Shown in pieces: positions 1 through 64,000 of a stretch of 64,000 nucleotides of DNA (its first letter is position 1; each line of letters starts with the position of its first letter). The stretch spans positions 1 through 64,000 of the forward strand of contig JANXVZ010000026.1 of assembly GCA_025351405.1 (NCBI GenBank), given 5' to 3'. This DNA is from Sphingomonadales bacterium. Its GTDB lineage: Bacteria; Pseudomonadota; Alphaproteobacteria; Sphingomonadales; Sphingomonadaceae. The notes below the pieces were generated by a model that searched no databases, was not told where the DNA came from, and was given only the letters and a program-made list of their open reading frames with translations. A program made the translations under genes and the position numbers.

Positions 1-743
1 TTGTAGAAAGTCAGATACCGGCCAAGCGATGCGCGGGCTTCGCTGACCGAGCCGTAAGCCCGCAAGTAAACCTCCTCATATTTGACCGAGCGCCACAGGC
101 GTTCGACGAACACATTGTCCCGCCAGGCGCCGCGGCCATCCATGCTGATAGCGATCTTCTCGCGGTGCAGCACGGCGGTGAACGCCATGCTGGTAAACTG
201 ACTGCCCTGGTCGGTGTTGAAGATCTCCGGCGTGCCGAAGCGCGCCAGCGCTTCCTCCAACGCTTCGATGCAAAAATCCGTCTCCAGCGTGATCGACAGC
301 CGCCAAGACAAAACCCGCCGGCTGAACCAGTCGACGATGGCGATGAGGTAGACGAACCCGCGTGCCATGGGGATGTAGGTGATGTCGGTTGCCCAGACCT
401 GATTGGGCCTCGTCACCGCCAGCTTGCGTAGCAGATAGGGGTAGACCTTGTGCCCCGGTGCCGGCTTCGAGGTGTTGGGCCGTCGGTAGATTGCCTCGAT
501 CGCCATCTTCTTCATCAGCGTCGAAACATGCAGGCGACCAACCTTGACGCCTTCGGCGACAAGCAGGTCACGCAACATCCGGCTGCCCGCGAACGGGAAA
601 TCCATGTGCAGCTCATCAAGCCGCCGCATGATGGCGAGATCGGCCGCCGACGTCGGCCGTGGCAGGTAATAGACGCTGCCGCGGCTGATCCCCAGCTCCC
701 GCGCCTGCCGGGTCACCGGCAGCGCGTGCGAACGGTCGATCAT
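1..743 (-). CDS. IS3-family transposase OrfB (C-terminal end off window)
   Basis: OrfB carries the rve integrase core that performs strand transfer. Reading the minus strand from the ATG at 743 gives an open frame to the window edge (247 codons) with an HTH_21-like start (TRQARELGISRGSVYY) and the full DDE triad: D in VWATDITYIP, D in FNTDQGSQF, E in VFVERLWRSVKYEEVY. The last visible residues, GRYLTFYN, are a few tens of residues short of a normal C-terminus. It lies in the same frame as OrfA, separated by one TAA and 11 further codons, whereas IS3 elements normally use a -1 frameshift; see findings. Catalytically it looks intact. Confidence 0.9.
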   Translation of the reverse strand, partial: MIDRSHALPVTRQARELGISRGSVYYLPRPTSAADLAIMRRLDELHMDFPFAGSRMLRDLLVAEGVKVGRLHVSTLMKKMAIEAIYRRPNTSKPAPGHKVYPYLLRKLAVTRPNQVWATDITYIPMARGFVYLIAIVDWFSRRVLSWRLSITLETDFCIEALEEALARFGTPEIFNTDQGSQFTSMAFTAVLHREKIAISMDGRGAWRDNVFVERLWRSVKYEEVYLRAYGSVSEARASLGRYLTFY

Positions 744-773
744 CGTTTTGCGCTCGGCAACAGTCCCGCCCCG

Positions 774-1067
774 TTACGATCTTGGGCCGAGCGCCCCGGA
801 CAAAAAATCGTGCGCCTTCGTCAGCTCGCCGATCTTGGCATGCAACGTCTTCACGTCGATCGCCGGTTCCGCCGGCTCAGCGTGGCTGTCCGAGCCGAAA
901 ACCCCGGCAGCCCCTTCCAGCAACTGCCCGCGCCAGGTCGTGATCTGGTTCGGGTGAACGTCAAACTGCTGCGCCAGCTCGGCCAGCGTCTTCTCGCCCC
1001 TCACAGCAGCCAAGGCCACCTTCGCCTTGAAAGCCGGGCTGTGGTTCCGGCGTGTTCGCTTCGTCAT
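774..1067 (-). CDS. IS3-family transposase OrfA (HTH protein)
   Basis: OrfA is the small DNA-binding protein of IS3 elements that recognises the terminal repeats. The 97-residue product begins [18 protein letters not shown] and contains the HTH_Tnp_1 region [19 protein letters not shown] followed by a short leucine-zipper-like segment ([18 protein letters not shown]). The ATG at 1067 is chosen over the upstream in-frame codons because AGGAG lies 5 bases before it. The protein ends GALGPRS then TAA, where relatives usually continue into a frameshift window, so the OrfA/OrfB junction may carry an indel. Confidence 0.85.
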
Positions 1068-1133
1068 CTGATCTCCTGTTCGGCAACCACATTGGCCGCC
1101 TTCAGGCAGAAACTCCACTTAGCCGACTGTGCA

Positions 1134-2094
1134 GATTAGCCGAGCCACCTCTATCGCGACCGGCGCGGCAATGGCGGCCGCCACCATCGCACGGCGGGCA
1201 AATGACGGCAGCTTCGACGTCGTGCCCTATACGGCATCAGGCTTGCCCGGCCGTTGGGCCCAGACGCTGCCCGGACCGCCGACGCCGGTGAACCAGCAGC
1301 AGGCGACCGTCGACCCCTGGGTGATGACCTCGAACGACCAGTTCCGCAGCGGGCCTCCGCCAACGCTGACCAGCCTTGAGTACACTGCGGCCTTCAACGA
1401 GGTGAAGGCGATTGGCGCAGCGACCAGCGCTACACGTACCGAGGACCAGACAGCGGCCGCGCTGTTCTGGGAGGCTGCCACCGGTCCCGGTCCCTTCATC
1501 CGGGTGGCGATCGACCTGGCGCCGGGCAGGGGCTTGTCGACCATCGAAAACGCGGCGTTGCTCGCCAGGCTGACAACAGCGGGCGGTGATGCTGCGATAG
1601 CCGCCTGGGACGACAAGGTGTTGTATGATTATTGGCGGCCGGTCACAGCGATCCGCGGTGCCGCGAGCGATGGCAATCCCGATACGACAGCGGACGGCAG
1701 CTGGACATCGTTGATCAACGCGCCGCCGCACCAGTCGTATATTTCGGCACACGCCATTGTTTCGGGTGCCATGACCACGATCCTTGGCGACACGTTCGGA
1801 GACGCGACATCGTTCTGCGTATCGGCGGGAGCCTATAATCGCTGCTGGAGCAGCTTTTCGGGTGCGGGGCTCGATTCCGCCAGCAGCCGGCTATGGGGTG
1901 GCATCCACTGGCGCTTCGACAATGAAGCCGGACTTTACGCGGGGCGGCAGTTGGGCCAATTTGTGTGGGACAGCAGGGTGTTCGACGCCGTACCCGAGCC
2001 ATCGGGCTGGGTGATGCTGATTGCCGGTTTCGGGCTGGTCGGCGCCGTGCTTCGCAAGCGGTCGCAAATCAGCGAAAGCGCGGGCAGGACGTAG
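1134..2094 (+). pseudogene. 5'-truncated vanadium-haloperoxidase/PAP2-like PEP-CTERM protein
   Basis: The frame encodes about 320 residues of a vanadium-dependent haloperoxidase-like protein of the acid-phosphatase fold. Vanadate/phosphate-site motifs are visible in order: DYWRPVTAIR, then HQSYISAHA, then SSRLWGGIHWRFDNEAG with the active-site His. The C-terminus has a PEP-CTERM sorting tail: VPEPSGW, a hydrophobic stretch and a basic end (RKR), which predicts export and exosortase-dependent processing. No signal peptide remains, and the only possible start, GTG at 1129, lies inside the insertion sequence. Full-length members are usually longer by 100 residues or more. I infer that the IS3 element removed the promoter and N-terminus; the missing half may lie left of the window. 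Confidence 0.75.
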
Positions 2095-2127
2095 CGCCAT
2101 TCGCCCCCCAGCGCCGCGCGGCAGCGC

Positions 2128-3066
2128 TCAGGCGCTGGCAAGCAAAGGTGGCTGGCGCCAGCGGCCGGCAATCATCGGCACCAACATATGCGGAACGGTG
2201 AGGACGGCGAGCGTCATGAAACTGGCGGCAAACAGGTTTGTCGTCACCGGCATCCCACTGTTCGATGCAAAAACCACAGTCGCGATGCCGAGCCCGCCAA
2301 TGCTGAGTGGTATGACTTCGCCGCCCCACTGCCTGAAGCCATGCAGGCCGAGGCTTTCGGCGTGGTGCCGAAACTGTACCGGCGAATGCACAAGGCAGAA
2401 AAACAGCGCGAAGCCCACGACCGGCGGCAGGAAGACCAGGGCCGCGATGGTGCACCCAACGACAGCCGCCATTGTTTGCTGGCGCGCGCGATACAGCAAC
2501 AGCGCACCCGCCATGGCAACCACGATGGCCGGCGGCGCGACGCGCGACTGCAAATCCGCAAGCGTGGCGGATCGAGCGTCGCCGGTGAGCAGCACGAACA
2601 GTCCGCCCAGGATCTCTCGGTGCAGCAATGCTGGCGCGGACACGATTGCCGCAGCGATGCCGAGGGCGGTGAAACGCGAACCGCAAGCGCACCAGTCTTC
2701 AGCAAAATGTAGCACCGCTATCGCCAGAAACGCCGCAAGTGCAACGCCCGGTGCCGCGCGCCACAAGAGATACGTCACGGTCGCGCCGAGCAGATAGAGC
2801 GCCACCAGAGCAATGGTCGCACCCGCGCTGAAAGCCGGGCCGCCGGCGCGGCGCAACAGCGCGATGTCGAAGGCACCATGCGGCAGCCCGAAAACCAGCA
2901 ATGCGCCGGATATGACTGCGGTCATGGCGGGCGTGACCATGAGGAAGCGGCCCTGGAACGCCACGATGGCGACCAGCGTCACCAGCGTGAGCACAGATGC
3001 AGGAAGGACGCTGCGGTTCGCGGTCGGCATCGGCATCGGCATCGGCATCGGTATGGGTTTGTCCAT
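2128..3066 (-). CDS. blh: Brp/Blh-family beta-carotene 15,15'-dioxygenase
   Basis: Blh cleaves beta-carotene into two retinals, the chromophore of microbial rhodopsins. The 312-residue product is a polytopic inner-membrane protein with the family's conserved histidine motifs: GLPHGAFDIAL near residue 60, HFAEDW near 120, VHSPVQFRHHAES near 230 and TVPHMLVP near the C-terminus; these His residues bind the catalytic iron in the family. It lies 60 bases after the rhodopsin stop on the same strand and is probably co-transcribed with it. The N-terminus has a run of Pro-Met pairs encoded by a hexanucleotide repeat, outside the conserved core, so the exact start is a little uncertain. Confidence 0.93.
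   Translation of the reverse strand: MDKPIPMPMPMPMPTANRSVLPASVLTLVTLVAIVAFQGRFLMVTPAMTAVISGALLVFGLPHGAFDIALLRRAGGPAFSAGATIALVALYLLGATVTYLLWRAAPGVALAAFLAIAVLHFAEDWCACGSRFTALGIAAAIVSAPALLHREILGGLFVLLTGDARSATLADLQSRVAPPAIVVAMAGALLLYRARQQTMAAVVGCTIAALVFLPPVVGFALFFCLVHSPVQFRHHAESLGLHGFRQWGGEVIPLSIGGLGIATVVFASNSGMPVTTNLFAASFMTLAVLTVPHMLVPMIAGRWRQPPLLASA
3026..3049. repeat. GGCATC x4 hexanucleotide repeat inside blh
   Basis: Four perfect GGCATC units lie at 3026-3049, followed by one imperfect unit (GGTATG). On the coding strand they give alternating Pro-Met codons near the Blh N-terminus. A unit change would add or remove two residues without a frame change. Confidence 0.9.
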
Positions 3067-3126
3067 GGTTCCATGATGGCGAACACCGGCGGGGCGCGGA
3101 GGCCCCGCCGGTCGGTTTTGCCAGCG

Positions 3127-3909
3127 CTATTCGGCAGCGCGGGCCATGGCAGGCTTGCCCGGTTCCCCATATTCGGCGGCCGACTTGCGGACGGCGATGA
3201 GGTAAACCAGGATGCCAACCCCTACCTTGGCGACGAGGTCGGCGATGGTGTAGCCGATCTGCACACCGGTTTCGACGGTGCCGCCGGCGAGGCTGGTGTA
3301 GGGGATCATGTATACGATCGGGTAGAAACCCCATGAGGCAAAGGTCAGCAGCCTTGCCTGCTTGATCAGGCCGCGGGCGCTTTCCGGCTGGCGCTCGATG
3401 GCATTGCCCAGGCCCTTGAACAGCTGCCAGACAACGTAAAGGAACGGTATCGTCGACAATGTGCCCCATAGCGCGCGGGTGGCGTTGTCGGCCGCGATCT
3501 CACCGGGATAGCCGAGGATGATCATCAGGGCTGCTGCAAAGCCCAGGCTTGTCGACTTGGAAACCGTTTCGCCGGGGGACAGCCGCATGACCAGAACGAG
3601 TTCGATCAGCAGCAACGGCACCGTCAGCAGCCAGTCGACGTAGCGATAGGCATCATTGAACCCGACGCCGGTCGCGGTGATCACGCCGTTGGTCAGCGAA
3701 TAGGCCGACTGCCAGCTCTCGAAGATGCGGAAGTAATGATAGGCGGCAATGGCTGTGACGAGGCCGGTGATGGTCAGCGCCGTCTTGTAGGCATGGCCCA
3801 CCTGCGACCGGCCGAACCAGAAGAACAAGGTTCCTGCCGCCATCGCGGCAAAGGTGAACGAAAAGGCATTATAGACCAGCAGGTACTGGCCCGCCGTGAT
3901 GATATTCAT
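3127..3909 (-). CDS. Proton-pumping microbial rhodopsin (proteorhodopsin/xanthorhodopsin type)
   Basis: This is a seven-helix retinal protein of 260 residues that should pump protons out of the cell in light. In helix C the motif YRYVDWLLTVP gives the proton acceptor Asp92, Thr96 and donor Glu103, the DTE set of outward proton pumps. His58 (AAYHYFRIF) matches the His that partners the acceptor Asp. The Schiff-base Lys228 and Asp224 lie in helix G (YTIADLVAKVGVGIL). Leu100, at the spectral-tuning site of proteorhodopsin, suggests green absorption. The ATG at 3909 is preceded by GGAGG at 6 bases, so the 14 residues further upstream are left out. blh follows on the same strand and a LOV-HTH regulator precedes it. 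Confidence 0.96.
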   Translation of the reverse strand: MNIITAGQYLLVYNAFSFTFAAMAAGTLFFWFGRSQVGHAYKTALTITGLVTAIAAYHYFRIFESWQSAYSLTNGVITATGVGFNDAYRYVDWLLTVPLLLIELVLVMRLSPGETVSKSTSLGFAAALMIILGYPGEIAADNATRALWGTLSTIPFLYVVWQLFKGLGNAIERQPESARGLIKQARLLTFASWGFYPIVYMIPYTSLAGGTVETGVQIGYTIADLVAKVGVGILVYLIAVRKSAAEYGEPGKPAMARAAE

Positions 3910-4114
3910 GTCGACCTCCAATGTCGGGCGCACCGCTGCCCTGGCTCTCATTTCCTGCAGTCAACAAAAGTCGGTGGCTTTCAGATGCACGTTGGCTGCT
4001 GCCATCATCCCAGGCATTGGTGCGCTGTTGCCCGCGCATGCCGTTGACGACGACTGCTGCGCTGCATCGGCTTCGTTGCCGGCCAGGGCCATACGGCCTT
4101 TAGGCCGTGTGACG

Positions 4115-4732
4115 TCAAAGCCCGGCTTCGACAGCGATCCGGATTGCGTCGGCAATGTTCGATGTCTGCAGCTTCGCCAGGAGTAGCGATCGGTGCATCT
4201 TGACGGTCTTCTCGCTGAGCGAAAGCTGGTAGGCGATCTGCTTGCTGCGGTGGCCGGCGGCAATCTGCTGCAGGATCTCGCGCTGCCGCGGTGTCAGCGA
4301 CTTGACGCGCGCCACCGCCAGATGATGCCGATTGCTGCCGGGGCCGATATCGCCATCCTGCAGTTCGACCTGAGAGCCGAGGAAATAGGTCAGCACCCCG
4401 TTCGCATCGAACACCGGGGCCACCAGCACGGCATTGCGGAACGGTGTGCCACAGCGCTTGTAGTTCAGGATTTCGACCAGCACCGGCCGCTGCTGTCGTA
4501 CCCCGTCGCGAATACGATCGGTCAACCACGGTTCGGTCGCAGGGCCGGCGAGGAATTTGCAATTGCGCCCGATGATCTCGGCTTCCGAATAGCCGGTCAG
4601 CAAGCAGAAGGCGCGATTTGTCGCCACGATCGGGTTGTCAGGCAACAGCGGGTTGCTGATCACGGCGGCAATCGGGCTGAACCGGATCGAATCGATCAGG
4701 CCACCATCGAGCGTCTCATAACTGTCGAGCAT
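4115..4732 (-). CDS. LOV-HTH blue-light transcription regulator, EL222-like
   Basis: A flavin-binding LOV domain is joined to a LuxR-type helix-turn-helix. The 205-residue product has the LOV signature GRNCKFLAG with the photoreactive Cys58, flavin contacts in ILNYKRCGTPFRN and Gln121 in YFLGSQVEL. The HTH spans about 145-205 (SLTPRQREIL to the C-terminus), with SEKTVKMHR as recognition helix. Stretches such as TEPWLTD and GTPFRNAVLVAP are nearly identical to my memory of Erythrobacter EL222, which dimerises and binds DNA after blue light. Met at 4732 is chosen because EL222 starts a similar distance before the core; GGAAG lies upstream. A longer in-frame extension to 4882 has no family counterpart. 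Gene order (regulator, rhodopsin, blh, same strand) suggests light control of the pump. Confidence 0.93.
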   Translation of the reverse strand: MLDSYETLDGGLIDSIRFSPIAAVISNPLLPDNPIVATNRAFCLLTGYSEAEIIGRNCKFLAGPATEPWLTDRIRDGVRQQRPVLVEILNYKRCGTPFRNAVLVAPVFDANGVLTYFLGSQVELQDGDIGPGSNRHHLAVARVKSLTPRQREILQQIAAGHRSKQIAYQLSLSEKTVKMHRSLLLAKLQTSNIADAIRIAVEAGL

Positions 4733-4892
4733 TGGCGTCACGACTTCCGGGCGGCCGTTTGCAATACAAATCTGAAATTCATATCGTAGCCGCTCGTGCC
4801 TGATCGTGGACCGGTGTCCCGGGCGCAATGTGGCGTCTTGCCCGTGGCCCGGATTTTCCTGGTGGCTTCGGTATCGAACCATTCGGCCACAG

Positions 4893-4919
4893 CTTCAGAT
4901 ATTTTCAGAAAAGCTTCAG
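4893..4919. promoter_or_regulatory. Tandem TTCAG repeats upstream of the UrcA gene
   Basis: Three TTCAG elements start at 4894, 4904 and 4915, spaced 10 and 11 bases, about one helical turn. The last two are (T/C)TTCAG-N5-CTTCAG. The same arrangement recurs at 7010-7026. Such phased direct repeats are typical of OmpR/PhoB-type response regulators. They lie between the divergent LOV-HTH and UrcA genes, about 80-100 bases before the UrcA start. Confidence 0.45.
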
Positions 4920-4995
4920 CCGCCGGCCAAGGATAATGCCTGCAGGCTCTGCGATACGGGTCTTGCCAGAACGGCAATGGACAAGGAGCAGAACG

Positions 4996-5364
4996 ATGAG
5001 CCCGAAGCTGCTGATTGCTGCAATCGGTGGGGTGTCGGCGATTTTGCCGGCCGTGGCGGGTGCCGACCCCGTCCTCCACCAAACGGCGTTGACGGCCGTG
5101 GAAGCGGAATTCCGGGTGCGTGTACCCATAAGCGATGTCGATCCATCGACGCCGGCCGGTATCAGGACCTTGCAGCGCCGTCTTTCCGATGCGGGTCGCA
5201 AAGCCTGTACAACCGCCTTCCGGGACCAGCCGCTGGAGACACAGCAGACCAATATCTGCCTGTCCCGGGTCAACGCCTCGTCACGACAGAAACTGGCAGC
5301 CGTGACGTCCGGGACACAGCTGGCGGGTCGCACCGGCACGCAATCTGCCGATGTTCGCCGATAG
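4996..5364 (+). CDS. UrcA family secreted protein
   Basis: A 122-residue exported protein of unknown function. It has a signal peptide (MSPKLLIAAIGGVSAILPAVAGA) followed by the UrcA-like region: FRVRVPISDVDPSTPAGIRT, then RRLSDAGRKACTT and a second Cys in TNICLSRV. UrcA proteins are common in Sphingomonadales and Caulobacterales, where a short conserved block contains two cysteines that may form a disulfide. The ATG at 4996 follows AGGAG by 8 bases. A strong hairpin follows the stop codon, so it is probably a single-gene transcript. The tandem TTCAG element upstream suggests control by a response regulator. Confidence 0.75.
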   Translation: MSPKLLIAAIGGVSAILPAVAGADPVLHQTALTAVEAEFRVRVPISDVDPSTPAGIRTLQRRLSDAGRKACTTAFRDQPLETQQTNICLSRVNASSRQKLAAVTSGTQLAGRTGTQSADVRR

Positions 5365-5386
5365 GCGTTCATCGGTCGTTGCAATC

Positions 5387-5412
5387 GGGGGCAGGGCATT
5401 GGACCTGCCCCC
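5387..5412 (+). terminator. Hairpin after UrcA gene
   Basis: A 9-bp perfect stem, GGGGGCAGG/CCTGCCCCC, with an 8-base loop lies 22 bases after the UrcA stop. No U-run follows, so termination is probable but not certain. Confidence 0.55.
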
Positions 5413-5546
5413 GCGCGCGCAAGGGCCGACGGTATCGCCTCGACATCGCCAGCCTGTGAAACTCAAGCGTTACCGGCCACCCCAACCCTGCTAAAAGAGG
5501 AGCGCCGCGCCTTGCGGCGGAACAATGGGGTGCGACCGCGGGGGTC

Positions 5547-6442
5547 ATGGCGGATCCGGGTTTTCGGCTGGGGCGGTTCGTGCTGGAGCCACATTGCCTT
5601 ATGCGATTGCGGCCGCGCTGGATGCGGCAGCGGGACACTGGCTCGACGCCCTCGCCGGGTTCAACGCCGCGCTCGAACTCGATGAGGGCAATCCGAACGC
5701 GCGGTGTGCGCTGGCCGTGCATGTGCTGGCGCCCGCCGGCCTGATCGGCACGGCGCGGGAGGCTGTCGAACGGGCGGTTATGGATGGCCCCGCCGATGGC
5801 AATCTGCATGTCGCGCGCGGCCAGATCGCTGCAATCGCCGGAGACTGGGATTGTGTCGAGGCAACGGTCGAGATGGCGCGCTTGCTGGGCGTGCCGGAAC
5901 GGCCGGCATTGCTGCTGCTGCGCGCCGACCTGGCGCGGCGGGACGGCAAGTGGCAACAGGCCGGCAGCCTGACAGCCTCCGCCATGGGGCAATGGCCGGG
6001 CCTGGCGCTGCACGGCATCGACGAATTGGCCCGGTCCGTGTTCGAAGTGGCCGGCCGTTGTGGATCGGACAGCCGGCTGACCGAGGCGATACTGGCACTC
6101 GCGGCGCGGGCCGATGCTGACGGCAGCCTGTGGCGCGTTCCGGCCGCTGCCGGCTACCTGATGGCATGGCTGGGAGGAATTCTTGGCGCCATTGAGGGCG
6201 CCTATCAGCTTGGCGATCGCCTGATCGCGGCCAGGCGCCGCAGCGGCCATCTGGCGGGGCTCAGCCTTCATCACCTGTGGCGGCCTGAAATGCAGGGCTT
6301 TCGGCAGGATGTGCGCTTCGACCGGCTGCTGACAATGCTCGGATTGCCGCTGCTCTGGCGCAGGACCGGTCCGCCCCCGGGCTATAGCCAGTTGATTGAT
6401 AGTGCGAACGGCCGCGGTGCCGGCGGTATCGACGCCGCATAG
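5547..6442 (+). pseudogene. Decayed CadC-like winged-helix/TPR regulator
   Basis: An ATG at 5547 (GGGGG just upstream) opens a frame reading MADPGFRLGRFVLEPHC, the typical first strand of a CadC/OmpR-type winged helix. After about 18 codons the match stops, and a different frame (open from 5525) continues from TLPYAIAAALDAAAGHW with TPR-like helices for about 280 residues, ending in a block LWRPEMQGFRQDVRFDRLL like the C-terminus of such regulators. I infer that most of the DNA-binding domain, the membrane segment and part of the TPR region were deleted, with a frame change. The alternative is a real 305-residue TPR-like protein starting at 5525, but that start has no close ribosome site. The 3' end overlaps the convergent nitroreductase gene by 61 bases. 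Confidence 0.5.
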
Positions 6443-6933
6443 CCGAGCGCGATGGTGGCCATCGGCGCATAGCCCACCGGGGTCTGCAGTTCCCGCCAAT
6501 GCGCGGGTTCGGCCAGCCAGATGTTCGGCGAACCGACCCAGCAGCCGCCAAGCCCCCGGGCATGGGCCGCGACAAGCAGGAGCATGCCGGCGCGGGTGCA
6601 TTCCTCCAGCGCCGTCGGATTGGCCTGTTTGCCCGAGATCAGCACCACGGCGGGCGCGCCGTGAAAGACAGAGAAATCGGGATCGTCGAGCCAGTTATAG
6701 CCTTCACGCCGGGGCCGGTGGGCGCGGGCATAAGCCAGCGCCCGGGCGCCGAAATCAGCGACCTGCTCGCGGCCTTCGATAACGGTGAACGCCCAGGGCC
6801 TTGGCGCGCTGATCGGTGTCCACGGCGCGTGCGATGCGTCCGCCAGCAGCAATTCGATGTGTTCGCGGTCGATCGATCGAGCGTCGAAATGCCGGATCGA
6901 TCGGCGGGTGCGAATAGCGTCGATGGCGTCCAT
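6382..6933 (-). CDS. Nitroreductase family protein
   Basis: A 183-residue FMN-dependent nitroreductase-family oxidoreductase, predicted cytoplasmic; the family reduces nitroaromatics, quinones or enones with NAD(P)H. It begins MDAIDAIRTRRSIRHFD, with the Arg-Arg-Ser-x-Arg FMN-phosphate motif, and has SHAPWTPISAPRPW and the C-terminal region RGLGGCWVGS and ATIALGYA typical of the fold. The ATG at 6933 follows GGGAGGACG. The protein is slightly short for the family. Its 3' end overlaps the end of the convergent TPR-like frame. The physiological substrate cannot be deduced. Confidence 0.85.
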   Translation of the reverse strand: MDAIDAIRTRRSIRHFDARSIDREHIELLLADASHAPWTPISAPRPWAFTVIEGREQVADFGARALAYARAHRPRREGYNWLDDPDFSVFHGAPAVVLISGKQANPTALEECTRAGMLLLVAAHARGLGGCWVGSPNIWLAEPAHWRELQTPVGYAPMATIALGYAASIPPAPRPFALSINWL

Positions 6934-7009
6934 GCCCACGTCCTCCCTTGGCGGGTAGGTCAACGGATCCGTCTCGTTTCGCAAGATGCCGGTACCGCAT
7001 CATCAGCTT

Positions 7010-7026
7010 CTTCAGGAAATCTTCAG
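7010..7026. promoter_or_regulatory. CTTCAG-N5-CTTCAG tandem repeat
   Basis: CTTCAG at 7010-7015 is repeated after five bases at 7021-7026, an 11-base period. It matches the repeat set at 4903-4919. It lies between the divergent nitroreductase (start 6933) and PEP-CTERM (start 7156) genes and could serve either. Confidence 0.45.
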
Positions 7027-7080
7027 CATGTCGCCAAGGCTTCGCAGCCCGGGCTGGCGCAATAACCCAAGGTACGGCGA

Positions 7081-7125
7081 TGGCCGCACTGGCTTTGGCC
7101 GCACTGGCTTTAGCCGCACTGGGCA
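7081..7125. repeat. 15-bp tandem repeat, three copies
   Basis: TGGCCGCACTGGCTT occurs twice in a row (7081-7110), followed by a degenerate third copy (7111-7125). It lies in the 222-base gap before the PEP-CTERM gene and is not in a convincing reading frame of its own. Confidence 0.85.
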
Positions 7126-7155
7126 AGGCGATGGTGGCATGGAGGGGCAACTGCA

Positions 7156-8082
7156 ATGAAGACCATGGCAATTCTGGGGACGGCAGCGATCCTGGCGGCA
7201 CCGGCGGGTGCGGCGCCGATGATAGACCTGTTCTCCAATATCGGCCCGAGCAGCGTCGTCGAGAACAAGGCCTATGTCTTCGGGCCGCCGGCGAGTTTCG
7301 ATGCCTATGGCGCCAATGCGCTGGGGGCGATGCTGGACGGCGAGACCAGCCGGGGTGGCGACATTGCCGATACGCCAACCGCCTTCAACGCGAATGCCGG
7401 CCATCTGATCAAGTTCACCGACATCCTCGCCACCGAATTTCCGAGCTGGCGTATGAACTTCAGTCCAACGGGTGCTTTCGCCAACGAAATGGGCACATGG
7501 TGGCGTGTCGGGCTGCGTATCGAGGATGCCGACCCGTTCAAGCTGGCCAATGTGCTGATCGACCAGTCCAACCCGTTTTTCTCCTCCACGCGCAGCCTCG
7601 CGGACGTCGTGAAGAACGAATATCCGGAAGGGGGCTTTTCGTGGCGGACCGCCATCGGCATCTATTACGGTGCGGATGGCGTGCGCGGCACCGCAGACGA
7701 TGTGGTGTGCGATAGTTCCAGCTGCGACCCCTTTACCCAGCCGCTGAACCTCGTTGCCTGGCGTGGCTGGGGAAAGTCCGACTATATCACGACGCAGGAC
7801 TTCCTCGACATTTTCGGCGGAGATCCGGCAGCACTCTATGCCGATGCGGTGCGATATTATTCCGGCGGCTATGGCGATTTCACGCCGCCTTTCACATGGC
7901 GCTTCGGATATTCCGTATATGGCGACGACGGCGCACTGGAGGCCGCGAAAACGTTCACCGGCGTCATTACCGGTGTCCCCGAACCCGACAGTTGGGCAAT
8001 GCTGGTCGTCGGCTTTGGTCTTGCCGGCGCAATGCTGCGCCGGCGGCGGTCGCGACAGACTTCAATGGGCCAGCGCGCCTGA
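7156..8082 (+). CDS. PEP-CTERM sorting domain protein
   Basis: A 308-residue secreted protein of unknown function. It has a cleavable signal peptide (MKTMAILGTAAILAAPAGAAP), a central region without a recognised domain, and a C-terminal PEP-CTERM tail: VPEPDSWAML, a hydrophobic helix VVGFGLAGAML and a basic end RRRRSR. The tail predicts processing by an exosortase (EpsH/Xrt family) that is not encoded in this window. The segment YYGADGVRGTADDVVCDSSS is acidic. It begins 15 bases after a GGCATGG context and has no obvious operon partner; a tandem CTTCAG element and a 15-bp repeat lie upstream. Confidence 0.85.
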   Translation: MKTMAILGTAAILAAPAGAAPMIDLFSNIGPSSVVENKAYVFGPPASFDAYGANALGAMLDGETSRGGDIADTPTAFNANAGHLIKFTDILATEFPSWRMNFSPTGAFANEMGTWWRVGLRIEDADPFKLANVLIDQSNPFFSSTRSLADVVKNEYPEGGFSWRTAIGIYYGADGVRGTADDVVCDSSSCDPFTQPLNLVAWRGWGKSDYITTQDFLDIFGGDPAALYADAVRYYSGGYGDFTPPFTWRFGYSVYGDDGALEAAKTFTGVITGVPEPDSWAMLVVGFGLAGAMLRRRRSRQTSMGQRA

Positions 8083-8175
8083 ACATGCCGATGGTGGCGG
8101 GTCAGCAGGGCGCTGCCGTCGGCGCCGCGGTCCGGCAGTGGCCCTGCGCTGACCGGGGGCCATGAGGCGGCAGAC

Positions 8176-8892
8176 CTATTGCCAGTGCCGATCCTTCGCC
8201 GCGCGTTCCTGCGTGGCATCCAAAGGCTCGCCCGCTATCATGCTGTCGATTCTGGCCATCAGGCCGGTATCGCCGCCCGCCATGCGATAACGGCCCTCGT
8301 CATCTGCAGCGGCCGTCGCCGCTATCCGCCAATCATTTCCGCTGCGACAGGCGACGCCCTGCTGCGCCGCCAGCGCCCAACTCCGGCAGTAGTGGCCGTC
8401 CTGCGCCTTGAAGCTCAGCGTGATCCGCACAGGGTCATCGCCCGCTGTCGAGGCAAGCTGATCGTCGAGCGCCTTTGCCAGCGGTCCCGATGCGACCAGC
8501 GTTCCGCCCTTGTCCACGAAGGCCGCGCGTGAGACGTCAAAGCCGGTGCCACGGCCGATGACGACGCCGATCACCAGCGTTGCTGCCAATGCCAGCCACA
8601 CCGGCGGGTGCGGACGGCGCGTCTCGACGCGGGCCTCACGGTCAACGCGATGGCTCTCGAAGTCGATCACGGGCGCGATCGGTGCCGCAGTGGCTTCGGC
8701 AATCGCTTCGGGCACAGGCTCGGCCATGATCGGCGCAAATCCGGCCCTCAGGCGCAGCGCCAGCGCACGGTGGGCGTCGGCAACGGCGCCAAGCGCCGGA
8801 TCGTCTGCCACGGCCGCCGCCACCCTTGCGGCGGTATCGTGGTCGAGCTCGCCGTCGACCCACGCGATCAAGAGGCCTTCATCGATGGTCAT
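8176..8892 (-). CDS. Anti-sigma factor (membrane-anchored)
   Basis: A 238-residue probable anti-sigma factor for the adjacent ECF sigma factor. The N-terminal cytoplasmic part begins MTIDEGLLIAWVDGELD, a form typical of ECF anti-sigma domains. A single membrane segment lies at about 115-137 (VWLALAATLVIGVVIG), followed by a periplasmic domain with two Cys (HYCRSWALAAQQGVACRSG). The ATG at 8892 overlaps the sigma gene's last 14 bases, so the two are translationally coupled. It lacks a clear zinc-binding HxxxCxxC motif, so it is not of the ZAS type. Its partner is inferred from position. Confidence 0.82.
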   Translation of the reverse strand: MTIDEGLLIAWVDGELDHDTAARVAAAVADDPALGAVADAHRALALRLRAGFAPIMAEPVPEAIAEATAAPIAPVIDFESHRVDREARVETRRPHPPVWLALAATLVIGVVIGRGTGFDVSRAAFVDKGGTLVASGPLAKALDDQLASTAGDDPVRITLSFKAQDGHYCRSWALAAQQGVACRSGNDWRIAATAAADDEGRYRMAGGDTGLMARIDSMIAGEPLDATQERAAKDRHWQ

Positions 8893-9391
8893 CCGAACCT
8901 CCCGTCGGCGCGTCCATGAGCACAAGCAGTGCCTGTCGACCGCGCAGCATGCGGCTTGATACCGTGCCGATCGGCACGTCGAGTATCGCCGCCGCCTCCG
9001 CATAGCCAAGGCCCTCGATCGTCACGAGTGCGATGACCTCGCGCTGCTCCGCGGGCAATTGTGCCAGTGCCCGCATCAGCAGCGCCAGTTCGGATCGCTG
9101 CTCCAGCGGCCCGGTCGGATCGATACCCACCGTCAGCGCGGCGTCCGCCGGTGCCGAACGGCTCGCCAGCCGGGTTGCGGCGCGCCCCGTATCGATCCAC
9201 AGGTTGCGCATGATGCGAAATGCCCAGGCATCGAAACGCGTATCCGGCTGCCATTGATCGCGGGCGCGCAGCATGCGTTCGACGGTCGCCTGCGCAAGAT
9301 CGTCGGCGTCGGCCCGGTTGCGGGCCAGTGCATGCGCCAGCCGTCGCAGCCGCGGCAGTATCGGCGGCAGTTCGCGGTCGAATGAATTCAA
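8879..9391 (-). CDS. ECF-type RNA polymerase sigma factor
   Basis: A 170-residue sigma-70 family factor with regions 2 and 4. Region 2 is seen in RADADDLAQATVERML and FDAWAFRIMRNLWIDTGR; region 4 is LPAEQREVIALVTIEGLGYAEAAAILDVPIGTVSSRML. No ATG fits the N-terminus. The start is taken as the TTG at 9391, with GGGA 7 bases before it; upstream codons in this frame have no better site. It overlaps the anti-sigma gene downstream and is divergent from a secreted subtilase gene 79 bases away, so the sigma factor probably drives both itself and the protease/Gly-rich pair. Confidence 0.9.
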   Translation of the reverse strand: MNSFDRELPPILPRLRRLAHALARNRADADDLAQATVERMLRARDQWQPDTRFDAWAFRIMRNLWIDTGRAATRLASRSAPADAALTVGIDPTGPLEQRSELALLMRALAQLPAEQREVIALVTIEGLGYAEAAAILDVPIGTVSSRMLRGRQALLVLMDAPTGGSDDHR

Positions 9392-9417
9392 TGGGTGTCC
9401 CGGGTTGCACAAGGAAG

Positions 9418-9439
9418 AAACGACGACCGACGGTCGTTT
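9418..9439. promoter_or_regulatory. Dyad in the sigma/subtilase divergent promoter
   Basis: CGACCG-A-CGGTCG (9424-9436) is a perfect 13-bp dyad, flanked by the longer arms AAACGAC (9418-9424) and GTCGTTT (9433-9439). It is centred between the sigma gene start (9391) and the subtilase start (9471), where an operator or overlapping ECF promoters would lie. The function is inferred from position only. Confidence 0.45.
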
Positions 9440-9470
9440 ATTCCCGTGAACCACGACAAAGGAAAGAATT

Positions 9471-10823
9471 ATGCGACACGGGATGCTTGCATCGCTGCTG
9501 CTGGCGGGGATGGCGGTACCGGCAGCCGCGCAGCTGCTGCCCGGCGGGCCGGGGCAGCTGCCAGGTGAAGCGGTGGGCCGGCTCGGCGGTCTGGCTGCAC
9601 CGCTCGGTACACCACTGGGCACACCATTGTTCGGGCAGTCCGGCAATGCACCGGCGGCACTGCCGCGGGCAAGCGAACCCCTGGGCATCATCGGCGTTGC
9701 CAGCGATATCGCGATTCCCGGCGGCCGCAGCCTGGTGGCGGCACGACGTGACCGCCAGCGCGAGCTGATCCGCAACAGTCGCAAGGCATTGTTTGCCGAT
9801 CCGACGGGGAACCCGGCGCGAACCGGCGAACTGCTGGCACTGGACATCGGCGAAGCCGACGCCCGCGCGCTCACCGCCGCCGGCTTTGCCATATTGCGGG
9901 ACAATCGTGGGGCCGATGGGGTCCGCGTCACCGTGTTGCAACCGCCAAGGGGCGTCACCGTCAGCAAGGCGCTGCGCCGCATGGCCGAAACCCTGCCGGG
10001 CGTCGCCGCCGACTACAACCATGTCTATGAGCCTGCGGGCAGCAACCTGCGCCCGATGGCGCTTGCCCCGGCAATGCGTACCGAAGCGCCCGGCGGCGCC
10101 ATCATCGGGCTGGTCGATGGCGGGGTCGGTGCCCATGCGTCGCTGCGCGGCGCGACGATCGAACAGCGTGGTTTTGCCGGCGCGGTAACGGCAACCGGAC
10201 ACGGCACTGCCATCGCTTCGCTGCTGGTTGGACAGGCGCCGCACTTCGCCGGGGTGGCACCGGAAGGGCGGCTGCTGGTCGCCGATATCTATGGCGGCAA
10301 CCCCGCCAATGGCTCGGCCGAAAGTATCGCCGCAGGGCTCGACTGGCTGGGCCGGAAGGGCGTCCACGTGGTCAACATCAGCCTTGTCGGGCCAGCCAAT
10401 ATTCTGCTGGGCAGGGCGATCGCGGCGCTGCAGGCGCGCGGCGTTCTGGTGGTCGCTGCAGTCGGCAACGATGGCCCGGCCGCGCCGCCGATGTATCCGG
10501 CGTCCTATGCGGGGGTGTTGGCGGTGACCGGCGTCGATGCGCGCGGCCGCGTGCTGGCTGAAGCCGGACGGGCGGCGCACGTCGATTTCGCCAGCCCCGG
10601 CACGGACATGGCGGCGGCGCTGCTGGGCGGCGGCTATGCGGCGGTGCGCGGTACATCGTTTGCGGCGCCTTTGGTGACGGCGCGGCTGGCGATGCAGCCG
10701 CGCGACGCGCTCGCGGCTGTCATTGCCGAGGCGGTGCCGGCGGGCAAGCTGGTAGGGCACGGCATCGTTTGCGGTGCCTGCCGCAACGATCCCGGGCCGC
10801 TGGCTTCAAGAAAATCGCATTGA
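9471..10823 (+). CDS. Secreted S8-family serine peptidase (subtilase)
   Basis: A 450-residue exported subtilisin-like protease. It has a signal peptide (MRHGMLASLLLAGMAVPAAA), a Gly/Leu/Pro-rich stretch just after the cleavage site, a possible propeptide (about 70-190) and the catalytic triad: Asp216 in GLVDGGVG, His244 in TGHGTAIASLL and Ser396 in RGTSFAAPLV, with the oxyanion Asn333 in AVGNDGPA. The Asp motif has DGG in place of the common DTG. The ATG at 9471 follows AAGGAAA. It is divergent from an ECF sigma/anti-sigma pair and followed 89 bases later by a Gly-rich secreted protein whose mature start (AQLLGG) resembles its own (AQLLPGG). It may process that protein. Confidence 0.9.
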   Translation: MRHGMLASLLLAGMAVPAAAQLLPGGPGQLPGEAVGRLGGLAAPLGTPLGTPLFGQSGNAPAALPRASEPLGIIGVASDIAIPGGRSLVAARRDRQRELIRNSRKALFADPTGNPARTGELLALDIGEADARALTAAGFAILRDNRGADGVRVTVLQPPRGVTVSKALRRMAETLPGVAADYNHVYEPAGSNLRPMALAPAMRTEAPGGAIIGLVDGGVGAHASLRGATIEQRGFAGAVTATGHGTAIASLLVGQAPHFAGVAPEGRLLVADIYGGNPANGSAESIAAGLDWLGRKGVHVVNISLVGPANILLGRAIAALQARGVLVVAAVGNDGPAAPPMYPASYAGVLAVTGVDARGRVLAEAGRAAHVDFASPGTDMAAALLGGGYAAVRGTSFAAPLVTARLAMQPRDALAAVIAEAVPAGKLVGHGIVCGACRNDPGPLASRKSH

Positions 10824-10912
10824 AGCCCTGCGACGGGGAAGAAAGCCGCAAGGTGGATCGTTTCCCTCAAAGTCGGGCTGCGGATGGCCCCGACCGGACA
10901 AGGAGACGAAAC

Positions 10913-11770
10913 GTGCGCATTCTGATGATTTCGATGACCGCCCTCGCGACTGTCGCTGTCACGGCTTCGGCCTCGGCGCAGTTGCTTGGCGGCGCGGGCA
11001 ATCTTGCGGGGGGCCTCGCCGGCGGCCTCGGTTATGCCGGCGGCACCTTGGGCAGCACCGTCGGCAGCACATTTGGCGGTGCAGTCGGCGGCGGCGGCAA
11101 TCTGGCAGGCTCCGTCGGCTCGGTGGGCCAGGTCACCCAGTCCGTCACCCAGTCCGTCACCGGGTCGGTCGGCGGGACTGCCAGCGGCGGTGCCAGCAAG
11201 TCAGTTGATCCGAAACGTGGCTCGGCCAGCGCCAGCGGTGATCTGGCGGGGACCATCAGCGGCGCAGCTTCGGGTGCCACGAATATCGCCGCGCCCGCCG
11301 GCAACATCGGTGGCGATGGCAGTATAGCAGGCTCGCAGTCGTTTCAACGCAGCTTTAACGCCTCGGTGAATGCGATCGGAACCGACGGCGCCGGCGCGAT
11401 TGCCGGCAATGCCGCCGGAATGGCGCGCGGCACTGCCGACACGACCGCAACGAGCGCGGGCGGACTTGCCGGCAATGCGCCCGTGAGCACCAACCACAGC
11501 GGCGGTCTCGTGGGTATGGCCATGGCAAACGGCAATGGCGCCGCAAGCGGGCCTGCAACTGCCACGGGTGCGGCAAACGGCAACGCCATGGGCGGCGGTC
11601 ACACCATGGTCGGCGGCGTGCCGGCCATCCAGCCCGCGCCCGCCATGTCACCTGTAACGATGGCCGGGGCACCGTCGCCGATGGCGGCCAGCAGTGCCGG
11701 CACGCGTCCAGCGTCGCCCGCCCGCGCCGGGCATTCCAACGAACGCGCACGCGGCGGGCAGACGTCCTGA
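10913..11770 (+). CDS. Gly/Ala/Ser-rich secreted protein
   Basis: A 285-residue low-complexity exported protein. After the signal peptide (start GTG at 10913, AGGAG 8 bases before; MRILMISMTALATVAVTASASA) the mature protein is composed almost entirely of Gly, Ala, Ser, Thr and Asn with loose repeats such as GGLAGGLGYAGGTLGSTVGS and SVTQSVTGSVGG. It has no Cys and no recognised domain. Such proteins are often surface or matrix components, but this is inference. It follows the subtilase gene closely and ends at a strong hairpin, so the two probably form one transcript under the divergent ECF sigma factor. Confidence 0.7.
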   Translation: MRILMISMTALATVAVTASASAQLLGGAGNLAGGLAGGLGYAGGTLGSTVGSTFGGAVGGGGNLAGSVGSVGQVTQSVTQSVTGSVGGTASGGASKSVDPKRGSASASGDLAGTISGAASGATNIAAPAGNIGGDGSIAGSQSFQRSFNASVNAIGTDGAGAIAGNAAGMARGTADTTATSAGGLAGNAPVSTNHSGGLVGMAMANGNGAASGPATATGAANGNAMGGGHTMVGGVPAIQPAPAMSPVTMAGAPSPMAASSAGTRPASPARAGHSNERARGGQTS

Positions 11771-11784
11771 CCGCTGAACGAAAC

Positions 11785-11820
11785 GGGCCCTGCTGCCGCG
11801 CTGCGTGCGGCGCAGGGCCC
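11785..11820 (+). terminator. Strong hairpin after Gly-rich gene
   Basis: GGGCCCTGC (11785-11793) pairs perfectly with GCAGGGCCC (11812-11820), with an inner GCCGC/GCGGC stem. It lies 15 bases after the stop codon. There is no U-run. Confidence 0.6.
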
Positions 11821-11920
11821 GCACCGTGCTGACGCCGCGCGCACAAGCATGAGTCTCGATCTGCTCCGCCCGCCGCGGCCCGGGCGCGATACGCGATGCT
11901 TGTGTCAGCAGTTCACCTGA

Positions 11921-12427
11921 TCATCGGTTGCCTTGTGCGTCGGCAAACTGTTCGCCGATATCGGCAGGCGGCTCGATGCTCGTCGTGATGAGGGATGCCG
12001 ACGCCAACGTCCGATGGACCGGGCATTTGCCGGCGATTTCGAGAATTTTCGTGCGCAGGTCGATGTTGACGATACCGTCGACAGCAATTCGCACCACGAA
12101 CCGGTCGATCCGGCTGTCGGTGCCGGCAAGGCACGATGTGCAATCGAGCGCGTGAACGCGGTCATGGCTGACCTCGACGGCGTATGCGGGCAAAGTCAAT
12201 CGCTTGCGCTCGGCATACAGCCTGATTGTCATCGATGTGCAGGCCGCCAGCGCCGCGGACAGCAGATCATAGGGATCGGGCCCGGCGCCAAGACCACCGC
12301 GCGAAACCGGCTCGTCGGCAATCAGGTCATGCCCTGCGGCGCGAATGGACTGCTGGAACGCCCCGTGCCCGCTGCTTCGGGACCGAACCGGACTGCGATC
12401 GATCGTGTCATCGATGACCATGATCAA
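11921..12427 (-). CDS. OsmC family protein (peroxiredoxin-like)
   Basis: A 168-residue OsmC/Ohr-family protein, cytoplasmic, which in relatives reduces organic hydroperoxides with two cysteines. The peroxidatic Cys63 lies in SAALAACTSMTIRLYAERK and the second, Cys135, in IAGKCPVHRTL, both in the conserved family contexts. Two further cysteines (DCTSC, 96 and 99) are outside the usual pattern. The protein starts MIMVIDD; a start two codons later is possible. It is a single gene, convergent with the Gly-rich protein. Confidence 0.85.
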   Translation of the reverse strand: MIMVIDDTIDRSPVRSRSSGHGAFQQSIRAAGHDLIADEPVSRGGLGAGPDPYDLLSAALAACTSMTIRLYAERKRLTLPAYAVEVSHDRVHALDCTSCLAGTDSRIDRFVVRIAVDGIVNIDLRTKILEIAGKCPVHRTLASASLITTSIEPPADIGEQFADAQGNR

Positions 12428-12586
12428 CTGGACCCTTCGTAACCGTGCCGGCCGCGGGTAACGCGAAAGCCGTCGCGTCCCACTTTACGATACCGCCCGG
12501 CCTTGGCCAATGCGGGACAGCGCCTGCTGCCGCATTCCTGCGCAAGGCGTGCTGCAGCGACCCGGCGCGGGACCGCGATGATTTGC

Positions 12587-13579
12587 CTAGTCAGCCACCG
12601 GTTTTGGCCTTCGTTTCACGCCCGCTAGCTCCTGGTCCATGTAGCCGATCTCCAGGGGTGCGAAGTAACTGAACGCGGTCCAGTCGCCATGTCGGCTGGC
12701 CAGCTTGGGCAGGGCGGCTTTGACCAGGGCATCGCCTGCCACGCCGCCGGCGCGCGCCTGTTCGACGATCGACCTCAGGTCGCCGAGATAGGTCCCGAAA
12801 TCCGCCACGTCGTTGACGTTGGCAAGGTCGCCATGTCCCGGCACAAAGGTCGTCTCGGCGCTCGCCTGCCCGGTCTTCAGCGAGTCGACCGTCTCGATCC
12901 AGCGAGCGACATCGCCGTCGATGATGTTCGGCGATACATGGCGCCAGAGGATGTCGCCGCAAAACAGGGCGTTTGCATCCGGAATGCTGACGACAAGGTC
13001 GCCACCGGTGTGGCCTAGAACGGGACGGATGATGACCTTGCGGGTTCCCAGCCAGATTGTCAGTGGCTTGTCGGTCGTCACATCCGGCAGCGCCAGCGCG
13101 GCGACAGTCGCCTTGAGTTGCGGGGTCAGATGATCGCCGAAAAGGTGGAGATTTTCGGTCCGCACCCACGCGCGGACGTTGCGGTGGGCGACGACAAGGG
13201 CGCCCGCATCCCTCAACACGGCATCGCCGCCGACATGATCGACATGATAATGGGTGTTTACCACGTACCGGATCGGCTTCGGGGTCAGCTTGCGGATTTC
13301 GCCGATCAAGGCCTTTGTCGCCTCCGGATTGAAAAAGCTGTCGACGACCAGCACACCGTCATCGCCGATGACGAAACCCGCGTTCGATCCGGACTCGTCC
13401 TTGGGGCCATCGATGGCGGCGTAAACGCCCGTCCCGATCTGCCTGAGAATGAAGGGAAGCCGTGCCGGCGGATCGGCAGCGGCAGCAGCAGTGGCCGCGG
13501 CCGGCACGCAGAATGTGACCGCGATGACGCCGATCGCGAGCCGACGAACCAGGTTCCTGCGTGCGATCACGATGCCCAC
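12587..13579 (-). CDS. Exported metallo-beta-lactamase-fold hydrolase
   Basis: A 330-residue MBL-fold zinc hydrolase with a signal peptide (hydrophobic LAIGVIAVTFCVPAAATAAA). The metal motif THYHVDHVGGD gives His110, His112, Asp114 and His115; GHTGGDLVV and the later FVPGHGDLANV supply the remaining ligands. The start is GTG at 13579, with GGAAGGG 8 bases before. It follows a PQQ sugar dehydrogenase on the same strand with a 64-base gap. Exported MBL proteins of this size occur beside PQQ-dependent dehydrogenases (quinoprotein relay metallohydrolases), which is one possible role; beta-lactamase or quorum-quenching activity is not supported by context. Confidence 0.82.
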   Translation of the reverse strand: MGIVIARRNLVRRLAIGVIAVTFCVPAAATAAAAADPPARLPFILRQIGTGVYAAIDGPKDESGSNAGFVIGDDGVLVVDSFFNPEATKALIGEIRKLTPKPIRYVVNTHYHVDHVGGDAVLRDAGALVVAHRNVRAWVRTENLHLFGDHLTPQLKATVAALALPDVTTDKPLTIWLGTRKVIIRPVLGHTGGDLVVSIPDANALFCGDILWRHVSPNIIDGDVARWIETVDSLKTGQASAETTFVPGHGDLANVNDVADFGTYLGDLRSIVEQARAGGVAGDALVKAALPKLASRHGDWTAFSYFAPLEIGYMDQELAGVKRRPKPVAD

Positions 13580-13643
13580 CGTTGCGACCCTTCCATCATT
13601 GATATGCAAGCCGTCGGCGATCGGCCGTCGGCCACGCGACGCT

Positions 13644-15380
13644 TCATTGCCGATGCCCCAATGTCCAGACATAGGCTGCGACCGCATCGACATCGCTGTC
13701 GCCGAGCGGCGCGCCGCCCCTGGCCGGCATCGCGCCGGAATATTTCCGGGGCTTGGCGACGCCGGCGCTGATGACCCTGGCCAGCGACGCAACCGAGCCA
13801 TCCCCCCAAAGCCAACCGCCGGTGAGGGCCGGACCCACATTGGTGCCGCGACCATCGGAGCCATGGCAGCCGCTGCAGGTGCCGTCGCGCGCCTCGCCAT
13901 GATAAATGCTTCTGCCGAGTGCGACCTGCGCGGCGGTGAAGCCGGGCGGTGGCGCAACCGCAGCCATCTCCGCCGTGATGCTGCCGGGTTTGGCAGCAGT
14001 GGCCATGGCCGGGGCCGTAACCGGGGCGGTTGCCGCGACCAGCGGGGCGTCGGCAGCACCGTGATAGGCCACCCGCCAGATGCGGCCATGCACATCGTCC
14101 GCAATATACAGCGCCCCGTCAGGCGCCACAGCGAGGCCGGCAGGGCGCGTTGCGGCGCGACCTGGCTCCTTGAAACCTCCGGCGAACCCATCGGCGAAGA
14201 CCGTGTAATGGCCGCTGGCCTTGCCCTTCACCAGCGGCTGGAACGCGATATTATAGCCCCCTTGCGGCGCCGGCGCGCGGTTCCACGAGCCATGAAAAGC
14301 AATGAAGGCGCCGCCCCTGTAGGCCTGCGGGAATTGGCTGCCGCTGTAGATTGCGACGTCGTTCGGCGCCCAATGCGCCGGGAATGCTGCCACCGGCGGC
14401 AGCTTGGCCGCGCAGTTGCCAACAGCCTTGCCGCCGTTGCCGCCATATTCCGGTGCCAGCACCAGCTTCTTCTGGAAACCGTCGTAATAGCACATCGGCC
14501 AGCCGAAATCGCCGCCGCGGACCGGCGCCAGCAGTTCCTCGGCTGGCAGGTTGGGGCCTTCGCCGGCGGTATAGAGTTTGGGCCAATTCTGTGAAAGCTG
14601 GTCACGACCGTGCTGCACCGCGAACGGTTTGCCGGCTGCATCGAACGCTATGCCGCCGGCGTTGCGGATCCCGGTCGAAAATCGCTCGGCGGGCGAAAAA
14701 TGCTGGCCCGTCTTGTTGGCGTCATACCGCCAGATGCCGGCACGCGTTGCCAGTTCATCGCAAGGGACCTTGCCGGTCGACCCCGGCTTGCGGTTTTCGT
14801 GCTCGCAGACGTTGCTCGGCGAGCCGCTGTTGACCAGCAGCGACCCCGTCCTGTCGATCGCGAAGGGGTGCATCGGATGGTCGCCACTGAGAGGCATGCC
14901 GGACAGAATTATGGTTGGGGGCGATGTCGGCACCGGTTTGCCGGGCTGGAGCGCATACCGGACGATGCGGTCGTTGGTTTCGACATAAAGGCCATCCCTG
15001 TAGATGGCGATGCCGGTGCCGCCGGCATTGCCCCTCGCTGCGCCGGGTCCGAACCGCGTTACAGTCTCGGCCTTGCCGTCCTTGTCGGCATCACGCAGCG
15101 CGACGAGGAAGCCGCCGGCGGGCGGCGGTGATCCGCTGCTGTAATAGGGTCCGCTCCAGGTGTTGACATAGACGGTGCCGTCCGCCGCCACGGCCATGTG
15201 GCGGGCATGGCCGACATTGTCGGCAAAGATCGTCGCGCAGAAACCGGGCGGCAGGCTCAGCCCGGAGCTGGCGGCACATGCAGGCGCGGCGACGGACGTT
15301 TTTGCCGCCTGCGCCATCACGGCGGCGGCACCGGCGCCGCACAGCGACAAGGCGGCGAAAAGTTGACGCTTCGGCTGCAT
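13644..15380 (-). CDS. PQQ-dependent sugar (sorbosone-type) dehydrogenase with cytochrome c domain
   Basis: A 578-residue periplasmic quinoprotein. After the signal peptide, a six-bladed GDH-type beta-propeller spans about 50-465 (GLSLPPGFCATIFADNV, then RRNAG-type turns such as STGIRNAGGIAFD, GGDFGWPMCYYDG, and FIAFHGSWNR). A C-terminal cytochrome c domain carries CSGCHGSDGRG and the axial Met in SGAMPARGG. The family oxidises sugars or aldehydes with PQQ and passes electrons through the heme. The ATG at 15380 follows AGGAG by 7 bases. It sits between an MBL-fold protein and a TonB receptor on the same strand; no PQQ synthesis genes are present in the window. Confidence 0.85.
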   Translation of the reverse strand: MQPKRQLFAALSLCGAGAAAVMAQAAKTSVAAPACAASSGLSLPPGFCATIFADNVGHARHMAVAADGTVYVNTWSGPYYSSGSPPPAGGFLVALRDADKDGKAETVTRFGPGAARGNAGGTGIAIYRDGLYVETNDRIVRYALQPGKPVPTSPPTIILSGMPLSGDHPMHPFAIDRTGSLLVNSGSPSNVCEHENRKPGSTGKVPCDELATRAGIWRYDANKTGQHFSPAERFSTGIRNAGGIAFDAAGKPFAVQHGRDQLSQNWPKLYTAGEGPNLPAEELLAPVRGGDFGWPMCYYDGFQKKLVLAPEYGGNGGKAVGNCAAKLPPVAAFPAHWAPNDVAIYSGSQFPQAYRGGAFIAFHGSWNRAPAPQGGYNIAFQPLVKGKASGHYTVFADGFAGGFKEPGRAATRPAGLAVAPDGALYIADDVHGRIWRVAYHGAADAPLVAATAPVTAPAMATAAKPGSITAEMAAVAPPPGFTAAQVALGRSIYHGEARDGTCSGCHGSDGRGTNVGPALTGGWLWGDGSVASLARVISAGVAKPRKYSGAMPARGGAPLGDSDVDAVAAYVWTLGHRQ

Positions 15381-15480
15381 GGCGGAACTCCTGGTTTCTG
15401 AACTGGCGTGCCACACAGGCGTTGGATCGAACAGCTACGACAGGTGCGTCAAAACATACCAGCGTGTTCGCTATCGATCG

Positions 15481-17547
15481 TCAACGCACGATTCTGAAGC
15501 CGGCCCAGATGGTGCGCGGCGTGCCACGGTCGATGACACCGCTTGTCGAAATGCCCGCTTCGACCAGCGTGTCGGTGATGTTCTCGGCGCGCAGGGTCAG
15601 CGCGACGCCATGCGCCAGTGGGATGACCGCCACGGCGTCAAGCGTCAGGGCGTCGTTCAGGCGGCGGCTGGCGAGATCGTCCTCGAACTGGCCGCTGGTA
15701 TAGCGCCCGGTCACGGCCAGCAGCGCATCGGTGGCAGGCGTCCAGCCAAGCGTCGCACTGGCCTGGTGCGTCGGTGTCTGGGCCGGGGTCAGCCCGTCCA
15801 GCGCCAGTGCTGCCCCCGACGCACGGACGCGCGACCGGGTATAGGCATAAGACGCATCGAACCGCCACGCGCCCCGGGCGACGTGCGCTTCGGCCTCGAT
15901 GCCGCGCGCAACGATCGCGTCGAGATTCCGGCGCTGGCGATAGGCGGCGCCTGCGGCGACAAAGCCGACCTGCGGAAATACTCCCGGGCCGAGCGCGACC
16001 GTGACGTTTGCGATGGCGTTGTCGAGGCGGTTGACGAACGCCGTCAACCCCAGGTTCACGCCGGGCAGGGGGTGCAGGTCGATGCCTGCCTCGATGCCGC
16101 GCAGGCGTTCCGGGACAAGGCCGGTGTTCGCCGCGGTGGCGTCGGCCCCGACCCGGAACGGCCTGTAAAGTTCGTTGAGCGTCGGCAGGCGATAGCCGAG
16201 ATAGCCGGCCCCCCGCAGCCCCAAGACTGGTGACGGCGCCCAGGCGATGCCGCCGCGCCCGGTGCCTTCCCATTTGCTGCGGTCGGCGGGGTGTATGTCG
16301 ATGGTGGTGGCGTTGGTTTGCGCATCGTGTTCGACGAGCGCTCCGTCGGCGATGCGCCAATGGTCGAGCCGGCCCCCTGCCGTCAGCGTCAGCGTCGCCG
16401 CTGGTGCGAAGCTGGCTTCGGCATAACCGCCGACCACCTGGTTGTGTCCGCCGGCCTCGCGCAGCCGGGTAAAGCGGCCGAGCAGGTAGCGCGAGCGCTC
16501 ACGCGTCTGGCCCGTCTCGTCGTGAAGATCGATACCGAGCCGCAACTGCAGGGCATCGCCGACCGGCGGGCGCACTTCGATCTTGCCGCCGAAACCGGTT
16601 GCCGGCGTGTTGAACTGGTCCAGCGACGGGGTCGCCACGGCGCGGGCCGCATCGAGGGCGACGACGGTGTTGGTAAAGGCCATCGCCTGCACATAGCCAA
16701 GCGCCTCCCACTGCCAGCGGCCATCGCCGACCAGCCGCAGGCTGCTGCTGGCACCTTTGACCTCGGCGCTGTTGCCCTCCACGCCGCGCACGCGTCGGTC
16801 GTCAAAGGCAAGGGCGTTGACCATCAGCCGGGTCGTTTCATTGACCTGGACGACGCTGTGCAGCCCGATGCTGCCCTGCTTGTAGCGCGCCGCAACATCG
16901 GCCGGGCCGCGCTGGCCTTCGGGAACGATGACATAGCCATCACCGCCATCAAAGCGCCCGAACAGCGAAATGCTGCCTTCGCCAAGCCGCGCGCTGCCGA
17001 CACCGCCCAAGGAGACGCTGTTGCGGCTGCCATAGGCGACATCGGCCTGCATCGCCGGCAGTGCCGCCGGGTCGGCACTTTGCAGCTCGATGGTGCCGGC
17101 TAGCGCCCCTGTGCCAAACGCGCCCGCACCGGCGCCGCGGGTGACGATGGCAGCGCCAAGACGTTCCGGGGCCAGCGCGAACCACGGGATGTAGCCGGCG
17201 AAGGGATCGGCGACCGGAGCGCCATCGAGCAGCACGAGCGCACGGCTCGACGCATTGCCGCCCAGTGCGCGCAGCGTGGCGCCCTGGCTCGTCGGGTTGG
17301 CGGTGCGGCTGTCGGTGCGGCGAAACTGCTGGAACCCGCCAACGTCGCGCAGCACATCCTCGATCCGTCCCGAGGCTGAACCGGTCAGCCGGGCACGGGG
17401 GATGCTGACCTTGTCATAGGCGACATCGCCCTTTGGAACCGGCAGCGCCGTGACGATGATCTCACCGGTTTCAACGGCGGCGGCCGACCCTGCCAGCAGC
17501 ATGCCTGTCGATACTCCGGCCAAGACCATTGCCATGAAGCTGCGCAT
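15481..17547 (-). CDS. TonB-dependent receptor (candidate PQQ importer)
   Basis: A 688-residue outer-membrane TonB-dependent receptor. It has a signal peptide, a TonB-box-like start (ETGEIIVTALPVPKG), a plug domain (LRALGGNASSRALVLLDGAP, GAGAGAFGTGALAGTIEL) and a beta-barrel ending in an aromatic-poor GTPRTIWAGFRIVR. The ATG at 17547 follows GGGGAGACGGGG. It lies 100 bases before a PQQ dehydrogenase gene. PqqU (YncD) of E. coli is a receptor of similar length that imports PQQ, so PQQ uptake is a reasonable guess from context. A sugar or vitamin B12-type substrate cannot be excluded. Confidence 0.88.
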   Translation of the reverse strand: MRSFMAMVLAGVSTGMLLAGSAAAVETGEIIVTALPVPKGDVAYDKVSIPRARLTGSASGRIEDVLRDVGGFQQFRRTDSRTANPTSQGATLRALGGNASSRALVLLDGAPVADPFAGYIPWFALAPERLGAAIVTRGAGAGAFGTGALAGTIELQSADPAALPAMQADVAYGSRNSVSLGGVGSARLGEGSISLFGRFDGGDGYVIVPEGQRGPADVAARYKQGSIGLHSVVQVNETTRLMVNALAFDDRRVRGVEGNSAEVKGASSSLRLVGDGRWQWEALGYVQAMAFTNTVVALDAARAVATPSLDQFNTPATGFGGKIEVRPPVGDALQLRLGIDLHDETGQTRERSRYLLGRFTRLREAGGHNQVVGGYAEASFAPAATLTLTAGGRLDHWRIADGALVEHDAQTNATTIDIHPADRSKWEGTGRGGIAWAPSPVLGLRGAGYLGYRLPTLNELYRPFRVGADATAANTGLVPERLRGIEAGIDLHPLPGVNLGLTAFVNRLDNAIANVTVALGPGVFPQVGFVAAGAAYRQRRNLDAIVARGIEAEAHVARGAWRFDASYAYTRSRVRASGAALALDGLTPAQTPTHQASATLGWTPATDALLAVTGRYTSGQFEDDLASRRLNDALTLDAVAVIPLAHGVALTLRAENITDTLVEAGISTSGVIDRGTPRTIWAGFRIVR

Positions 17548-17764
17548 CCGTCCCCGTCTCCCCGACACGTCATTGGCTGTTGTTCGCAGCTATGCCGCGC
17601 CTGTGCTTAGAAGAGCAGGATCGCGCCGGTCGCAAACGAATTCGCACAGGCTGCGTCGCTACGTGGCGGCGCACGCACAAGGCCAATCGACAAGATTGCC
17701 GATCTCGGGCAATCGCTCTGCAGGATCATGCGCAGCTTTCGCATGGGGATTGGGGAGAGACAGG

Positions 17765-18148
17765 ATGTTCAGTCACGTCATGGTCGGTGCCGACGATGTC
17801 GCCGCTTCGAAGCAGTTTTACGACGCAACCCTTGGCGCCCTGGGCATCGCGCCGGGCACCCACGATGACAAGGGGCGCGTTTTCTACATGACGCCGACAG
17901 GTGTCTTTGCCATCAGCAAGCCGATCAATGGCGAGGCCGCGTCCCACGCCAACGGTGCCACGATCGGCTTTGCAGCCAAATCGCCCGAGCAGGCCGATGC
18001 CTGGCATGCAGCCGGTGTCGCGGCAGGGGGAACGCCGTGCGAAGATGCACCGGGGGTCCGCGAAGGCAGCGCCGGAAAGCTTTACCTCGCCTATCTGCGC
18101 GACCCGGCCGGCAACAAGCTATGTGCACTGCATCGCATGCCGGCCTGA
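17765..18148 (+). CDS. VOC/glyoxalase family protein
   Basis: A 127-residue single-module protein of the vicinal oxygen chelate fold, which includes glyoxalase I and extradiol dioxygenases. The beta-alpha-beta-beta-beta pattern is visible: MFSHVMVGADDVAASKQFYD, then GFAAKSPEQADAWHAAGVAAGG and AYLRDPAGNKLCALHR. The first metal His (His4) and others are present, but the substrate is unknown. The ATG follows GGGGAGAGACAGG. DUF72 and glutathione peroxidase genes follow closely on the same strand, so the three may be co-transcribed; a role in detoxification is suggested by that context only. Confidence 0.82.
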   Translation: MFSHVMVGADDVAASKQFYDATLGALGIAPGTHDDKGRVFYMTPTGVFAISKPINGEAASHANGATIGFAAKSPEQADAWHAAGVAAGGTPCEDAPGVREGSAGKLYLAYLRDPAGNKLCALHRMPA

Positions 18149-18161
18149 GCGCTCGGGCGCG

Positions 18162-18935
18162 ATGATCCATGTCGGAATTGGCGGCTGGACCTTCGAGCCA
18201 TGGCGCGGGGTGTTCTACCCCAAGGGCCTTGTCCAGGCCCGCGAGCTTGAATTCGCCTCGCGGGCGCTGACTTCGATTGAAGTCAACGGCACCTTTTACG
18301 GCACCCAGAAGCGCGACAGCTTCGCGCGCTGGGCTGCCGAAACGCCGGACGGATTCGTCTTTTCCCTCAAAGCGCCCCGCTTTGCGGTCAATCGCAGGGT
18401 CCTCGCCGACGCCGGGCCTTCGATCGAGCGCTTCGTGGCAGGCGGCGTTGATGCGCTGGGCGACAAGCTTGGGCCCGTGCTCTGGCAGTTCGCCGCGACC
18501 AAGGCTTTCGAGCCCGAGGATCTTGCGCGGTTCGTGGCGCTGCTGCCGGCGAGGGCCGGTGACGTCCCGTTGCGGCACGCGCTCGAAGTGCGCCATCCCA
18601 GCTTCGAGACCGAGGCGTTCCTCGCCATCGCCCGGAATGCCGGGGCCGCGGTGGTGTTCGCCGATTCGGATCGTTACCCTTCGATCGACGCTTCCACGGC
18701 CGATTTCCACTATGCGCGGTTGCAGATGAGCGAGGATGCGAACACCACCGGCTATACCGAGACGCGGATAGACCATTGGGCGGCGCAGGCAATAACCTGG
18801 GGCCGGGGCGGCAAGGATGTGTTCGTCTATTTCATCAGCGGCGCGAAGGTGCGCAACCCGGCCGCCGCCATGGCGCTGATTGCGCGGATCGGCCGCAACC
18901 CGGCAAACGGAGACAATGATGACCAGCATCTATGA
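18162..18935 (+). CDS. DUF72 domain protein
   Basis: A 257-residue TIM-barrel-like DUF72 (YecE family) protein of unknown function, cytoplasmic. The family pattern is clear: HVGIGGWTFEPWRGVFYP at the start, SIEVNGTFYGTQ, FVFSLKAPRFAVNRR, and KLGPVLWQFA. The ATG at 18162 is 14 bases after the VOC stop. Its 3' end overlaps the glutathione peroxidase start by 17 bases, so translation of these genes is coupled. Confidence 0.9.
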   Translation: MIHVGIGGWTFEPWRGVFYPKGLVQARELEFASRALTSIEVNGTFYGTQKRDSFARWAAETPDGFVFSLKAPRFAVNRRVLADAGPSIERFVAGGVDALGDKLGPVLWQFAATKAFEPEDLARFVALLPARAGDVPLRHALEVRHPSFETEAFLAIARNAGAAVVFADSDRYPSIDASTADFHYARLQMSEDANTTGYTETRIDHWAAQAITWGRGGKDVFVYFISGAKVRNPAAAMALIARIGRNPANGDNDDQHL

Positions 18936-19398
18936 TTACGAAGCCCGCCGTATCGATGGCAGCAGCGCCAAGCTCGACGCCTGGCGTGGCGACGTCCTGC
19001 TGATCGTCAACACCGCCAGCAAATGCGGCTTCACCCCGCAATATGAGGGGCTGGAGGCGCTGCAGACGAAATATGCCGCGAGGGGCTTCAGTGTGCTGGG
19101 TTTTCCATGCAACCAGTTCGGCGCCCAGGAACCGGGTGACGAGGCCGAAATCGCCAGCTTCTGCAAGCTGAGCTATGCCGTCGACTTCCCGATGTTCGCC
19201 AAGGTCGATGTCAATGGCCCTACCGCGCATCCGCTGTGGCAGGCGCTGAAGAAAGCGGCGCCCGGCCTGCTCGGCAGCGAGGGCATCAAGTGGAATTTCA
19301 CCAAATTCCTTGTCGATCGCGCGGGGAATGTCGTCGATCGCTACGCCCCTGCCACCAAGCCCGAGGCACTGGCCGCCAAAATCGAGGCGCTGCTTTGA
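18919..19398 (+). CDS. Glutathione peroxidase (Cys type)
   Basis: A 159-residue thiol peroxidase of the glutathione peroxidase family, which reduces hydroperoxides with glutathione or thioredoxin. The active-site tetrad is visible: peroxidatic Cys36 in NTASKCGFTPQY (Cys in place of selenocysteine), Gln in GFPCNQFGAQEPG, Trp and Asn in KWNFTKFLVDRAG. The second Cys, in SFCKLSY, may resolve the reaction. Two ATGs are adjacent (18916 and 18919); the second has the better spacing from GGAG. It overlaps the end of DUF72 and ends in a 13-bp hairpin that includes its stop codon. Confidence 0.93.
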   Translation: MTSIYDYEARRIDGSSAKLDAWRGDVLLIVNTASKCGFTPQYEGLEALQTKYAARGFSVLGFPCNQFGAQEPGDEAEIASFCKLSYAVDFPMFAKVDVNGPTAHPLWQALKKAAPGLLGSEGIKWNFTKFLVDRAGNVVDRYAPATKPEALAAKIEALL

Positions 19399-19413
19399 AC
19401 GCAGCGCCTCGAT
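19381..19413 (+). terminator. Terminator-like hairpin at end of glutathione peroxidase gene
   Basis: ATCGAGGCGCTGC (19381-19393) pairs perfectly with GCAGCGCCTCGAT (19401-19413) around a 7-base loop holding the stop codon. It separates this operon from the convergent gene. Confidence 0.6.
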
Positions 19414-19436
19414 AGGCGTCATGACGCAGAAGCCGG

Positions 19437-19814
19437 TCAGGCCGCCTTGCGACGGCGCGGGGCGGCAGCTGCGGCGGCGTCATGCTCTTCGTCGTGTTGG
19501 GGCGTACCGCTTTCGCTCAGCGCCATGCCCAGATCGGCAAGTTTGTCACCATTCTTGTCGGCGCGGGCGGCGATCCTGGTGGTCGCCTCGCCAAGGCGAT
19601 GGGCGATAGCGGCAATGCGCTCGCCATCGGGCTCCTTGCTGTCAAGCTGGCGGCGCAGCGACGCGAGATCGCGGGGAATGCCCTTGGCACCCGGAATATC
19701 GATGTCGGACAATACCGCTTCCCAATCTTCGATCATCGAAACGGCATTGGCGGGTTTCACGTCTTCGATACCGCGGTTGAAGGCGTTGAGAGTGGCGGCG
19801 AAACGAACAGCCAT
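19437..19814 (-). CDS. Hypothetical protein with Ala/Arg/Lys-rich tail
   Basis: Not recognised. The 125-residue product is largely helical (FAATLNAFNRGIEDVKPANA, LASLRRQLDSKEPDGERIAA, LGEATTRIAARADKNGDKLA), acidic in the middle and basic at the end (AAAAAAPRRRKAA), like the tails of some nucleoid or granule-binding proteins. It has no Cys, signal peptide or membrane segment. Start chosen at the ATG at 19814 with AAGAG upstream; an in-frame ATG at 19847 is possible. It is convergent with glutathione peroxidase and divergent from the transaminase. Confidence 0.6.
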   Translation of the reverse strand: MAVRFAATLNAFNRGIEDVKPANAVSMIEDWEAVLSDIDIPGAKGIPRDLASLRRQLDSKEPDGERIAAIAHRLGEATTRIAARADKNGDKLADLGMALSESGTPQHDEEHDAAAAAAPRRRKAA

Positions 19815-20002
19815 GATGTCGAACTCTTGGTACGCAGTCACGACCATCGTGACCTGAGGGTCAAAAAGCCCTCGCCAAAGTGATGTTCCACTCCCGCCAA
19901 AATGCCGCATATCGGCAGCGAAAGGATCAGGCGCTGCTTGCGGTTGCACGACCGGCCTGCCCATGCTGTTGTATCCGGGATCGCTATTGCCAGAGAGAAG
20001 AC

Positions 20003-21343
20003 ATGCTCCATTCGCCTTCGACCGAACAGGCTCCCAACGACCTTGACGCGTTCTGGATGCCGTTCACGGACAATCGCTATTTCAAGGCCAATCCGCGCCT
20101 GCTCGCTTCGGCGAAGGGCATGTTCTATGCGACGCCCGAGGGCCGCCAGGTGCTCGATGGCACTGCCGGGCTGTGGTGCGTCAATGCCGGCCATGGCCGC
20201 GAAACGATTGTCGAAGCCATCCGCGAGCAGGCCGGCCGGCTCGATTTCGCGCCGACCTTCCAGCTTGGCCACCCGCTGGCGTTCACGCTGGCGGCGCGCC
20301 TTGGCGGCATCATGCCGTCCGATCTCGATCGCATCTTCTTTGCCAATTCGGGTTCGGAGGCGGTGGATACCGCGCTCAAGATCGCGCTGGCCTATCATCG
20401 CGTGCGTGGCCAGGGCAGCCGTACCCGGCTCATCGGGCGCGAACGCGGTTATCACGGCACCGGTTTCGGCGGCATTTCGGTCGGCGGCATCGTCACCAAC
20501 CGGCGGGTGTTCGGACCCGGCCTGCCGGGCAGCGACCACCTTCCGCACACCCATGACCATGCCCGCAACGCCTTTTCGCGCGGCCAGCCCGAGCATGGCG
20601 CGCACCTCGCCGATGCACTGGAGGGCCTTGTCAACCTGCACGGCGCCGATACCATCGCCGCTGTCATCGTCGAGCCGATGGCGGGGTCGACCGGCGTGCT
20701 GGTACCGCCCAAGGGCTATCTCGAACGCCTGCGCGAAATCTGCACCCGCCACGGCATTCTGCTGATCTTCGATGAAGTCATTACCGGTTTCGGCCGTGTC
20801 GGTGCCGCCACCGCTGCCGAACGCCTGGGCGTCACGCCGGACATGATCACGCTTGCCAAGGGTATCACCAACGCCGCGGTGCCGATGGGTGCCGTCGCCT
20901 GCCGCCGTGAGATCTATGACACCGTTACCGGCGCGATGGCCGATGCGGCGGGGATCGAGCTTTTTCACGGCTACACCTAGTCCGGCCACCCGCTCGCCTG
21001 CGCTGCCGCGCTGGCAACGCTCGATCTTTATCGCGACGAGGCGCTGTTCGAGCGGTCGCGAAGCCTTGAAACGCAATGGGAGGCCGCCGTCCACGGTCTT
21101 GCCGGGCATCGCCATGTCATCGACATTCGCAACATGGGGCTGGTGGCGGGGATCGAGCTTGCGCCGCGCGCCGGCGCGCCGGGGGCGCGTGCGCAGGAAC
21201 TGTTCCGCAGGTTGTTCGATGCCGGCTTCCTGGTGCGCGCCACCGCCGATATCATCGCCCTGTCGCCGCCGCTGATCATCGACGAGGAGCAGATTGCGAC
21301 GCTGGTCGATGCTGTTGCGGCGTCGCTGGCGATGGTGGAATAA
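20003..21343 (+). pseudogene. Class III omega-amino acid:pyruvate transaminase broken by one amber codon
   Basis: A fold-type I PLP aminotransferase of the beta-alanine/omega-amino acid:pyruvate group. The frame is open for 446 codons except for TAG at 20978-20980, codon 326, in HGYT*SGHPLACAAALATL, where the family has Tyr (GYTYSGHP). TAC or TAT to TAG is a single-base change. Upstream features are intact: VLDGTAGLWCVNAGHGR, FFANSGSEAVDTALKIA, FDEVITGFGRVG and the PLP Lys286 in LAKGITNAAVP. The 3' part is also undamaged to the normal C-terminus. The truncated 325-residue product lacks the C-terminal domain. Either a very recent nonsense mutation, a sequencing error or amber suppression explains it. 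Confidence 0.85.
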
Positions 21344-21425
21344 TGTCGAAATCCCGCCCTTTGCGCGCGTTTTGCGCTATGGCGGCTCCATAATCGGCGT
21401 CATTCCCGGCGCCCCGGAGCATTTC

Positions 21426-22724
21426 ATGACCGACGACAGCAATTTGCGGCCAAAGCGCCCGATGCACCACCAGGCCCGGACCATCGGCAACCGGCGGTTG
21501 AAGCCGGCTACGATGATGATGGGGCATGGCTATGATCCGCGGCTATCGGAAGGATCGCTGAAGCCGCCGATCTTCCTCACCTCGACCTTCGTTTTCGAAA
21601 GCGCCGCCGAGGGCAAGCGCTTCTTCGAGGGGGTTACCGGCGTGCGCCCGGGCGGCGCCGAGGGCCTGGTTTATTCGCGCTTCAACGGCCCCGACCAGGA
21701 GATACTGGAGGACCGGCTGGCGTTGTGGGAAGACGCCGAGGAGACGCTGACCTTTTCAAGCGGCATGTCGGCCATCGCCACCACCTTCCTGGCGCTGGTC
21801 AAGCCCGGCGATGTCATCGTCCATTCGGCGCCGCTTTATGCCGCCACCGAGACGCTGATCGGGCGCATCCTCGGCAAGTTCGGTGTGACTTTCCTCGATT
21901 TCCCGGCCGGCGCGACGCAGCCCGAAATCGAAGCGGTCATGACAGCCGCCAGGGCCAAAGGGCGGGTTGCCGCGATCTATCTGGAAAGCCCGGCCAACCC
22001 GACCAACGCGCTCGTCGATGTCGAGGCGGTCCATGCCGCCCGCGCCGCCGTCCTTGCCGACGCGGATCTGCCGCCGATCATCATCGACAACACGTTCCTG
22101 GGGCCGCTATGGGCGCAGCCGCTCGCACAGGGTGCCGATATCACCATCTATTCACTGACCAAATATGTCGGCGGCCACAGCGATCTCGTCGCCGGGGCCT
22201 GCATCGGCGCCAAATCGGTGCTGACCCCCATCCGCATGATCCGCAACACCATCGGCACCATCACCGATCCGCACACGGCGTGGATGCTGCTGCGATCGCT
22301 GGAAACGCTTGAGCTGCGGATGAGCCGGGCAGGCGACAACGCCGCCAAGGTCTGCGCCTATCTGCGCGACCACGCCAAGGTCGAACGCGTCGGCTACCTC
22401 GGCTTCCTCGAGCCCGGCTCGCGCCAGGCGGATATCTATGCGCGGCATTGCAGCGGCGCGGGTTCGACTTTCTCGCTGATCGTCAAGGGCGGCGAGGCGG
22501 AGGCCTTCCGCCTGCTCGACAATTTGAAACTGGTCAAGCTGGCGGTCAGCCTCGGTGGCACCGAAAGCCTCGCCTCGCATCCGGCGGCAATGACGCATCT
22601 GTCGGTGGCCCCGGCGCGCAAGCAGGAACTCGGCATCACCGACAATCTTGTGCGGGTGTCGATCGGCGTCGAGGATGCCGATGACCTTATCGCCGACTTC
22701 GAACAGGCGCTGGACGCGGTGTGA
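21426..22724 (+). CDS. Cystathionine gamma-synthase/methionine gamma-lyase family PLP enzyme
   Basis: A 432-residue Cys/Met-metabolism PLP-dependent enzyme, cytoplasmic. It carries the family motifs: YSRFNGPDQEILEDRLALWE, FSSGMSAIATTFLAL, ESPANPTNALVD, the PLP Asp in IIIDNTFLGPLWAQP and the Schiff-base Lys in IYSLTKYVGGHSDLVAGA, and GGTESLASHPAAMTH near the end. The N-terminal extension of about 30 residues is longer than in MetB or MetZ. Cystathionine gamma-synthase, O-succinylhomoserine sulfhydrylase and methionine gamma-lyase cannot be told apart here. CGGAG lies 7 bases before the ATG. I saw no SAM riboswitch in the 82 bases after the transaminase. Confidence 0.88.
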   Translation: MTDDSNLRPKRPMHHQARTIGNRRLKPATMMMGHGYDPRLSEGSLKPPIFLTSTFVFESAAEGKRFFEGVTGVRPGGAEGLVYSRFNGPDQEILEDRLALWEDAEETLTFSSGMSAIATTFLALVKPGDVIVHSAPLYAATETLIGRILGKFGVTFLDFPAGATQPEIEAVMTAARAKGRVAAIYLESPANPTNALVDVEAVHAARAAVLADADLPPIIIDNTFLGPLWAQPLAQGADITIYSLTKYVGGHSDLVAGACIGAKSVLTPIRMIRNTIGTITDPHTAWMLLRSLETLELRMSRAGDNAAKVCAYLRDHAKVERVGYLGFLEPGSRQADIYARHCSGAGSTFSLIVKGGEAEAFRLLDNLKLVKLAVSLGGTESLASHPAAMTHLSVAPARKQELGITDNLVRVSIGVEDADDLIADFEQALDAV

Positions 22725-22770
22725 GCGGTACAGATACCAGCTTTGGTGGCACGACGAGGGGGCATATCAG

Positions 22771-23664
22771 TTGAAGACAACCACACGGCGCTGGTCGATC
22801 GGGCTGCTGGCCATGGCCGGGCTATCGGCCGCCGCCGCCCCGCTGACCGGGTGCACAAAGCTCGATACGCTGAATAACCTCAACGCGCTGACGCCGGGGG
22901 ATGGCGGTGTCCGCACCGCCGCGACTGGCGTCGCTTTCGGCAGCGATCCGCGCCAGGTGCTCGACATCTACGCGCCGTCGAAGGCGGCAGGCGCACCCGT
23001 CGTGGTGTTCTTTTACGGTGGGAGCTGGAACAGTGGTCGCCGGCAGGATTACGCCTTTGCAGCACGCGCACTGGCGGCGCGGGGCTTTGTCGTCGTCGTG
23101 CCGGACTATCGGCTGGTGCCGCAGGTGCACTACCCCGCCTTCGTCGAGGACGGCGCCAGCGCGGTGGCATGGACAGCGGCGCATATCGCTCAATATGGTG
23201 GCAACCCCGCGCATATTGGCGTCAGTGGCCATAGCGCCGGCGCCTATATCGCGCTGATGCTGGCGCTCGACCAACGCTGGCTGAGGGCGGCCGGTGCGCC
23301 GGGTGCGATCAAGGCGGCCGTCGGCCTCGCCGGGCCGTATGATTTCTACCCCTGGGTGCACGGCGGCGCGGCGGAAGCGGCCTTTGGCGGTGCCCCCGAC
23401 CCGCACGACACCCAGCCGATCGCCCATGTTCGCGCCGATGCACCACCGGTGCTGCTGCTGAACGGCGACGCCGACGACACGGTGCAGCCGCGCAATGCCA
23501 CGGCGCTGGCGGCGGCGCTGACGAAAGTCGGCGCACCGGCGGAGCCGAGGCTTTATGCCGGTGTCGGCCACATCGGCATCATCCTGTCGATGTCGAAACC
23601 GTTTCGCGGCAAGGATGCAGCGCTGTCCGACAGCACGACATTCTTCCACAAGATACTCGGGTAA
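22771..23664 (+). CDS. Alpha/beta-hydrolase lipoprotein (carboxylesterase-like)
   Basis: A 297-residue alpha/beta-hydrolase of the BD-FAE/esterase-lipase type. The N-terminus has twin Arg (TTTRRWSIGLLAMAG) and ends in a lipobox (APLTGC, Cys28), so it is probably a lipoprotein. The oxyanion motif FFYGGSWNSG, nucleophile Ser155 in GVSGHSAGAYIAL, Asp in LLNGDADDTVQP and His in YAGVGHIGI form the catalytic machinery. The start is TTG at 22771 with GAGGGGG upstream; no ATG fits. It ends at a hairpin shared with the convergent TonB receptor. The substrate is unknown. Confidence 0.85.
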   Translation: MKTTTRRWSIGLLAMAGLSAAAAPLTGCTKLDTLNNLNALTPGDGGVRTAATGVAFGSDPRQVLDIYAPSKAAGAPVVVFFYGGSWNSGRRQDYAFAARALAARGFVVVVPDYRLVPQVHYPAFVEDGASAVAWTAAHIAQYGGNPAHIGVSGHSAGAYIALMLALDQRWLRAAGAPGAIKAAVGLAGPYDFYPWVHGGAAEAAFGGAPDPHDTQPIAHVRADAPPVLLLNGDADDTVQPRNATALAAALTKVGAPAEPRLYAGVGHIGIILSMSKPFRGKDAALSDSTTFFHKILG

Positions 23665-23676
23665 GCGCGCCGAAAT

Positions 23677-23704
23677 CCCTGTCGCCCGGCGGCGGGAGAC
23701 AGGG
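23677..23704. terminator. Hairpin between convergent esterase and TonB receptor
   Basis: CCCTGTCGCCC (23677-23687) pairs with GGGAGACAGGG (23694-23704) with one mismatch. It lies between two convergent stop codons and may serve both. Confidence 0.5.
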
Positions 23705-23712
23705 GTGCGGCC

Positions 23713-26253
23713 CTAGAATTTGAACCCGGCTTCCACGCCGATGATGCGGCGTCCGCCCGGCGAAATGAACGACCCGCCGAACTCGATCGCCGGGATGACT
23801 TCGTTGAGATACTTGCGATCGAACAAATTGTTGGCAAATCCGGTCAACGACCAGGTGTCACCCTCCAGCCCGACGCGCAGATTGGCGACGGCGAACGCCT
23901 TGCGCTGGGTCACGACATAGTTGGCATTGCCGACGAACGCTGGCAGCGCCAGTGCCGAGATTGGCAAGAGGCCGGAAAAGATCGTCGGTGCGGACTGGTC
24001 CTGGACCGAATGGAACCAGGTCGGTCCGGTGATGCGGTAATCGGCGCGGATGGTACCGCGGATGGCATCGGTAATCGGCACCACGACCTGGGTGCCGAGG
24101 TTGATGGTGTAGTCGGCGGTGTAAGGTGATTTGTTGCCCACGGTGCCGGGACGCGACGCGTTCTTCTTGATCTTGCTGTCGGTGATGTTGCCCGATCCGA
24201 ACACGGTCCAGCCATCGACGATGCGGGCGTTGACGTTCAGCTCGCCACCCCAGAGATCGACGCGATCGATGTTGGAAACGACCCGCAACAGCCCGAAACC
24301 GCCGACGAAAAACTCGAAGAACTGCATGTCGCGGACTTCGGTGTAATAGCCGGCGAGGTCAAAGCTGACGCGCTTGTCGAACAGCGATCCCTTGATGCCG
24401 GCTTCGAAGGCGCTCGAACGCTCCTTGCGATACTGGTCGTTGATGGTCACGCCGGCATTGATCGTACCGGGCGTAACGCCATCGTTGAAGGCGGTGTCGA
24501 CGGTGGCCTTGGAGCCCTGGTTGTTGAAGCCGCCGGATTTGAAGCCGACGCCCCAGTTGGCATATAGCACGGCGGATTCGGCCGCCTTGTAGCTGAGCGT
24601 CAATTTGGGTTCGAGCTGCTTGAAGGTGGCATTCTTGTCCGGGATGGCCCCGAGCGTCTGGCCGGGGTTGATCGGCCCGCCGGTGATCGGGTCGATCGCC
24701 ACCGGCACCGCGTTGTGGTCCTTGCGCGCTTCGATGTCATAGCGCAGCGCCAGGCCGGCGCTGAAACCGTTGTCGGCCTTGTAGTCGACCGCGCCGAAGC
24801 CGGCATAGACGTTGGTGGTGAAGCGATCGGCGAGCAACAGCGATGTCGGGTTGCTGCTGGACGGGCCATTGTAAAGGTCGGGCGAGACGCCCTGGCCAAG
24901 GTCGGCGCCCAGGCTGACGCCGGTGTCCCGCTTGATGTTGAGATAATAGGCGCCGAGCTGCCAGGTCAATGGCCCGCCATTGTTCGATGCCAGGCGGACT
25001 TCAGTCGAAAAGTCCTTCTGGTTGCGGACCTGGAGCTGCGTGCCATCGCACGTCGTCGGTGAATAGGCGCCGAAGGTCGAGCCATTCGCCGGCGCGAAGA
25101 TGAACGGCACCGGCGTTGCACCGATGAAGGTCGGTGCGTTGAGCGGGTAGCCGGTCAGCGCCGCCGTCGTGGCGAAACATTTGGCGGAGGCAGCCTGGGA
25201 CGCGGCACTGGCACCGGGGAAGGTGTAGCGCGCGAAATCGGCCGATGTGCCATCGGCGGTCAGGCTTTGCTTGACGTCGCTGTAGAGCGCCCAGGCGCTG
25301 AGCTTCACACCGTCGAAGTCATGATCGAGCTTTGCCGAAAACTCGACCGTGCGCTGGTCGTTGGTAGGGCGGATGTTCGAATAATAGCGGAAGTTGTGGT
25401 CGTTGACGTTTTCATAGAACGCCGGGTTGACGGCGGCGAAGTTCGGCAGCGCAAAGGCGGCGTTGAAATTGATCGATGCGCCCGACAGCTTTTCATACCG
25501 CGCCTTGACGTCGAGAGTGGTCTTGTCGTCGATATGCGCAAAGATGCGGCCATCGATACTGCCGGATTGCTGATCATCGACAACGTGCGCGTTGAGGAAC
25601 TCGTTGCGGTAGAAACCGTCGGTGGTGCGATAATTGCCCGATAGCACGAAGCCGATGGTCGGCGTTATCGGCCCCGCGACATAGCCGGAAACTTCGCCGG
25701 TCTTGTGCTCGCCATAGCTGGCCTTGATGGCGCCTTCGAGGCGGTCGCCCGGCTTCACCGTGCTGACGACAATGGCACCTGCGGCGGCGTTGCGGCCGTA
25801 CAGTGCGCCTTGCGGACCCTTGAGCACCTCGATCTGGCGCAGCGAGCCCTGGTTCTGGTTCAACTGTGCCGTACTGGTCTTGAGGATGCCATCGACGACC
25901 AGCGCCACCGAGCTTTCCGCGTCGCGGGCGCCATTGATGCCGCGGATGTTGATCTGGGTGTCGCCAGCCTCGGCGGTGCCGGTGACGATGGTGACGCCGG
26001 GGGTGAGCTGCAGGAAGTCCTGGGCGCGCGTCACGCCGGTCCGCGCCAGCGTTTCCGACGTCAGCACCGTCACCGATGCCGGTACGTCGATCAATCGTTC
26101 GGTCTGCCGGCGTGCCGTGACGAGAATTTCGCCTTCGCCGGCGTCGGCGGCAGCGGTCGACGAAGCAGCCGCGGTTTGCGCCCGGGTCGGCGCCGCGATC
26201 CCGGCAGCCAGCGCCGCAACACCGACAACGCCCAGCAGATCGATCGTGCGCAT
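23713..26253 (-). CDS. TonB-dependent receptor of the GntR-regulated cluster
   Basis: An 846-residue outer-membrane TonB-dependent receptor. It has a signal peptide (ending APTRAQ), a TonB-box-like GEGEILVTARRQTERLID, a plug (LQLTPGVTIVTGTAEAGDTQ, INIRGINGARDAESSVALVVDG, VLKGPQGALYGRNAAAGAI) and a barrel ending in GRRIIGVEAGFKF with the C-terminal Phe needed for outer-membrane insertion. The palindrome TTGTATACAA lies 58 bases before its start and recurs in front of the catabolic operon beyond the GntR gene. I infer that it imports the substrate of that pathway. It is not preceded by a Fur-like box, so iron uptake is less likely. Confidence 0.9.
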   Translation of the reverse strand: MRTIDLLGVVGVAALAAGIAAPTRAQTAAASSTAAADAGEGEILVTARRQTERLIDVPASVTVLTSETLARTGVTRAQDFLQLTPGVTIVTGTAEAGDTQINIRGINGARDAESSVALVVDGILKTSTAQLNQNQGSLRQIEVLKGPQGALYGRNAAAGAIVVSTVKPGDRLEGAIKASYGEHKTGEVSGYVAGPITPTIGFVLSGNYRTTDGFYRNEFLNAHVVDDQQSGSIDGRIFAHIDDKTTLDVKARYEKLSGASINFNAAFALPNFAAVNPAFYENVNDHNFRYYSNIRPTNDQRTVEFSAKLDHDFDGVKLSAWALYSDVKQSLTADGTSADFARYTFPGASAASQAASAKCFATTAALTGYPLNAPTFIGATPVPFIFAPANGSTFGAYSPTTCDGTQLQVRNQKDFSTEVRLASNNGGPLTWQLGAYYLNIKRDTGVSLGADLGQGVSPDLYNGPSSSNPTSLLLADRFTTNVYAGFGAVDYKADNGFSAGLALRYDIEARKDHNAVPVAIDPITGGPINPGQTLGAIPDKNATFKQLEPKLTLSYKAAESAVLYANWGVGFKSGGFNNQGSKATVDTAFNDGVTPGTINAGVTINDQYRKERSSAFEAGIKGSLFDKRVSFDLAGYYTEVRDMQFFEFFVGGFGLLRVVSNIDRVDLWGGELNVNARIVDGWTVFGSGNITDSKIKKNASRPGTVGNKSPYTADYTINLGTQVVVPITDAIRGTIRADYRITGPTWFHSVQDQSAPTIFSGLLPISALALPAFVGNANYVVTQRKAFAVANLRVGLEGDTWSLTGFANNLFDRKYLNEVIPAIEFGGSFISPGGRRIIGVEAGFKF

Positions 26254-26310
26254 ATTAACCCCCGAAGATTTCCCCGCCGCAATTCCCTGCGGCCCTGATG
26301 GCTGAAACTA

Positions 26311-26320
26311 TTGTATACAA
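26311..26320. promoter_or_regulatory. GntR-type operator TTGTATACAA (receptor promoter)
   Basis: The perfect 10-bp palindrome TTGTATACAA lies in the 292-base divergent gap between the TonB receptor (start 26253) and the GntR gene (start 26546). It has the TnGTnnnACnA-like form bound by FadR-subfamily GntR regulators. The same core is at 28008-28017. The rest of this gap shows nothing else convincing. Confidence 0.7.
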
Positions 26321-26545
26321 ATATGGGTGGTCAAGCCTTCCAACGCCGCTGCAATGCGTTTAGGTCCGGAGGTGAAACCTTTGTGCAACAGCTTGACGGC
26401 GCATTGTTGCGGCATGCCGGCGACTTGGAGACGGCATGGCGATTGCGACGACGGCATCATCTTGTATCGCGGCCGCTGACACGCGACAGCATCGGCCGAT
26501 CGGAAAACGCTCCGGGTTGAGCGACTTGGGAGAGAGGCGACAATC

Positions 26546-27193
26546 ATGTCAAAGGCTGCCGATCACGCCTACGCCGAGATACGCAGCCTGATCCTTTCGG
26601 GCGATGCGCCCCCCGGCGCGCCGCTGACGGAGGAGGCGCTCGCCGACATTTGCGGCGTTTCGCGCACGCCGGTTCGGGAGGCGCTGCGCCGGCTGGAATC
26701 GGAACTGTATGTCGTGCGATCGGATTCGCAGCGGCTGTTCGTCGCCGACTGGAGCCGTGACGACCTGGCCGAAATGTTTACCCTGCGCGCCATGCTGGAA
26801 GCCCATGCCGCGGCGCGCGCCGCCGTCCGCATCGATCCGGCCGGCATGGAAGCCATCGCCGCCTGCAATGCCCGCATCGCCTCGGCGGTTGCCGGGCCAA
26901 CGCCCGAAGTCGGTGCCTTCCTTTCGGAAAACCGCCGCTTCCACGAAATCGTCATTGCCGCCGCAGCCTCCCCCCGGCTCGCATCGATGCTGGCAGCACT
27001 GGTCGAGCAGCCGGTGGTGCGCCGCACGGCCGCCCGCTATGGCAAGGATGAACTCAGCCGGTCGGTCCACGAGCACGGCGAACTCATCAAGGCCTTTGCG
27101 GCGCGCGATCCGGAATGGGCGCGTGCGGTAATGACCGGCCACATTCGCCGGGCATTCCACGCCTTCAGTGCCGCCGCGCCGTTGAGCGTGTGA
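26546..27193 (+). CDS. GntR family regulator, FadR/FCD type
   Basis: A 215-residue transcription regulator. The N-terminal winged helix has AYAEIRSLILSGDAPPGAP and the recognition region LADICGVSRTPVREALRRLE; the C-terminal FCD domain (about 80-205) has the helical pattern with metal-ligand candidates, Asp in SRDDLAEMF, His in ENRRFHEIVI and SVHEHGELIKAF, and GHIRRAFHAF. FCD regulators release DNA when a small acid-type ligand binds. Palindromes TTGTATACAA lie upstream of the divergent TonB receptor and of the HMG-CoA-lyase-like operon, so it probably controls both. No copy lies right at its own start. Confidence 0.92.
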   Translation: MSKAADHAYAEIRSLILSGDAPPGAPLTEEALADICGVSRTPVREALRRLESELYVVRSDSQRLFVADWSRDDLAEMFTLRAMLEAHAAARAAVRIDPAGMEAIAACNARIASAVAGPTPEVGAFLSENRRFHEIVIAAAASPRLASMLAALVEQPVVRRTAARYGKDELSRSVHEHGELIKAFAARDPEWARAVMTGHIRRAFHAFSAAAPLSV

Positions 27194-27214
27194 GGCCGGC
27201 GGCGGCGGCCATCG

Positions 27215-27850
27215 TCAACGTGCGCTCAAATACGCCATCGCTTGCGCTTCGTTGAGCAGCTCTGCCGTCTTGGCGGCAAGGTCGAACAGATTGGCGGCGT
27301 GGACGCCGGCGTCGCGGTCGCCCACGGCATCGGTCACCACCAGCGGGACAAAGCCGTGGCACAGCGCATCGACGGCGCTGGCGCGGACACAGCCCGACGT
27401 CGAAAGGCCGGCGATGACGATCGTATCGATGCCGCGCGCGTGCAAGTCGGCCGCCAGGGCGGTGCCGAAAAACGCACTGGGATAATGTTTGGTGATCACC
27501 TCGTCGCCGGACAGTGGGCTGAGCTCGACGGTGAAATCTCCCAGTGGATTACCGGTCTCGAAACATTTCAAGGCAGCGATCTTGCGGTAGAAAATGCCGC
27601 CTTCGATACCGCCGGGTGAATATTCGACACGCGTGAAAATGACCGGGACGCCGGCAGCGCGGGCGGCGGCATGGAGGCGTGCGGCGCTGGCGCGGGCGCT
27701 TTCGACGCCGGCATACAAGGGTGAGGTGGGTTCGAAATAGGCTCTCGCAAAGTCGATGAGCAGCAGCGCCGGGTGGTTGCCGGGGGCCAAAGTCGCGCCA
27801 AAGCCTGCGCCGGCATAGTCGGCATCACGATCGTCAGCAGGCCTGGTCAC
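27215..27850 (-). CDS. Isochorismatase-family hydrolase, N-carbamoylsarcosine-amidase-like
   Basis: A 211-residue cysteine hydrolase of the isochorismatase superfamily. The triad is visible: Asp in PALLLIDFARAYFEP, Lys in DEVITKHYPSAFFGT and Cys in AGLSTSGCVRASAVDAL, followed by GFVPLVVTDAVGDR. The TSGCVRA...VGDR form is that of N-carbamoylsarcosine amidohydrolase and related amidases, rather than isochorismatase itself. It is divergent from the HMG-CoA-lyase-like gene, with the operator palindrome in the gap. N-carbamoylsarcosine amidases work after HyuAB-type N-methylhydantoinases in creatinine breakdown, and HyuAB-like genes are nearby, so amide or carbamoyl hydrolysis in the same pathway is plausible. 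Confidence 0.88.
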   Translation of the reverse strand: MTRPADDRDADYAGAGFGATLAPGNHPALLLIDFARAYFEPTSPLYAGVESARASAARLHAAARAAGVPVIFTRVEYSPGGIEGGIFYRKIAALKCFETGNPLGDFTVELSPLSGDEVITKHYPSAFFGTALAADLHARGIDTIVIAGLSTSGCVRASAVDALCHGFVPLVVTDAVGDRDAGVHAANLFDLAAKTAELLNEAQAMAYLSAR

Positions 27851-28004
27851 GGGCGGGCTCCAAAGCTGTCGCTGGGTTTCGTCGGTGCAAAGCGAGAAAG
27901 TCGGGCGTTTCGACCGCCGCTTTCGCCGCAGAATGTCCTATATTGGTCGCCCACACGCTTTTCGGCATCATCCCCATGCCGCGACCCTATACAATGCCGA
28001 GGCT

Positions 28005-28020
28005 ATTTTGTATACAAAAT
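28005..28020. promoter_or_regulatory. GntR-type operator ATTTTGTATACAAAAT (operon promoter)
   Basis: A perfect 16-bp palindrome with the core TTGTATACAA, ending two bases before the ATG at 28023. A half-site TATACAA lies at 27989-27995. Its overlap with the translation start suggests either direct blocking of the promoter or a leaderless message. The same core precedes the TonB receptor. Confidence 0.8.
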
Positions 28021-28022
28021 CC

Positions 28023-28988
28023 ATGTTTGATTCCGGCACCATCGAAATCGTCGAGGTCTCCCCCCGGGATGGCTTGCAGAATGAAAAGGGTTATGTCGAG
28101 ACCGCCGACAAGCTGGCGCTGATCGATCGCCTGATCGGCATAGGGGCTCGGCGCATCGAGGTTGCCAGCTTCGTCAATCCGCGCCGGGTGCCGCAGATGG
28201 CCGACGCCGAGGCCGTGGTTGCCGGCCTGCGCGATGTTGCTGGCGTGCGCTACATCGGCCTTTGCCTCAACGAACGCGGCGTCGACCGGGCGATCGCCAG
28301 CCGCGATGGGGGCGCGCGCGGGCTCGATGAAGCCGGCTGCGTCCTTGTCGCCACCGATGGCTTCGGCATCGTCAACCAGGGCCAGACGGTCGCCGACGGC
28401 ATTGCCGCCAACACCGTGATGATCGCCAAGGCCCGGGCAGCGGGGCTGTTCGCGCAGGTCACCATCTCGGCCGCGTTCGGCTGCCCCTATGAAGGGCATG
28501 TCCCGCCCGAACGCATTGTGGAACTCGCCAGCCGAATGGCAGAGGCGGGCGCGCAGGAGATCGCGCTGGCCGACACCATCGGCGTCGCGGTGCCGGCGCA
28601 GGTCGGCGATCTTGTCGCCGCCGTGATGGCGAAGATCGGCGATATCCCGATTCGGCTCCACCTCCACGATACCCGCGGCCTTGCCCCGGCCAATGCCTGG
28701 GCGGGTTACGAAGCCGGCTGCCGGATTTTCGATTCGGCGCTGGGCGGCCTCGGCGGTTGCCCGTTCGCGCCCGGAGCGGCGGGCAATGTCGGCACCGAGG
28801 AGCTGGTCTACCTGTTCGCCCGGTCGGGCATCGTCAGCGGCTATGACCTCGACAAGGCGGTGGAAGCCAACCGCTGGTTCGCCGGCATCATGGGCCGTGA
28901 ATTGCCCAGCCGCGTCGGCAAGGCCGGGGATTTCATCGTCAAGGGGGCCAGGGTGGCCGGGGCAAATGTCGAGGGGGATTTCGGTTGA
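28023..28988 (+). CDS. HMG-CoA-lyase-like aldolase
   Basis: A 321-residue TIM-barrel lyase of the hydroxymethylglutaryl-CoA lyase family, which cleaves 3-hydroxy-3-methyl acyl-CoAs by a retro-aldol step to acetyl-CoA plus a keto product. Catalytic features are present: Arg15 and Asp16 in EVSPRDGLQNE, metal ligands His213 and His215 in LHLHDTRG, and the reactive Cys246 in GLGGCPFAPGAAGN. The ATG at 28023 directly follows the operator; there is no clear ribosome site, so leaderless translation is possible. The stop overlaps the TTG start of the next gene. The true acyl-CoA substrate is unknown, and a leucine-degradation role is unlikely in this context. Confidence 0.9.
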   Translation: MFDSGTIEIVEVSPRDGLQNEKGYVETADKLALIDRLIGIGARRIEVASFVNPRRVPQMADAEAVVAGLRDVAGVRYIGLCLNERGVDRAIASRDGGARGLDEAGCVLVATDGFGIVNQGQTVADGIAANTVMIAKARAAGLFAQVTISAAFGCPYEGHVPPERIVELASRMAEAGAQEIALADTIGVAVPAQVGDLVAAVMAKIGDIPIRLHLHDTRGLAPANAWAGYEAGCRIFDSALGGLGGCPFAPGAAGNVGTEELVYLFARSGIVSGYDLDKAVEANRWFAGIMGRELPSRVGKAGDFIVKGARVAGANVEGDFG

Positions 28989-31021
28989 GCTACAGACTGG
29001 GCGTCGATGTCGGCGGCACATTCACCGACCTGCTGGTCATCGACGAAGCCACCGGCCGGACCTTTCGCGACAAGGTGCCGAGCACCCCGCACGACCCGTC
29101 GGAGGCGGTCATTGCCGGGGCGCGGCAGTTGTGCGGCCGGGCTGGGATCGAACCGCACGAACTGGCGCTGTTCCTCCACGGCACGACGGTCGCCACCAAC
29201 GCCGTCCTCGAACACAAGATCGCCCGGGTCGGGCTGATCACGACGGAGGGTTATCGCCACATATTGCAGATTGCGCGGTCGCTGGTGCCCGGTGGCCTCG
29301 CCGCCTGGATCGTCTGGCCCAAGCCCGAACCGATGGCGCCGCTGGAGGCGACGATCGAGGCGCCGGAGCGCATCGGCGCCGATGGTATCGTCGTGCGGCC
29401 GCTCGACGAAGCCCAGTTGCGGCTGAACCTTAAGCGCCTCGCCGACGAAAAGGTCGAGGCGATCACCGTCTGCCTGATCAACAGCTATATGAACGACGTC
29501 CATGAACGCCGCGTCGCCGAGATCTGCGCCGAGGAACTGCCCGGCATCCCCGTCAGTCTTTCGGCCGATATCCTGCCCGAAATGCAGGAATATGAGCGGG
29601 CGTTGACGACGGTCGCAAACAGCGCGGTGCGGCCGACGGTGTCGCGCTATGTCGGCAATCTCGAGCGCGAACTGGCGGGCTGGGGCACCAACGCCAAGCT
29701 CAGCCTGCTGCGCTCCGACGGCGGGCTGATGTCGGCGGAAAAGAGCCGCAATGCGCCGGTGAACCTGTTGATGTCAGGTCCCGCAGGCGGTGTTGCCGGG
29801 GCGGTGTGGATCGCGAAAAACAGCGGCCACCCCAATGTGCTGACGCTCGATATGGGCGGCACCTCGACCGATGTCGCGCTGATCGAGAATTACCAGGCGC
29901 GGTTGCGGCGCGAGACCAGCGTCGGGCACCTGACCGTCCGCGCCTCGTCGCTCGATGTGAAGACCGTCGGCGCCGGCGGCGGCTCGATCGCCAGCGTGCC
30001 GGAATTGACCAAGGCGCTGCGGGTGGGTCCGCAGTCGGCGGGCGCGGTGCCGGGGCCGGCCGCCTATGGCCGCGGCGGCGTGCTGCCGACCGTTACCGAC
30101 GCCAATGTCGTCCTCGGCTATTTGCCCGAAAATTTGCTCGGCGGCACCTTCAAGCTCGACCGCGAGGCCGCCGAGCGCAGTGTGCAGACGGTCGCCGATG
30201 CGCTCGGGTTGAGCCTGATGGAAGCCGCCGCCGGCATCGTCGCCATCGTCAACGAGACGATGTACGGCGCGCTGCGGCTGGTTTCGATCAGCCAGGGTTA
30301 TGATCCGCGCGATTTCGCCTTGATGGCGTTCGGCGGCGCCGGGCCGCTGCATGGCAATGCGATGGGAATGCTGATGGGGTCGTGGCCGGTCATCATCCCG
30401 CCGTCGCCGGGCGTGCTCTGTGCCTATGGCGATGCGACGACGCGGCTGCGGGTCGATGCCCAGCGCAGCTTCAACAAGCTGGTCACCCACACCGACGACG
30501 GCGAAGTTGCCGCGATCATCGCCGAGCTGGCAGCGCAGGTAACAGCCGAGCTGGAGGCCGAGGGCGTTCCCGCCGCAGACCAGGACCTGCAGTTCGAAAT
30601 CGACGTGCGCTATTCCGGCCAGGCCTTCGAAGTGCCGCTGACGATTGCGCCGGAGGCCGGTATCGCCGACCTGACCGCGCGCTTCGACGCCGAGCACAAA
30701 AGGCTGTTCACCTTCAACCTGTCGGTGCCGCAGGAACTGGTCAACATCCGCGTCGTGGCGCTCGGCAAGGCGGCCAATGTCGAGGCGCAGCGCATCCCCA
30801 GCGGCGACGGCAATCCGATTGCGGCGAAGCTGCGCGATCACGAGGTGTGGATGGACGGGGCCGTGCGGGCCGGGGTGCTCTATGATCGGGCCCTGTTGCG
30901 CGCCGGTGATCGCATTCCAGGGCCGGCGGTGGTCACCGAGATGGATTCGACGACGCTGATTCATCTGGGGCACACGGCGCTGGTCGATGATTTCGGCAAC
31001 TTGCTGATCGAGCCGGCATGA
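28985..31021 (+). CDS. Hydantoinase/oxoprolinase A-type subunit (HyuA-like)
   Basis: A 678-residue ATP-binding subunit of the hydantoinase/oxoprolinase/acetone-carboxylase superfamily. The ASKHA nucleotide-binding fold is seen in GVDVGGTFTDLLVID, LFLHGTTVATNAVLEHK, SLLRSDGGLMSAE, LDMGGTSTDVAL and FGGAGPLHGNAM. The enzymes activate an amide, lactam or ketone carbonyl by phosphorylation. The start is TTG at 28985 (overlapping TTGA), matching the family N-terminus. HyuB follows after 68 bases. Relatives include N-methylhydantoinase, caprolactamase, 5-oxoprolinase and acetone or acetophenone carboxylase; sequence alone does not choose. Confidence 0.92.
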   Translation: MSYRLGVDVGGTFTDLLVIDEATGRTFRDKVPSTPHDPSEAVIAGARQLCGRAGIEPHELALFLHGTTVATNAVLEHKIARVGLITTEGYRHILQIARSLVPGGLAAWIVWPKPEPMAPLEATIEAPERIGADGIVVRPLDEAQLRLNLKRLADEKVEAITVCLINSYMNDVHERRVAEICAEELPGIPVSLSADILPEMQEYERALTTVANSAVRPTVSRYVGNLERELAGWGTNAKLSLLRSDGGLMSAEKSRNAPVNLLMSGPAGGVAGAVWIAKNSGHPNVLTLDMGGTSTDVALIENYQARLRRETSVGHLTVRASSLDVKTVGAGGGSIASVPELTKALRVGPQSAGAVPGPAAYGRGGVLPTVTDANVVLGYLPENLLGGTFKLDREAAERSVQTVADALGLSLMEAAAGIVAIVNETMYGALRLVSISQGYDPRDFALMAFGGAGPLHGNAMGMLMGSWPVIIPPSPGVLCAYGDATTRLRVDAQRSFNKLVTHTDDGEVAAIIAELAAQVTAELEAEGVPAADQDLQFEIDVRYSGQAFEVPLTIAPEAGIADLTARFDAEHKRLFTFNLSVPQELVNIRVVALGKAANVEAQRIPSGDGNPIAAKLRDHEVWMDGAVRAGVLYDRALLRAGDRIPGPAVVTEMDSTTLIHLGHTALVDDFGNLLIEPA

Positions 31022-31089
31022 GCGCGGCAGTCACCTACCTCTCCCGCACGGGGGAGCAAATCCTTCCCGACTATCCGAGGACCTGACCC

Positions 31090-32991
31090 ATGCCCGCCCG
31101 GATCATCGAAACCAACCCGTCGCCCTTTGCTGCAACGAAGATCGACCCCGTCACTCTCGACATCGTCGAGAATGCGCTGCGCAACGCCCGCATCGAGATG
31201 GATGCGACGCTTGTCCGCACCGCCATGTCGCCCGGCATCCGCGAGCAGGGTGACGCCTTTCCGCTTATCGCCGACCCCAAGGGACGGATGATCGTCGGCC
31301 AGTTCGGCAGCTTCATCGACGGCTTCCTGCGCGGCTTCGACGGCACAATCGAGGAGGGCGACATGATCCTGTTGTCCGACCCCTATAGCTGCGAAGGCGC
31401 CATCAGCCATTCGAACGACTGGCTGGTGCTGCTGCCGGTCTATCGCGGCGGGCGGCTGGTGGCCTGGACGGCGATGTTTGGCCACCAGAGCGATATCGGC
31501 GGCAAGGTGGCGGGCTCTATGCCGATCGACGCCCGCGCCATCTTCGAGGAAGGCGTTCGCATCCCGCCGGTCAAGATCTATGCCCGCGGCGAATACAACG
31601 CCGACCTTGTCCGCCTTATCATGCACCAGACGCGCAAGCCCGATTGGTGCGCCGCCGATTTGAACGCGCTGATCGCCGCCTGCCGGGTCGCCGCCCGCCG
31701 CGTCGAGGAAATGTGCGCGCGCTTTGGTGACGATGTCGTCGTCGCGGCGATGGAGGACCTGCTGGCGCGCAACCACCGCGCCATGAAGGCGTTGATCGCC
31801 ACCTCGGTATCGACCGACGCGGTCAGCTTTGAAGATTATATCTGCGACGATGGCGTCGGCTTCGGCCCCTACAAGATCAAGTGCACGATGAGCCGTGTCG
31901 GCGACAAGGTCATCCTCGATTTTGCCGGCACCGACCCGCAGTCCGATGCGTCGATCAACTTTTACCTCAACGAGAACATGTTCAAGATGTTCTTCGGCAT
32001 CTACATGATCATGGTCTTCGATCCGCAGATCATGTTCAACGATGGCTTCTACGACCTCATCGAGGTCAGGATCCCGCAGGGCTCGCTGCTGAAGCCCAAT
32101 TACCCCGCGGCGCTGTCGGGCCGCACCCATGCATTGGGGCGCATCTTCGACATTCTCGGCGGATTGCTGGGGCAGCGCACGCCCGAATTCCTCTGCGCCG
32201 CCGGCTTCTCGTCGTCACCGCATCTGATGTATTCGGGCCGCGACACCCGACCCGGCAAGGGCGGCGAATGGTTCCAGCTCTTCCAGATCGGCTTCGGCGG
32301 TATCCCCGGCAAGCCTTTCGGTGACGGCCCCGATGGTCACTCGTTGTGGCCGGGCTTCACCAACGTCCCCAATGAATTCCTCGAACGCTATTTCCCGCTG
32401 CGGATCGAACGCTATGAAGCGCTGCCGGACACCGGCGGCGCCGGCCTCAACCGCGGCGGCAACGGCATATTGATGAGCTATCGCTTCCTCGCGGCGGGCA
32501 CTGTTTCCATCCACGACGATCGCTGGTTCACCTATCCCTGGGGCGTAAACGGCGGCAACCCGGGGTCGCGGGCGAAGAAGGTGCTCGAAAGGCCCGACGG
32601 CACCCGCACCATCGTCGCCAACAAGCTCGACAGCCTCGCCGTCGAGGCGGACGACGTGCTGCACTTCATCACCTGGGGCGGCGGCGGCTGGGGCGACCCG
32701 CTGCAGCGCGACCCGGCGCTGGTGGGCAAGGAAATCCGGCAGGGGCTGGTCACATCGACCGGTGCCCGGGCCTATGGCGTCGTTGCCGATGCCGAAGGCC
32801 GCGTCGACGCCAATGCCACGATCGCCCTGCGCGCCGAAATGGCGGCGGCGCCAAAGGCCGCCAACGACCTGTTCAACTTCGGCGGCGACATCGAGGAGCT
32901 GCGCGCCAATTGCCTCGCCGAAACCGGGCTGCCGGCGCCCAAGCCGCCTGTCTGGCATGTCGTGGAGCCCCAGGCGGTGGCGGCCGAATGA
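31090..32991 (+). CDS. Hydantoinase/oxoprolinase B-type subunit (HyuB-like)
   Basis: A 633-residue partner of the HyuA-like subunit, carrying the second half of the active site. Family blocks are clear: PVTLDIVENALRNARIEMDA, FGSFIDGFLRGFDG, LLSDPYSCEGAISHSNDWLV, FGHQSDIGGKVAGSMP with the putative metal-binding His and Asp, DFAGTDPQSDASINFY and ITWGGGGWGDPLQRDP at the end. The C-terminal part (RYEALPDTGGAGLNRGGNG) is typical. The ATG is at 31090. The last codons overlap the CoA-transferase start (ATGA). Together the two subunits should hydrolyse or carboxylate the pathway's substrate with ATP. Confidence 0.92.
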   Translation: MPARIIETNPSPFAATKIDPVTLDIVENALRNARIEMDATLVRTAMSPGIREQGDAFPLIADPKGRMIVGQFGSFIDGFLRGFDGTIEEGDMILLSDPYSCEGAISHSNDWLVLLPVYRGGRLVAWTAMFGHQSDIGGKVAGSMPIDARAIFEEGVRIPPVKIYARGEYNADLVRLIMHQTRKPDWCAADLNALIAACRVAARRVEEMCARFGDDVVVAAMEDLLARNHRAMKALIATSVSTDAVSFEDYICDDGVGFGPYKIKCTMSRVGDKVILDFAGTDPQSDASINFYLNENMFKMFFGIYMIMVFDPQIMFNDGFYDLIEVRIPQGSLLKPNYPAALSGRTHALGRIFDILGGLLGQRTPEFLCAAGFSSSPHLMYSGRDTRPGKGGEWFQLFQIGFGGIPGKPFGDGPDGHSLWPGFTNVPNEFLERYFPLRIERYEALPDTGGAGLNRGGNGILMSYRFLAAGTVSIHDDRWFTYPWGVNGGNPGSRAKKVLERPDGTRTIVANKLDSLAVEADDVLHFITWGGGGWGDPLQRDPALVGKEIRQGLVTSTGARAYGVVADAEGRVDANATIALRAEMAAAPKAANDLFNFGGDIEELRANCLAETGLPAPKPPVWHVVEPQAVAAE

Positions 32992-34220
32992 GCGGCGAGC
33001 AAGTGAAGACGCCAGTTGCGAACAAAGGCCCGCTCGCCGGATTGCGGGTCGTTGAAATGGGCCAGCTCATCGCTGGGCCGTTCTGCGGCCAGTTGCTCGG
33101 CGACATGGGCGCCGAAATCATCAAGATCGAGGCACCCGGCCGTGATGGCAAGATGGGCGGCGACCCGATGCGCGTCTGGGGCCGCGGCGATTACCCGCTG
33201 TGGTGGGAAGTCGTGGCGCGCAACAAGCAATCGGTTTCGGCCGACCTGCGCATTCCCGAAGGCCAGGCCCTGGCACGCCGGCTGATCGCCACCGCCGACA
33301 TCCTCATCGAGAATTTCCGCCCCGGCACGCTCGAAAAATGGGGCATGGGGCCCGAGGCGCTGCACGCCGAAAACCCCGGGCTGATCATCGTCCGCGTGTC
33401 GGGCTATGGCCAGACCGGGCCCTATTCGAACCGCGCCGGCTTTGGCGGCATTGGCGAGGCGATGGGCGGCTGGCGCGCCATCGTCGGCGACCCGGACCGG
33501 CCGCCGTCGCGCATGGGCGTCTCGATCGGCGACAGCCTCGCCGCCACCTATGGCTGCATGGGGGCGCTCGCGGCGTTGCGCCATCGCGACCAGACCGGCG
33601 AAGGGCAGGTCGTCGACTCGTCGCTTTACGAAGCCTGTTTGCAGGTGATGGAGAGCCTCGTTCCCGAATATGCGGCGTCGGGCTATGTCCGCGAACGCTC
33701 GGGCTCGTCGCTTCCCGGGATCGCGCCGTCGAACGTCTACCCGACCAGCGACGGCGAATATCTGATTGGTGCCAACCAGGACACCGTCTTCGGCCGACTT
33801 TGCCAGGCGATGGGCCGGCCTGAACTGGCGCAGGACCCGCGCTACGTCGACCATATTTCGCGCGGCCGCCACCAGGTCGAACTCGACGACCTCATCGCCG
33901 CCTGGACGCAGACGCTGACCATCGCCGAATTGGAAGCGCTGATGATCGAGCATGGCGTCCCTGCGGGCAAACTCTACCGCCCGCAGGACATGCTTGACGA
34001 CCCGCACTTCATCGCCCGTGAGGCCATCATCGACGTGCCGCACCCGCGCTGGGGGACGGTCAAGATGCAGAACGTCTTTCCCAAATTGTCGAAAACCCCG
34101 GGCAGCGTCCGCAGCCGCGCGCCGGAAACGGTGGGGGCCGACAATGCCGACGTTTATGGCCGGCTGCTGGGGATGAATGACGCGGAGATTGACGATCTCA
34201 AGCTTCGCGGGGTCATCTGA
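32988..34220 (+). CDS. CaiB/BaiF family CoA-transferase
   Basis: A 410-residue family III CoA-transferase, cytoplasmic, that moves CoA between carboxylic acids through an aspartyl-CoA intermediate. It begins with the family block LAGLRVVEMGQLIAGPFCGQ, LLGDMGAEIIKIEAPGRDG, then ARNKQSVSADLRIPEGQA, ADILIENFRPGTLEKWGMG and the catalytic Asp region MGVSIGDSLAATYGCMGALA. The ATG overlaps the HyuB stop by 4 bases, so translation is coupled. It would activate the acid product for the HMG-CoA-lyase-like aldolase at the start of the operon. The CoA donor and acceptor are unknown. Confidence 0.92.
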   Translation: MSGEQVKTPVANKGPLAGLRVVEMGQLIAGPFCGQLLGDMGAEIIKIEAPGRDGKMGGDPMRVWGRGDYPLWWEVVARNKQSVSADLRIPEGQALARRLIATADILIENFRPGTLEKWGMGPEALHAENPGLIIVRVSGYGQTGPYSNRAGFGGIGEAMGGWRAIVGDPDRPPSRMGVSIGDSLAATYGCMGALAALRHRDQTGEGQVVDSSLYEACLQVMESLVPEYAASGYVRERSGSSLPGIAPSNVYPTSDGEYLIGANQDTVFGRLCQAMGRPELAQDPRYVDHISRGRHQVELDDLIAAWTQTLTIAELEALMIEHGVPAGKLYRPQDMLDDPHFIAREAIIDVPHPRWGTVKMQNVFPKLSKTPGSVRSRAPETVGADNADVYGRLLGMNDAEIDDLKLRGVI

Positions 34221-34356
34221 AAAGCGCAACCAGCGCACGTCCTTCCAAAGCTTCTTGTTGAACAAAATTAACGATCCGGAAATCGAATTGTCGGCGGAAT
34301 TTACAGTTTCGCCGGGTGCTGCCGGTTAACTTGTTGTTTTCCTATGTGTACTTGCT

Positions 34357-34372
34357 TGGCATAGTTATTGCT
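34357..34372 (+). promoter_or_regulatory. Candidate sigma-54 promoter for PEP-CTERM gene
   Basis: TGGCATAGTTATTGCT fits the sigma-54 consensus TGGCACR-N4-TTGCW with one substitution; the GG and GC are separated by the required 10 bases. The start site would be near 34383, leaving about 80 bases of leader before the GTG at 34466. The surrounding 245-base gap is unusually AT-rich for this window. Confidence 0.55.
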
Positions 34373-34465
34373 AATGGGTGGTTAGCCAGTGTGACGTTAC
34401 ACTGTGCGGGGCAGGCGGACCGTGCGGCGTTGACCGGGCTACTCCGCCGTAATGGGAGCAAGACC

Positions 34466-34984
34466 GTGAAAATCAAGACTGCATTGGTTGCCGGCGTCGC
34501 CGCAATCTGCTTCGCGGCTTCGGCGGCGGGCGCTGTTACCTATACGTATGTCGGTTCATGGGCACCGTCGGACGGCCCGGGCTGGACCACCAACCCGCTG
34601 GCCTATTCGGGCGTCGGCGCCGCTGCGATGCTGTTCGGGGGTTCGGCGTCGGACTATGCCATCTCGACGATCGACAATAACGCCGCCAACATCAACTTCA
34701 TGGCGAACTATGAAGTCATCGGTATCGGTTCGGCCGTTTTCGGCGATCATTATTTCCGCGGCATCGAAGGCACGACCCATTACCAGGACGTGTATATCGG
34801 TGACCCGGCGCTCGATACCGTATCGAGCTATGTCAGTGATTTCGGCAACCAGAACGTCAATTACGCCTTCACCATCAGCGGTGTCGGTGCTGTTCCGGAA
34901 GCCGCAACCTGGACGATGCTCATTGCCGGCTTCGGTTTGACCGGAGCCGTCATGCGTCGCCGCCGTGCTGCCCTCGCAGCCTGA
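34466..34984 (+). CDS. PEP-CTERM sorting domain protein (PEPxxWA variant)
   Basis: A 172-residue secreted protein of unknown function. It has a signal peptide (MKIKTALVAGVAAICFAASAAGA), a short central domain rich in aromatic and Gly residues (TYTYVGSWAPSDGPGW; YFRGIEGTTHYQDVYIGDPA), and a C-terminal sorting tail VPEAATWTM, a hydrophobic helix LIAGFGLTGAVM and RRRRA. The Pro-Glu-Ala form departs from the usual Pro-Glu-Pro. The GTG at 34466 follows GGGAGC. The sigma-54-like promoter upstream fits the known control of PEP-CTERM genes by the PrsK/PrsR sigma-54 system in other bacteria. Confidence 0.8.
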   Translation: MKIKTALVAGVAAICFAASAAGAVTYTYVGSWAPSDGPGWTTNPLAYSGVGAAAMLFGGSASDYAISTIDNNAANINFMANYEVIGIGSAVFGDHYFRGIEGTTHYQDVYIGDPALDTVSSYVSDFGNQNVNYAFTISGVGAVPEAATWTMLIAGFGLTGAVMRRRRAALAA

Positions 34985-35059
34985 CTCCAGCCGTTCTGAC
35001 ATTGGAATGCCGTCGGTCGCGAGACCGGCGGCATTTCGCTTATTGGATTCCTGAAGCGC

Positions 35060-35087
35060 CTTGTGTTGCCCTAATGTCACACCATAT
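35060..35087 (+). promoter_or_regulatory. RpoH (heat-shock)-like promoter of clpB
   Basis: CTTG (35060-35063) is followed after 18 bases by CCATAT (35082-35087), close to the alphaproteobacterial sigma-32 consensus CTTG-N17/18-CYTAT. It overlaps a palindrome CACCATATGGTG (35080-35091). The clpB ATG lies 27 bases after the -10. Confidence 0.5.
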
Positions 35088-35113
35088 GGTGAGGGACAGG
35101 AGAGCAGCCAGCC

Positions 35114-37690
35114 ATGAACCTCGAAAAATTCAGCGACCGCGCCAAGGGCTTCCTGCAGTCCGCGCAAACCGTCGCCATCCGCAACAATCACCAGCGCGTC
35201 GCCCCCGAACACGTCCTCAAGGCGCTGCTCGAAGACGATGAAGGCATGGCCGCCGGCTTGATCCGCGCCGCCGGCGGCACGGTCGAAACCGCCGTGCAAG
35301 CGACCGACCTGGCACTGTCGAAGATCGCGCAAGTGTCGGGCGGCGGTGCCCAGCAATTGAGCTGGGACAATGATACCGTCCGCATCCTCGACAGCGCCGA
35401 GGCGATTGCCGCGAAATCGAAGGACGCCTTTGTCACCGTCGAACGCCTGCTCGTTGCACTTACGCTGGCAACGACCACTGCTGCCGGCAAGGCGCTGGCC
35501 AGTGCCGGCGTCTCTGCGCAGGCGCTCAATACCGCCATCGAAGGCGTTCGCAAGGGCCGGACGGCTGACAGCGCCGGGGCGGAATCGCAGTTCGACGCGC
35601 TCAACAAATACGCCCGCGACCTGACCCAGGCGGCGCGCGACGGCAAGCTCGACCCGGTCATCGGCCGCGACGAGGAAATTCGCCGCACGATCCAGGTGCT
35701 GGCGCGCCGCACCAAGAACAACCCCGTCCTCATCGGCGAGCCCGGCGTCGGCAAGACTGCCGTTGTCGAGGGCCTGGCGCTGCGCATCGCCAATGGCGAC
35801 GTGCCCGATGGCCTGAAGGACAAAAGGCTGATGTCGCTCGACATGGGGGCGCTGATCGCCGGTGCCAAATATCGTGGTGAATTCGAGGAGCGGCTGAAGG
35901 GCGTCCTCGACGAAGTGCGCGCCGAAGGATCGGATGTTGTGCTGTTCATCGACGAGATGCACACGCTGGTCGGCGCCGGCGCCTCGGAGGGCTCGATGGA
36001 TGCATCGAACCTGCTGAAGCCGGCGTTGGCGCGCGGTGAACTCCACTGCATCGGCGCGACGACCCTCAACGAATATCGCAAATATGTCGAAAAGGATGCA
36101 GCGCTCGAACGGCGTTTCCAGCCGGTCACCGTCGGCGAACCGACCGTCGAGGACACCGTTTCGATCTTGCGCGGGCTGAAGGAAAAATACGAACTCCACC
36201 ACGGCGTCCGCATCACCGATGGCGCCATTGTTGCCGCGGCGACGCTGTCGAACCGCTATATCTCGGACAGGTTCCTGCCCGACAAGGCCATCGACCTGAT
36301 GGATGAGGCCGCCTCGCGGTTGCGCATGGAGGTCGAATCGAAGCCCGAGGAGATCGAGAACCTCGATCGCCGCATCATCCAGCTGAAGATCGAGGCCGGC
36401 GCGCTCGAGCGCGAATCCGATGCGGCGTCGAAGGACCGCCTCGCGGCGCTGCGCCTCGAACTGGCGGGGCTGGAGGAGCAATCGGGGGCGCTGACGTTGC
36501 GCTGGCAGGGTGAAAAGGACAAATTGGCGGCGGGCACGAAGCTCAAGGAGCAGCTCGATGCCGTCCGCCTCGAAGTCGAGCAGGCGCAGCGGGCCGGCGA
36601 TTATGCCCGCGCCGGGGAGCTGACATATGGCCGCATCCCCGAGCTCGAGCGCGCGCTGGCGGAGGCCGAGGGTGCCAGTGCCCAGGCGATGGTGCGCGAG
36701 GAAGTCACCGCCGACGATATTGCTGCGGTGGTGTCGCGCTGGACGGGAATTCCCGTCGACCGGATGCTTGAGGGAGAACGCGACAAGCTGTTGAAGATGG
36801 AGCCGATCCTGTCGGCACAGGTCATCGGCCAGGCGGCGGCGGTGCACGCCGTGTCGTCGGCGGTGCGCCGGGCGCGCGCCGGGCTGCAGGACCCGAACAG
36901 ACCGCTGGGTTCGTTCTTGTTTCTGGGGCCGACAGGCGTCGGCAAGACCGAATTGACCAAGGCGCTGGCGAACTTCCTGTTCGACGATCCGCGCGCGATG
37001 GTGCGCATCGACATGTCGGAATATATGGAAAAGCACGCCGTGGCGCGGCTGATCGGGGCGCCGCCGGGCTATGTCGGTTATGAGGAGGGCGGCGTCCTGA
37101 CCGAGGCGGTGCGGCGTCGGCCGTACCAGGTCATCCTGTTCGACGAGGTCGAAAAGGCGCATGGCGATGTCTTCAACATCCTGTTGCAGGTGCTTGACGA
37201 TGGTCGGTTGACCGATGGCCAGGGGCGCACGGTCGATTTCACCAACACGCTGATCATCCTGACGTCGAACCTTGGCAGCCAGTATATCGCGGCATTGCGC
37301 GACGACCAGCCGGTGGCCGATGCCGAGGCGCAGGTGATGGAGGTCGTGCGCGGGCATTTCCGACCCGAGTTTCTCAACCGGCTCGATGAAATCGTGCTGT
37401 TCCAGCGGCTTGGAGAGGCCGCAATGGCGCCGATCGTCGATCTGCAGGTAGCACGGGTGCAAGCGCTGTTGAAGGACAGGAAGATCAGCCTCGACTTGAC
37501 CGATGCAGCGCGGCGCTGGCTGGCGCGGGTCGGCTATGACCCGGTCTATGGCGCGCGGCCGCTGAAGCGGACGGTGCAGAAGCACCTGCAGGACCCGCTG
37601 GCAGAGATGATCCTGGCGGGCAATGCGCCGGATGGGGCGACGATCCATGTCGACGAGGGGGATGGAAAGTTGGCGTTGAGCGCGGGCTGA
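35114..37690 (+). CDS. clpB: ATP-dependent chaperone ClpB
   Basis: An 858-residue Hsp100 disaggregase that, with DnaK, rescues aggregated proteins in the cytoplasm. Domains in order: Clp N-terminal repeats (1-150), AAA-1 with [15 protein letters not shown] and [13 protein letters not shown], the coiled-coil M-domain (about 410-530, [20 protein letters not shown] onward), and AAA-2 with [15 protein letters not shown] and [13 protein letters not shown]. The length is normal. RBS-like GGGACAGG lies before the ATG. A heat-shock-type promoter precedes it, and it appears to be a single-gene transcript. Confidence 0.98.
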
Positions 37691-37737
37691 GCCGGCACTT
37701 TCTTGCAGCCGGGCGGCATCCCGCGCAAAACACCTTC

Positions 37738-38745
37738 ATGCTCGAACCCATCGCCCTGATCGCCCGCGACCCGCTGTGGCTGGCGCATCGTTATGACCCG
37801 AAGCATGATGCCGTGCATTTTCGCCGGACGTTGCGCCGTGACCATGACGCCGCGACCTTCATCACCGATGAACACCTTGGCGGCGAGGGCGAGCGCATGG
37901 TGTTGCGCCGTGCCGAGGTGATGCCGGTGGTGCCCCCGGGCAAGCTGCATTTCATCCTGCATTCGGCCTTCTGCGCTTCGACCCTGCTGGCGCGGGCGAT
38001 GGATGTGCCCGGCGCCAGCATGGGGTTGAAGGAGCCGATGGTGCTCAACGACATCATCGGCTGGCGGCATCGGGGCGGCGAAGCGCGCAGCGTTGCGGGG
38101 GCGCTTGGCGATGCGTTGGCACTGCTGGCGCGGCCGTTCGGACCGGGCGAAGCGGTGGTCGTCAAGCCGTCGAATGTCGTCAACGCGCTGGCGCCGGCGA
38201 TGCTGGCGATGCGGCCCGAGGCGCGGGCGGTGCTGCTGTATGCGCCATTGCCGGTGTTCCTCGGATCGGTGGCGCGCAAGGGAATGTGGGGGCGGTTGTG
38301 GGTGCGCGACCTGCTTGGCAAGCAGTTGCGCGATGGCCTCATCGACCTGGGTTTTGGCCCGGAGGACTATCTGGGGCTCACCGATCTGCAGGTTGCGGCC
38401 GTGGGCTGGCTGGCGCAGCAGGCGCTGTTTGCCCGGCTGATCGAACGCCATGGCGCGCGGGTGCGCAGCCTCGACAGCGAGGTGCTGACGGCACGCCCGC
38501 ATGAAACTCTGGCGGCGGTGGCTGGGCTTTTCGGGCTGGCGCTCGATGCCGATGCGGTGGTGGCCGGGGTGTTCGGGCGCGATGCCAAGCTGGGGACGGC
38601 GTTCGCACCGGGGCAGCGGGCGGCGCAGGTGGTGGCAGACGCGGGCCTCCACGCCGATGAACTGGAAAAGGTCGCGGCCTGGGCCGAGGCGGTGGCGCGC
38701 AATGCCGGGGTGAATATGGTGCCGGGGGCCGGCTTGCTCGGTTAG
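37738..38745 (+). CDS. Sulfotransferase-like P-loop protein
   Basis: A 335-residue cytoplasmic protein. The segment LHFILHSAFCASTLLARAMD resembles the 5'-phosphosulfate (PSB) loop of sulfotransferases, and KPSNVVNALAPAMLAMRPEARAVLLY resembles the following 3'-PB strand. These two blocks support a sulfotransferase-like fold, but I cannot confirm PAPS binding. It starts at the ATG at 37738, 48 bases after clpB, and ends at the bidirectional terminator it shares with a large TonB receptor. A TPR-Asp/Asn hydroxylase lies beyond the receptor; all three kinds of gene often occur together in this bacterial group, from memory. Confidence 0.55.
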   Translation: MLEPIALIARDPLWLAHRYDPKHDAVHFRRTLRRDHDAATFITDEHLGGEGERMVLRRAEVMPVVPPGKLHFILHSAFCASTLLARAMDVPGASMGLKEPMVLNDIIGWRHRGGEARSVAGALGDALALLARPFGPGEAVVVKPSNVVNALAPAMLAMRPEARAVLLYAPLPVFLGSVARKGMWGRLWVRDLLGKQLRDGLIDLGFGPEDYLGLTDLQVAAVGWLAQQALFARLIERHGARVRSLDSEVLTARPHETLAAVAGLFGLALDADAVVAGVFGRDAKLGTAFAPGQRAAQVVADAGLHADELEKVAAWAEAVARNAGVNMVPGAGLLG

Positions 38746-38787
38746 GACAACCCTTTCCCGCTTAGGCGGGGATAGCGAGGCACAAAA

Positions 38788-38815
38788 AAAGGGCGGACCC
38801 GAAGGTCCGCCCTTT
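38788..38815. terminator. Bidirectional Rho-independent terminator
   Basis: AAAGGGCGGACC (38788-38799) pairs perfectly with GGTCCGCCCTTT (38804-38815) around CGAA. A T-rich run follows on the plus strand and a run of seven A precedes it, giving a U-run for both convergent genes. Confidence 0.92.
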
Positions 38816-38838
38816 CTTTTTGGCCGTGGCCGCGTCGC

Positions 38839-41800
38839 TTACTGGAAGCGGAAGCGGATGCTTGCCGAGTAACGGCGGCCCAGCGCGTCGTAGGTCGACG
38901 GATAGGTGTTGCCGCTGTTGAACGAGGTCGAGCCGATGGTGGCGCCGACGAGCGGCGGTGCACGGTCGAACATGTTCTGCACCGAAACCGTCAGGGTCAG
39001 GTTCTCCATGATGAAGAAACGGCCCGTCAGGTCGAAGTAGTGATAGGCCTTGATGTGACGGAACGCTGGTTCGGTCACGCAGCCATCAGGATCGGTGCCC
39101 GTTGGATCGGTGCAGCCACCGGCGATTGCGGCAGCAAGGTCATCGGCCTGCTGCTGCTTCTCGAAGTTGACTGGGTGGATATAGCGCCACAGCAGCGAAA
39201 CGTCGAAGTTGCTGAACGCCAGGGTCGAACGCTGGCTGAACTCGAACTTCGGCTGGATCGAGCCGCAGTTGACCGAGTAGAAGCCGGTGCACTCGCGATC
39301 GAGCGACGTCGGGGTCGCCTGGAACTTCGAATGGTTCGTCCAGTTGCCGGTGAAGTTCAGGTTGAGCTTCGCGAAGCCGACGTCATGGGCGTAGTTGGCC
39401 GAAACGTCGATACCGTCAGTCTTGAGCGTGCCGAGGTTCGACAGGCCGAGGAACAGACCGGGAGTCGTCGTCGCGTCGCCGTCAAGTCCACCACTTGCCG
39501 GGTTGCGGCGAATGATCAGGCAGGCCGGGTTGGTGGCGGCGCTGGCTGGCGGGTTGGTCGGCGACGAACCAAAGCACGAAGCGATGGCATCGGCAGGCGT
39601 CGGCGTCGTGATCGCGTCCGTGACCTTGATGTTGTAATAATCGACGGTCAGCGAGAACGACGGGATCTGCGACGGGGTCAGGACAGCACCGATGGTGTAG
39701 CTGTTCGACTTTTCCGGCTTGAGGTTGATGTTGCCGCCGCCGGTCGAGTTGGCCTGGCCAGCCGTCGGGTTGCTGATGGTACCGATGGTGAAGGCAGGTG
39801 CACCCTGTGCAAGGCAGACTGCCTTCAAGGTGGGGTTGTTGAGCGGTGCCGCACCCGAGCAAGGATCGGTGCCCAGGTTGGTCAGCGTCGTGTTCACCGG
39901 CGAGAACAGCTCGGCGATGTTCGGTGCGCGGACGGCATGGGCATAGTTACCGCGGATCTTCAGGCCATCGACCGGAACCCAGCTACCACCGACCTTGTAG
40001 GTGTAGGTGTCGTAGGAAGGCTTGGTTGGGGCCTGGACCTTGTAGTGCGAATAACGGCCACCGGCTTCGAGGGTCAGGCTCTGGAAGCCAGGCTTGTCGC
40101 TGACCAGCGGAGCGATCAACTCGCCATAGCCTTCATAGACGCTGTAGCCGCCATCGATGTTGGGGGCTGCACCACCGGAACCGCCCAGATCGCCCGACTG
40201 GGCGAGAAGGTCGGACTGCTGCGAAGCGTGATAGGTGCGATATTCGGCACCGAGCGCGAAGCCGACCGGTTCGGCCGCCGACGGAACGGTGAAGCCAAGG
40301 TCACCCGACAGGGTGGCATGGACCTGGCCGAGCGAAGTGCGGGTCGTCGAGGTGCTGTCGACCGCGAGGAACTTGGCACCGGCTGCCGAAATGCTGCCGG
40401 GAGGGCCAAAGAAGTTGACGGGGACGCAGCCGCCCGTCGGATCCTGGCAGGTGACGCCGTCGTTGGTCAGCAGCGACTGACGAACGCGGTTGTTCGAGGT
40501 GTAGTTCTTCAGCGTCTGGATGTTCTGGCTTTCACCATAGCTGCCCGACAGATCCCAGTTGATGTGCTCGTTGAGCTTGCCGCGCAGGCCGGCCTGATAG
40601 TCGAAGATCTGGGTCTGGAAGTCGCTGATCCGCGGACCAACTTCGGTCGCGCGACGGAAAACCGTCGTGGTGAACTTGCGATAGTTCGGATCGTTCGGGC
40701 CGGTTGCGGCGGCTGCGGCGGCGCACTGCGCCGTCGTCAGCGACTGGATGCCGGCAGTGTTCGGGTCAAAGTCGCTGTTGGCGCAGAAGGTGGCGCGTGC
40801 TGCGGCCGGCAGGAACGGGTTGTTGACGTTGATCGACGCGGGAGCGCCGAAGGAACCCGACGGTGCGATGATGGTCTGCACGACGTTCTTGGAGAACAGG
40901 GCGCGCGAATAGACTTCGATGTTGTCGTTGATCTCGTAACGCGCGGCACCATAGATGTTGTAGCGGGTGAACGGCGTCAGGAAGATGTTGTACGGGTTGA
41001 AGTTGAAGCGCGAGAAGGTCGGGACGAGGGCGCCGGCAGCGTTGATCTGCCGCGTGCCGAGACCGGGGACCGAGAAGCGCGACGGGGTCGCAGTACCCGA
41101 ACCGCCGCCGACAGTGCCGGAATAGGAATCGGTGTTGAGGTTGGAGATGTCGCGGGCGCCCTGATAGACTGCATCGGTCTTCTGGTACCCGATCGACAGG
41201 ACCGCATTGCCCTTGCCGTCATCGAAGTTGGCACCGATGGTGAGATCGGACTTGAAGGCGTTGCCGTCACCCTTTTCGTTGAGGGCTTCACCGACAGTTG
41301 CTTCGACGCCGGCAAAATCCTTCTTGGTGACGAAGTTGACGACGCCGGCGATGGCATCGGCACCATAGGTGGTCGACGAACCACCGGTCAGCACGTCAAC
41401 GCGGTTGACGAGCGCGAGCGGCACGTTGTTGAGATCGAAGCGGCCGTTCAGTTCGGCTGGCGTGATGCGCTGGCCATCGAGAAGGACGACGTTGCGGTTG
41501 GAACCGAGGCCGCGAAGGTTGACGAACGAGGCGCCGCCGTTGCCGTTGTTGACGGCCGAACCGATGCTGGGGACGATACCCGGAATTTCGCGCAGAATCG
41601 CCTCGGCGTTGTTCTGCTGCAAAAGTTCGATGGTGTCGGCGGTCGTCACGTTGACCGGGCTCGAACGCTGGAGGTTCGGGTTGCGGATCAACGAACCGGT
41701 GACGATGATGGTGCCTTCATCGGCGGCGGCATCGGCAGCGGCGACCTTGGCAGGTGCGGCGGCGGGAGCGGCAGCCTGGGCATAACCGGCGACCGGCGAA

Positions 41801-41877
41801 ACCATCAGGGCCAGCACGAACGTGGCAGCGCCGCCCTTCAGGGCAGCTTGCGTGAGCGATTTCTTCGCAGCGATCAC
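38839..41877 (-). CDS. Large TonB-dependent receptor
   Basis: A 1012-residue outer-membrane receptor. After the signal peptide and an Ala-rich linker comes EGTIIVTGSLIRNPNLQ, a TonB-box-like start, then the plug: LLQQNNAEAILREIPGIVPS, NLRGLGSNRNVVLLDGQRIT, LTGGSSTTYGADAIAGVVNF. The barrel ends GRRYSASIRFRFQ. This long subclass, with the VTGSLIRNP start, is abundant in Sphingomonadales and Caulobacterales and is thought to import peptides or carbohydrates. Its terminator is strong and shared with the sulfotransferase-like gene. No operator was recognised in the 257-base gap upstream. Confidence 0.95.
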   Translation of the reverse strand: MIAAKKSLTQAALKGGAATFVLALMVSPVAGYAQAAAPAAAPAKVAAADAAADEGTIIVTGSLIRNPNLQRSSPVNVTTADTIELLQQNNAEAILREIPGIVPSIGSAVNNGNGGASFVNLRGLGSNRNVVLLDGQRITPAELNGRFDLNNVPLALVNRVDVLTGGSSTTYGADAIAGVVNFVTKKDFAGVEATVGEALNEKGDGNAFKSDLTIGANFDDGKGNAVLSIGYQKTDAVYQGARDISNLNTDSYSGTVGGGSGTATPSRFSVPGLGTRQINAAGALVPTFSRFNFNPYNIFLTPFTRYNIYGAARYEINDNIEVYSRALFSKNVVQTIIAPSGSFGAPASINVNNPFLPAAARATFCANSDFDPNTAGIQSLTTAQCAAAAAATGPNDPNYRKFTTTVFRRATEVGPRISDFQTQIFDYQAGLRGKLNEHINWDLSGSYGESQNIQTLKNYTSNNRVRQSLLTNDGVTCQDPTGGCVPVNFFGPPGSISAAGAKFLAVDSTSTTRTSLGQVHATLSGDLGFTVPSAAEPVGFALGAEYRTYHASQQSDLLAQSGDLGGSGGAAPNIDGGYSVYEGYGELIAPLVSDKPGFQSLTLEAGGRYSHYKVQAPTKPSYDTYTYKVGGSWVPVDGLKIRGNYAHAVRAPNIAELFSPVNTTLTNLGTDPCSGAAPLNNPTLKAVCLAQGAPAFTIGTISNPTAGQANSTGGGNINLKPEKSNSYTIGAVLTPSQIPSFSLTVDYYNIKVTDAITTPTPADAIASCFGSSPTNPPASAATNPACLIIRRNPASGGLDGDATTTPGLFLGLSNLGTLKTDGIDVSANYAHDVGFAKLNLNFTGNWTNHSKFQATPTSLDRECTGFYSVNCGSIQPKFEFSQRSTLAFSNFDVSLLWRYIHPVNFEKQQQADDLAAAIAGGCTDPTGTDPDGCVTEPAFRHIKAYHYFDLTGRFFIMENLTLTVSVQNMFDRAPPLVGATIGSTSFNSGNTYPSTYDALGRRYSASIRFRFQ

Positions 41878-42134
41878 AGGGTTTTCCTTCTTAAAAACGT
41901 TTGCGCGATTTCCACGTCGATTGGTCTCAGGAGTGTCCTGCCCGTTCGATCGTGAATACTCTGCCCCTCAGCAGCGCATCGCTTCAGCCATGTGGCTTGG
42001 GGTCGTTGTCGTGAAACACCCCCGTCATGTAAAGCTGATGGTGTCGGCAAGCGTGATTCTTGGAGACTGTGTTGCGCCACGGCAACAGGACCGAAGGCGT
42101 AATGTTCTCGCGGTGTTGCGCGTCGGCGCGATGC

Positions 42135-43325
42135 CTAACCGGCGCCGAAGCCCTTCAGGCCCAGAGCACCGGACGTGCTGCTGGCGTCGATGGTGGCGCA
42201 ATAACGGCGGAGCAGTTCGCGTTCGATCTCGGTGAGGTGCGGGTTCCAGCAATCGATGATCAGCACGGCGCGAAGCGCGTTGGTCGGGTTCCAGGCCTCG
42301 TGCTCGATGGTGTCGTCAAAGGCAAAGGCCTCGCCCTCGCGCCAGGGCCGGGTCTCGTTGCCGACGCGAAAGGCGCAGCCCTCCGGAACGATCAGCGGCA
42401 GGTGGACGATGGTGCGAATGTTGGTGGCGCCGGTGTGTGGCGGAATATGGCTTGCCGGGCGCAGCAACGAAAAGAACGCGACGGGGCCGCGGCCAGGACA
42501 ATCGAACAGCGGCAGACTGTCGAGCACGGCGGCGGTTTGTGGGCAGCGGGCGCGTACGGCGTCCTGCGGCACGCCATGCTGGGTGAGGAACTGCGCGCTC
42601 CATTTGTCGGAATGGTTGAGCTCCGCCCATTGGTTGACGGGTGCGCCGGCAGGGTAGGCGACATAGGGCGCAAAGCCTTCCCCGCCGCTGTCGAGCAGGG
42701 CCTGCAGCTCGGCCCGGATGATCGGCGTTGCGGCCTCCAGTTCCGCCAGCCACGGGAAGTGCGCGCGCGGCAGGAACTGTTCGGGCGGCAGATAGGGGTA
42801 ATGCAGCACCAGCGGCTGCGGGTTGTAGACCTGCCGCTTGCCGAGCCCGACTTCGACGCAATGCTGGAAGCGCAGCGTGTCTTCGGGGCGCTGGGCATCG
42901 AGCAAGGGGCCAAGATCCGCCTCGAGTCGCGCTGCCATCGCCGCGCCGACCGCCGCCACCTGCGCACGGGCATGGGCAAGGCCGGCGGCAAACCCGGGAC
43001 CGTGCGCCGCATCCGGCGGCGTGGCGGCAAGCAGGCGCTGGTAGTGCTCGATTGCGGCCGTGGCGTCCCCGGCCGCTTCGTGCAGCCGGGCCTTGGCCAA
43101 CAGGGCATGGCCGAAATACGGGTCGATATCGAGCGCGGCATCAAGGGCACCGCGCTCGGCATCGGTGGCGCCCGAGGCATGGTGTGCGGTGGCGAGGTTG
43201 TACCACAACAGCGGCGAGGCGGGGTCCGCGGCGGCGGCGCGCGCCAGCAGGGCGACCGCGGCGGCGCTGTTGCCGGCCCGCAGCGCCTGCAGGCCCTGGG
43301 CGTTGAGCGCGGCAGGATCGGTCAT
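42135..43325 (-). CDS. TPR-Asp/Asn beta-hydroxylase fusion
   Basis: A 396-residue two-part protein. The N-terminal 120 residues are TPR helices (ALNAQGLQALRAGNSAAAVA, SPLLWYNLATAHHASGATDA, YFGHALLAKARLHEAAGDA). The C-terminal part is an aspartyl/asparaginyl beta-hydroxylase (2-oxoglutarate/iron oxygenase) with iron ligands in SHIPPHTGATNIRTIVHLPL, the 2OG-binding FRVGNETRPWREGEAFAFDD and the second His in TIEHEAWN. No signal peptide or membrane anchor. The ATG at 43325 matches the TPR start. It follows an M23 peptidase gene by 10 bases on the same strand and precedes a large TonB receptor. The protein substrate is unknown. Confidence 0.9.
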   Translation of the reverse strand: MTDPAALNAQGLQALRAGNSAAAVALLARAAAADPASPLLWYNLATAHHASGATDAERGALDAALDIDPYFGHALLAKARLHEAAGDATAAIEHYQRLLAATPPDAAHGPGFAAGLAHARAQVAAVGAAMAARLEADLGPLLDAQRPEDTLRFQHCVEVGLGKRQVYNPQPLVLHYPYLPPEQFLPRAHFPWLAELEAATPIIRAELQALLDSGGEGFAPYVAYPAGAPVNQWAELNHSDKWSAQFLTQHGVPQDAVRARCPQTAAVLDSLPLFDCPGRGPVAFFSLLRPASHIPPHTGATNIRTIVHLPLIVPEGCAFRVGNETRPWREGEAFAFDDTIEHEAWNPTNALRAVLIIDCWNPHLTEIERELLRRYCATIDASSTSGALGLKGFGAG

Positions 43326-43335
43326 GACGGGTCGA

Positions 43336-44172
43336 TCATCGCGCGCCGAGCAGCGTTGCCGGGTCAACGCGCACATCGGTCCAGGTGACGGCCCAGTGGA
43401 GGTGGGGTCCGGTGGCACGGCCGGTGCCGCCGACGGCGCCGATGCGCTGGCCCTGGTGGACGCTGTCGCCCTCCTTCACGTCGAGCCGCGACAGATGCAG
43501 GAAGGCCGAGACGACTCCGAAGCCGTGGTCGATCATGACAAGGTTGCCCTCGAGCAGAAACGGCCCGGAGGCGAGGCGGACGATGCCGGCGGCCGGCGCG
43601 ATGACCGGTGCTCCGGCGGGTGCCGCATAGTCTATCCCGGCGTGCGGCGCCGACGGTATGCCGGCGAGGATGCGTTGCGAGCCATAGACACCGGTGATCG
43701 GGCCGTTGGCGGGGGCGATGAAGACGCCTTGCCAGGCATTCAGATCGCTGATGTCGGCGCGGGCCGCCTTGATGCGGGCAAGCTCGGCGGGGCGCTTGGC
43801 ATCGAACTCGGCATCGGGAACCGGTTTCGGCGGCAGGGTCGGCAACGACTGGATGCGCCACAGGCGGGGCGCGATGCGCACGGCCTCGGTGGTGATGTCG
43901 TTGCCGTTGCGCCACGAAAGCGTCGCCGTCGCGGGTGCATCGCGGCCGAAACCGATGACATAGCGGCCATCGGCGGTGGTACGGACGGCCTTGCCATCGA
44001 GGCTGAGCCCGGTGGCGCCGGCGGGAAGCTGGCCCCGCACCAGCGCACCCTGTTCGGTGGCAAGGACAGCCGGAGCGGCAACGATGACGGGGGCGGCGGT
44101 CCCCGGAACGACAGTCGCTGGCGCCGCGGCGATGCTGGCAAGGGCGGCCGGCAGCAGCAATGCGATCCTCAC
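43336..44172 (-). CDS. M23 family metallopeptidase (LytM domain)
   Basis: A 278-residue exported peptidase that in the family cuts peptidoglycan cross-bridges, or acts as a non-catalytic activator. It has a signal peptide (MRIALLLPAALASIAAAP), a beta-rich N-terminal domain and the LytM domain at about 160-275: GSQRILAGIPSAPHAGIDYAAPAGAPV gives the first zinc His and Asp, and GRATGPHLHWAVTW the second HxH. All metal ligands are present, so it is probably active. It overlaps DUF2093 by 4 bases, forming a chain xseA, DUF2093, M23, hydroxylase on the minus strand. Confidence 0.93.
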   Translation of the reverse strand: MRIALLLPAALASIAAAPATVVPGTAAPVIVAAPAVLATEQGALVRGQLPAGATGLSLDGKAVRTTADGRYVIGFGRDAPATATLSWRNGNDITTEAVRIAPRLWRIQSLPTLPPKPVPDAEFDAKRPAELARIKAARADISDLNAWQGVFIAPANGPITGVYGSQRILAGIPSAPHAGIDYAAPAGAPVIAPAAGIVRLASGPFLLEGNLVMIDHGFGVVSAFLHLSRLDVKEGDSVHQGQRIGAVGGTGRATGPHLHWAVTWTDVRVDPATLLGAR

Positions 44173-44384
44173 AATTTGCCCTTCTCGCGCATCTCCTGAT
44201 AGCGGTTGGTCGCCACCGCCGCGTCGAAATAGGCTTCCTGGAGTTCATGGCTCCAATACCGCAGCGCCGGCAGCGGAATGCGCTGGCCTGTGACGGCGCA
44301 CAGCACGAAATCGCCATGGGCGATGACATGGTATGAGCCGGATAGGTAGCGCAGTCGCGCCGGCCGGCCGAGCGTATCGAGCAT
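44169..44384 (-). CDS. DUF2093 domain protein
   Basis: A 71-residue small protein of unknown function, typical of alphaproteobacteria, usually beside xseA. It reads RLRYLSGSYHVIAHGDFVLC then AVTGQRIPLPALRYWSHELQEAY, including the Cys and the Pro-Leu-x-x-Leu-Arg-Tyr-Trp pattern of the family. The ATG overlaps the xseA stop (TGATG), so translation is coupled. Confidence 0.9.
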   Translation of the reverse strand: MLDTLGRPARLRYLSGSYHVIAHGDFVLCAVTGQRIPLPALRYWSHELQEAYFDAAVATNRYQEMREKGKL

Positions 44385-45820
44385 CAAAAAAGCCTTCCCT
44401 GTTTGGGCGTGCCGGTGGTTACCGGGGTTTCGCCATCGGCGAAGCGGATCGTCAACAGCGGTTCGATGTTGGCGGCGGCGGCACTGGCAACCAGTTTGCC
44501 GCCGGGCGCCAATACCAGCGCATAGCCGCGTGCCAGCACCTGGTCCGGGCCCAATGACCCCAACAAGCGTCCGGCCTGGTCAAGCCGCGCCCGCGCCCGG
44601 GCGCCGGCATTGGCAACCAGATAGGGGCGCAGCCGGGCGGCGCCGGTGGCGAGGCGGGCACGTTCTCGCGTTACGGCGGCGACCGCGGCGCGATCGAGGG
44701 CGGTGTCGGCAGCGGCGAAGGCGGTACGGGCCTTGTCGCGGCGGGCGACGATCAGCGGTGGGCGCAACGCGGCGCTGGCGCGCTCGGCCCGGCCGCGCCA
44801 GAATATCGCCGTGGCGCGAAGCGCGCGGGGCAGCCGATCGGCAAGGTCGTCGGCGCGCTGGCTGGGCAGTGCCAGCAGGCTGCGCGGACTGGGCAACCGG
44901 CGCCCGCCCGATTCGGCGCGTTCGCGGCCTTGTGCCAATGCCCGGGAGACGGCGGCATCGAGCCGGGCCCCCTGCATGGCGACGGCGGCGCGAAGGTCTG
45001 CGCGCACCGGAACGGCGCGCTCGGCCGCGGCAGTGGGCGTGGGGGCGCGCCAGTCCGAAGCAAAGTCGATAAGGGTCGTGTCGGTTTCATGCCCGACGGC
45101 GCTGATCAGCGGGATAACGCTCTCCGCTGCGGCGCGCACCACCGATTCTTCGTTGAAAGCGGCCAGGTCCTCGATCGAGCCGCCGCCGCGCGCGACGATG
45201 ATGAGGTCCGGCCGGGGCACCTTGCCCCCCGGCGCAATGGCATTGAAACCGCGGATCGCCGCCGTCACCTGTGCGGCGGCGGCTTCGCCCTGCACCGCGA
45301 CCGGCCACACCAGCACATGGCGGGGAAACCGGTCGGCCAGCCGGTGCAGTATATCGCGTATAACCGCGCCGGTGGGCGAGGTGACGATGCCGATGACCTG
45401 GGGGATATGCGGCAACGGGCGTTTGCGCGCGGCGTCGAACAGCCCCTCGGCCGCCAGCTTGAGCCGGCGCGCCTCGATCTGCGCCAGTAGCGCGCCGATG
45501 CCCGCCGGCTCCATGCGTTCGACGACAATCTGGTATTTCGACCGGCCGGGATAGGTCGTCAGCTTACCGATGGCGATCACTTCCATGCCGTCCTCGGGCC
45601 GGAACACCAGCGTCGCGGCGCTGCCCTTGAACATGACGAGGTCGATGACGGCGCGCTCGTCCTTGATGGCGCCATACCAGTGCCCGGACGTGTGGCGGCG
45701 AAACCCGGATAGCTCGCCGCGGACCCGTACCTGGCCGAACGCCGTCTCGACCGTGCGCTTCAACGCGCCGGCGATTTCCGATACCGAATATTCGGGGGTG
45801 TTGGTCGGGGTCTCAGTCAC
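44384..45820 (-). CDS. xseA: Exodeoxyribonuclease VII large subunit
   Basis: A 478-residue large subunit of exonuclease VII, which degrades single-stranded DNA with XseB. It starts with an OB-fold (YSVSEIAGALKRTVETAFG, VRVRGELSGFRRHTSGHWYG, KDERAVIDLVMFKG) and continues with the catalytic region GIVTSPTGAVIRDILHRLADR, LIIVARGGGSIEDLAAFNEE and SAVGHETDTTLIDFASDWRAPTP, then a long coiled region. GTG at 45820 is chosen because it fits the family N-terminus; a TTG at 45880 would add 20 residues. It is divergent from purD and is followed by DUF2093. xseB is not in the window. Confidence 0.96.
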   Translation of the reverse strand: MTETPTNTPEYSVSEIAGALKRTVETAFGQVRVRGELSGFRRHTSGHWYGAIKDERAVIDLVMFKGSAATLVFRPEDGMEVIAIGKLTTYPGRSKYQIVVERMEPAGIGALLAQIEARRLKLAAEGLFDAARKRPLPHIPQVIGIVTSPTGAVIRDILHRLADRFPRHVLVWPVAVQGEAAAAQVTAAIRGFNAIAPGGKVPRPDLIIVARGGGSIEDLAAFNEESVVRAAAESVIPLISAVGHETDTTLIDFASDWRAPTPTAAAERAVPVRADLRAAVAMQGARLDAAVSRALAQGRERAESGGRRLPSPRSLLALPSQRADDLADRLPRALRATAIFWRGRAERASAALRPPLIVARRDKARTAFAAADTALDRAAVAAVTRERARLATGAARLRPYLVANAGARARARLDQAGRLLGSLGPDQVLARGYALVLAPGGKLVASAAAANIEPLLTIRFADGETPVTTGTPKQGRLF

Positions 45821-45925
45821 AATGCCGTCATAGGGCCAAATGGGGGGCGGGGTGAAGGGTCGTTCCCCGCCTGTCTTCAAGCGCCGCAGGGGTGGCTGGA
45901 TCGGAAGTGACGGCAGGGGGCATCA

Positions 45926-45961
45926 AGTGGCGTGCTCAGTGGCGTGCTCAGTGGCGCGTTG
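45926..45961. repeat. 12-bp tandem repeat between xseA and purD
   Basis: AGTGGCGTGCTC occurs twice in a row, followed by a degenerate third copy (AGTGGCGCGTTG). It lies 40 bases before the purD start in the 180-base divergent gap. Confidence 0.85.
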
Positions 45962-46000
45962 AGTGTTGCTGCGCTCGCCAGCGCTGTTACAAGCGCTGGC

Positions 46001-47254
46001 ATGATCGAAACGTCCCCGCGCCAAATCGACATTCTCGTTCTGGGCGGCGGCGGGCGCGAGCACGCTCTGTGCTGGAAACTGCGCCAGTCACCGCTGGTCG
46101 GCAGGCTGTTGTGCGCCCCCGGCAACGCCGGCATCGCCGCGGTGGCGGAGTGCGTGTCGCTGGCGATCGCCGACCCGGCAGCGGTCGTCGCCTTTGCGCG
46201 CAATCACGATATCGGCCTGGTGGTGATCGGGCCCGAAGGCCCGCTGGTCGCCGGGGTTGCCGATGCCTTGCGGGCGGCCGGCATGGCGGTGTTCGGGCCA
46301 TCGGCGGCGGCGGCGCAGCTGGAAGGGTCGAAGGGTTTTACCAAGGACCTGTGCGCGCGGGTGGGTATCCCGACGGCGGCCTTCCGGCGCTTTGCCAGCG
46401 GAGACGAGGCACGCGCCTATGTGGCGGCGCATCCGCTGCCGGTGGTGGTCAAGGCCGATGGCCTTGCCGCCGGCAAGGGCGTCACCGTGGCAGCGACCCA
46501 TGCCGAAGCGCTTGCGGCGCTCGACGACCTGCCGGGACCCGTAGTGATCGAACAATGCATGACCGGCCCCGAAGCCAGCTTGTTCGTGCTGACAGACGGC
46601 CGCACCATCGCGCCCTGGACATCGGCGCAGGACTACAAGCGCGTCCATGATGGCGATGCCGGCCCCAATACCGGCGGCATGGGCGCGATTTCCCCGGCGC
46701 CGGTGCTGACCGACGCGCTGCGCGACCAGGCGATTGCCGAGATCATCAAGCCGACCCTGGCGGCGATGGCAGAGGCCGGGACGCCGTTCGCCGGCGTGCT
46801 CTATGCGGGGCTTATGCTGACGCCCGACGGCCCCCGGCTGATCGAATATAATGTGCGCTTCGGCGATCCCGAGACCCAGGCGCTGATGCTGCGGCTTGAA
46901 AGCGATCTTGCCGAAATCCTGCTTGCCTGCGCGGAACAGCGCCTCCACGAGGTCGCGGCAAGCTGGTCGCCGCAAGTTGCCGTCACCGTCGTCATGGCGG
47001 CCAATGGCTACCCCGGCGTTCCCGAGACCGGCTCCGTCATCGCCGGAACCGCCGCCGCCGAAGCGACCGGCGCGCGGGTCTTCCATGCCGGCACCAAGCG
47101 CAATGCCGCGGGGGACCTTGTCGCCAACGCCGGGCGCGTCCTCGCGGTAACGGCGAGCGGAAGCGATAGTGGCGCCGCCCGCGCGGCGGCCTATGCTGGG
47201 GTGGACAGGATCGATTGGCCCGGCGGCTTCTGCCGTCGCGACATCGGGCAATGA
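46001..47254 (+). CDS. purD: Phosphoribosylamine--glycine ligase
   Basis: A 417-residue ATP-grasp enzyme that makes glycinamide ribonucleotide from phosphoribosylamine, glycine and ATP, the second step of purine synthesis. It begins [19 protein letters not shown], then [62 protein letters not shown] and [14 protein letters not shown], all standard. The ATG at 46001 is used; in-frame upstream codons have no family counterpart. The stop overlaps a possible start of the next gene. Confidence 0.97.
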
Positions 47255-47277
47255 CAGTTGGGGAAGCAGCCGTGCAG

Positions 47278-48345
47278 ATGAGCGAACGCCAGCAACAATT
47301 TTCCGGCACCGGCGAAATTCGGACCGGGCAGGAAATCGACGCCGCGAAGCTTGCGGCGTGGATGACGGACAATGTCGAAGGCTTTGCCGGTCCGTTGACC
47401 ATCAGCCAGTTCAAGGGCGGCCAGTCGAACCCGACCTACAAGCTGGTGACACCGCACCAGAACTACGTGCTGCGAAGGAAGCCGCCCGGCCTGCTGTTGC
47501 CGTCCGCGCACGCCGTGGATCGTGAATATCGCGTCATCACCGCGCTTCACGCCCAGGGCTTTCCGGCGCCGCGCACCTTCGGGCTGTGCACCGATGACAG
47601 CGTCATCGGGACCATGTTCTACATCATGGATTGCGTCGATGGCCGGGTGATCTGGGATGCCACCTTCCCCGATGTGCCCCGTGACGAGCGTGCCGCCTAT
47701 TTCGACGCGATGAACAAGACCATCGCCGATCTCCACATGATCGACGTCGAAAAAGCCGGCCTTTCGGACTTCGGCAAGCCCGGCAATTATTTCGCCCGCC
47801 AGATCGCGCGCTGGTCGCGGCAATATCTGGAGGACAAGGACGCCGGGCAGGTGGAGGCGATGGACCGCCTCGTCGAATGGCTGCCCGCCAACATCCCCGC
47901 CGGCGACGAAACCAGCGTCGTCCATGGCGACTACCGCTGCGACAACATGATTTTCCACCCGACCCAGCCGCGCGTGCTGGCCGTGCTCGATTGGGAGCTA
48001 TCGACGCTGGGGCACCCGCTGGCGGATTTCAGCTATCATCTGATGATGTACCGCATGCCGCCGGCGACGACGACGGGGCTGATCGGCAACGACCTCAAGG
48101 CGCTGGGGATTCCGTCCGAGGACGAATATGTCGCGGCCTATTGCGCACGGACCGGGCGCGCCGAAGGGATCCCCAACCTCGATTTCTACGTGGCCTACAA
48201 CATGTTCCGGCTGGCCGGCATCATCCATGGCATCCGCGGCCGGGTGGTGCGTGGCACCGCCGCGAGCGCCCATGCAGTCAAGACCGCGGAGGGCGTCGAA
48301 CTGCTGGCAGGGCTGGCGTGGGAACAGGCGCAGAAGGTGAGATGA
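47278..48345 (+). CDS. APH-type phosphotransferase (ACAD10/11 kinase-like)
   Basis: A 355-residue aminoglycoside-phosphotransferase/choline-kinase-fold protein, cytoplasmic. It has the N-lobe block FKGGQSNPTYKLV with ATP-site RRKPPG, the catalytic loop VVHGDYRCDNMIFHP (His-Gly-Asp) and AVLDWELSTLGHPLADFSYH with the metal-binding Asp. In mitochondria and bacteria such proteins phosphorylate 4-hydroxy acyl-CoAs or stand next to acyl-CoA dehydrogenases; none is here. The start is uncertain: ATG at 47278 has GGGGAAG upstream, while ATG at 47251 overlaps purD's stop (ATGA). Confidence 0.9.
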   Translation: MSERQQQFSGTGEIRTGQEIDAAKLAAWMTDNVEGFAGPLTISQFKGGQSNPTYKLVTPHQNYVLRRKPPGLLLPSAHAVDREYRVITALHAQGFPAPRTFGLCTDDSVIGTMFYIMDCVDGRVIWDATFPDVPRDERAAYFDAMNKTIADLHMIDVEKAGLSDFGKPGNYFARQIARWSRQYLEDKDAGQVEAMDRLVEWLPANIPAGDETSVVHGDYRCDNMIFHPTQPRVLAVLDWELSTLGHPLADFSYHLMMYRMPPATTTGLIGNDLKALGIPSEDEYVAAYCARTGRAEGIPNLDFYVAYNMFRLAGIIHGIRGRVVRGTAASAHAVKTAEGVELLAGLAWEQAQKVR

Positions 48346-48405
48346 CACTGCGCGCCCTCTCCCGTAGGCGGGACGGGGGCGCATTCCATCGCGATGAAAT
48401 TGCGG

Positions 48406-49710
48406 TCAGACCGTCCGCAACGGGCTGGCCAGCACCTTGTCGACCTTGCGCCCGTCCATGTCGGCAATCTCGAACTTCCAGCGCTTCAGGCTGAACGCCT
48501 CGCCGGTTTCGGGCAGGTGGCGGAAGTGTTCGAGGACGAAGCCGGCCACCGTCTCGTAATCACGGTCGTCTGGCAGGTCGAAACCCAGCCGCTCGGCCAT
48601 TTCATCCGCCGGCAGCGCGCCCGAGAACAGCCAGCTGCCATCGTCGCGCTCGACAGCGGGCGGGTCACTGGCGTCATCGACATCGGACCGGAATTCCCCC
48701 GCGATGGCGGCGAGCAGGTCGGCGGGGGTGACGATGCCTTCGAAATGGCCGTATTCGTCATGGACCAGCGCAATCGGAATGTCGGCGTCACGCAGGACCG
48801 CCAGCGCGTCGACCGCATCGATGACATCGGGCAACACCGGTGCCGGCCGCGCCAGGGCGCCGAGGTCGAGCGGCCGGCCTTCGATCAACGCCTGCACCAC
48901 GTCGCGGGCCTGCAGGACGCCGATGATGTCGTCGACCGTGCCGCGCGCCACCGGCAGCCGCGTGTGCGGGCTCGCCGCCAGTTGGGCACGGATCTGCGCG
49001 TCGCTCATGTCGGCGTCGATCCATTCGATCTCGCCGCGCGGCGTCATGATGCCGCGCACGCGCCGGTCGGCAAGGCGCATGATGCCCGATATCATCTGGC
49101 GCTCGCTTTCCTCGATGATACCGGCAGTTTCGGCCTCGGCGACGACGGAGCGCAACTCCTCCTCGGTGACGACATGGTTGGCGTCGCGGCGCTGGCCCAG
49201 CATCCGGAACACCAGCGCCGATGACTTGTCGAGGAACCAGGCAAAGGGCGCCGCCACCTTGGTCAGCAATTCCATCGCCGGGCCGACAGCAGTGGCGATG
49301 GCCTCCGGCGACCGCAGCGCAAACTGCTTGGGCACCAGCTCGCCGATGATCAGCGACACATAGGTGATGATGACGATAACCAGGCCCAGCCCGACGTCAT
49401 GCGCGGTGGGCGGCGCCAGCCCGAACCACAGGGCAAGCCGCTGTGCCACCGGGTCGGCAAGCTGTTCGCCCGAAAAGGCGCCGTTGATGATGGCGACGAG
49501 CGTGATGCCGATTTGCGCCGACGACAGGAACTTTGCCGGGTCCGCCGCCAGCCGCAGCGCCGCCGCCGCGCCGCGGCTGCCGCTCGACGCCAGCCCACGC
49601 AGGCGCGGGCGACGCGACGACACGATCGCCAGTTCCGACATGGCGAGGACGCCGTTGAGCAGGATCAGCGCCACGATGATGGCGGCGTCGAACCAGGGAA
49701 AAGGCTGCAT
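48406..49710 (-). CDS. CNNM/CorC-type transporter (hemolysin family)
   Basis: A 434-residue membrane protein of the HlyC/CorC/CNNM family, which takes part in magnesium or cobalt homeostasis. Domains in order: DUF21 with about four membrane segments (AAIIVALILLNGVLAMSELAIV, and GLVIVIITYVSLIIGELVPKQ), two CBS domains (MTPRGEIEWIDADMSDAQI and PVLPDVIDAVDALAVLRDAD) and a C-terminal CorC_HlyC domain (DDRDYETVAGFVLEHFRHLP). It is complete and of normal length. It is convergent with the kinase gene and divergent from the OmpA lipoprotein. Confidence 0.93.
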   Translation of the reverse strand: MQPFPWFDAAIIVALILLNGVLAMSELAIVSSRRPRLRGLASSGSRGAAAALRLAADPAKFLSSAQIGITLVAIINGAFSGEQLADPVAQRLALWFGLAPPTAHDVGLGLVIVIITYVSLIIGELVPKQFALRSPEAIATAVGPAMELLTKVAAPFAWFLDKSSALVFRMLGQRRDANHVVTEEELRSVVAEAETAGIIEESERQMISGIMRLADRRVRGIMTPRGEIEWIDADMSDAQIRAQLAASPHTRLPVARGTVDDIIGVLQARDVVQALIEGRPLDLGALARPAPVLPDVIDAVDALAVLRDADIPIALVHDEYGHFEGIVTPADLLAAIAGEFRSDVDDASDPPAVERDDGSWLFSGALPADEMAERLGFDLPDDRDYETVAGFVLEHFRHLPETGEAFSLKRWKFEIADMDGRKVDKVLASPLRTV

Positions 49711-49931
49711 CGGTTCCGGGAGATGGCGCGGGGCTTGGCTGCCCGCTCGTGCGACATGATAGGGGCAAACACCGCTGGCGCGAAGGGGGCATTGGCACGG
49801 CGTTCATCTTTGGGTCATGGCCGGCCCGTAAAAGACCGGTGCCGCGGCAGGAATTTGCGGGGCATTGTTGCCATCGAAAGTGATGGCGGCGCGTTCGGCT
49901 GTCGACGGAATAGCAAAGGGAGGCCAATTTC

Positions 49932-50678
49932 ATGGCATACAAGACCAGGATTACCATGTTGGCGCTGGCGTCGAGCCTCGCCATCGCCGGCTGCGTCACC
50001 GACCCCGAGACGGGTCACCAGCAGTTGTCGCGGGCAGGCGGCGGCGCCTTGCTCGGTGCCGGCGGCGGTGCGCTGCTCGGCGCCATCCTTGGCGGCCGCA
50101 ACAATCGCACGGAAACCATCATCGGTGCCGGCATCGGTGCCATCGCCGGCGGTGCGGTGGGTGGCTATATGGACAAGCAGGAGCGCGAGTTGCGCGCCCG
50201 CACCGCCAACACCGGGATCGAAGTCGAACGCCGGGGCGACGAGATCAACCTGCGGATGCCCGCCGGCGTCACCTTCGACTTCAACTCCTCGACCGTGAAA
50301 CCGGAATTCCGCCCGGCGCTCAACCAGGTGGCGCAGACGCTGGCGTCGTATCAATCGACCTTTGTCGATGTCTCGGGCCACACCGATTCGATCGGCACCG
50401 ATGCGATCAACCAGCGGCTATCCGAACAGCGTGCACAGGCAGTGGCGGACTATCTCAGCTACCAGGGTGTCAACCGCGCCCGGCTGGCAACGCGCGGCTA
50501 TGGCAAGACCATGCCGATTGCCAGCAACGACAGCGATGCGGGCCGCGCCCAGAACCGCCGTGTCGAAATCCACCTGTCACCGGTAAGCGATCAGGACTAC
50601 CGGAACAGCGCCCACCCGCCGCAGGGTGGTAACGGCTACCCGCCGCCGCCGCCGCCGCGCCCCGGTTACCCGGGCTAA
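49932..50678 (+). CDS. OmpA-family lipoprotein with Gly-zipper
   Basis: A 248-residue outer-membrane lipoprotein. It has a lipobox (LAIAGC, Cys21), a glycine-zipper segment (GGALLGAGGGALLGAILGG and GAGIGAIAGGAVGGYMD) and a C-terminal OmpA/Pal peptidoglycan-binding domain: GVTFDFNSSTVKPEF, SGHTDSIGTDAINQRLSEQR and RVEIHLSP. It ends in a Pro-rich tail. The ATG at 49932 has AAGGGAGG upstream. A 17-bp hairpin follows the stop. It probably links the outer membrane to the cell wall. Confidence 0.93.
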   Translation: MAYKTRITMLALASSLAIAGCVTDPETGHQQLSRAGGGALLGAGGGALLGAILGGRNNRTETIIGAGIGAIAGGAVGGYMDKQERELRARTANTGIEVERRGDEINLRMPAGVTFDFNSSTVKPEFRPALNQVAQTLASYQSTFVDVSGHTDSIGTDAINQRLSEQRAQAVADYLSYQGVNRARLATRGYGKTMPIASNDSDAGRAQNRRVEIHLSPVSDQDYRNSAHPPQGGNGYPPPPPPRPGYPG

Positions 50679-50690
50679 GTCGAGACTGAT

Positions 50691-50729
50691 ATTGCGCCCG
50701 GCGCTGGTCATGCCAGCGCCGGGCGCAAT
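50691..50729. terminator. Hairpin between OmpA lipoprotein and pheT
   Basis: A perfect 17-bp stem (50691-50707 with 50713-50729) around TCATG lies between the convergent stop codons of these genes. It has no strong U-run but is very stable. Confidence 0.7.
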
Positions 50730-50733
50730 GCTG

Positions 50734-53130
50734 TCAGCCGCGCAGCACCGCGCCGAGTTTGGCCGCGGCCGCCACCACCCGTGCCGATACCGCTTCGATA
50801 TCGGCGTCGGTCAGTGTGCGGTCGGCGGGCTGCAGCGTTACTTCGATGGCAAGGCTGACCTTGCCCGCGCCAATCGCCGGCCCCGTGAAGCGATCGAACA
50901 GCCGCACCCCGGTGATCAGTGTCTTGTCGGCCAGCGTCGCGGCGCGCACCAGCGCCTCGGCGGCGAGGCTGTCGTCGGCCACGAAAGCGAAATCGCGGGT
51001 CACCGCCTGCAAGGCCGGGGGTGCATAGGCCCCGCGCGCCTTGCGGCCGCGCGGCGGCGGCAACGCATCCAGGTACAGCTCCACCGCGGCGACATTGCCC
51101 TTCAGGTCGAACGCCGCGAGTGTCGCCGGGTGGACCATGCCGAAATCGGCAAGCGCCACTTTGCCGAGAACCAGCCGCCCGCTGCGGCCAGGGTGCCACC
51201 AGGCAGCGACAGGCGGCGCCACCGTCAACCGGTCCACCGGCGCCCCGGCAGCGGCCAGCGCGGCGAGGGCCTCGGCCTTGGCATCATAGGCGTCGAACCC
51301 GGCGGCCGGGCCGTTTCGCCAGTCGCGGTCGCGGGCATTGCCGGCGAGGAGCAGCGCCGCGGTCGGGTGCTCGCCGTCGGCAAGGTAGCGCTGGCCGATC
51401 TCGAAAAGCCGCACATGGGGTTGGCCGCGGTCGGCGTTGCGGCTGGCGGCCGCCAGCAGCCCCGGCAGCAGGGATGGCCGCATCGCTGCCATGTCGGTCG
51501 AAATGGGGTTTTCCAGCGTCCATGCCGCGCCGCCGAACTGTTCGGCCTGCGCCGGCGGCAGGAAGCTCCAGCTGATCGCTTCATCGGCACCGCGTGCCGC
51601 CAGCGCCCGGCGCAGCCGCCGTTCCAGCTTCTGCGCCGGGGTGGCGGTCGGGCGGGCGACGCCATCAGCGCGCGGCAGCGGCGTCGCGGTGACACGATCG
51701 AGGCCGTGGATGCGGATGACCTCCTCGACGAGATCCGCCTCGCCGTCCCAGGTTTCAGTCGCGTTGGCGACGCCGACATCGCGGCGCCATGTCGGCACCA
51801 TTACCTGCCAGGGATCGCCGCGCGTCACGCCAAAGCCGAGGCGCGTCAGGATGGCTTCCTGTTCGTCGTCGGCGACCGCCAGCCCGGCAAGGCCCGCGAC
51901 CCGCGCCGGGCGATATTGCACCACCTTCGACGCCACCGGCACGACTCCGGCGACAACGACGTCCGATGCTTCGCCGCCGCACAGGTCGAGGATCATCTGC
52001 GTCGCCAGTTCCAGCCCCGGCGCAACAAAGCCCGGATCGACGCCGCGCTCGAAACGGGCGCGGGCATCGGAATTGAGGCCCAGCGCGCGCCCCGTCGCGC
52101 CGATGCGTTCCGGCGTGAAATAGGCGCATTCGATCAGCACATCGGTCGTCGCCTCGGACGCGCCCGAGACCATGCCGCCCATGATGCCGGCAATGTCATT
52201 GACGTGGCGGTCGTCGGCGATGACCGTCATCCCGGCGGCCAGCGTATAGGTCTTGCCGTTGAGAGCCTCGACGCTTTCGCCGTCGCGCGCCCGCCGCGCC
52301 ACCAGCGGGCCTGACAGCTTTGCCACATCATAGACGTGCAACGGCCGGACATGCGCAAAGCTGATGTAGTTGGTAATATCGACCAGCGCCGAAATAGGCC
52401 GCAGCCCGATGGCGCGCAGCCGCGCCTGCATCCAGGCGGGTGACGGACCGTTGCGCACGCCGCGCACGACTCTGCCGAGGAAGGCAGGGCAGCCGTCGGG
52501 ATCGTCGGTGCGGATTTCGACGGAGCACGGGAACTTGCCGGGCACCGCGACGATGGCCGGGTCCTTGAGCGTGCCGATCCCGAGCGCCGCCAGGTCACGG
52601 GCGATGCCGTGGACGCCCATGCAATCCTGGCGGTTCGGCGTGATGGCAACGTCGAACACCGGGTCGCCGAGCCTGGCCCAATCGGCGTAGCGCGCGCCGA
52701 CAGGGGCATCGTCGGGCAGTTCGATGATGCCGTCATGCTCCTCGGACAATTGCAGTTCGCGCATCGAGCACATCATGCCGCGCGATTCGACGCCGCGGAT
52801 GGCGGCGACCTTCAGCGTCATGTCGCTGCCCGGCACATAGGTCCCCGGTGCGCCGAACACGCCGGTCATCCCGGCGCGGGCATTGGGGGCGCCGCAAACG
52901 ACCTGCACCGGGGTGCCGTCGCCGACATCGACGCTGAGCACCTGCAATTTGTCGGCCTGGGGGTGGCGCTCGGCGGTCAGCACGCGGGCAATGGTGAACG
53001 GCGCCAGCGCGGCGGTGGGATCATCGATCGATTCGACCTCGAGGCCCAATGTCGTCAGCGCGGCGCCGATCGCTTCGACCCCGGCGTCGGTGTCGAGATG
53101 ATCCTTCAGCCAACCAAGGGTGAACTTCAT
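50734..53130 (-). CDS. pheT: Phenylalanine--tRNA ligase beta subunit
   Basis: A 798-residue beta subunit of the heterotetrameric Phe-tRNA synthetase. It starts [16 protein letters not shown], then a tRNA-binding OB domain ([20 protein letters not shown]), the B3/B4 editing domain, B5 ([20 protein letters not shown] near it) and a C-terminal anticodon-binding FDX domain ([20 protein letters not shown]). The length is normal. The ATG at 53130 overlaps the pheS stop by 4 bases, so the subunits are made in equal amounts. Confidence 0.98.
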
Positions 53131-54218
53131 GCGCCGAGCCCCCCGCTGACGCCGCCGGACAGCGTCGGCACGTCGAAGGCCGAGAAGCCATGGTGTTTCA
53201 GCCACCGCAGGTCGGCGTCGAAAAAGGCGCGCAGATCGGTCATCCCATATTTGAGCATCGCCAGCCGATCGACCCCGGTGCCGAAGGCAAAGCCCTGGTA
53301 TTCCTCCGGGTCGAGGCCACAGGCGGCGATGACGCGCGGATGCACCATGCCGCTACCGAGGACTTCGAGCCAGCGGTCGACCTCGCCGGCGCCGGCGGGG
53401 CGGTTGGTCTGCGATGAATAGCCGACATCGACTTCAACGGAGGGCTCGGTGAAGGGAAAGTAGCTCGGGCGAAAGCGCAGCGCGACGTCATCGACTTCGA
53501 AGAACGCCTTGATGAAGGTTTCGAGCGTCCAGCGCAGCTGCGCCAGCGTTGTTCCCCGATCGATGACGAGGCCCTCGATCTGGTGGAACATCGGCGTGTG
53601 GGTGGCGTCGCTGTCCGAGCGATAGACGCGGCCCGGCGCGATGATGCGGATCGGCGGCGCCTGCGTCATCATCGTGCGGATCTGCACCGGCGAAGTATGG
53701 GTGCGCAGCAGCATGCGCTTTTCGTCCCCGGGTTGCTGCGGGAAATAGAAGGTGTCGTGCATCGCCCGCGCCGGATGGCTCTCGGGGATGTTGAGCGCGC
53801 TGAAATTGTGCCAGTCGTCCTCGATTTCGGGGCCGGTGGCGACGCTGAAGCCCATGTCGGCGAAGATTTCCGCCAGCTCGTCCATGACCTGTGACACCGG
53901 GTGGATGGTGCCGGTGCGCGGCGCAGCGACGGGGAGCGTCATGTCCTGGCGCTCGGCGGCGAGGCGCGCGTTCAACGCGGCGGCTTCGAGCTCGGCCTTG
54001 CGCGCGGCGAGAGCGGCGGCAACGGCTTCACGCAGGCCGTTGAGTTTGGGTCCCTCCGTCTGGCGCTGCTCGGGGGTCATGCCGCCAAGGGTCTTCAACA
54101 ACGCGGTGACGCTGCCGGATTTGCCCATGGCGGCAACGCGCACGGCCTCCAGCGCTTCGGGGCTGGCGGCGGCGGCGATCTGGCCGAGGATTTCGGGCTG
54201 GAGGGTGTCGGTATGCAT
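53127..54218 (-). CDS. pheS: Phenylalanine--tRNA ligase alpha subunit
   Basis: A 363-residue catalytic subunit. It has the N-terminal coiled-coil that contacts tRNA ([20 protein letters not shown]), and class II motifs: motif 2 in [26 protein letters not shown], and motif 3 in [17 protein letters not shown]. The ATG at 54218 matches the family start; in-frame codons upstream do not. pheT follows directly. It is separated from rplT by a terminator, so it should have its own promoter in 54219-54314. Confidence 0.98.
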
Positions 54219-54314
54219 CGGCGGGGGTCTAGCGGGGTGGTCGCCGAAACGGAAGGGGCTCGCTGCGCACAGGTCGGAGGCAGCGGGCGGCGCGCCTGCC
54301 ATGTGTCACAAACG

Positions 54315-54348
54315 AAAAAAGGACGCGGAGGTCACCCTCCACGCCCTT
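54315..54348 (-). terminator. Rho-independent terminator after rplT
   Basis: On the minus strand GGGCGTGGAGG, loop GTGA, CCTCCGCGTCC forms a stem with one mismatch, followed by TTTTTT. It lies just after rplT and before pheS. Confidence 0.85.
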
Positions 54349-54370
54349 CGATCGATCATTGGCGGCCCGC

Positions 54371-54748
54371 TTACGCGGCAACCGCCGGCTTGGCATCGAG
54401 CGCGGCCTGGGCCTGCGCGATGATGGCCTTGAACACGTCCGGCTCGTGCATGGCGATATCCGCCATGACCTTCCGGTCGAGTTCGATGCCGGCCAGTTTC
54501 ACGCCATGCATGAAGACGCCATAGGTCAGGCCCATTTCACGCACGGCGGCGTTGATGCGCTGGATCCAGATGGCGCGGAACGACCGCTTTTTGACCTTGC
54601 GGTCGCGATAAGCGTACTGCCCGGCCTTCTCGACCGCCTGCTTGGCGATGCGGATGGTGTTCTTGCGACGGCCATAATAGCCCTTCGCCTGATCGAGGAT
54701 TCGCTTGTGACGAGCGTGAGTCGTCGTACCACGTTTGACGCGTGCCAT
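54371..54748 (-). CDS. rplT: 50S ribosomal protein L20
   Basis: A 125-residue ribosomal protein L20, an early assembly protein of the large subunit that binds 23S rRNA. It begins [18 protein letters not shown] with the basic N-terminal extension, and [40 protein letters not shown] are standard. It lies 12 bases after rpmI and is followed by a terminator. infC, which usually precedes rpmI in other bacteria, is absent here. Confidence 0.99.
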
Positions 54749-54760
54749 TTACCGGCCTCC

Positions 54761-54964
54761 TTACTTCAGGCCGTACGGGGCCCAGAGCTTGATCGTCGGC
54801 GTATCGGCCGATGACAGCACTGAAGTCCCGCGATTCTGGCGGATATACTTGGCATTGTGGCTGATCAGACGGTGACGCTTTCCAGCGACACCATGCTTGA
54901 CCTTGCCGGACGCGGTGATCTTGAAGCGCTTCTTCACACCGCTCTTGGTCTTGAGCTTGGGCAT
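54761..54964 (-). CDS. rpmI: 50S ribosomal protein L35
   Basis: A 67-residue ribosomal protein L35 beginning MPKLKTKSGVKKRFKITASG and continuing with GKRHRLISHNAKYIRQNRGT. The ATG at 54964 is the family start, preceded by CAGGAG. It is the first gene of the rpmI-rplT pair and is divergent from an asmA-like gene. Confidence 0.99.
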   Translation of the reverse strand: MPKLKTKSGVKKRFKITASGKVKHGVAGKRHRLISHNAKYIRQNRGTSVLSSADTPTIKLWAPYGLK

Positions 54965-55116
54965 TTTGGTCTCCTGTGGACGCATCGTGAAACCGCCACG
55001 GCAGCCCATTCAGCCGGGCAGTTCGGTCATGCGAAGCGCGGGGCTATAGCGATGGGTGCAGCATAACGCAACCGGCATGACCGGAACGCTTCAGGCCAGC
55101 GGGGGGTTAAACCCGC

Positions 55117-57138
55117 ATGGAAATGTCCCCGACGATTGCAGAACCGCGTCCGCGCCCCAGGATCGGGCTGCGGGTCGTGCAGGGGCTGGTGCTGCTGCTC
55201 GTTATCCTCGTCGGCGTTTATGTCTGGCAATATGTCACGCGCGGACGGGTGTTCAAGGCGACCTTCGAGCGTATCGCTTCGGAGAAGATCGGGCGGCCGG
55301 TGCGGGTCGCCGGGGATTTCCAGCTTTATCTCGATCCCGATCTTCGCTTCCACGCGGAAGGCCTGACCCTTGCCAATCCCGGCTGGGCCAAAAATCCGCA
55401 ACTGTTCGCCGCGCGCCGCATCGATCTCGACATGCCCGTATGGAAGCTGTTGTTCGGCGACCAGATCGTCAACAATCTTGTCATCGATGGCGGACGCATC
55501 GGCCTTGAGCGTGCTGCCGATGGCCGCACCACCTGGACCTTTCCGGGACCATCGGAATTCAGGCTGCCCGTCATCGACCGTGCCAGCATCAGCGACACAC
55601 AGTTGCAGTTCATCGATGCGGTGAAGCGCGCCAACGTCGTGCTGACCTTTGGCGACATTGCCGGTGTCTCCAACGGCGCCGGGCAGAAGGTGGCGGGTCC
55701 CTTGACCTTTACCGGCAAGGGTACCGCTTATGGTGCAGCGTTCACGCTGGGCGGCAGCCTGACGACGCCGAACGAAGCGGCCGCCGGCGGCAAGCTGGGC
55801 CTTGTCCTGCACGCCAGGGCGGCAGAAACCTGGATCGACATGGCCGGCACCTTGCCCGGCGCGACGCGTTTTGATGGCGCCGACCTCAGGGTGACCGTGT
55901 CAGGCGGCAACCTCGCAACGCCCGGCAAGTTGTTCGGCATCGTGCTGCCGGCGACGCGGCCGTATAAACTCGCAGCGAACCTGACCAAGGACGGCCACCA
56001 GTACCGCTTCACCCATATCGGCGGCTATTTCGGCGATTCGGACCTTGCCGGGCATCTGACCGTCACCTCGGCGACAACCAGCAAGGATCGCCTCAAGATC
56101 GACGGCGTATTGTCGAGCAAGGTGCTCGACAGCCTCGATGTCGGGCCGTTGGTCGGCTATTCGCCCGAGAAGCTCGACGCCGAGGGCGGCGCCGGCACCA
56201 TCGTCAAGATCAACGGCCACCCGCAGATCCTGCCGGACGCGCCGCTGGCGAGCGAAGAACTGAAGACCTTCGACGCCCGCATCGACTATACAGCGGCGAC
56301 AGTGCGTACCGGCACGGTGCCGATTTCGGCGCTCAAGCTGGGGCTGACGCTCGACCATGCCCGGCTCAGCCTCAAGCCGCTGGCCTTCGATCTTGCCGGC
56401 GGGCGCCTTAGCAGCGAAATCACCATCAACGCGGCCACGACGCCGGTCGCGACCGACTATGACATAAGGCTGAGCCAGGTGCCGCTGAAGCGCCTGCTGA
56501 CCTCGTTCAACCTCGATGATGCCGGCGCGACCGCGTCGATGCGGGGGCGCGCCCAGTTGAAGGGCCATGGCGATACCGTCCACAAGTCATTGGCATCGTC
56601 GTCGGGGCGCATCGTCCTGGTGTTCCCGGCCGGCACGCTGTGGGTGCGCAACATCGAACTGGCCAAGCTCGACATCCAGAACTTCATCACGGCGTTTCTG
56701 GGCAAGCGACTGAAGAAGCCGACCGAAATTCGTTGCGGTATTGTCGCCTTCACCGTCACCGGCGGCAAGGCGGTCGCCGATCCGATCCTGTTCGACACCA
56801 CCCGCGCCAATTATCGCGGCTCGGGCAGTTTCGATTTTGCCGACGAATCGCTGAAGATGTCGGTGGAAGGCAAATCCAAGGAGTTCAGCCTGTTCTCCGG
56901 CCAGTCCCCGATCGGCATCAATGGCTGGTTCGCAGCGCCGGCAATCAACCCGATATCGGGCGAACTGGTGGCCCGCGGCGGCGCTGCCGTGGCGCTGGGC
57001 GTCGTCGCGACCCCGCTTGCAGCGGTGCTGGCGTTCGTCGATTTCGGCGGCGAAAAGAACACCGATTGCGGGCCGATCCTGGCGGCACGGCGCGACACGG
57101 CGGAAAGTCGGGCGAAGAACGCGGTGGCGAAACAATAG
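55117..57138 (+). CDS. AsmA family protein
   Basis: A 673-residue AsmA-like protein. It has one N-terminal membrane segment (VVQGLVLLLVILVGVYVWQYV) and a long periplasmic part built of beta-strand repeats. The AsmA start block is clear (GRPVRVAGDFQLYLDPDLRF, EGLTLANPGW), and the C-terminal AsmA_2 region includes SSSGRIVLVFPAGTLWVRNI and LFDTTRANYRGSGSFDFADE. Such proteins are now viewed as bridges that carry phospholipids to the outer membrane. ATG at 55117 or 55123 are both possible. It ends 7 bases before the convergent YqgE gene's stop. Confidence 0.92.
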   Translation: MEMSPTIAEPRPRPRIGLRVVQGLVLLLVILVGVYVWQYVTRGRVFKATFERIASEKIGRPVRVAGDFQLYLDPDLRFHAEGLTLANPGWAKNPQLFAARRIDLDMPVWKLLFGDQIVNNLVIDGGRIGLERAADGRTTWTFPGPSEFRLPVIDRASISDTQLQFIDAVKRANVVLTFGDIAGVSNGAGQKVAGPLTFTGKGTAYGAAFTLGGSLTTPNEAAAGGKLGLVLHARAAETWIDMAGTLPGATRFDGADLRVTVSGGNLATPGKLFGIVLPATRPYKLAANLTKDGHQYRFTHIGGYFGDSDLAGHLTVTSATTSKDRLKIDGVLSSKVLDSLDVGPLVGYSPEKLDAEGGAGTIVKINGHPQILPDAPLASEELKTFDARIDYTAATVRTGTVPISALKLGLTLDHARLSLKPLAFDLAGGRLSSEITINAATTPVATDYDIRLSQVPLKRLLTSFNLDDAGATASMRGRAQLKGHGDTVHKSLASSSGRIVLVFPAGTLWVRNIELAKLDIQNFITAFLGKRLKKPTEIRCGIVAFTVTGGKAVADPILFDTTRANYRGSGSFDFADESLKMSVEGKSKEFSLFSGQSPIGINGWFAAPAINPISGELVARGGAAVALGVVATPLAAVLAFVDFGGEKNTDCGPILAARRDTAESRAKNAVAKQ

Positions 57139-57144
57139 GGCCGG

Positions 57145-57720
57145 CTAGGCTCGCCCGACGTCGGCGCTCAGCCGCCCGACGTTGATGCCCAGCCGACCGA
57201 ACGCCTCCGGCCAGCGCTGGTCGATGGCGGTATCGAAAACCAGGGCGCTGTCGCCCGGGGCGCTTTGCCAGCCATGCCGGGTCATCTCGCTGTCGAGTTG
57301 CCCCGGTGCCCATCCGGTATAGCCGAGCGCCGCCAGCCAGCGCTGCGGCCCCTTGCCGGCGGCAATGTCCTTGAGGACGTCCAATGTCGACGTCAGCGCC
57401 CATTGCACCCCGGTGGCACCCGCCACGGAAATCGTGCCCTGGCCTTCATAATCGCTGCTGTGCAGGACAAATCCGCGCGAGGGCTCGACCGGGCCGCCGA
57501 ACATCACCGGGGCATCCAGCGGCGTCACACCGGGGTCGATCTCGAGCTGTTCCATCAACTCGCGCACCATCAGCCCGCCATGCAGGCTGTTGGTGACGAT
57601 GCCCAGCGCACCTTCGTCGTCGTGCAGGCACATGGCGATGACGCTGCGCTCAAAGCGCGGGTCGCCGATGCCGGGCATGGACAGCAGCAGCTGGCCGGAA
57701 AGGAACCGAGGGTCGCCCAT
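57145..57720 (-). CDS. YqgE/AlgH family protein
   Basis: A 191-residue UPF0301 protein of uncertain function, cytoplasmic. It begins GDPRFLSGQLLLSMPGIGDP and has RSVIAMCLHDDEGALGIVTN, PVMFGGPVEPSRGFVLHS and GYTGWAPGQLDSEM, all conserved in the family. The ATG at 57720 matches the family start; the 36 codons upstream do not. A peroxiredoxin gene starts divergently at 57915. Confidence 0.95.
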   Translation of the reverse strand: MGDPRFLSGQLLLSMPGIGDPRFERSVIAMCLHDDEGALGIVTNSLHGGLMVRELMEQLEIDPGVTPLDAPVMFGGPVEPSRGFVLHSSDYEGQGTISVAGATGVQWALTSTLDVLKDIAAGKGPQRWLAALGYTGWAPGQLDSEMTRHGWQSAPGDSALVFDTAIDQRWPEAFGRLGINVGRLSADVGRA

Positions 57721-57914
57721 GAAGTCTTTCTGTTGGCAACACAGCCCCGCGCCTCTGCCCGGCCGGCCACAGGAGTATCCCTGGAGGGTGGCTGGACGGC
57801 GGCGCGGGCTGGCGTCGCCCATACGCAAGTCGTCGCAGATATAGGCGGGTGCTGGACGCTGGCAAAGGGGGCGGCTATCGGTCGCGCAATTCTTCCTCAG
57901 TACGGAGCAGTTTC

Positions 57915-58400
57915 ATGACGATCAAGGTTGGCGATGCCATTCCCGCAGCAACCCTCACCAAGGTCACTGCCGATGGCATGGTGCCGGTTTCGACGGCGGA
58001 TTTCTTCGGGGGGCGCACAATTGCGTTGTTTTCGGTGCCCGGCGCCTTCACGCCGACCTGCTCGGCAAAGCACCTGCCCGGCTTCATCGGCAACGCCGAC
58101 GCCTTCCGCGGCCATGGCGTCGATGAAATCGCCTGCCTGTCGGTCAATGATGCCTTTGTCATGGGCGCCTGGGCCAAGTCGGCCGATGCCGGCGACAAGG
58201 TGACGATGCTCGCGGATGGCAGTGCGGAATTCACCACCGCGCTCGGTCTGACCATGGATGCCAGCAAATATGGCATGGGCATCCGCGGCCAGCGTTTTTC
58301 GATGCTGGTCAAGGATGGCGTCGTCACCCAGCTCAACGTCGAGGAACCGGGCGCGTTCGCCGTATCGTCGGCCGAACACATGATGAGCCAGTTGGGCTGA
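57915..58400 (+). CDS. Peroxiredoxin, Prx5 type
   Basis: A 161-residue atypical 2-Cys/1-Cys peroxiredoxin of the Prx5 group, which reduces hydrogen peroxide and alkyl hydroperoxides. The peroxidatic Cys49 lies in SVPGAFTPTCSAKHLPGF, with Pro42, Thr46 and an Arg (GIRGQRFSMLVKDG) completing the active site. The start ATG at 57915 is 13 bases after a GGAGCAG. It is followed 24 bases later by an IorB-like gene on the same strand. Confidence 0.95.
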   Translation: MTIKVGDAIPAATLTKVTADGMVPVSTADFFGGRTIALFSVPGAFTPTCSAKHLPGFIGNADAFRGHGVDEIACLSVNDAFVMGAWAKSADAGDKVTMLADGSAEFTTALGLTMDASKYGMGIRGQRFSMLVKDGVVTQLNVEEPGAFAVSSAEHMMSQLG

Positions 58401-58424
58401 CCGGGAGGAGCTGGGGCGCCAGGC

Positions 58425-60629
58425 GTGAAGATCAATCGGCGCACCCTGCTGGTCACGGCAGGCGCCGGTGCCGGCCTGGCGATCGGCTGGGCCGCCTGGC
58501 CGCGTCGCCGTGCCCTCAACTGGGCCCCGGAGCATGGCGAATCGGTCATCAATGCCTATGTCAAAATCGGCGTGGACGGCCGGGTCGTCGTCGCGGTGCC
58601 ACAGGCTGAAATGGGGCAGGGCATCTGGTCGGGACTGGCGCAGATCGTCGCCGATGAACTGGGGGCGGACTGGCAGGCTGTCGGCGTCGAGCCGTCGCCG
58701 CTGGGGCCGGACTATGCCAACAAGGGCATGTTGATCGACCAGGTTTCGGCAATGCCGGCGGCGGTGCAGGGGCTGGCGAACTGGGCGGGTGGCCGCGCCG
58801 TGGAATATTTCGATTTCCAGATTACCGGGGGCAGCAACTCGATCCGCGGCTTTGAAGCGCCGCTGCGCGCGGCGGGGGCGACGGCGCGCGAAATGCTGTG
58901 CCGGGCGGCGGCGCGGCGCTGGAGCGTCGACTGGCGCGAATGCGATACCGAAGCCGGCTTTGTCACCCACAAGGCCAACCGCCTCCGCTTTGCCGACGTC
59001 GCGCATGAGGCAACGCTCGTCGACGCGCCGGCAACGCCGATGCTGCGCGCCATCGCGACGACGCCGGAGACGCTCAGGCTCAGCGGCAGGCCGCTGCTGC
59101 GCCTCGATATCCCGGCCAAGATCGATGGCAGCGCTGAATATGGTCTCGATGTCCGGCTGGCGGGGATGATGTATGCTGCGGTCGAGCAAGGCCCGCTGGG
59201 GGCAACCCGTGCCTCCATCGACCGTTCGAAATTGCCGGCCGGGGCCCGGATCGTCGAAGGCCCGGGCTTTACCGCCGTTGTCGCCGACGGCTGGTACGCG
59301 GCCAAGACCGCCTTGGCGGCGATTGTCATTCGCTACACCAACGCGGCAAAACCCGCCGGGCCGTGGCTGGAGGCGGACCTGAAGGCAGCTCTCAATGGCG
59401 AGGGCACCAGCGCCGGCGGCGCGGGCACGCCCAGCCTCGATGGCGGGATCAGCGCCGATTACAGCCTGCCGTTCCTCGCGCACGCGTGCCTCGAACCGAT
59501 GAACGCGACGGCACGGTTCGAAAACGGCAAGTGCGAGGTGTGGGCGCCCACCCAGTCGATGACGCTGGCCAATTGGGGCGTCGCCCGGGCGCTGGGCATC
59601 CCCGAGGCGGATGTGACGATTTTCCCGACCCTGCTCGGCGGCGGCTTTGGCCGCAAGGTTGAGGCGGACGCCGCGATCCAGGCGGCGTTGATTTCGCGCG
59701 CCATCAAGCGCCCGGTGCAGGTAATCTGGAGCCGCGAGGAAGATTTTGCCCATGACATGTGGCGGCCCGCGGTGGCGGCGCGGATGCGCGGCCGGGTGGA
59801 TGGCGGCAAGGTCACCGGCTGGGACGCGCATTTCGCCGTACCCGATGCCGGCGCCGGCTTCATGGCCCGCAACCTGCCGAGGATGGCCGGCAGTCCCAAG
59901 GCCGGGGCAGGCGCCATCGAGGGCGGCGTCGAACTGCCATATGGGTTCGAAGCGTGGCAGGTATCGCACAGCCTGGGCGCGCAGGGTCTTGGCGACTACC
60001 CGGTGCCGCTGGGGTTCTGGCGCTCGGTCGGGCACAGCTTTACCGGCTTCATCGTCGAAAGCTTCATCGACGAGCTCGCCCATTCGGCAGGTGCGGACCC
60101 CGGCGCATTTCGGCTGGCATTGTTGAAGGACAGCCCGCGCCATGCCGCCGTCCTGCGCGCCGCGCTCAAGGTCGGTGGACCGCTGGGACTGGTCGAGCCG
60201 GGTGTGGGGCGCGGCGTCGCACTGGTCGAAAGCTTTGGCAGCATCGTCGCGCAGGTGGCCGAGGTCGTCGTGCGTGACAACGAACCGCTGCGCGTCACCA
60301 GCGTTACCGCGGTGGTGGATTGTGGCCGCGTCATCAACCCCGATACGGTGCGGGCGCAAGTCGCCGGCGGAATCATCTACGGGCTGACCGCCGCCCTGCA
60401 CGGCCGCTCCACTTTCGCCAATGGTGCTGCCGAACAGCGCAATTTCGACACATATCCGCTGCTGTCGATCGCCGATGCACCGGCCATCGAAGTCCTCATA
60501 ATGCCATCCAGCGAAAACCCCGGCGGCATCGGCGAACCCGGCACGCCGCCGATCGCACCCGCTGTCGCCAATGCGCTGTTCGCCGCCACCGGCCGCCGCG
60601 TCCGTGACCTTCCGTTGCTCGGCGCGTGA
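58425..60629 (+). CDS. Orphan IorB-type molybdenum hydroxylase large subunit
   Basis: A 734-residue molybdopterin-binding subunit of the xanthine-oxidase superfamily, closest to isoquinoline 1-oxidoreductase beta subunits and membrane-associated aldehyde dehydrogenases. It has a Tat signal (INRRTLLVTAGAGAGLAIGW), cofactor motifs VPQAEMGQGIWSGLAQIVAD, GGGFGRKVEADAAIQAA and the catalytic Glu704 in GGIGEPGTPPIAPAVANAL. The start is GTG at 58425. The usual [2Fe-2S] partner (IorA) and cytochrome are not adjacent, so its electron acceptor is unknown. Its stop overlaps the hemH start (GTGA). Confidence 0.9.
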   Translation: MKINRRTLLVTAGAGAGLAIGWAAWPRRRALNWAPEHGESVINAYVKIGVDGRVVVAVPQAEMGQGIWSGLAQIVADELGADWQAVGVEPSPLGPDYANKGMLIDQVSAMPAAVQGLANWAGGRAVEYFDFQITGGSNSIRGFEAPLRAAGATAREMLCRAAARRWSVDWRECDTEAGFVTHKANRLRFADVAHEATLVDAPATPMLRAIATTPETLRLSGRPLLRLDIPAKIDGSAEYGLDVRLAGMMYAAVEQGPLGATRASIDRSKLPAGARIVEGPGFTAVVADGWYAAKTALAAIVIRYTNAAKPAGPWLEADLKAALNGEGTSAGGAGTPSLDGGISADYSLPFLAHACLEPMNATARFENGKCEVWAPTQSMTLANWGVARALGIPEADVTIFPTLLGGGFGRKVEADAAIQAALISRAIKRPVQVIWSREEDFAHDMWRPAVAARMRGRVDGGKVTGWDAHFAVPDAGAGFMARNLPRMAGSPKAGAGAIEGGVELPYGFEAWQVSHSLGAQGLGDYPVPLGFWRSVGHSFTGFIVESFIDELAHSAGADPGAFRLALLKDSPRHAAVLRAALKVGGPLGLVEPGVGRGVALVESFGSIVAQVAEVVVRDNEPLRVTSVTAVVDCGRVINPDTVRAQVAGGIIYGLTAALHGRSTFANGAAEQRNFDTYPLLSIADAPAIEVLIMPSSENPGGIGEPGTPPIAPAVANALFAATGRRVRDLPLLGA

Positions 60630-61681
60630 ACGAGATGACCGCCAAAATCGTCGCCGCCAACACCAGGACGGACAGCGTGCTGCCGCCGGAGCATCCGCGC
60701 GTCCAGGTTGGCCGCATCGGCGTTCTGCTGGTCAATCTGGGGTCCCCCGATGCGCCCGATGTGCCGAGCGTCAAGCGCTTCCTCGGTGAATTCCTGTCGG
60801 ACAAGCGGGTCATCGAGATCCCTTCGATCATCTGGCAGCCGCTGCTGCGCGGGCTGATCCTCAACACCCGGCCACGCACCACGGCGGCGAACTATGCCAA
60901 GGTGTGGACGCCGGACGGATCGCCGATCACCGCCATCACCAAGGCGCAGTCGGCGGCATTGCAGGGGGCGTTCGGACCCGATGTGACCGTGGACTGGGGA
61001 ATGCGCTATGGCACCCGCTCCATCGGTGAGCGCATTGCCGCGTTGATGGCGGAAGGCTGCGACCGCATCCTCGTCGCGCCGCTGTACCCGCAATATTCGT
61101 CGGCGACCAACGCCTCGGTAATCGATGCCGCCAATGCTGCACTGGGCAAGATGCGCTGGCAGCCGGCGCTGCGGACCCTGCCGCCCTATTACGACAATCC
61201 GGACCATATCGCCGCGTTGGCGCAAAGCGTGCGCGATGGCCTGGCAGGTCTCGATTTCACCCCCGATGTGATCGTCACCAGCTTTCACGGCATGCCGCAA
61301 CGAACCCTCGACCGCGGCGACCCGTATCATTGCCAGTGCCGCAAGACCGGCAGGCTGCTGGAGGCGGCACTGGACCTGCCGGTGCGGGTCACCTTCCAGT
61401 CGCGCTTTGGCCGGGCGGAATGGTTGCGGCCCTATACCGATGCGACGCTTGAGGCATTGCCGGGGGAAGGCATCGGCAAGATCGCCGTGGTTTGCCCCGG
61501 ATTTTCGGCCGATTGCCTCGAAACGCTCGAAGAAGTCGCCATGGAGGGCCGCGAAACCTTCATCCATGCCGGCGGCACCGATTTTGCCTATCTCCCCTGC
61601 CTCAACGCCAGCGAGGCCGGCATCGCCATGCTGCGTGCTTTACTGGCACGGGAACTTGCGGGCTGGGTAACGGCCCCTTAG
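60626..61681 (+). CDS. hemH: Ferrochelatase
   Basis: A 351-residue enzyme that inserts ferrous iron into protoporphyrin IX, the last step of heme synthesis. Family blocks are IGVLLVNLGSPDAPDVPSVK, FLGEFLSDKRVIE, VDWGMRYGTRSIGE, LVAPLYPQYSSATNASV, the active-site His in VTSFHGMPQRTLDRGDPY and CPGFSADCLETLEEV. CxxC-like Cys residues occur in YHCQCRKTG. The GTG at 60626 overlaps the upstream stop; ATG at 60635 is also possible. Translation is probably coupled to the IorB-like gene. Confidence 0.97.
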   Translation: MNEMTAKIVAANTRTDSVLPPEHPRVQVGRIGVLLVNLGSPDAPDVPSVKRFLGEFLSDKRVIEIPSIIWQPLLRGLILNTRPRTTAANYAKVWTPDGSPITAITKAQSAALQGAFGPDVTVDWGMRYGTRSIGERIAALMAEGCDRILVAPLYPQYSSATNASVIDAANAALGKMRWQPALRTLPPYYDNPDHIAALAQSVRDGLAGLDFTPDVIVTSFHGMPQRTLDRGDPYHCQCRKTGRLLEAALDLPVRVTFQSRFGRAEWLRPYTDATLEALPGEGIGKIAVVCPGFSADCLETLEEVAMEGRETFIHAGGTDFAYLPCLNASEAGIAMLRALLARELAGWVTAP

Positions 61682-61732
61682 TCTGCCTCCCGGAGCGCAT
61701 CAATGCGCCAAATGTGGACTGGGGAATGATCG

Positions 61733-62455
61733 ATGGCACGGGTAGCAATAGTCACGGGCGGCACGCGCGGTATCGGCGAGGCGATCTGCCTTGCGCTGAA
61801 GGAAAAAGGCATCAGCGTTGCCGCCAACTATGGTGGTGACGGTGCCAAGGCAGCGGCATTTTCGGCCCGCACCGGTATCCCGTCGTTCAAATGGAACGTT
61901 GCCGACCACCAGGCCTGCCTCGATGGCGTGGCGGCGGTCGAAGCAGCGTTGGGGCCGGTTGATATCGTCGTCAACAACGCCGGCATCACCCGCGACGGCA
62001 CCTTGATGAAGATGAGCTACGAGGCCTGGGACGAAGTCATCCGGGTCAATCTCGGCGGCTGCTTCAACATGGCCAAGGCGACGTTCGTGGGCATGAAGTC
62101 GCGTGGCTTCGGGCGAATCGTCAACATCGGTTCGATCAATGGCCAGGCCGGGCAATATGGCCAGGTCAACTACGCCGCGGCCAAATCGGGCATCCACGGC
62201 TTCACCAAGGCGCTGGCGCAGGAGGGTGCGCGCTTCGGCATCACTGTCAATGCCATCGCGCCGGGCTATATCGATACCGACATGGTCGCCGCGGTGCCGG
62301 CCGACGTGCTGGAAAAGATCGTCGCCAAAATCCCGGCCGGCCGCCTGGGCCAGGCCAGCGAAATCGCCCGTGGTGTCGCCTTCCTCGTCGGCGAGGACGC
62401 GGGCTTTGTGACGGGCTCGACGCTGAGCATCAACGGCGGCCAGCACATGTACTGA
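61733..62455 (+). CDS. phaB: Acetoacetyl-CoA reductase (PhaB-like SDR)
   Basis: A 240-residue short-chain dehydrogenase that reduces acetoacetyl-CoA to (R)-3-hydroxybutyryl-CoA with NADPH, the second step of polyhydroxybutyrate synthesis. It has the Gly-rich loop VTGGTRGIGEAI, NNAGITRDGTLMKMS, Ser in NIGSINGQAGQ and the YxxxK in QVNYAAAKSGIHGFTKALA; the GQAGQYGQVNY form is typical of PhaB. No phaA or phaC is in the window, so a FabG-type role cannot be fully ruled out. Confidence 0.88.
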   Translation: MARVAIVTGGTRGIGEAICLALKEKGISVAANYGGDGAKAAAFSARTGIPSFKWNVADHQACLDGVAAVEAALGPVDIVVNNAGITRDGTLMKMSYEAWDEVIRVNLGGCFNMAKATFVGMKSRGFGRIVNIGSINGQAGQYGQVNYAAAKSGIHGFTKALAQEGARFGITVNAIAPGYIDTDMVAAVPADVLEKIVAKIPAGRLGQASEIARGVAFLVGEDAGFVTGSTLSINGGQHMY

Positions 62456-62482
62456 ACCCTGTGCGAGGCGGGAGAGGGAAAC

Positions 62483-62692
62483 GTGACCGCCAAGCATTCG
62501 CTCACCATCGCCGGCCATGCCACGTCGCTGACGCTTGAGCCGGTGTTCTGGGAGGCGTTGAAGGCGGCGGCCGAAACCGAGGGCAAGGCGCTCGCGGCGC
62601 TGGTCGCCGAGATCGACGAGGCGCGCACCACCAACCTGTCGAGCGCGATCCGCGTGTGGCTTTACGAGCGCGCCGTGCAGGGCGCGGGCTGA
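62483..62692 (+). CDS. Ribbon-helix-helix domain protein
   Basis: A 69-residue small protein of the RHH_4 type found in many alphaproteobacteria. It reads KHSLTIAGHATSLTLEPVFW, EALKAAAETEGKALAALVAE and NLSSAIRVWLYERA, which matches the strand-helix-helix layout of an Arc/MetJ-like DNA-binding dimer. The start is GTG at 62483, 9 bases after GGGAGAGGG. No antitoxin/toxin partner is seen beside it; its target is unknown. Confidence 0.85.
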   Translation: MTAKHSLTIAGHATSLTLEPVFWEALKAAAETEGKALAALVAEIDEARTTNLSSAIRVWLYERAVQGAG

Positions 62693-62696
62693 CGCC

Positions 62697-63590
62697 CTAC
62701 GCTGTCCGCGTCTCCCGGTCCTTGGCGTTGGTAGCCTGGATGGCGCCCTTGATCGTGCCCCAATCGTCCTTGTCGAGCGCCGACAGCGAATGGAAATTGC
62801 CGCCTGACGCCAGCCACTGGCCCCCATCGAGCGGGATCACCGCGCCGGTGAGATATTCGCAGCCCGGCGCCATCAGGAAGACGGCGAGGTTGGTCAATTC
62901 GCTGTGCTCTCCCATCCGGCGCAGCGGGATGCTGTCGGCGCTGGTGCCGGCGCCGGTCTTGGCCGCCAGCGGCGCCGGCATCAGCCGTTCCCAGGCGCCC
63001 TTGGTGGGGAACGGCCCCGGCGCGATGGCGTTGGCGCGGATGCCCTTTGGCCCCCATTCCTGCGCCAGCGATTGCGTCATCACCGCGACGCCGGCCTTCG
63101 ACATGGCGCTGGGCACGGTGAACGGTCCGCCGGTCCATACCCAGGTGGTGACGATCGACAGGATATTGCCCTTCAGGCCGGCTTCGATCCAGCGTTTGCC
63201 CGCGGCGACGGTGGTGTTGAAGGTGCCCGCGGCAACGATCGAGGCGATGGCGTTGAAGGCGTTGGGGGACAGGTCCTCCGTCGGCGAAATGAAATTGCCC
63301 GCGGCATTGTTGACAAGGCCGGTCAAAGGTCCGGCATCGAAGATTGCCTGCATGGCTTCGTCGATGGCGCCGCCGTTGCGGATGTCGACCGCCATCGCCG
63401 TGACCTTGCCGCCGGTGGCGGTGCCGATTTCCCGTGCGGTTTCATCGAGCACCGCGCCGCGCCGGCCCCAGATGACGACCTCGGCCCCCAGCGCCGAAAA
63501 TGCCTCCGACATCGATTTGCCGAGCCCGGTACCACCGCCGGTGACGAGGATCTTCTGGCCCTTCATCAGGCCGTCCGCGAACATCTGCAT
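62697..63590 (-). CDS. SDR oxidoreductase, 2,4-dienoyl-CoA-reductase-like
   Basis: A 297-residue short-chain dehydrogenase. It has ILVTGGGTGLGKSMSEAFSA, VNNAAGNFISPTEDLSPNAF and PSAMSKAGVAVMTQSLAQEW. The usual catalytic YxxxK is SxxxK (Ser-Ala-Met-Ser-Lys), as in 2,4-dienoyl-CoA reductases, where Tyr acts from elsewhere. The C-terminal PGPFPTKGAWERL fits the same group. The ATG at 63590 matches the family start; the 46 codons upstream do not. It is convergent with the RHH gene. Confidence 0.88.
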   Translation of the reverse strand: MQMFADGLMKGQKILVTGGGTGLGKSMSEAFSALGAEVVIWGRRGAVLDETAREIGTATGGKVTAMAVDIRNGGAIDEAMQAIFDAGPLTGLVNNAAGNFISPTEDLSPNAFNAIASIVAAGTFNTTVAAGKRWIEAGLKGNILSIVTTWVWTGGPFTVPSAMSKAGVAVMTQSLAQEWGPKGIRANAIAPGPFPTKGAWERLMPAPLAAKTGAGTSADSIPLRRMGEHSELTNLAVFLMAPGCEYLTGAVIPLDGGQWLASGGNFHSLSALDKDDWGTIKGAIQATNAKDRETRTA

Positions 63591-63711
63591 CCTGTTTCTC
63601 CCCGGGTGACGGCGTTGCTGGCCGGCATAGTGCCAACATCCTGTGCGTGGCGGAAAGCTATCACAAGCGGGATGGCGTCGCACGCGACCGCGCGGGTTTA
63701 TTGCGAAAGAC

Positions 63712-63750
63712 TCGCAATCGCATTGCAAATAAGAATGACTCGCATTATCC
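63712..63750. promoter_or_regulatory. Fur-like box upstream of siderophore receptor
   Basis: The stretch containing GCAAATAAGAATGACTCGCA resembles the Fur-box pattern of imperfect inverted AATGA/TCATT repeats. It is 35-70 bases before the TonB receptor start at 63784, and the SDR gene starts on the other side at 63590. Confidence 0.5.
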
Positions 63751-63783
63751 CCGTGTTCATCAGCCGTTGAACAGGGTCACCGA

Positions 63784-64000
63784 ATGTCCGTTGCATTGCC
63801 GTTTTCGCTGCGTCGTCCGTTTCGCGCCGGGGTATTTGTCGCCTCTGCCGCCGCAGCGTTCATGCCGGCTGCCGCCTTTGCTGTTGACGCCGCCGACGAT
63901 GACGCCGGGGCGCCGGCGATCGTCGTCACCGGGCTTCGCGATGCCGCCGCCAACCCCAACGCCGATGTCGCCGCGCCCTACAAGGTCGACCGGTCGGCAT
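63784..64000 (+). CDS. TonB-dependent siderophore receptor (N-terminal part only)
   Basis: The first 72 codons of an outer-membrane receptor that continues beyond the window. A signal peptide (FRAGVFVASAAAAFMPAAAFA) is followed by an acidic linker (DAADDDAGAP), AIVVTGLRD as TonB box and VAAPYKVDRSA, the usual start of the plug in ferric-siderophore receptors of the FhuA/FoxA type. The ATG at 63784 is preceded by GAACAGGG. The Fur-like box upstream supports iron regulation. Confidence 0.8.
   Translation, partial: MSVALPFSLRRPFRAGVFVASAAAAFMPAAAFAVDAADDDAGAPAIVVTGLRDAAANPNADVAAPYKVDRSA

Follow-up and report, generated by a model that had tools for sequence, protein, structure and literature searches.

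A conserved gene set in bacteria and archaea looks like a new pathway for small nitrogen rings, probably maleimides

Introduction

NicF carries out the step from maleamate to maleate in aerobic nicotinate degradation, and nicotinate fermentation ends through dimethylmaleate and dimethylmalate, using the DmdAB hydratase and 2,3-dimethylmalate lyase. Itaconate use and the 3-hydroxypropionate cycle employ a citramalate/mesaconate CoA-transferase and a citramalyl-CoA lyase, the Chloroflexus lyase being HMGL-type. In the creatinine/hydantoin pathway, HyuAB works with a carbamoylase and yields an amino acid. Known ATP-dependent hydantoinase/lactamase members release N-carbamyl or amino acids, according to the sections of PMC8453981 consulted.

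The locus described here matches caprolactamase CapAB, N-methylhydantoinase and Pseudomonas NS671 HyuAB in the families of its HyuA and HyuB and in their ATP motifs and metal ligands; unlike those systems, it also encodes a CoA-transferase together with a carbon-chain lyase. Its isochorismatase-fold amidase seemingly belongs to the same subgroup as NicF, an assignment that takes structure 3uao to be NicF, whereas the seven-gene set has no pyridine-ring enzyme and the proposed acid would enter CoA-dependent cleavage rather than become fumarate. The proposed hydratase-plus-lyase logic on a 2-alkylmalate recalls the end of nicotinate fermentation, and one archaeal lyase is nearest to 2,3-dimethylmalate lyase; here, however, this point would be reached via HyuAB and the amidase, and bacterial cleavage by the HMGL-type lyase would follow CoA activation. 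With the citramalate/mesaconate systems the locus shares a CaiB family III transferase and a retro-Claisen lyase for a malyl-type CoA ester, but its precursor would contain nitrogen and have its ring opened at the expense of ATP, and the locus has a TonB receptor and a GntR operator of its own. The amidase subgroup is compatible with the creatinine/hydantoin pathway, whereas the other partners differ. A search of the open-access literature found no description of such a pathway, in line with a first-pass annotation that had called the system a candidate undescribed one; from its genes, the pathway looks new, with maleimides as the probable substrates.

Results

Gene set at the locus

The window, the whole 64-kb stretch of DNA analysed, was read from its open reading frames and Pfam/NCBIfam profiles. 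The receptor, GntR switch, amidase, HMGL, HyuAB and CaiB named by the first-pass annotation were all confirmed in place, seven genes in total (Table 1), the start codons of HMGL and CaiB being our own reading of the sequence. HMGL and HyuA overlap by 4 bases, as do HyuB and CaiB, but 68 bases separate HyuA from HyuB, so that the earlier description of four overlapping operon genes was a slight overstatement. The TonB receptor, a probable importer of the substrate, was found in 49 of 51 long relative loci (defined below). The window also holds an aminotransferase-like frame at 19880-20980.

Table 1. Genes and predicted operators of the locus, in window coordinates
Feature	Position	Strand	Remarks
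TonB-dependent outer-membrane receptor	23713..26253	-	846 aa; Pfam Plug and TonB_dep_Rec_b-barrel above cut-off
Operator 1 (predicted), palindrome TTGTATACAA	26311..26320	.	Between receptor and regulator; one of two genome copies
GntR/FCD regulator	26546..27193	+	215 aa; Pfam GntR and FCD above cut-off
Isochorismatase-fold amidase	27215..27850	-	211 aa; Pfam PF00857 above cut-off
Operator 2 (predicted), perfect 16-base palindrome ATTTTGTATACAAAAT	28005..28020	.	Between divergent amidase and lyase operon
HMG-CoA-lyase-family lyase (HMGL)	28023..28988	+	Pfam HMGL-like and NCBIfam NF004283 above cut-off
HyuA, ATP-dependent hydantoinase/lactamase large subunit	28985..31021	+	678 aa; Pfam Hydant_A_N, Hydantoinase_A and Hydant_A_C above cut-off
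HyuB, metal-dependent hydrolytic subunit	31090..32991	+	633 aa; Pfam Hydantoinase_B above cut-off
CaiB/BaiF family III CoA-transferase	32988..34220	+	Pfam CoA_transf_3 above cut-off

A palindrome confined to the locus

The palindrome TTGTATACAA occurs exactly twice in the 3,024,303-base genome (3.02 Mb, 98% complete), at 26311-26320 and 28008-28017, and the same pattern reversed without complementing has zero copies in the whole genome. With at most one mismatch allowed, the window holds 2 copies, compared to a mean of 0.11 in shuffles. The second copy lies inside the perfect 16-base palindrome, which stops 2 bases short of the HMGL ATG. The core TGTATACA was found 144 times across 80 relative loci spanning 1.47 Mb; of these copies, 143 lay before a core gene (within 600 bases upstream of, or up to 60 inside, the start of its BLAST match) and the remaining one inside CaiB, while ten control 8-base palindromes of equal composition occurred 0 to 34 times each. 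The core is kept in relatives before the receptor/regulator and before HMGL; at least one copy was present in 73 of the 80 loci, the seven loci without it being L013, L021, L026, L039, L040, L053 and L073. The palindrome is thus real and far above chance, and it ties the genes together as had been proposed, both genome copies being here.

The FCD/VanR-group regulator Atu1419 binds the operator ATGTATACAT, as given in the part of PMC7797058 consulted, and the predicted operator core here equals that of this operator. As in regulators of the VanR/Atu1419 kind, GntR and FCD domains are combined in one protein and a palindrome with the TGTATACA core stands upstream of the presumed target genes. 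We propose that the GntR/FCD protein would repress both transcription units via TTGTATACAA as long as neither the substrate nor an intermediate is bound.

Conservation in relatives and in distant loci

Long loci were defined as those extending 9 kb or more both upstream and downstream of the HyuA start, which 51 of the 80 relative loci satisfied, the other 29 being too short for the count. All seven genes were found together in 44 of these 51, so the set is conserved in relatives, one of the checks that the first-pass annotation had suggested. The amidase was missing from 5 of the 51, and L039 had neither HMGL nor CaiB. Three further proteins, one racemase-like but lacking the usual cysteines and two SnoaL-like, were encoded in 22 of the 51; these have no role in the scheme proposed below. 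FAD monooxygenase, AMDase-like and PuuE-like genes were added in some loci.

HyuA-HyuB and the amidase recur in Geobacillus, Rubrobacter, Acidiphilium and haloarchaea. Among 37 HyuB-clade loci hand-picked for spread (Pseudomonadota, Bacillota, Actinomycetota and Halobacteria), the amidase was found within 12 kb in 30, a carbon-chain lyase in 28 and LeuCD in 10, whereas six outgroup HyuAB loci with 7-kb flanks showed no amidase, carbon-chain lyase, LeuCD or CoA-transferase partner. Two clade members, L117 and L118, had no partner gene at all. The lyase was HMGL in 22 of the 37; on two haloarchaeal plasmids, a LeuA/CimA-like enzyme (below the NCBIfam cut-offs in the one scored) adjoins CaiB in place of HMGL, and four archaeal loci have an ICL/PEPM-family lyase with neither CaiB nor HMGL. 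For L142, the one of these four that was searched against solved structures, the closest was 2,3-dimethylmalate lyase (3fa3). The LeuA/CimA-like, ICL/PEPM and HMGL families all make or break 2-alkylmalate-type bonds. LeuC/LeuD stand directly behind the gene set in L145 and nearby in other distant loci, and hydratase and lyase genes share a cluster in 8 of the 37 (L119-L121, L144-L147 and L149). Sigma-54 regulators beside distant loci carried a PrpR_N sensor in 6 of 7 cases; PrpR senses 2-methylcitrate. These hydratases, sensors and alternative lyases appear to converge on a 2-alkylmalate intermediate.

HyuAB and the amidase

Against solved relatives, HyuA scored 461 bits with N-methylhydantoinase, 350 with 5-oxoprolinase, 286 with acetophenone carboxylase and 242 with acetone carboxylase; the corresponding HyuB scores were 214, 200, 117 and 37 bits. 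HyuA carries DVGGTFTD at 8, DMGGTSTD at 289 and GAVPGP at 353, matching the family ATP-binding motifs (DxGGT..D twice and GxxPGP) given in the consulted part of PMC8453981. In alignment columns read by eye, the candidate Asp-His-Asp-His metal ligands of HyuB are D55, H107, D110 and H132; the last three align with His150, Asp153 and His175 of acetone carboxylase and D55 with Asp65 of acetophenone carboxylase, whose metal ligands are named in the same part of PMC8453981. Among the matches listed, plasmid HyuAB proteins are annotated only as hydantoinase/oxoprolinase. Two known identities were rejected: caprolactamase CapAB, with 507 and 206 bits against NCBIfam equivalog cut-offs of 1000 and no vicinal Cys-Cys pair in HyuB, and acetone/acetophenone carboxylase, which the hydrolases outscore for both subunits. 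Since bit scores favour hydrolases and the set has no further carboxylase subunit gene, HyuAB looks like a hydrolase; of the two activities suggested earlier, ring opening is favoured over carboxylation.

The best solved relatives of the amidase were 3ot4/3uao (136 bits), which we take to be the maleamate amidohydrolase NicF, followed closely by N-carbamoylsarcosine amidohydrolase 26st (132 bits). The D-K-C residues, presumably the catalytic ones of this fold, appear intact by eye. One plasmid annotation names the protein N-carbamoylsarcosine amidohydrolase. The first-pass annotation had left a carbamoyl or an amide group as the target; a plain amide now seems the better candidate and a carbamoyl group the less likely one, because the distant LeuCD hydratase, PrpR sensors and 2-alkylmalate-type lyases fit a maleate-type diacid, not an amino acid.

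Lyase, CoA-transferase and hydratase

HMGL passes NCBIfam NF004283 (291 bits against a cut-off of 246), and its motifs PRDGLQNE, HLHDT and GGLGGCPFAPGAAGN align with solved HMG-CoA lyases. Two PF00682 proteins were found in the genome, this one and one LeuA-like. We propose that HMGL may be a 2-alkylmalyl-CoA (citramalyl-CoA-type) lyase. Among NCBIfam models, CaiB comes nearest to those for dicarboxylate CoA-transferases, with 265 bits for succinate-glutarate and 238 bits for mesaconate, each under its cut-off, and a succinyl-CoA:2-alkylmalate CoA-transferase is the proposed function. The 64-kb window encodes no LeuCD hydratase; one LeuC-like gene was found in the genome, with no LeuD seen in the 4.2 kb around it. 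As LeuC occurs in 1 and LeuD in 3 of the 51 long loci, most members, this genome included, need the hydratase from elsewhere.

Discussion

The locus is best explained as a regulon devoted to the catabolism of an alkyl-substituted, maleimide-type cyclic imide, a reading we regard as an even call. The TonB receptor would take up the imide, HyuA would activate a ring carbonyl with ATP, and HyuB would hydrolyse the activated ring to the half-amide (alkylmaleamate). The amidase would then release ammonia to give the cis-dicarboxylic acid (alkylmaleate), to which a LeuCD-type hydratase, presumably the housekeeping one in this genome, would add water. CaiB would transfer CoA onto the resulting 2-alkylmalate from a donor such as succinyl-CoA, and the HMGL-type lyase would split the ester into an acyl-CoA and a 2-oxo acid. 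Methylmaleimide would yield acetyl-CoA and pyruvate; ethylmethylmaleimide or hematinic acid imide would yield propionyl-CoA and 2-oxobutyrate or 2-oxoglutarate. What the sequences show directly are the genes, families, motifs, palindrome, conserved set and distant partner genes; from these we infer every reaction, as well as repression by the regulator, the nature of the substrate and the involvement of LeuCD. The earlier scheme already had import, ring opening with ATP, removal of an amide, loading of CoA and cleavage, and the present data support these as parts of one dedicated, conserved regulon; what it lacked was the hydratase step and the carbon skeleton. The maleimide reading is preferred because the palindrome is confined to the locus, the set recurs in 44 of 51 long loci and the clade keeps its partners, with the lyase replacement, LeuCD, PrpR_N sensors, NicF-like amidase and HyuAB motifs. 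Against it we count the scarcity of LeuC and LeuD in long loci, the partnerless clade members, the locus without HMGL and CaiB, the missing amidases, the role-less additions and the near-equal N-carbamoylsarcosine amidohydrolase score, as well as the broad substrate ranges of the CoA-transferase and HMGL families.

A hydantoin/ureide pathway, in which HyuAB opens a 5- or N-substituted hydantoin to an N-carbamoyl acid, the amidase decarbamoylates as in creatinine breakdown, and HMGL and CaiB process the deaminated acid, is unlikely. N-methylhydantoinase is the closest solved relative of both subunits, the amidase's second-best relative and plasmid name suit it, and the window has its aminotransferase-like frame. 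However, all 80 relative loci lack a match to that frame, the conserved set has no transaminase or ammonia-lyase, and the distant LeuCD, PrpR-type sensors and dimethylmalate-lyase-like enzyme suit a maleate/malate skeleton.

Also unlikely is a lactam/pyrrolinone pathway, where HyuAB cleaves the ring of an unsaturated or hydroxylated five-membered lactam (such as a bilirubin-oxidation-product-like pyrrolone), the amidase attacks an amide in the side chain or in the product, and the diacid joins the same hydratase, CoA-transferase and lyase steps. Characterised relatives include lactamases (PMC8453981, in the part consulted; the caprolactamase model stays below its cut-off), and the FAD monooxygenase, AMDase-like and PuuE-like genes could supply the pathway with a ring compound, but a plain lactam would give an amino acid, not a half-amide, so that the amidase of 30 of 37 clade loci would be less needed.

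The genes might instead serve separate functions that share a regulator without forming one linear pathway. This would fit the differing gene order and strand and the loci without single members, yet the enzymes remain associated despite rearrangements and in different phyla, with a dedicated palindrome, which makes this very improbable. Least credible is a branched-ketone or isoprenoid route in which a ketone is carboxylated with ATP, as by acetone/acetophenone carboxylases, before CoA is transferred and HMGL cleaves the product: the superfamily of HyuAB includes such carboxylases and the lyase exceeds the HMG-CoA-lyase model cut-off, but both HyuAB subunits are nearer hydrolases, the extra carboxylase subunit is absent from the set, the amidase is usually linked, and four archaeal versions use an ICL/PEPM lyase without HMGL.

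Returning to the maleimide reading, the recurring bacterial and archaeal partner set points to one carbon skeleton, so the substrate is directly testable. A tentative and rather doubtful extension is a bacterial and archaeal route that mineralises monopyrrolic maleimides from oxidised chlorophyll, bacteriochlorophyll, heme and bilins, with methylmaleimide, ethylmethylmaleimide, vinylmethylmaleimide and hematinic acid as candidates, because these carry the 2-alkyl-3-methylmaleate skeleton that the genes for hydratase and lyase call for; the products from hematinic acid would be precisely propionyl-CoA and 2-oxoglutarate. If true, this would supply a missing last stage in the tetrapyrrole carbon and nitrogen cycle, show how microbes finish the breakdown of a hugely abundant pigment, and extend the range of known enzymes by an imide hydrolase that uses ATP and an alkylmalyl-CoA lyase of the HMGL type. 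The consulted part of PMC7318184 puts annual chlorophyll turnover at 10^12 kg and cites the occurrence of both maleimides and hematinic acid in lake sediments and senescent leaves, its own leaf data there including hematinic acid and no maleimides. In the family of this genome, the presence of HyuB goes with that of photosynthetic reaction-centre genes (21 of 34 compared to 27 of 165 genomes), a co-occurrence confounded by kinship and compatible with tetrapyrrole-derived maleimides.

Conserved gene set and shared candidate operator

All seven genes claimed by the first-pass annotation were present in the window, in the families it had named (table below). Its overlapping four-gene operon held at two junctions, where the HMG-CoA-lyase-family lyase (HMGL) and HyuA, and likewise HyuB and CaiB, share four bases, but not between HyuA and HyuB. 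This interval is only 68 bases in the window and gaps of similar size occur in other relatives, whereas the relative locus L009 encodes a small protein there.

Features of the set in the window and in related loci (L-numbers, relative loci carrying HyuA/HyuB)
Locus	Position	Feature
Window	23713-34220	Five enzymes: isochorismatase-fold hydrolase (amidase), HMG-CoA-lyase-family protein, HyuA, HyuB, family III (CaiB/BaiF) CoA-transferase
Window	23713-34220	Two non-enzyme genes: TonB receptor, GntR/FCD regulator
Window	28023	Probable ATG start of HMGL, read from sequence
Window	32988	Probable ATG start of CaiB, read from sequence
Window	19880-20980	Open frame resembling an aminotransferase, 2.7 kb past the receptor
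Window	34316-34984	PEPxxWA-CTERM sorting-domain protein, directly downstream of the operon
Window	38839-41877	Second large TonB-receptor-like open frame, downstream of ClpB
L009	12037-12555	Small AHSA1/polyketide-cyclase-like protein between HyuA and HyuB
L028	3857-5441	Asp/Glu/hydantoin-racemase-like protein, two SnoaL-like proteins
L073	16882-21925	FAD monooxygenase, AMDase-like protein, PuuE-like hydrolase, aldehyde dehydrogenase
L153	4129-8485	TRAP-transporter-like genes and MmgE/PrpD-family protein, adjoining HyuAB and LeuCD
Geobacillus		Amidase, HyuA, HyuB, CaiB, HMGL, transposase, then LeuC, LeuD
Acidiphilium		HMGL, CaiB, HyuA, HyuB, amidase; LeuC and LeuD about 6 kb off
L145 (family f178, same phylum)		PrpR-type regulator, TonB receptor, CaiB, HMGL, HyuA, HyuB, amidase, LeuC, LeuD in a single row
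Rubrobacter		CaiB, HyuA, HyuB, amidase
Six haloarchaeal plasmids		HyuA, HyuB, amidase in all

Species genomes were scanned with HyuA, yielding 123 relatives, and the best 80 of the 123 were kept; most of these carry sphingomonad labels and a few are labelled as other alphaproteobacteria. Genes were called with a codon score. Conservation was assessed in 51 long loci that extend 9 kb or more to either side of the HyuA start. In this search of other genomes, a check proposed by the first-pass annotation, all seven genes occurred in 44 of the 51 (HMGL, 50; CaiB, 50; receptor, 49; regulator, 49; amidase, 46). Gene order and strand differ among the relative loci, and the set therefore holds together through rearrangement. 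As a control for general synteny, the aminotransferase-like frame, the second TonB receptor and the PEP-CTERM protein were each matched in 0 of the 80 loci; no palindrome was found near that second receptor.

The shared palindrome was also recovered. TTGTATACAA has exactly two copies in the whole genome, both at the set: one before the receptor, the other in the interval separating the amidase from the divergently oriented lyase operon. The latter is a perfect 16-base palindrome ending two bases upstream of the HMGL start. Targeted pattern searches recovered the palindrome, which was absent from the longest matches of a general repeat search. Its core, TGTATACA, had 144 copies in the 80 relative loci, at least one in 73 of them, and 143 of the 144 preceded a core gene, no more than 600 bases from that gene's BLAST match. 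According to an excerpt of PMC7797058, Atu1419, a GntR/FCD regulator of Agrobacterium, binds ATGTATACAT. Together, the counts and the Atu1419 operator indicate one regulon under a known kind of switch, with the set's own regulator as the predicted binding protein.

Distant versions and proposed chemistry

The same partner genes accompany relatives of HyuB, both plasmid-borne ones and those from other genomes. A HyuB tree of 44 rows, in which some deep branches are long and of unsure placement (a warning in the tree output), split 37 loci and the window from six outgroup loci with support of 95/97. Among these 37 clade loci, hand-picked like the rest for spread, the amidase lay within 12 kb in 30, a carbon-chain lyase in 28 and the LeuC/LeuD hydratase (LeuCD) in 10. 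The six outgroup HyuAB loci, at 33-36% identity, had none of the three in their 7-kb flanks; the genes there encode ABC or MFS transporters, M20 or M81 peptidases and the like.

Chain cutting comes in three alternative versions: HMGL with CaiB, a LeuA/CimA-like protein with CaiB, and an ICL/PEPM-family lyase alone. Four of the six haloarchaeal plasmids carry the ICL/PEPM lyase, and two carry CaiB with the LeuA/CimA-like protein. For the one ICL/PEPM lyase searched, that of L142, the nearest solved structure was 2,3-dimethylmalate lyase, followed by petal death protein and methylisocitrate lyase; its nearest NCBIfam family, methylisocitrate lyase, scored under the cut-off. The substrate type that the three families can have in common is a 2-alkylmalate, free or as the CoA ester, and LeuCD hydrates alkylmaleates to 2-alkylmalates. 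Sigma-54 regulators adjoining these loci have PrpR_N in six of seven cases; in the known case this domain senses 2-methylcitrate.

Motif and metal-ligand checks support HyuAB as a putatively functional ATP-dependent hydrolase, and comparison with solved structures places the isochorismatase-fold amidase in the maleamate/N-carbamoylsarcosine kind. In the proposed pathway, HyuAB would open a cyclic imide, the amidase would then free ammonia from the resulting alkylmaleamate, and the alkylmalate would be formed after that. This is the sole order we found that uses all the parts, and we infer each of its reactions. The ring should bear alkyl groups, because unsubstituted maleimide would need no lyase. 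The enzyme families are each known; what appears new is their combination, in which ring opening of the HyuAB type would lead into alkylmalate cleavage. Among the papers listed by searches of the open-access PMC library, none describes this gene combination.

Rival routes and points against the scheme

A creatinine/hydantoin route and a lactam route both stay as rivals. The amidase is almost as near to N-carbamoylsarcosine amidohydrolase, which counts against the maleimide reading; caprolactamase membership was rejected on a score that fails the cut-off. Leucine degradation was also considered, and the genome search found no second HMG-CoA-lyase-type gene. Ketone carboxylation of the acetone/acetophenone type is disfavoured by comparison of HyuA and HyuB with solved relatives.

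For the imide-opening scheme itself, LeuCD is absent from the window, and LeuC occurs in 1 of the 51 long loci. The window genome has a single LeuC-like gene (60% identity to Geobacillus LeuC), and the 4.2 kb surrounding it contain no LeuD match; this lone gene would have to serve as the hydratase. In addition, 22 of the 51 long loci contain a racemase-like protein and two SnoaL-like proteins (as in L028), to which the scheme gives no role. Maleate isomerisation by this racemase-like protein was rejected: in four examples inspected by eye (L028, L061, L024 and L018), other residues occupy both positions where the motif has cysteines. This protein is unmatched in the window genome, which does encode two other PF01177 proteins elsewhere.

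Association with photosynthesis genes

Natural alkylmaleimides are best known from tetrapyrroles. An excerpt of PMC7318184 lists four breakdown products: methyl-, methylethyl- and methylvinylmaleimide, and hematinic acid. It cites lake sediments and senescent leaves as places where maleimides and hematinic acid occur; in leaves, the study itself detected hematinic acid and no maleimides. Within the family of the window genome, we compared the occurrence of HyuB (E ≤ 1e-200) and of reaction-centre genes scoring above the Pfam cut-off across 199 genomes. HyuB was found in 48, reaction-centre genes in 34 and both in 21 (odds ratio 8.3, Fisher P = 2e-7), that is, HyuB in 21/34 genomes with reaction-centre genes versus 27/165 without. 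By genus, counted by hand, the fractions were 14/20 versus 20/76 (P = 5e-4). Association was weaker for the two control genes, with odds ratios of 2.2 for MmgE/PrpD (P = 0.05) and 1.7 for creatininase (P = 0.43). Matches under the Pfam cut-off were dropped (reaction centre, one genome; MmgE/PrpD, one; creatininase, two). The association is compatible with pigment turnover and confounded by kinship, and is only suggestive because related genomes are not independent. A reaction centre is lacking in 27 HyuB genomes, and neither Geobacillus nor the haloarchaea are chlorophyll phototrophs.

Other neighbours of clade HyuAB

On plasmids of Sphingomonas JE1 and Sphingobium TomTYG65 (L117, L118), HyuAB of the clade neighbours genes for a flavoprotein oxidoreductase and for succinate-semialdehyde dehydrogenase; amidase, CaiB and lyase are missing, and the same enzyme may have a different role there. 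The neighbours in L153 suggest carboxylate import in that genome. The FAD monooxygenase and AMDase-like protein of L073 also lie near HyuAB of this clade in L119, L148 and, in part, L150; in L073, L119 and L148 the module includes a PuuE-like hydrolase and an aldehyde dehydrogenase. The monooxygenase/AMDase-like module is possibly an upstream ring-oxidation route, and with the PuuE-like neighbour could point to a broader substrate range.
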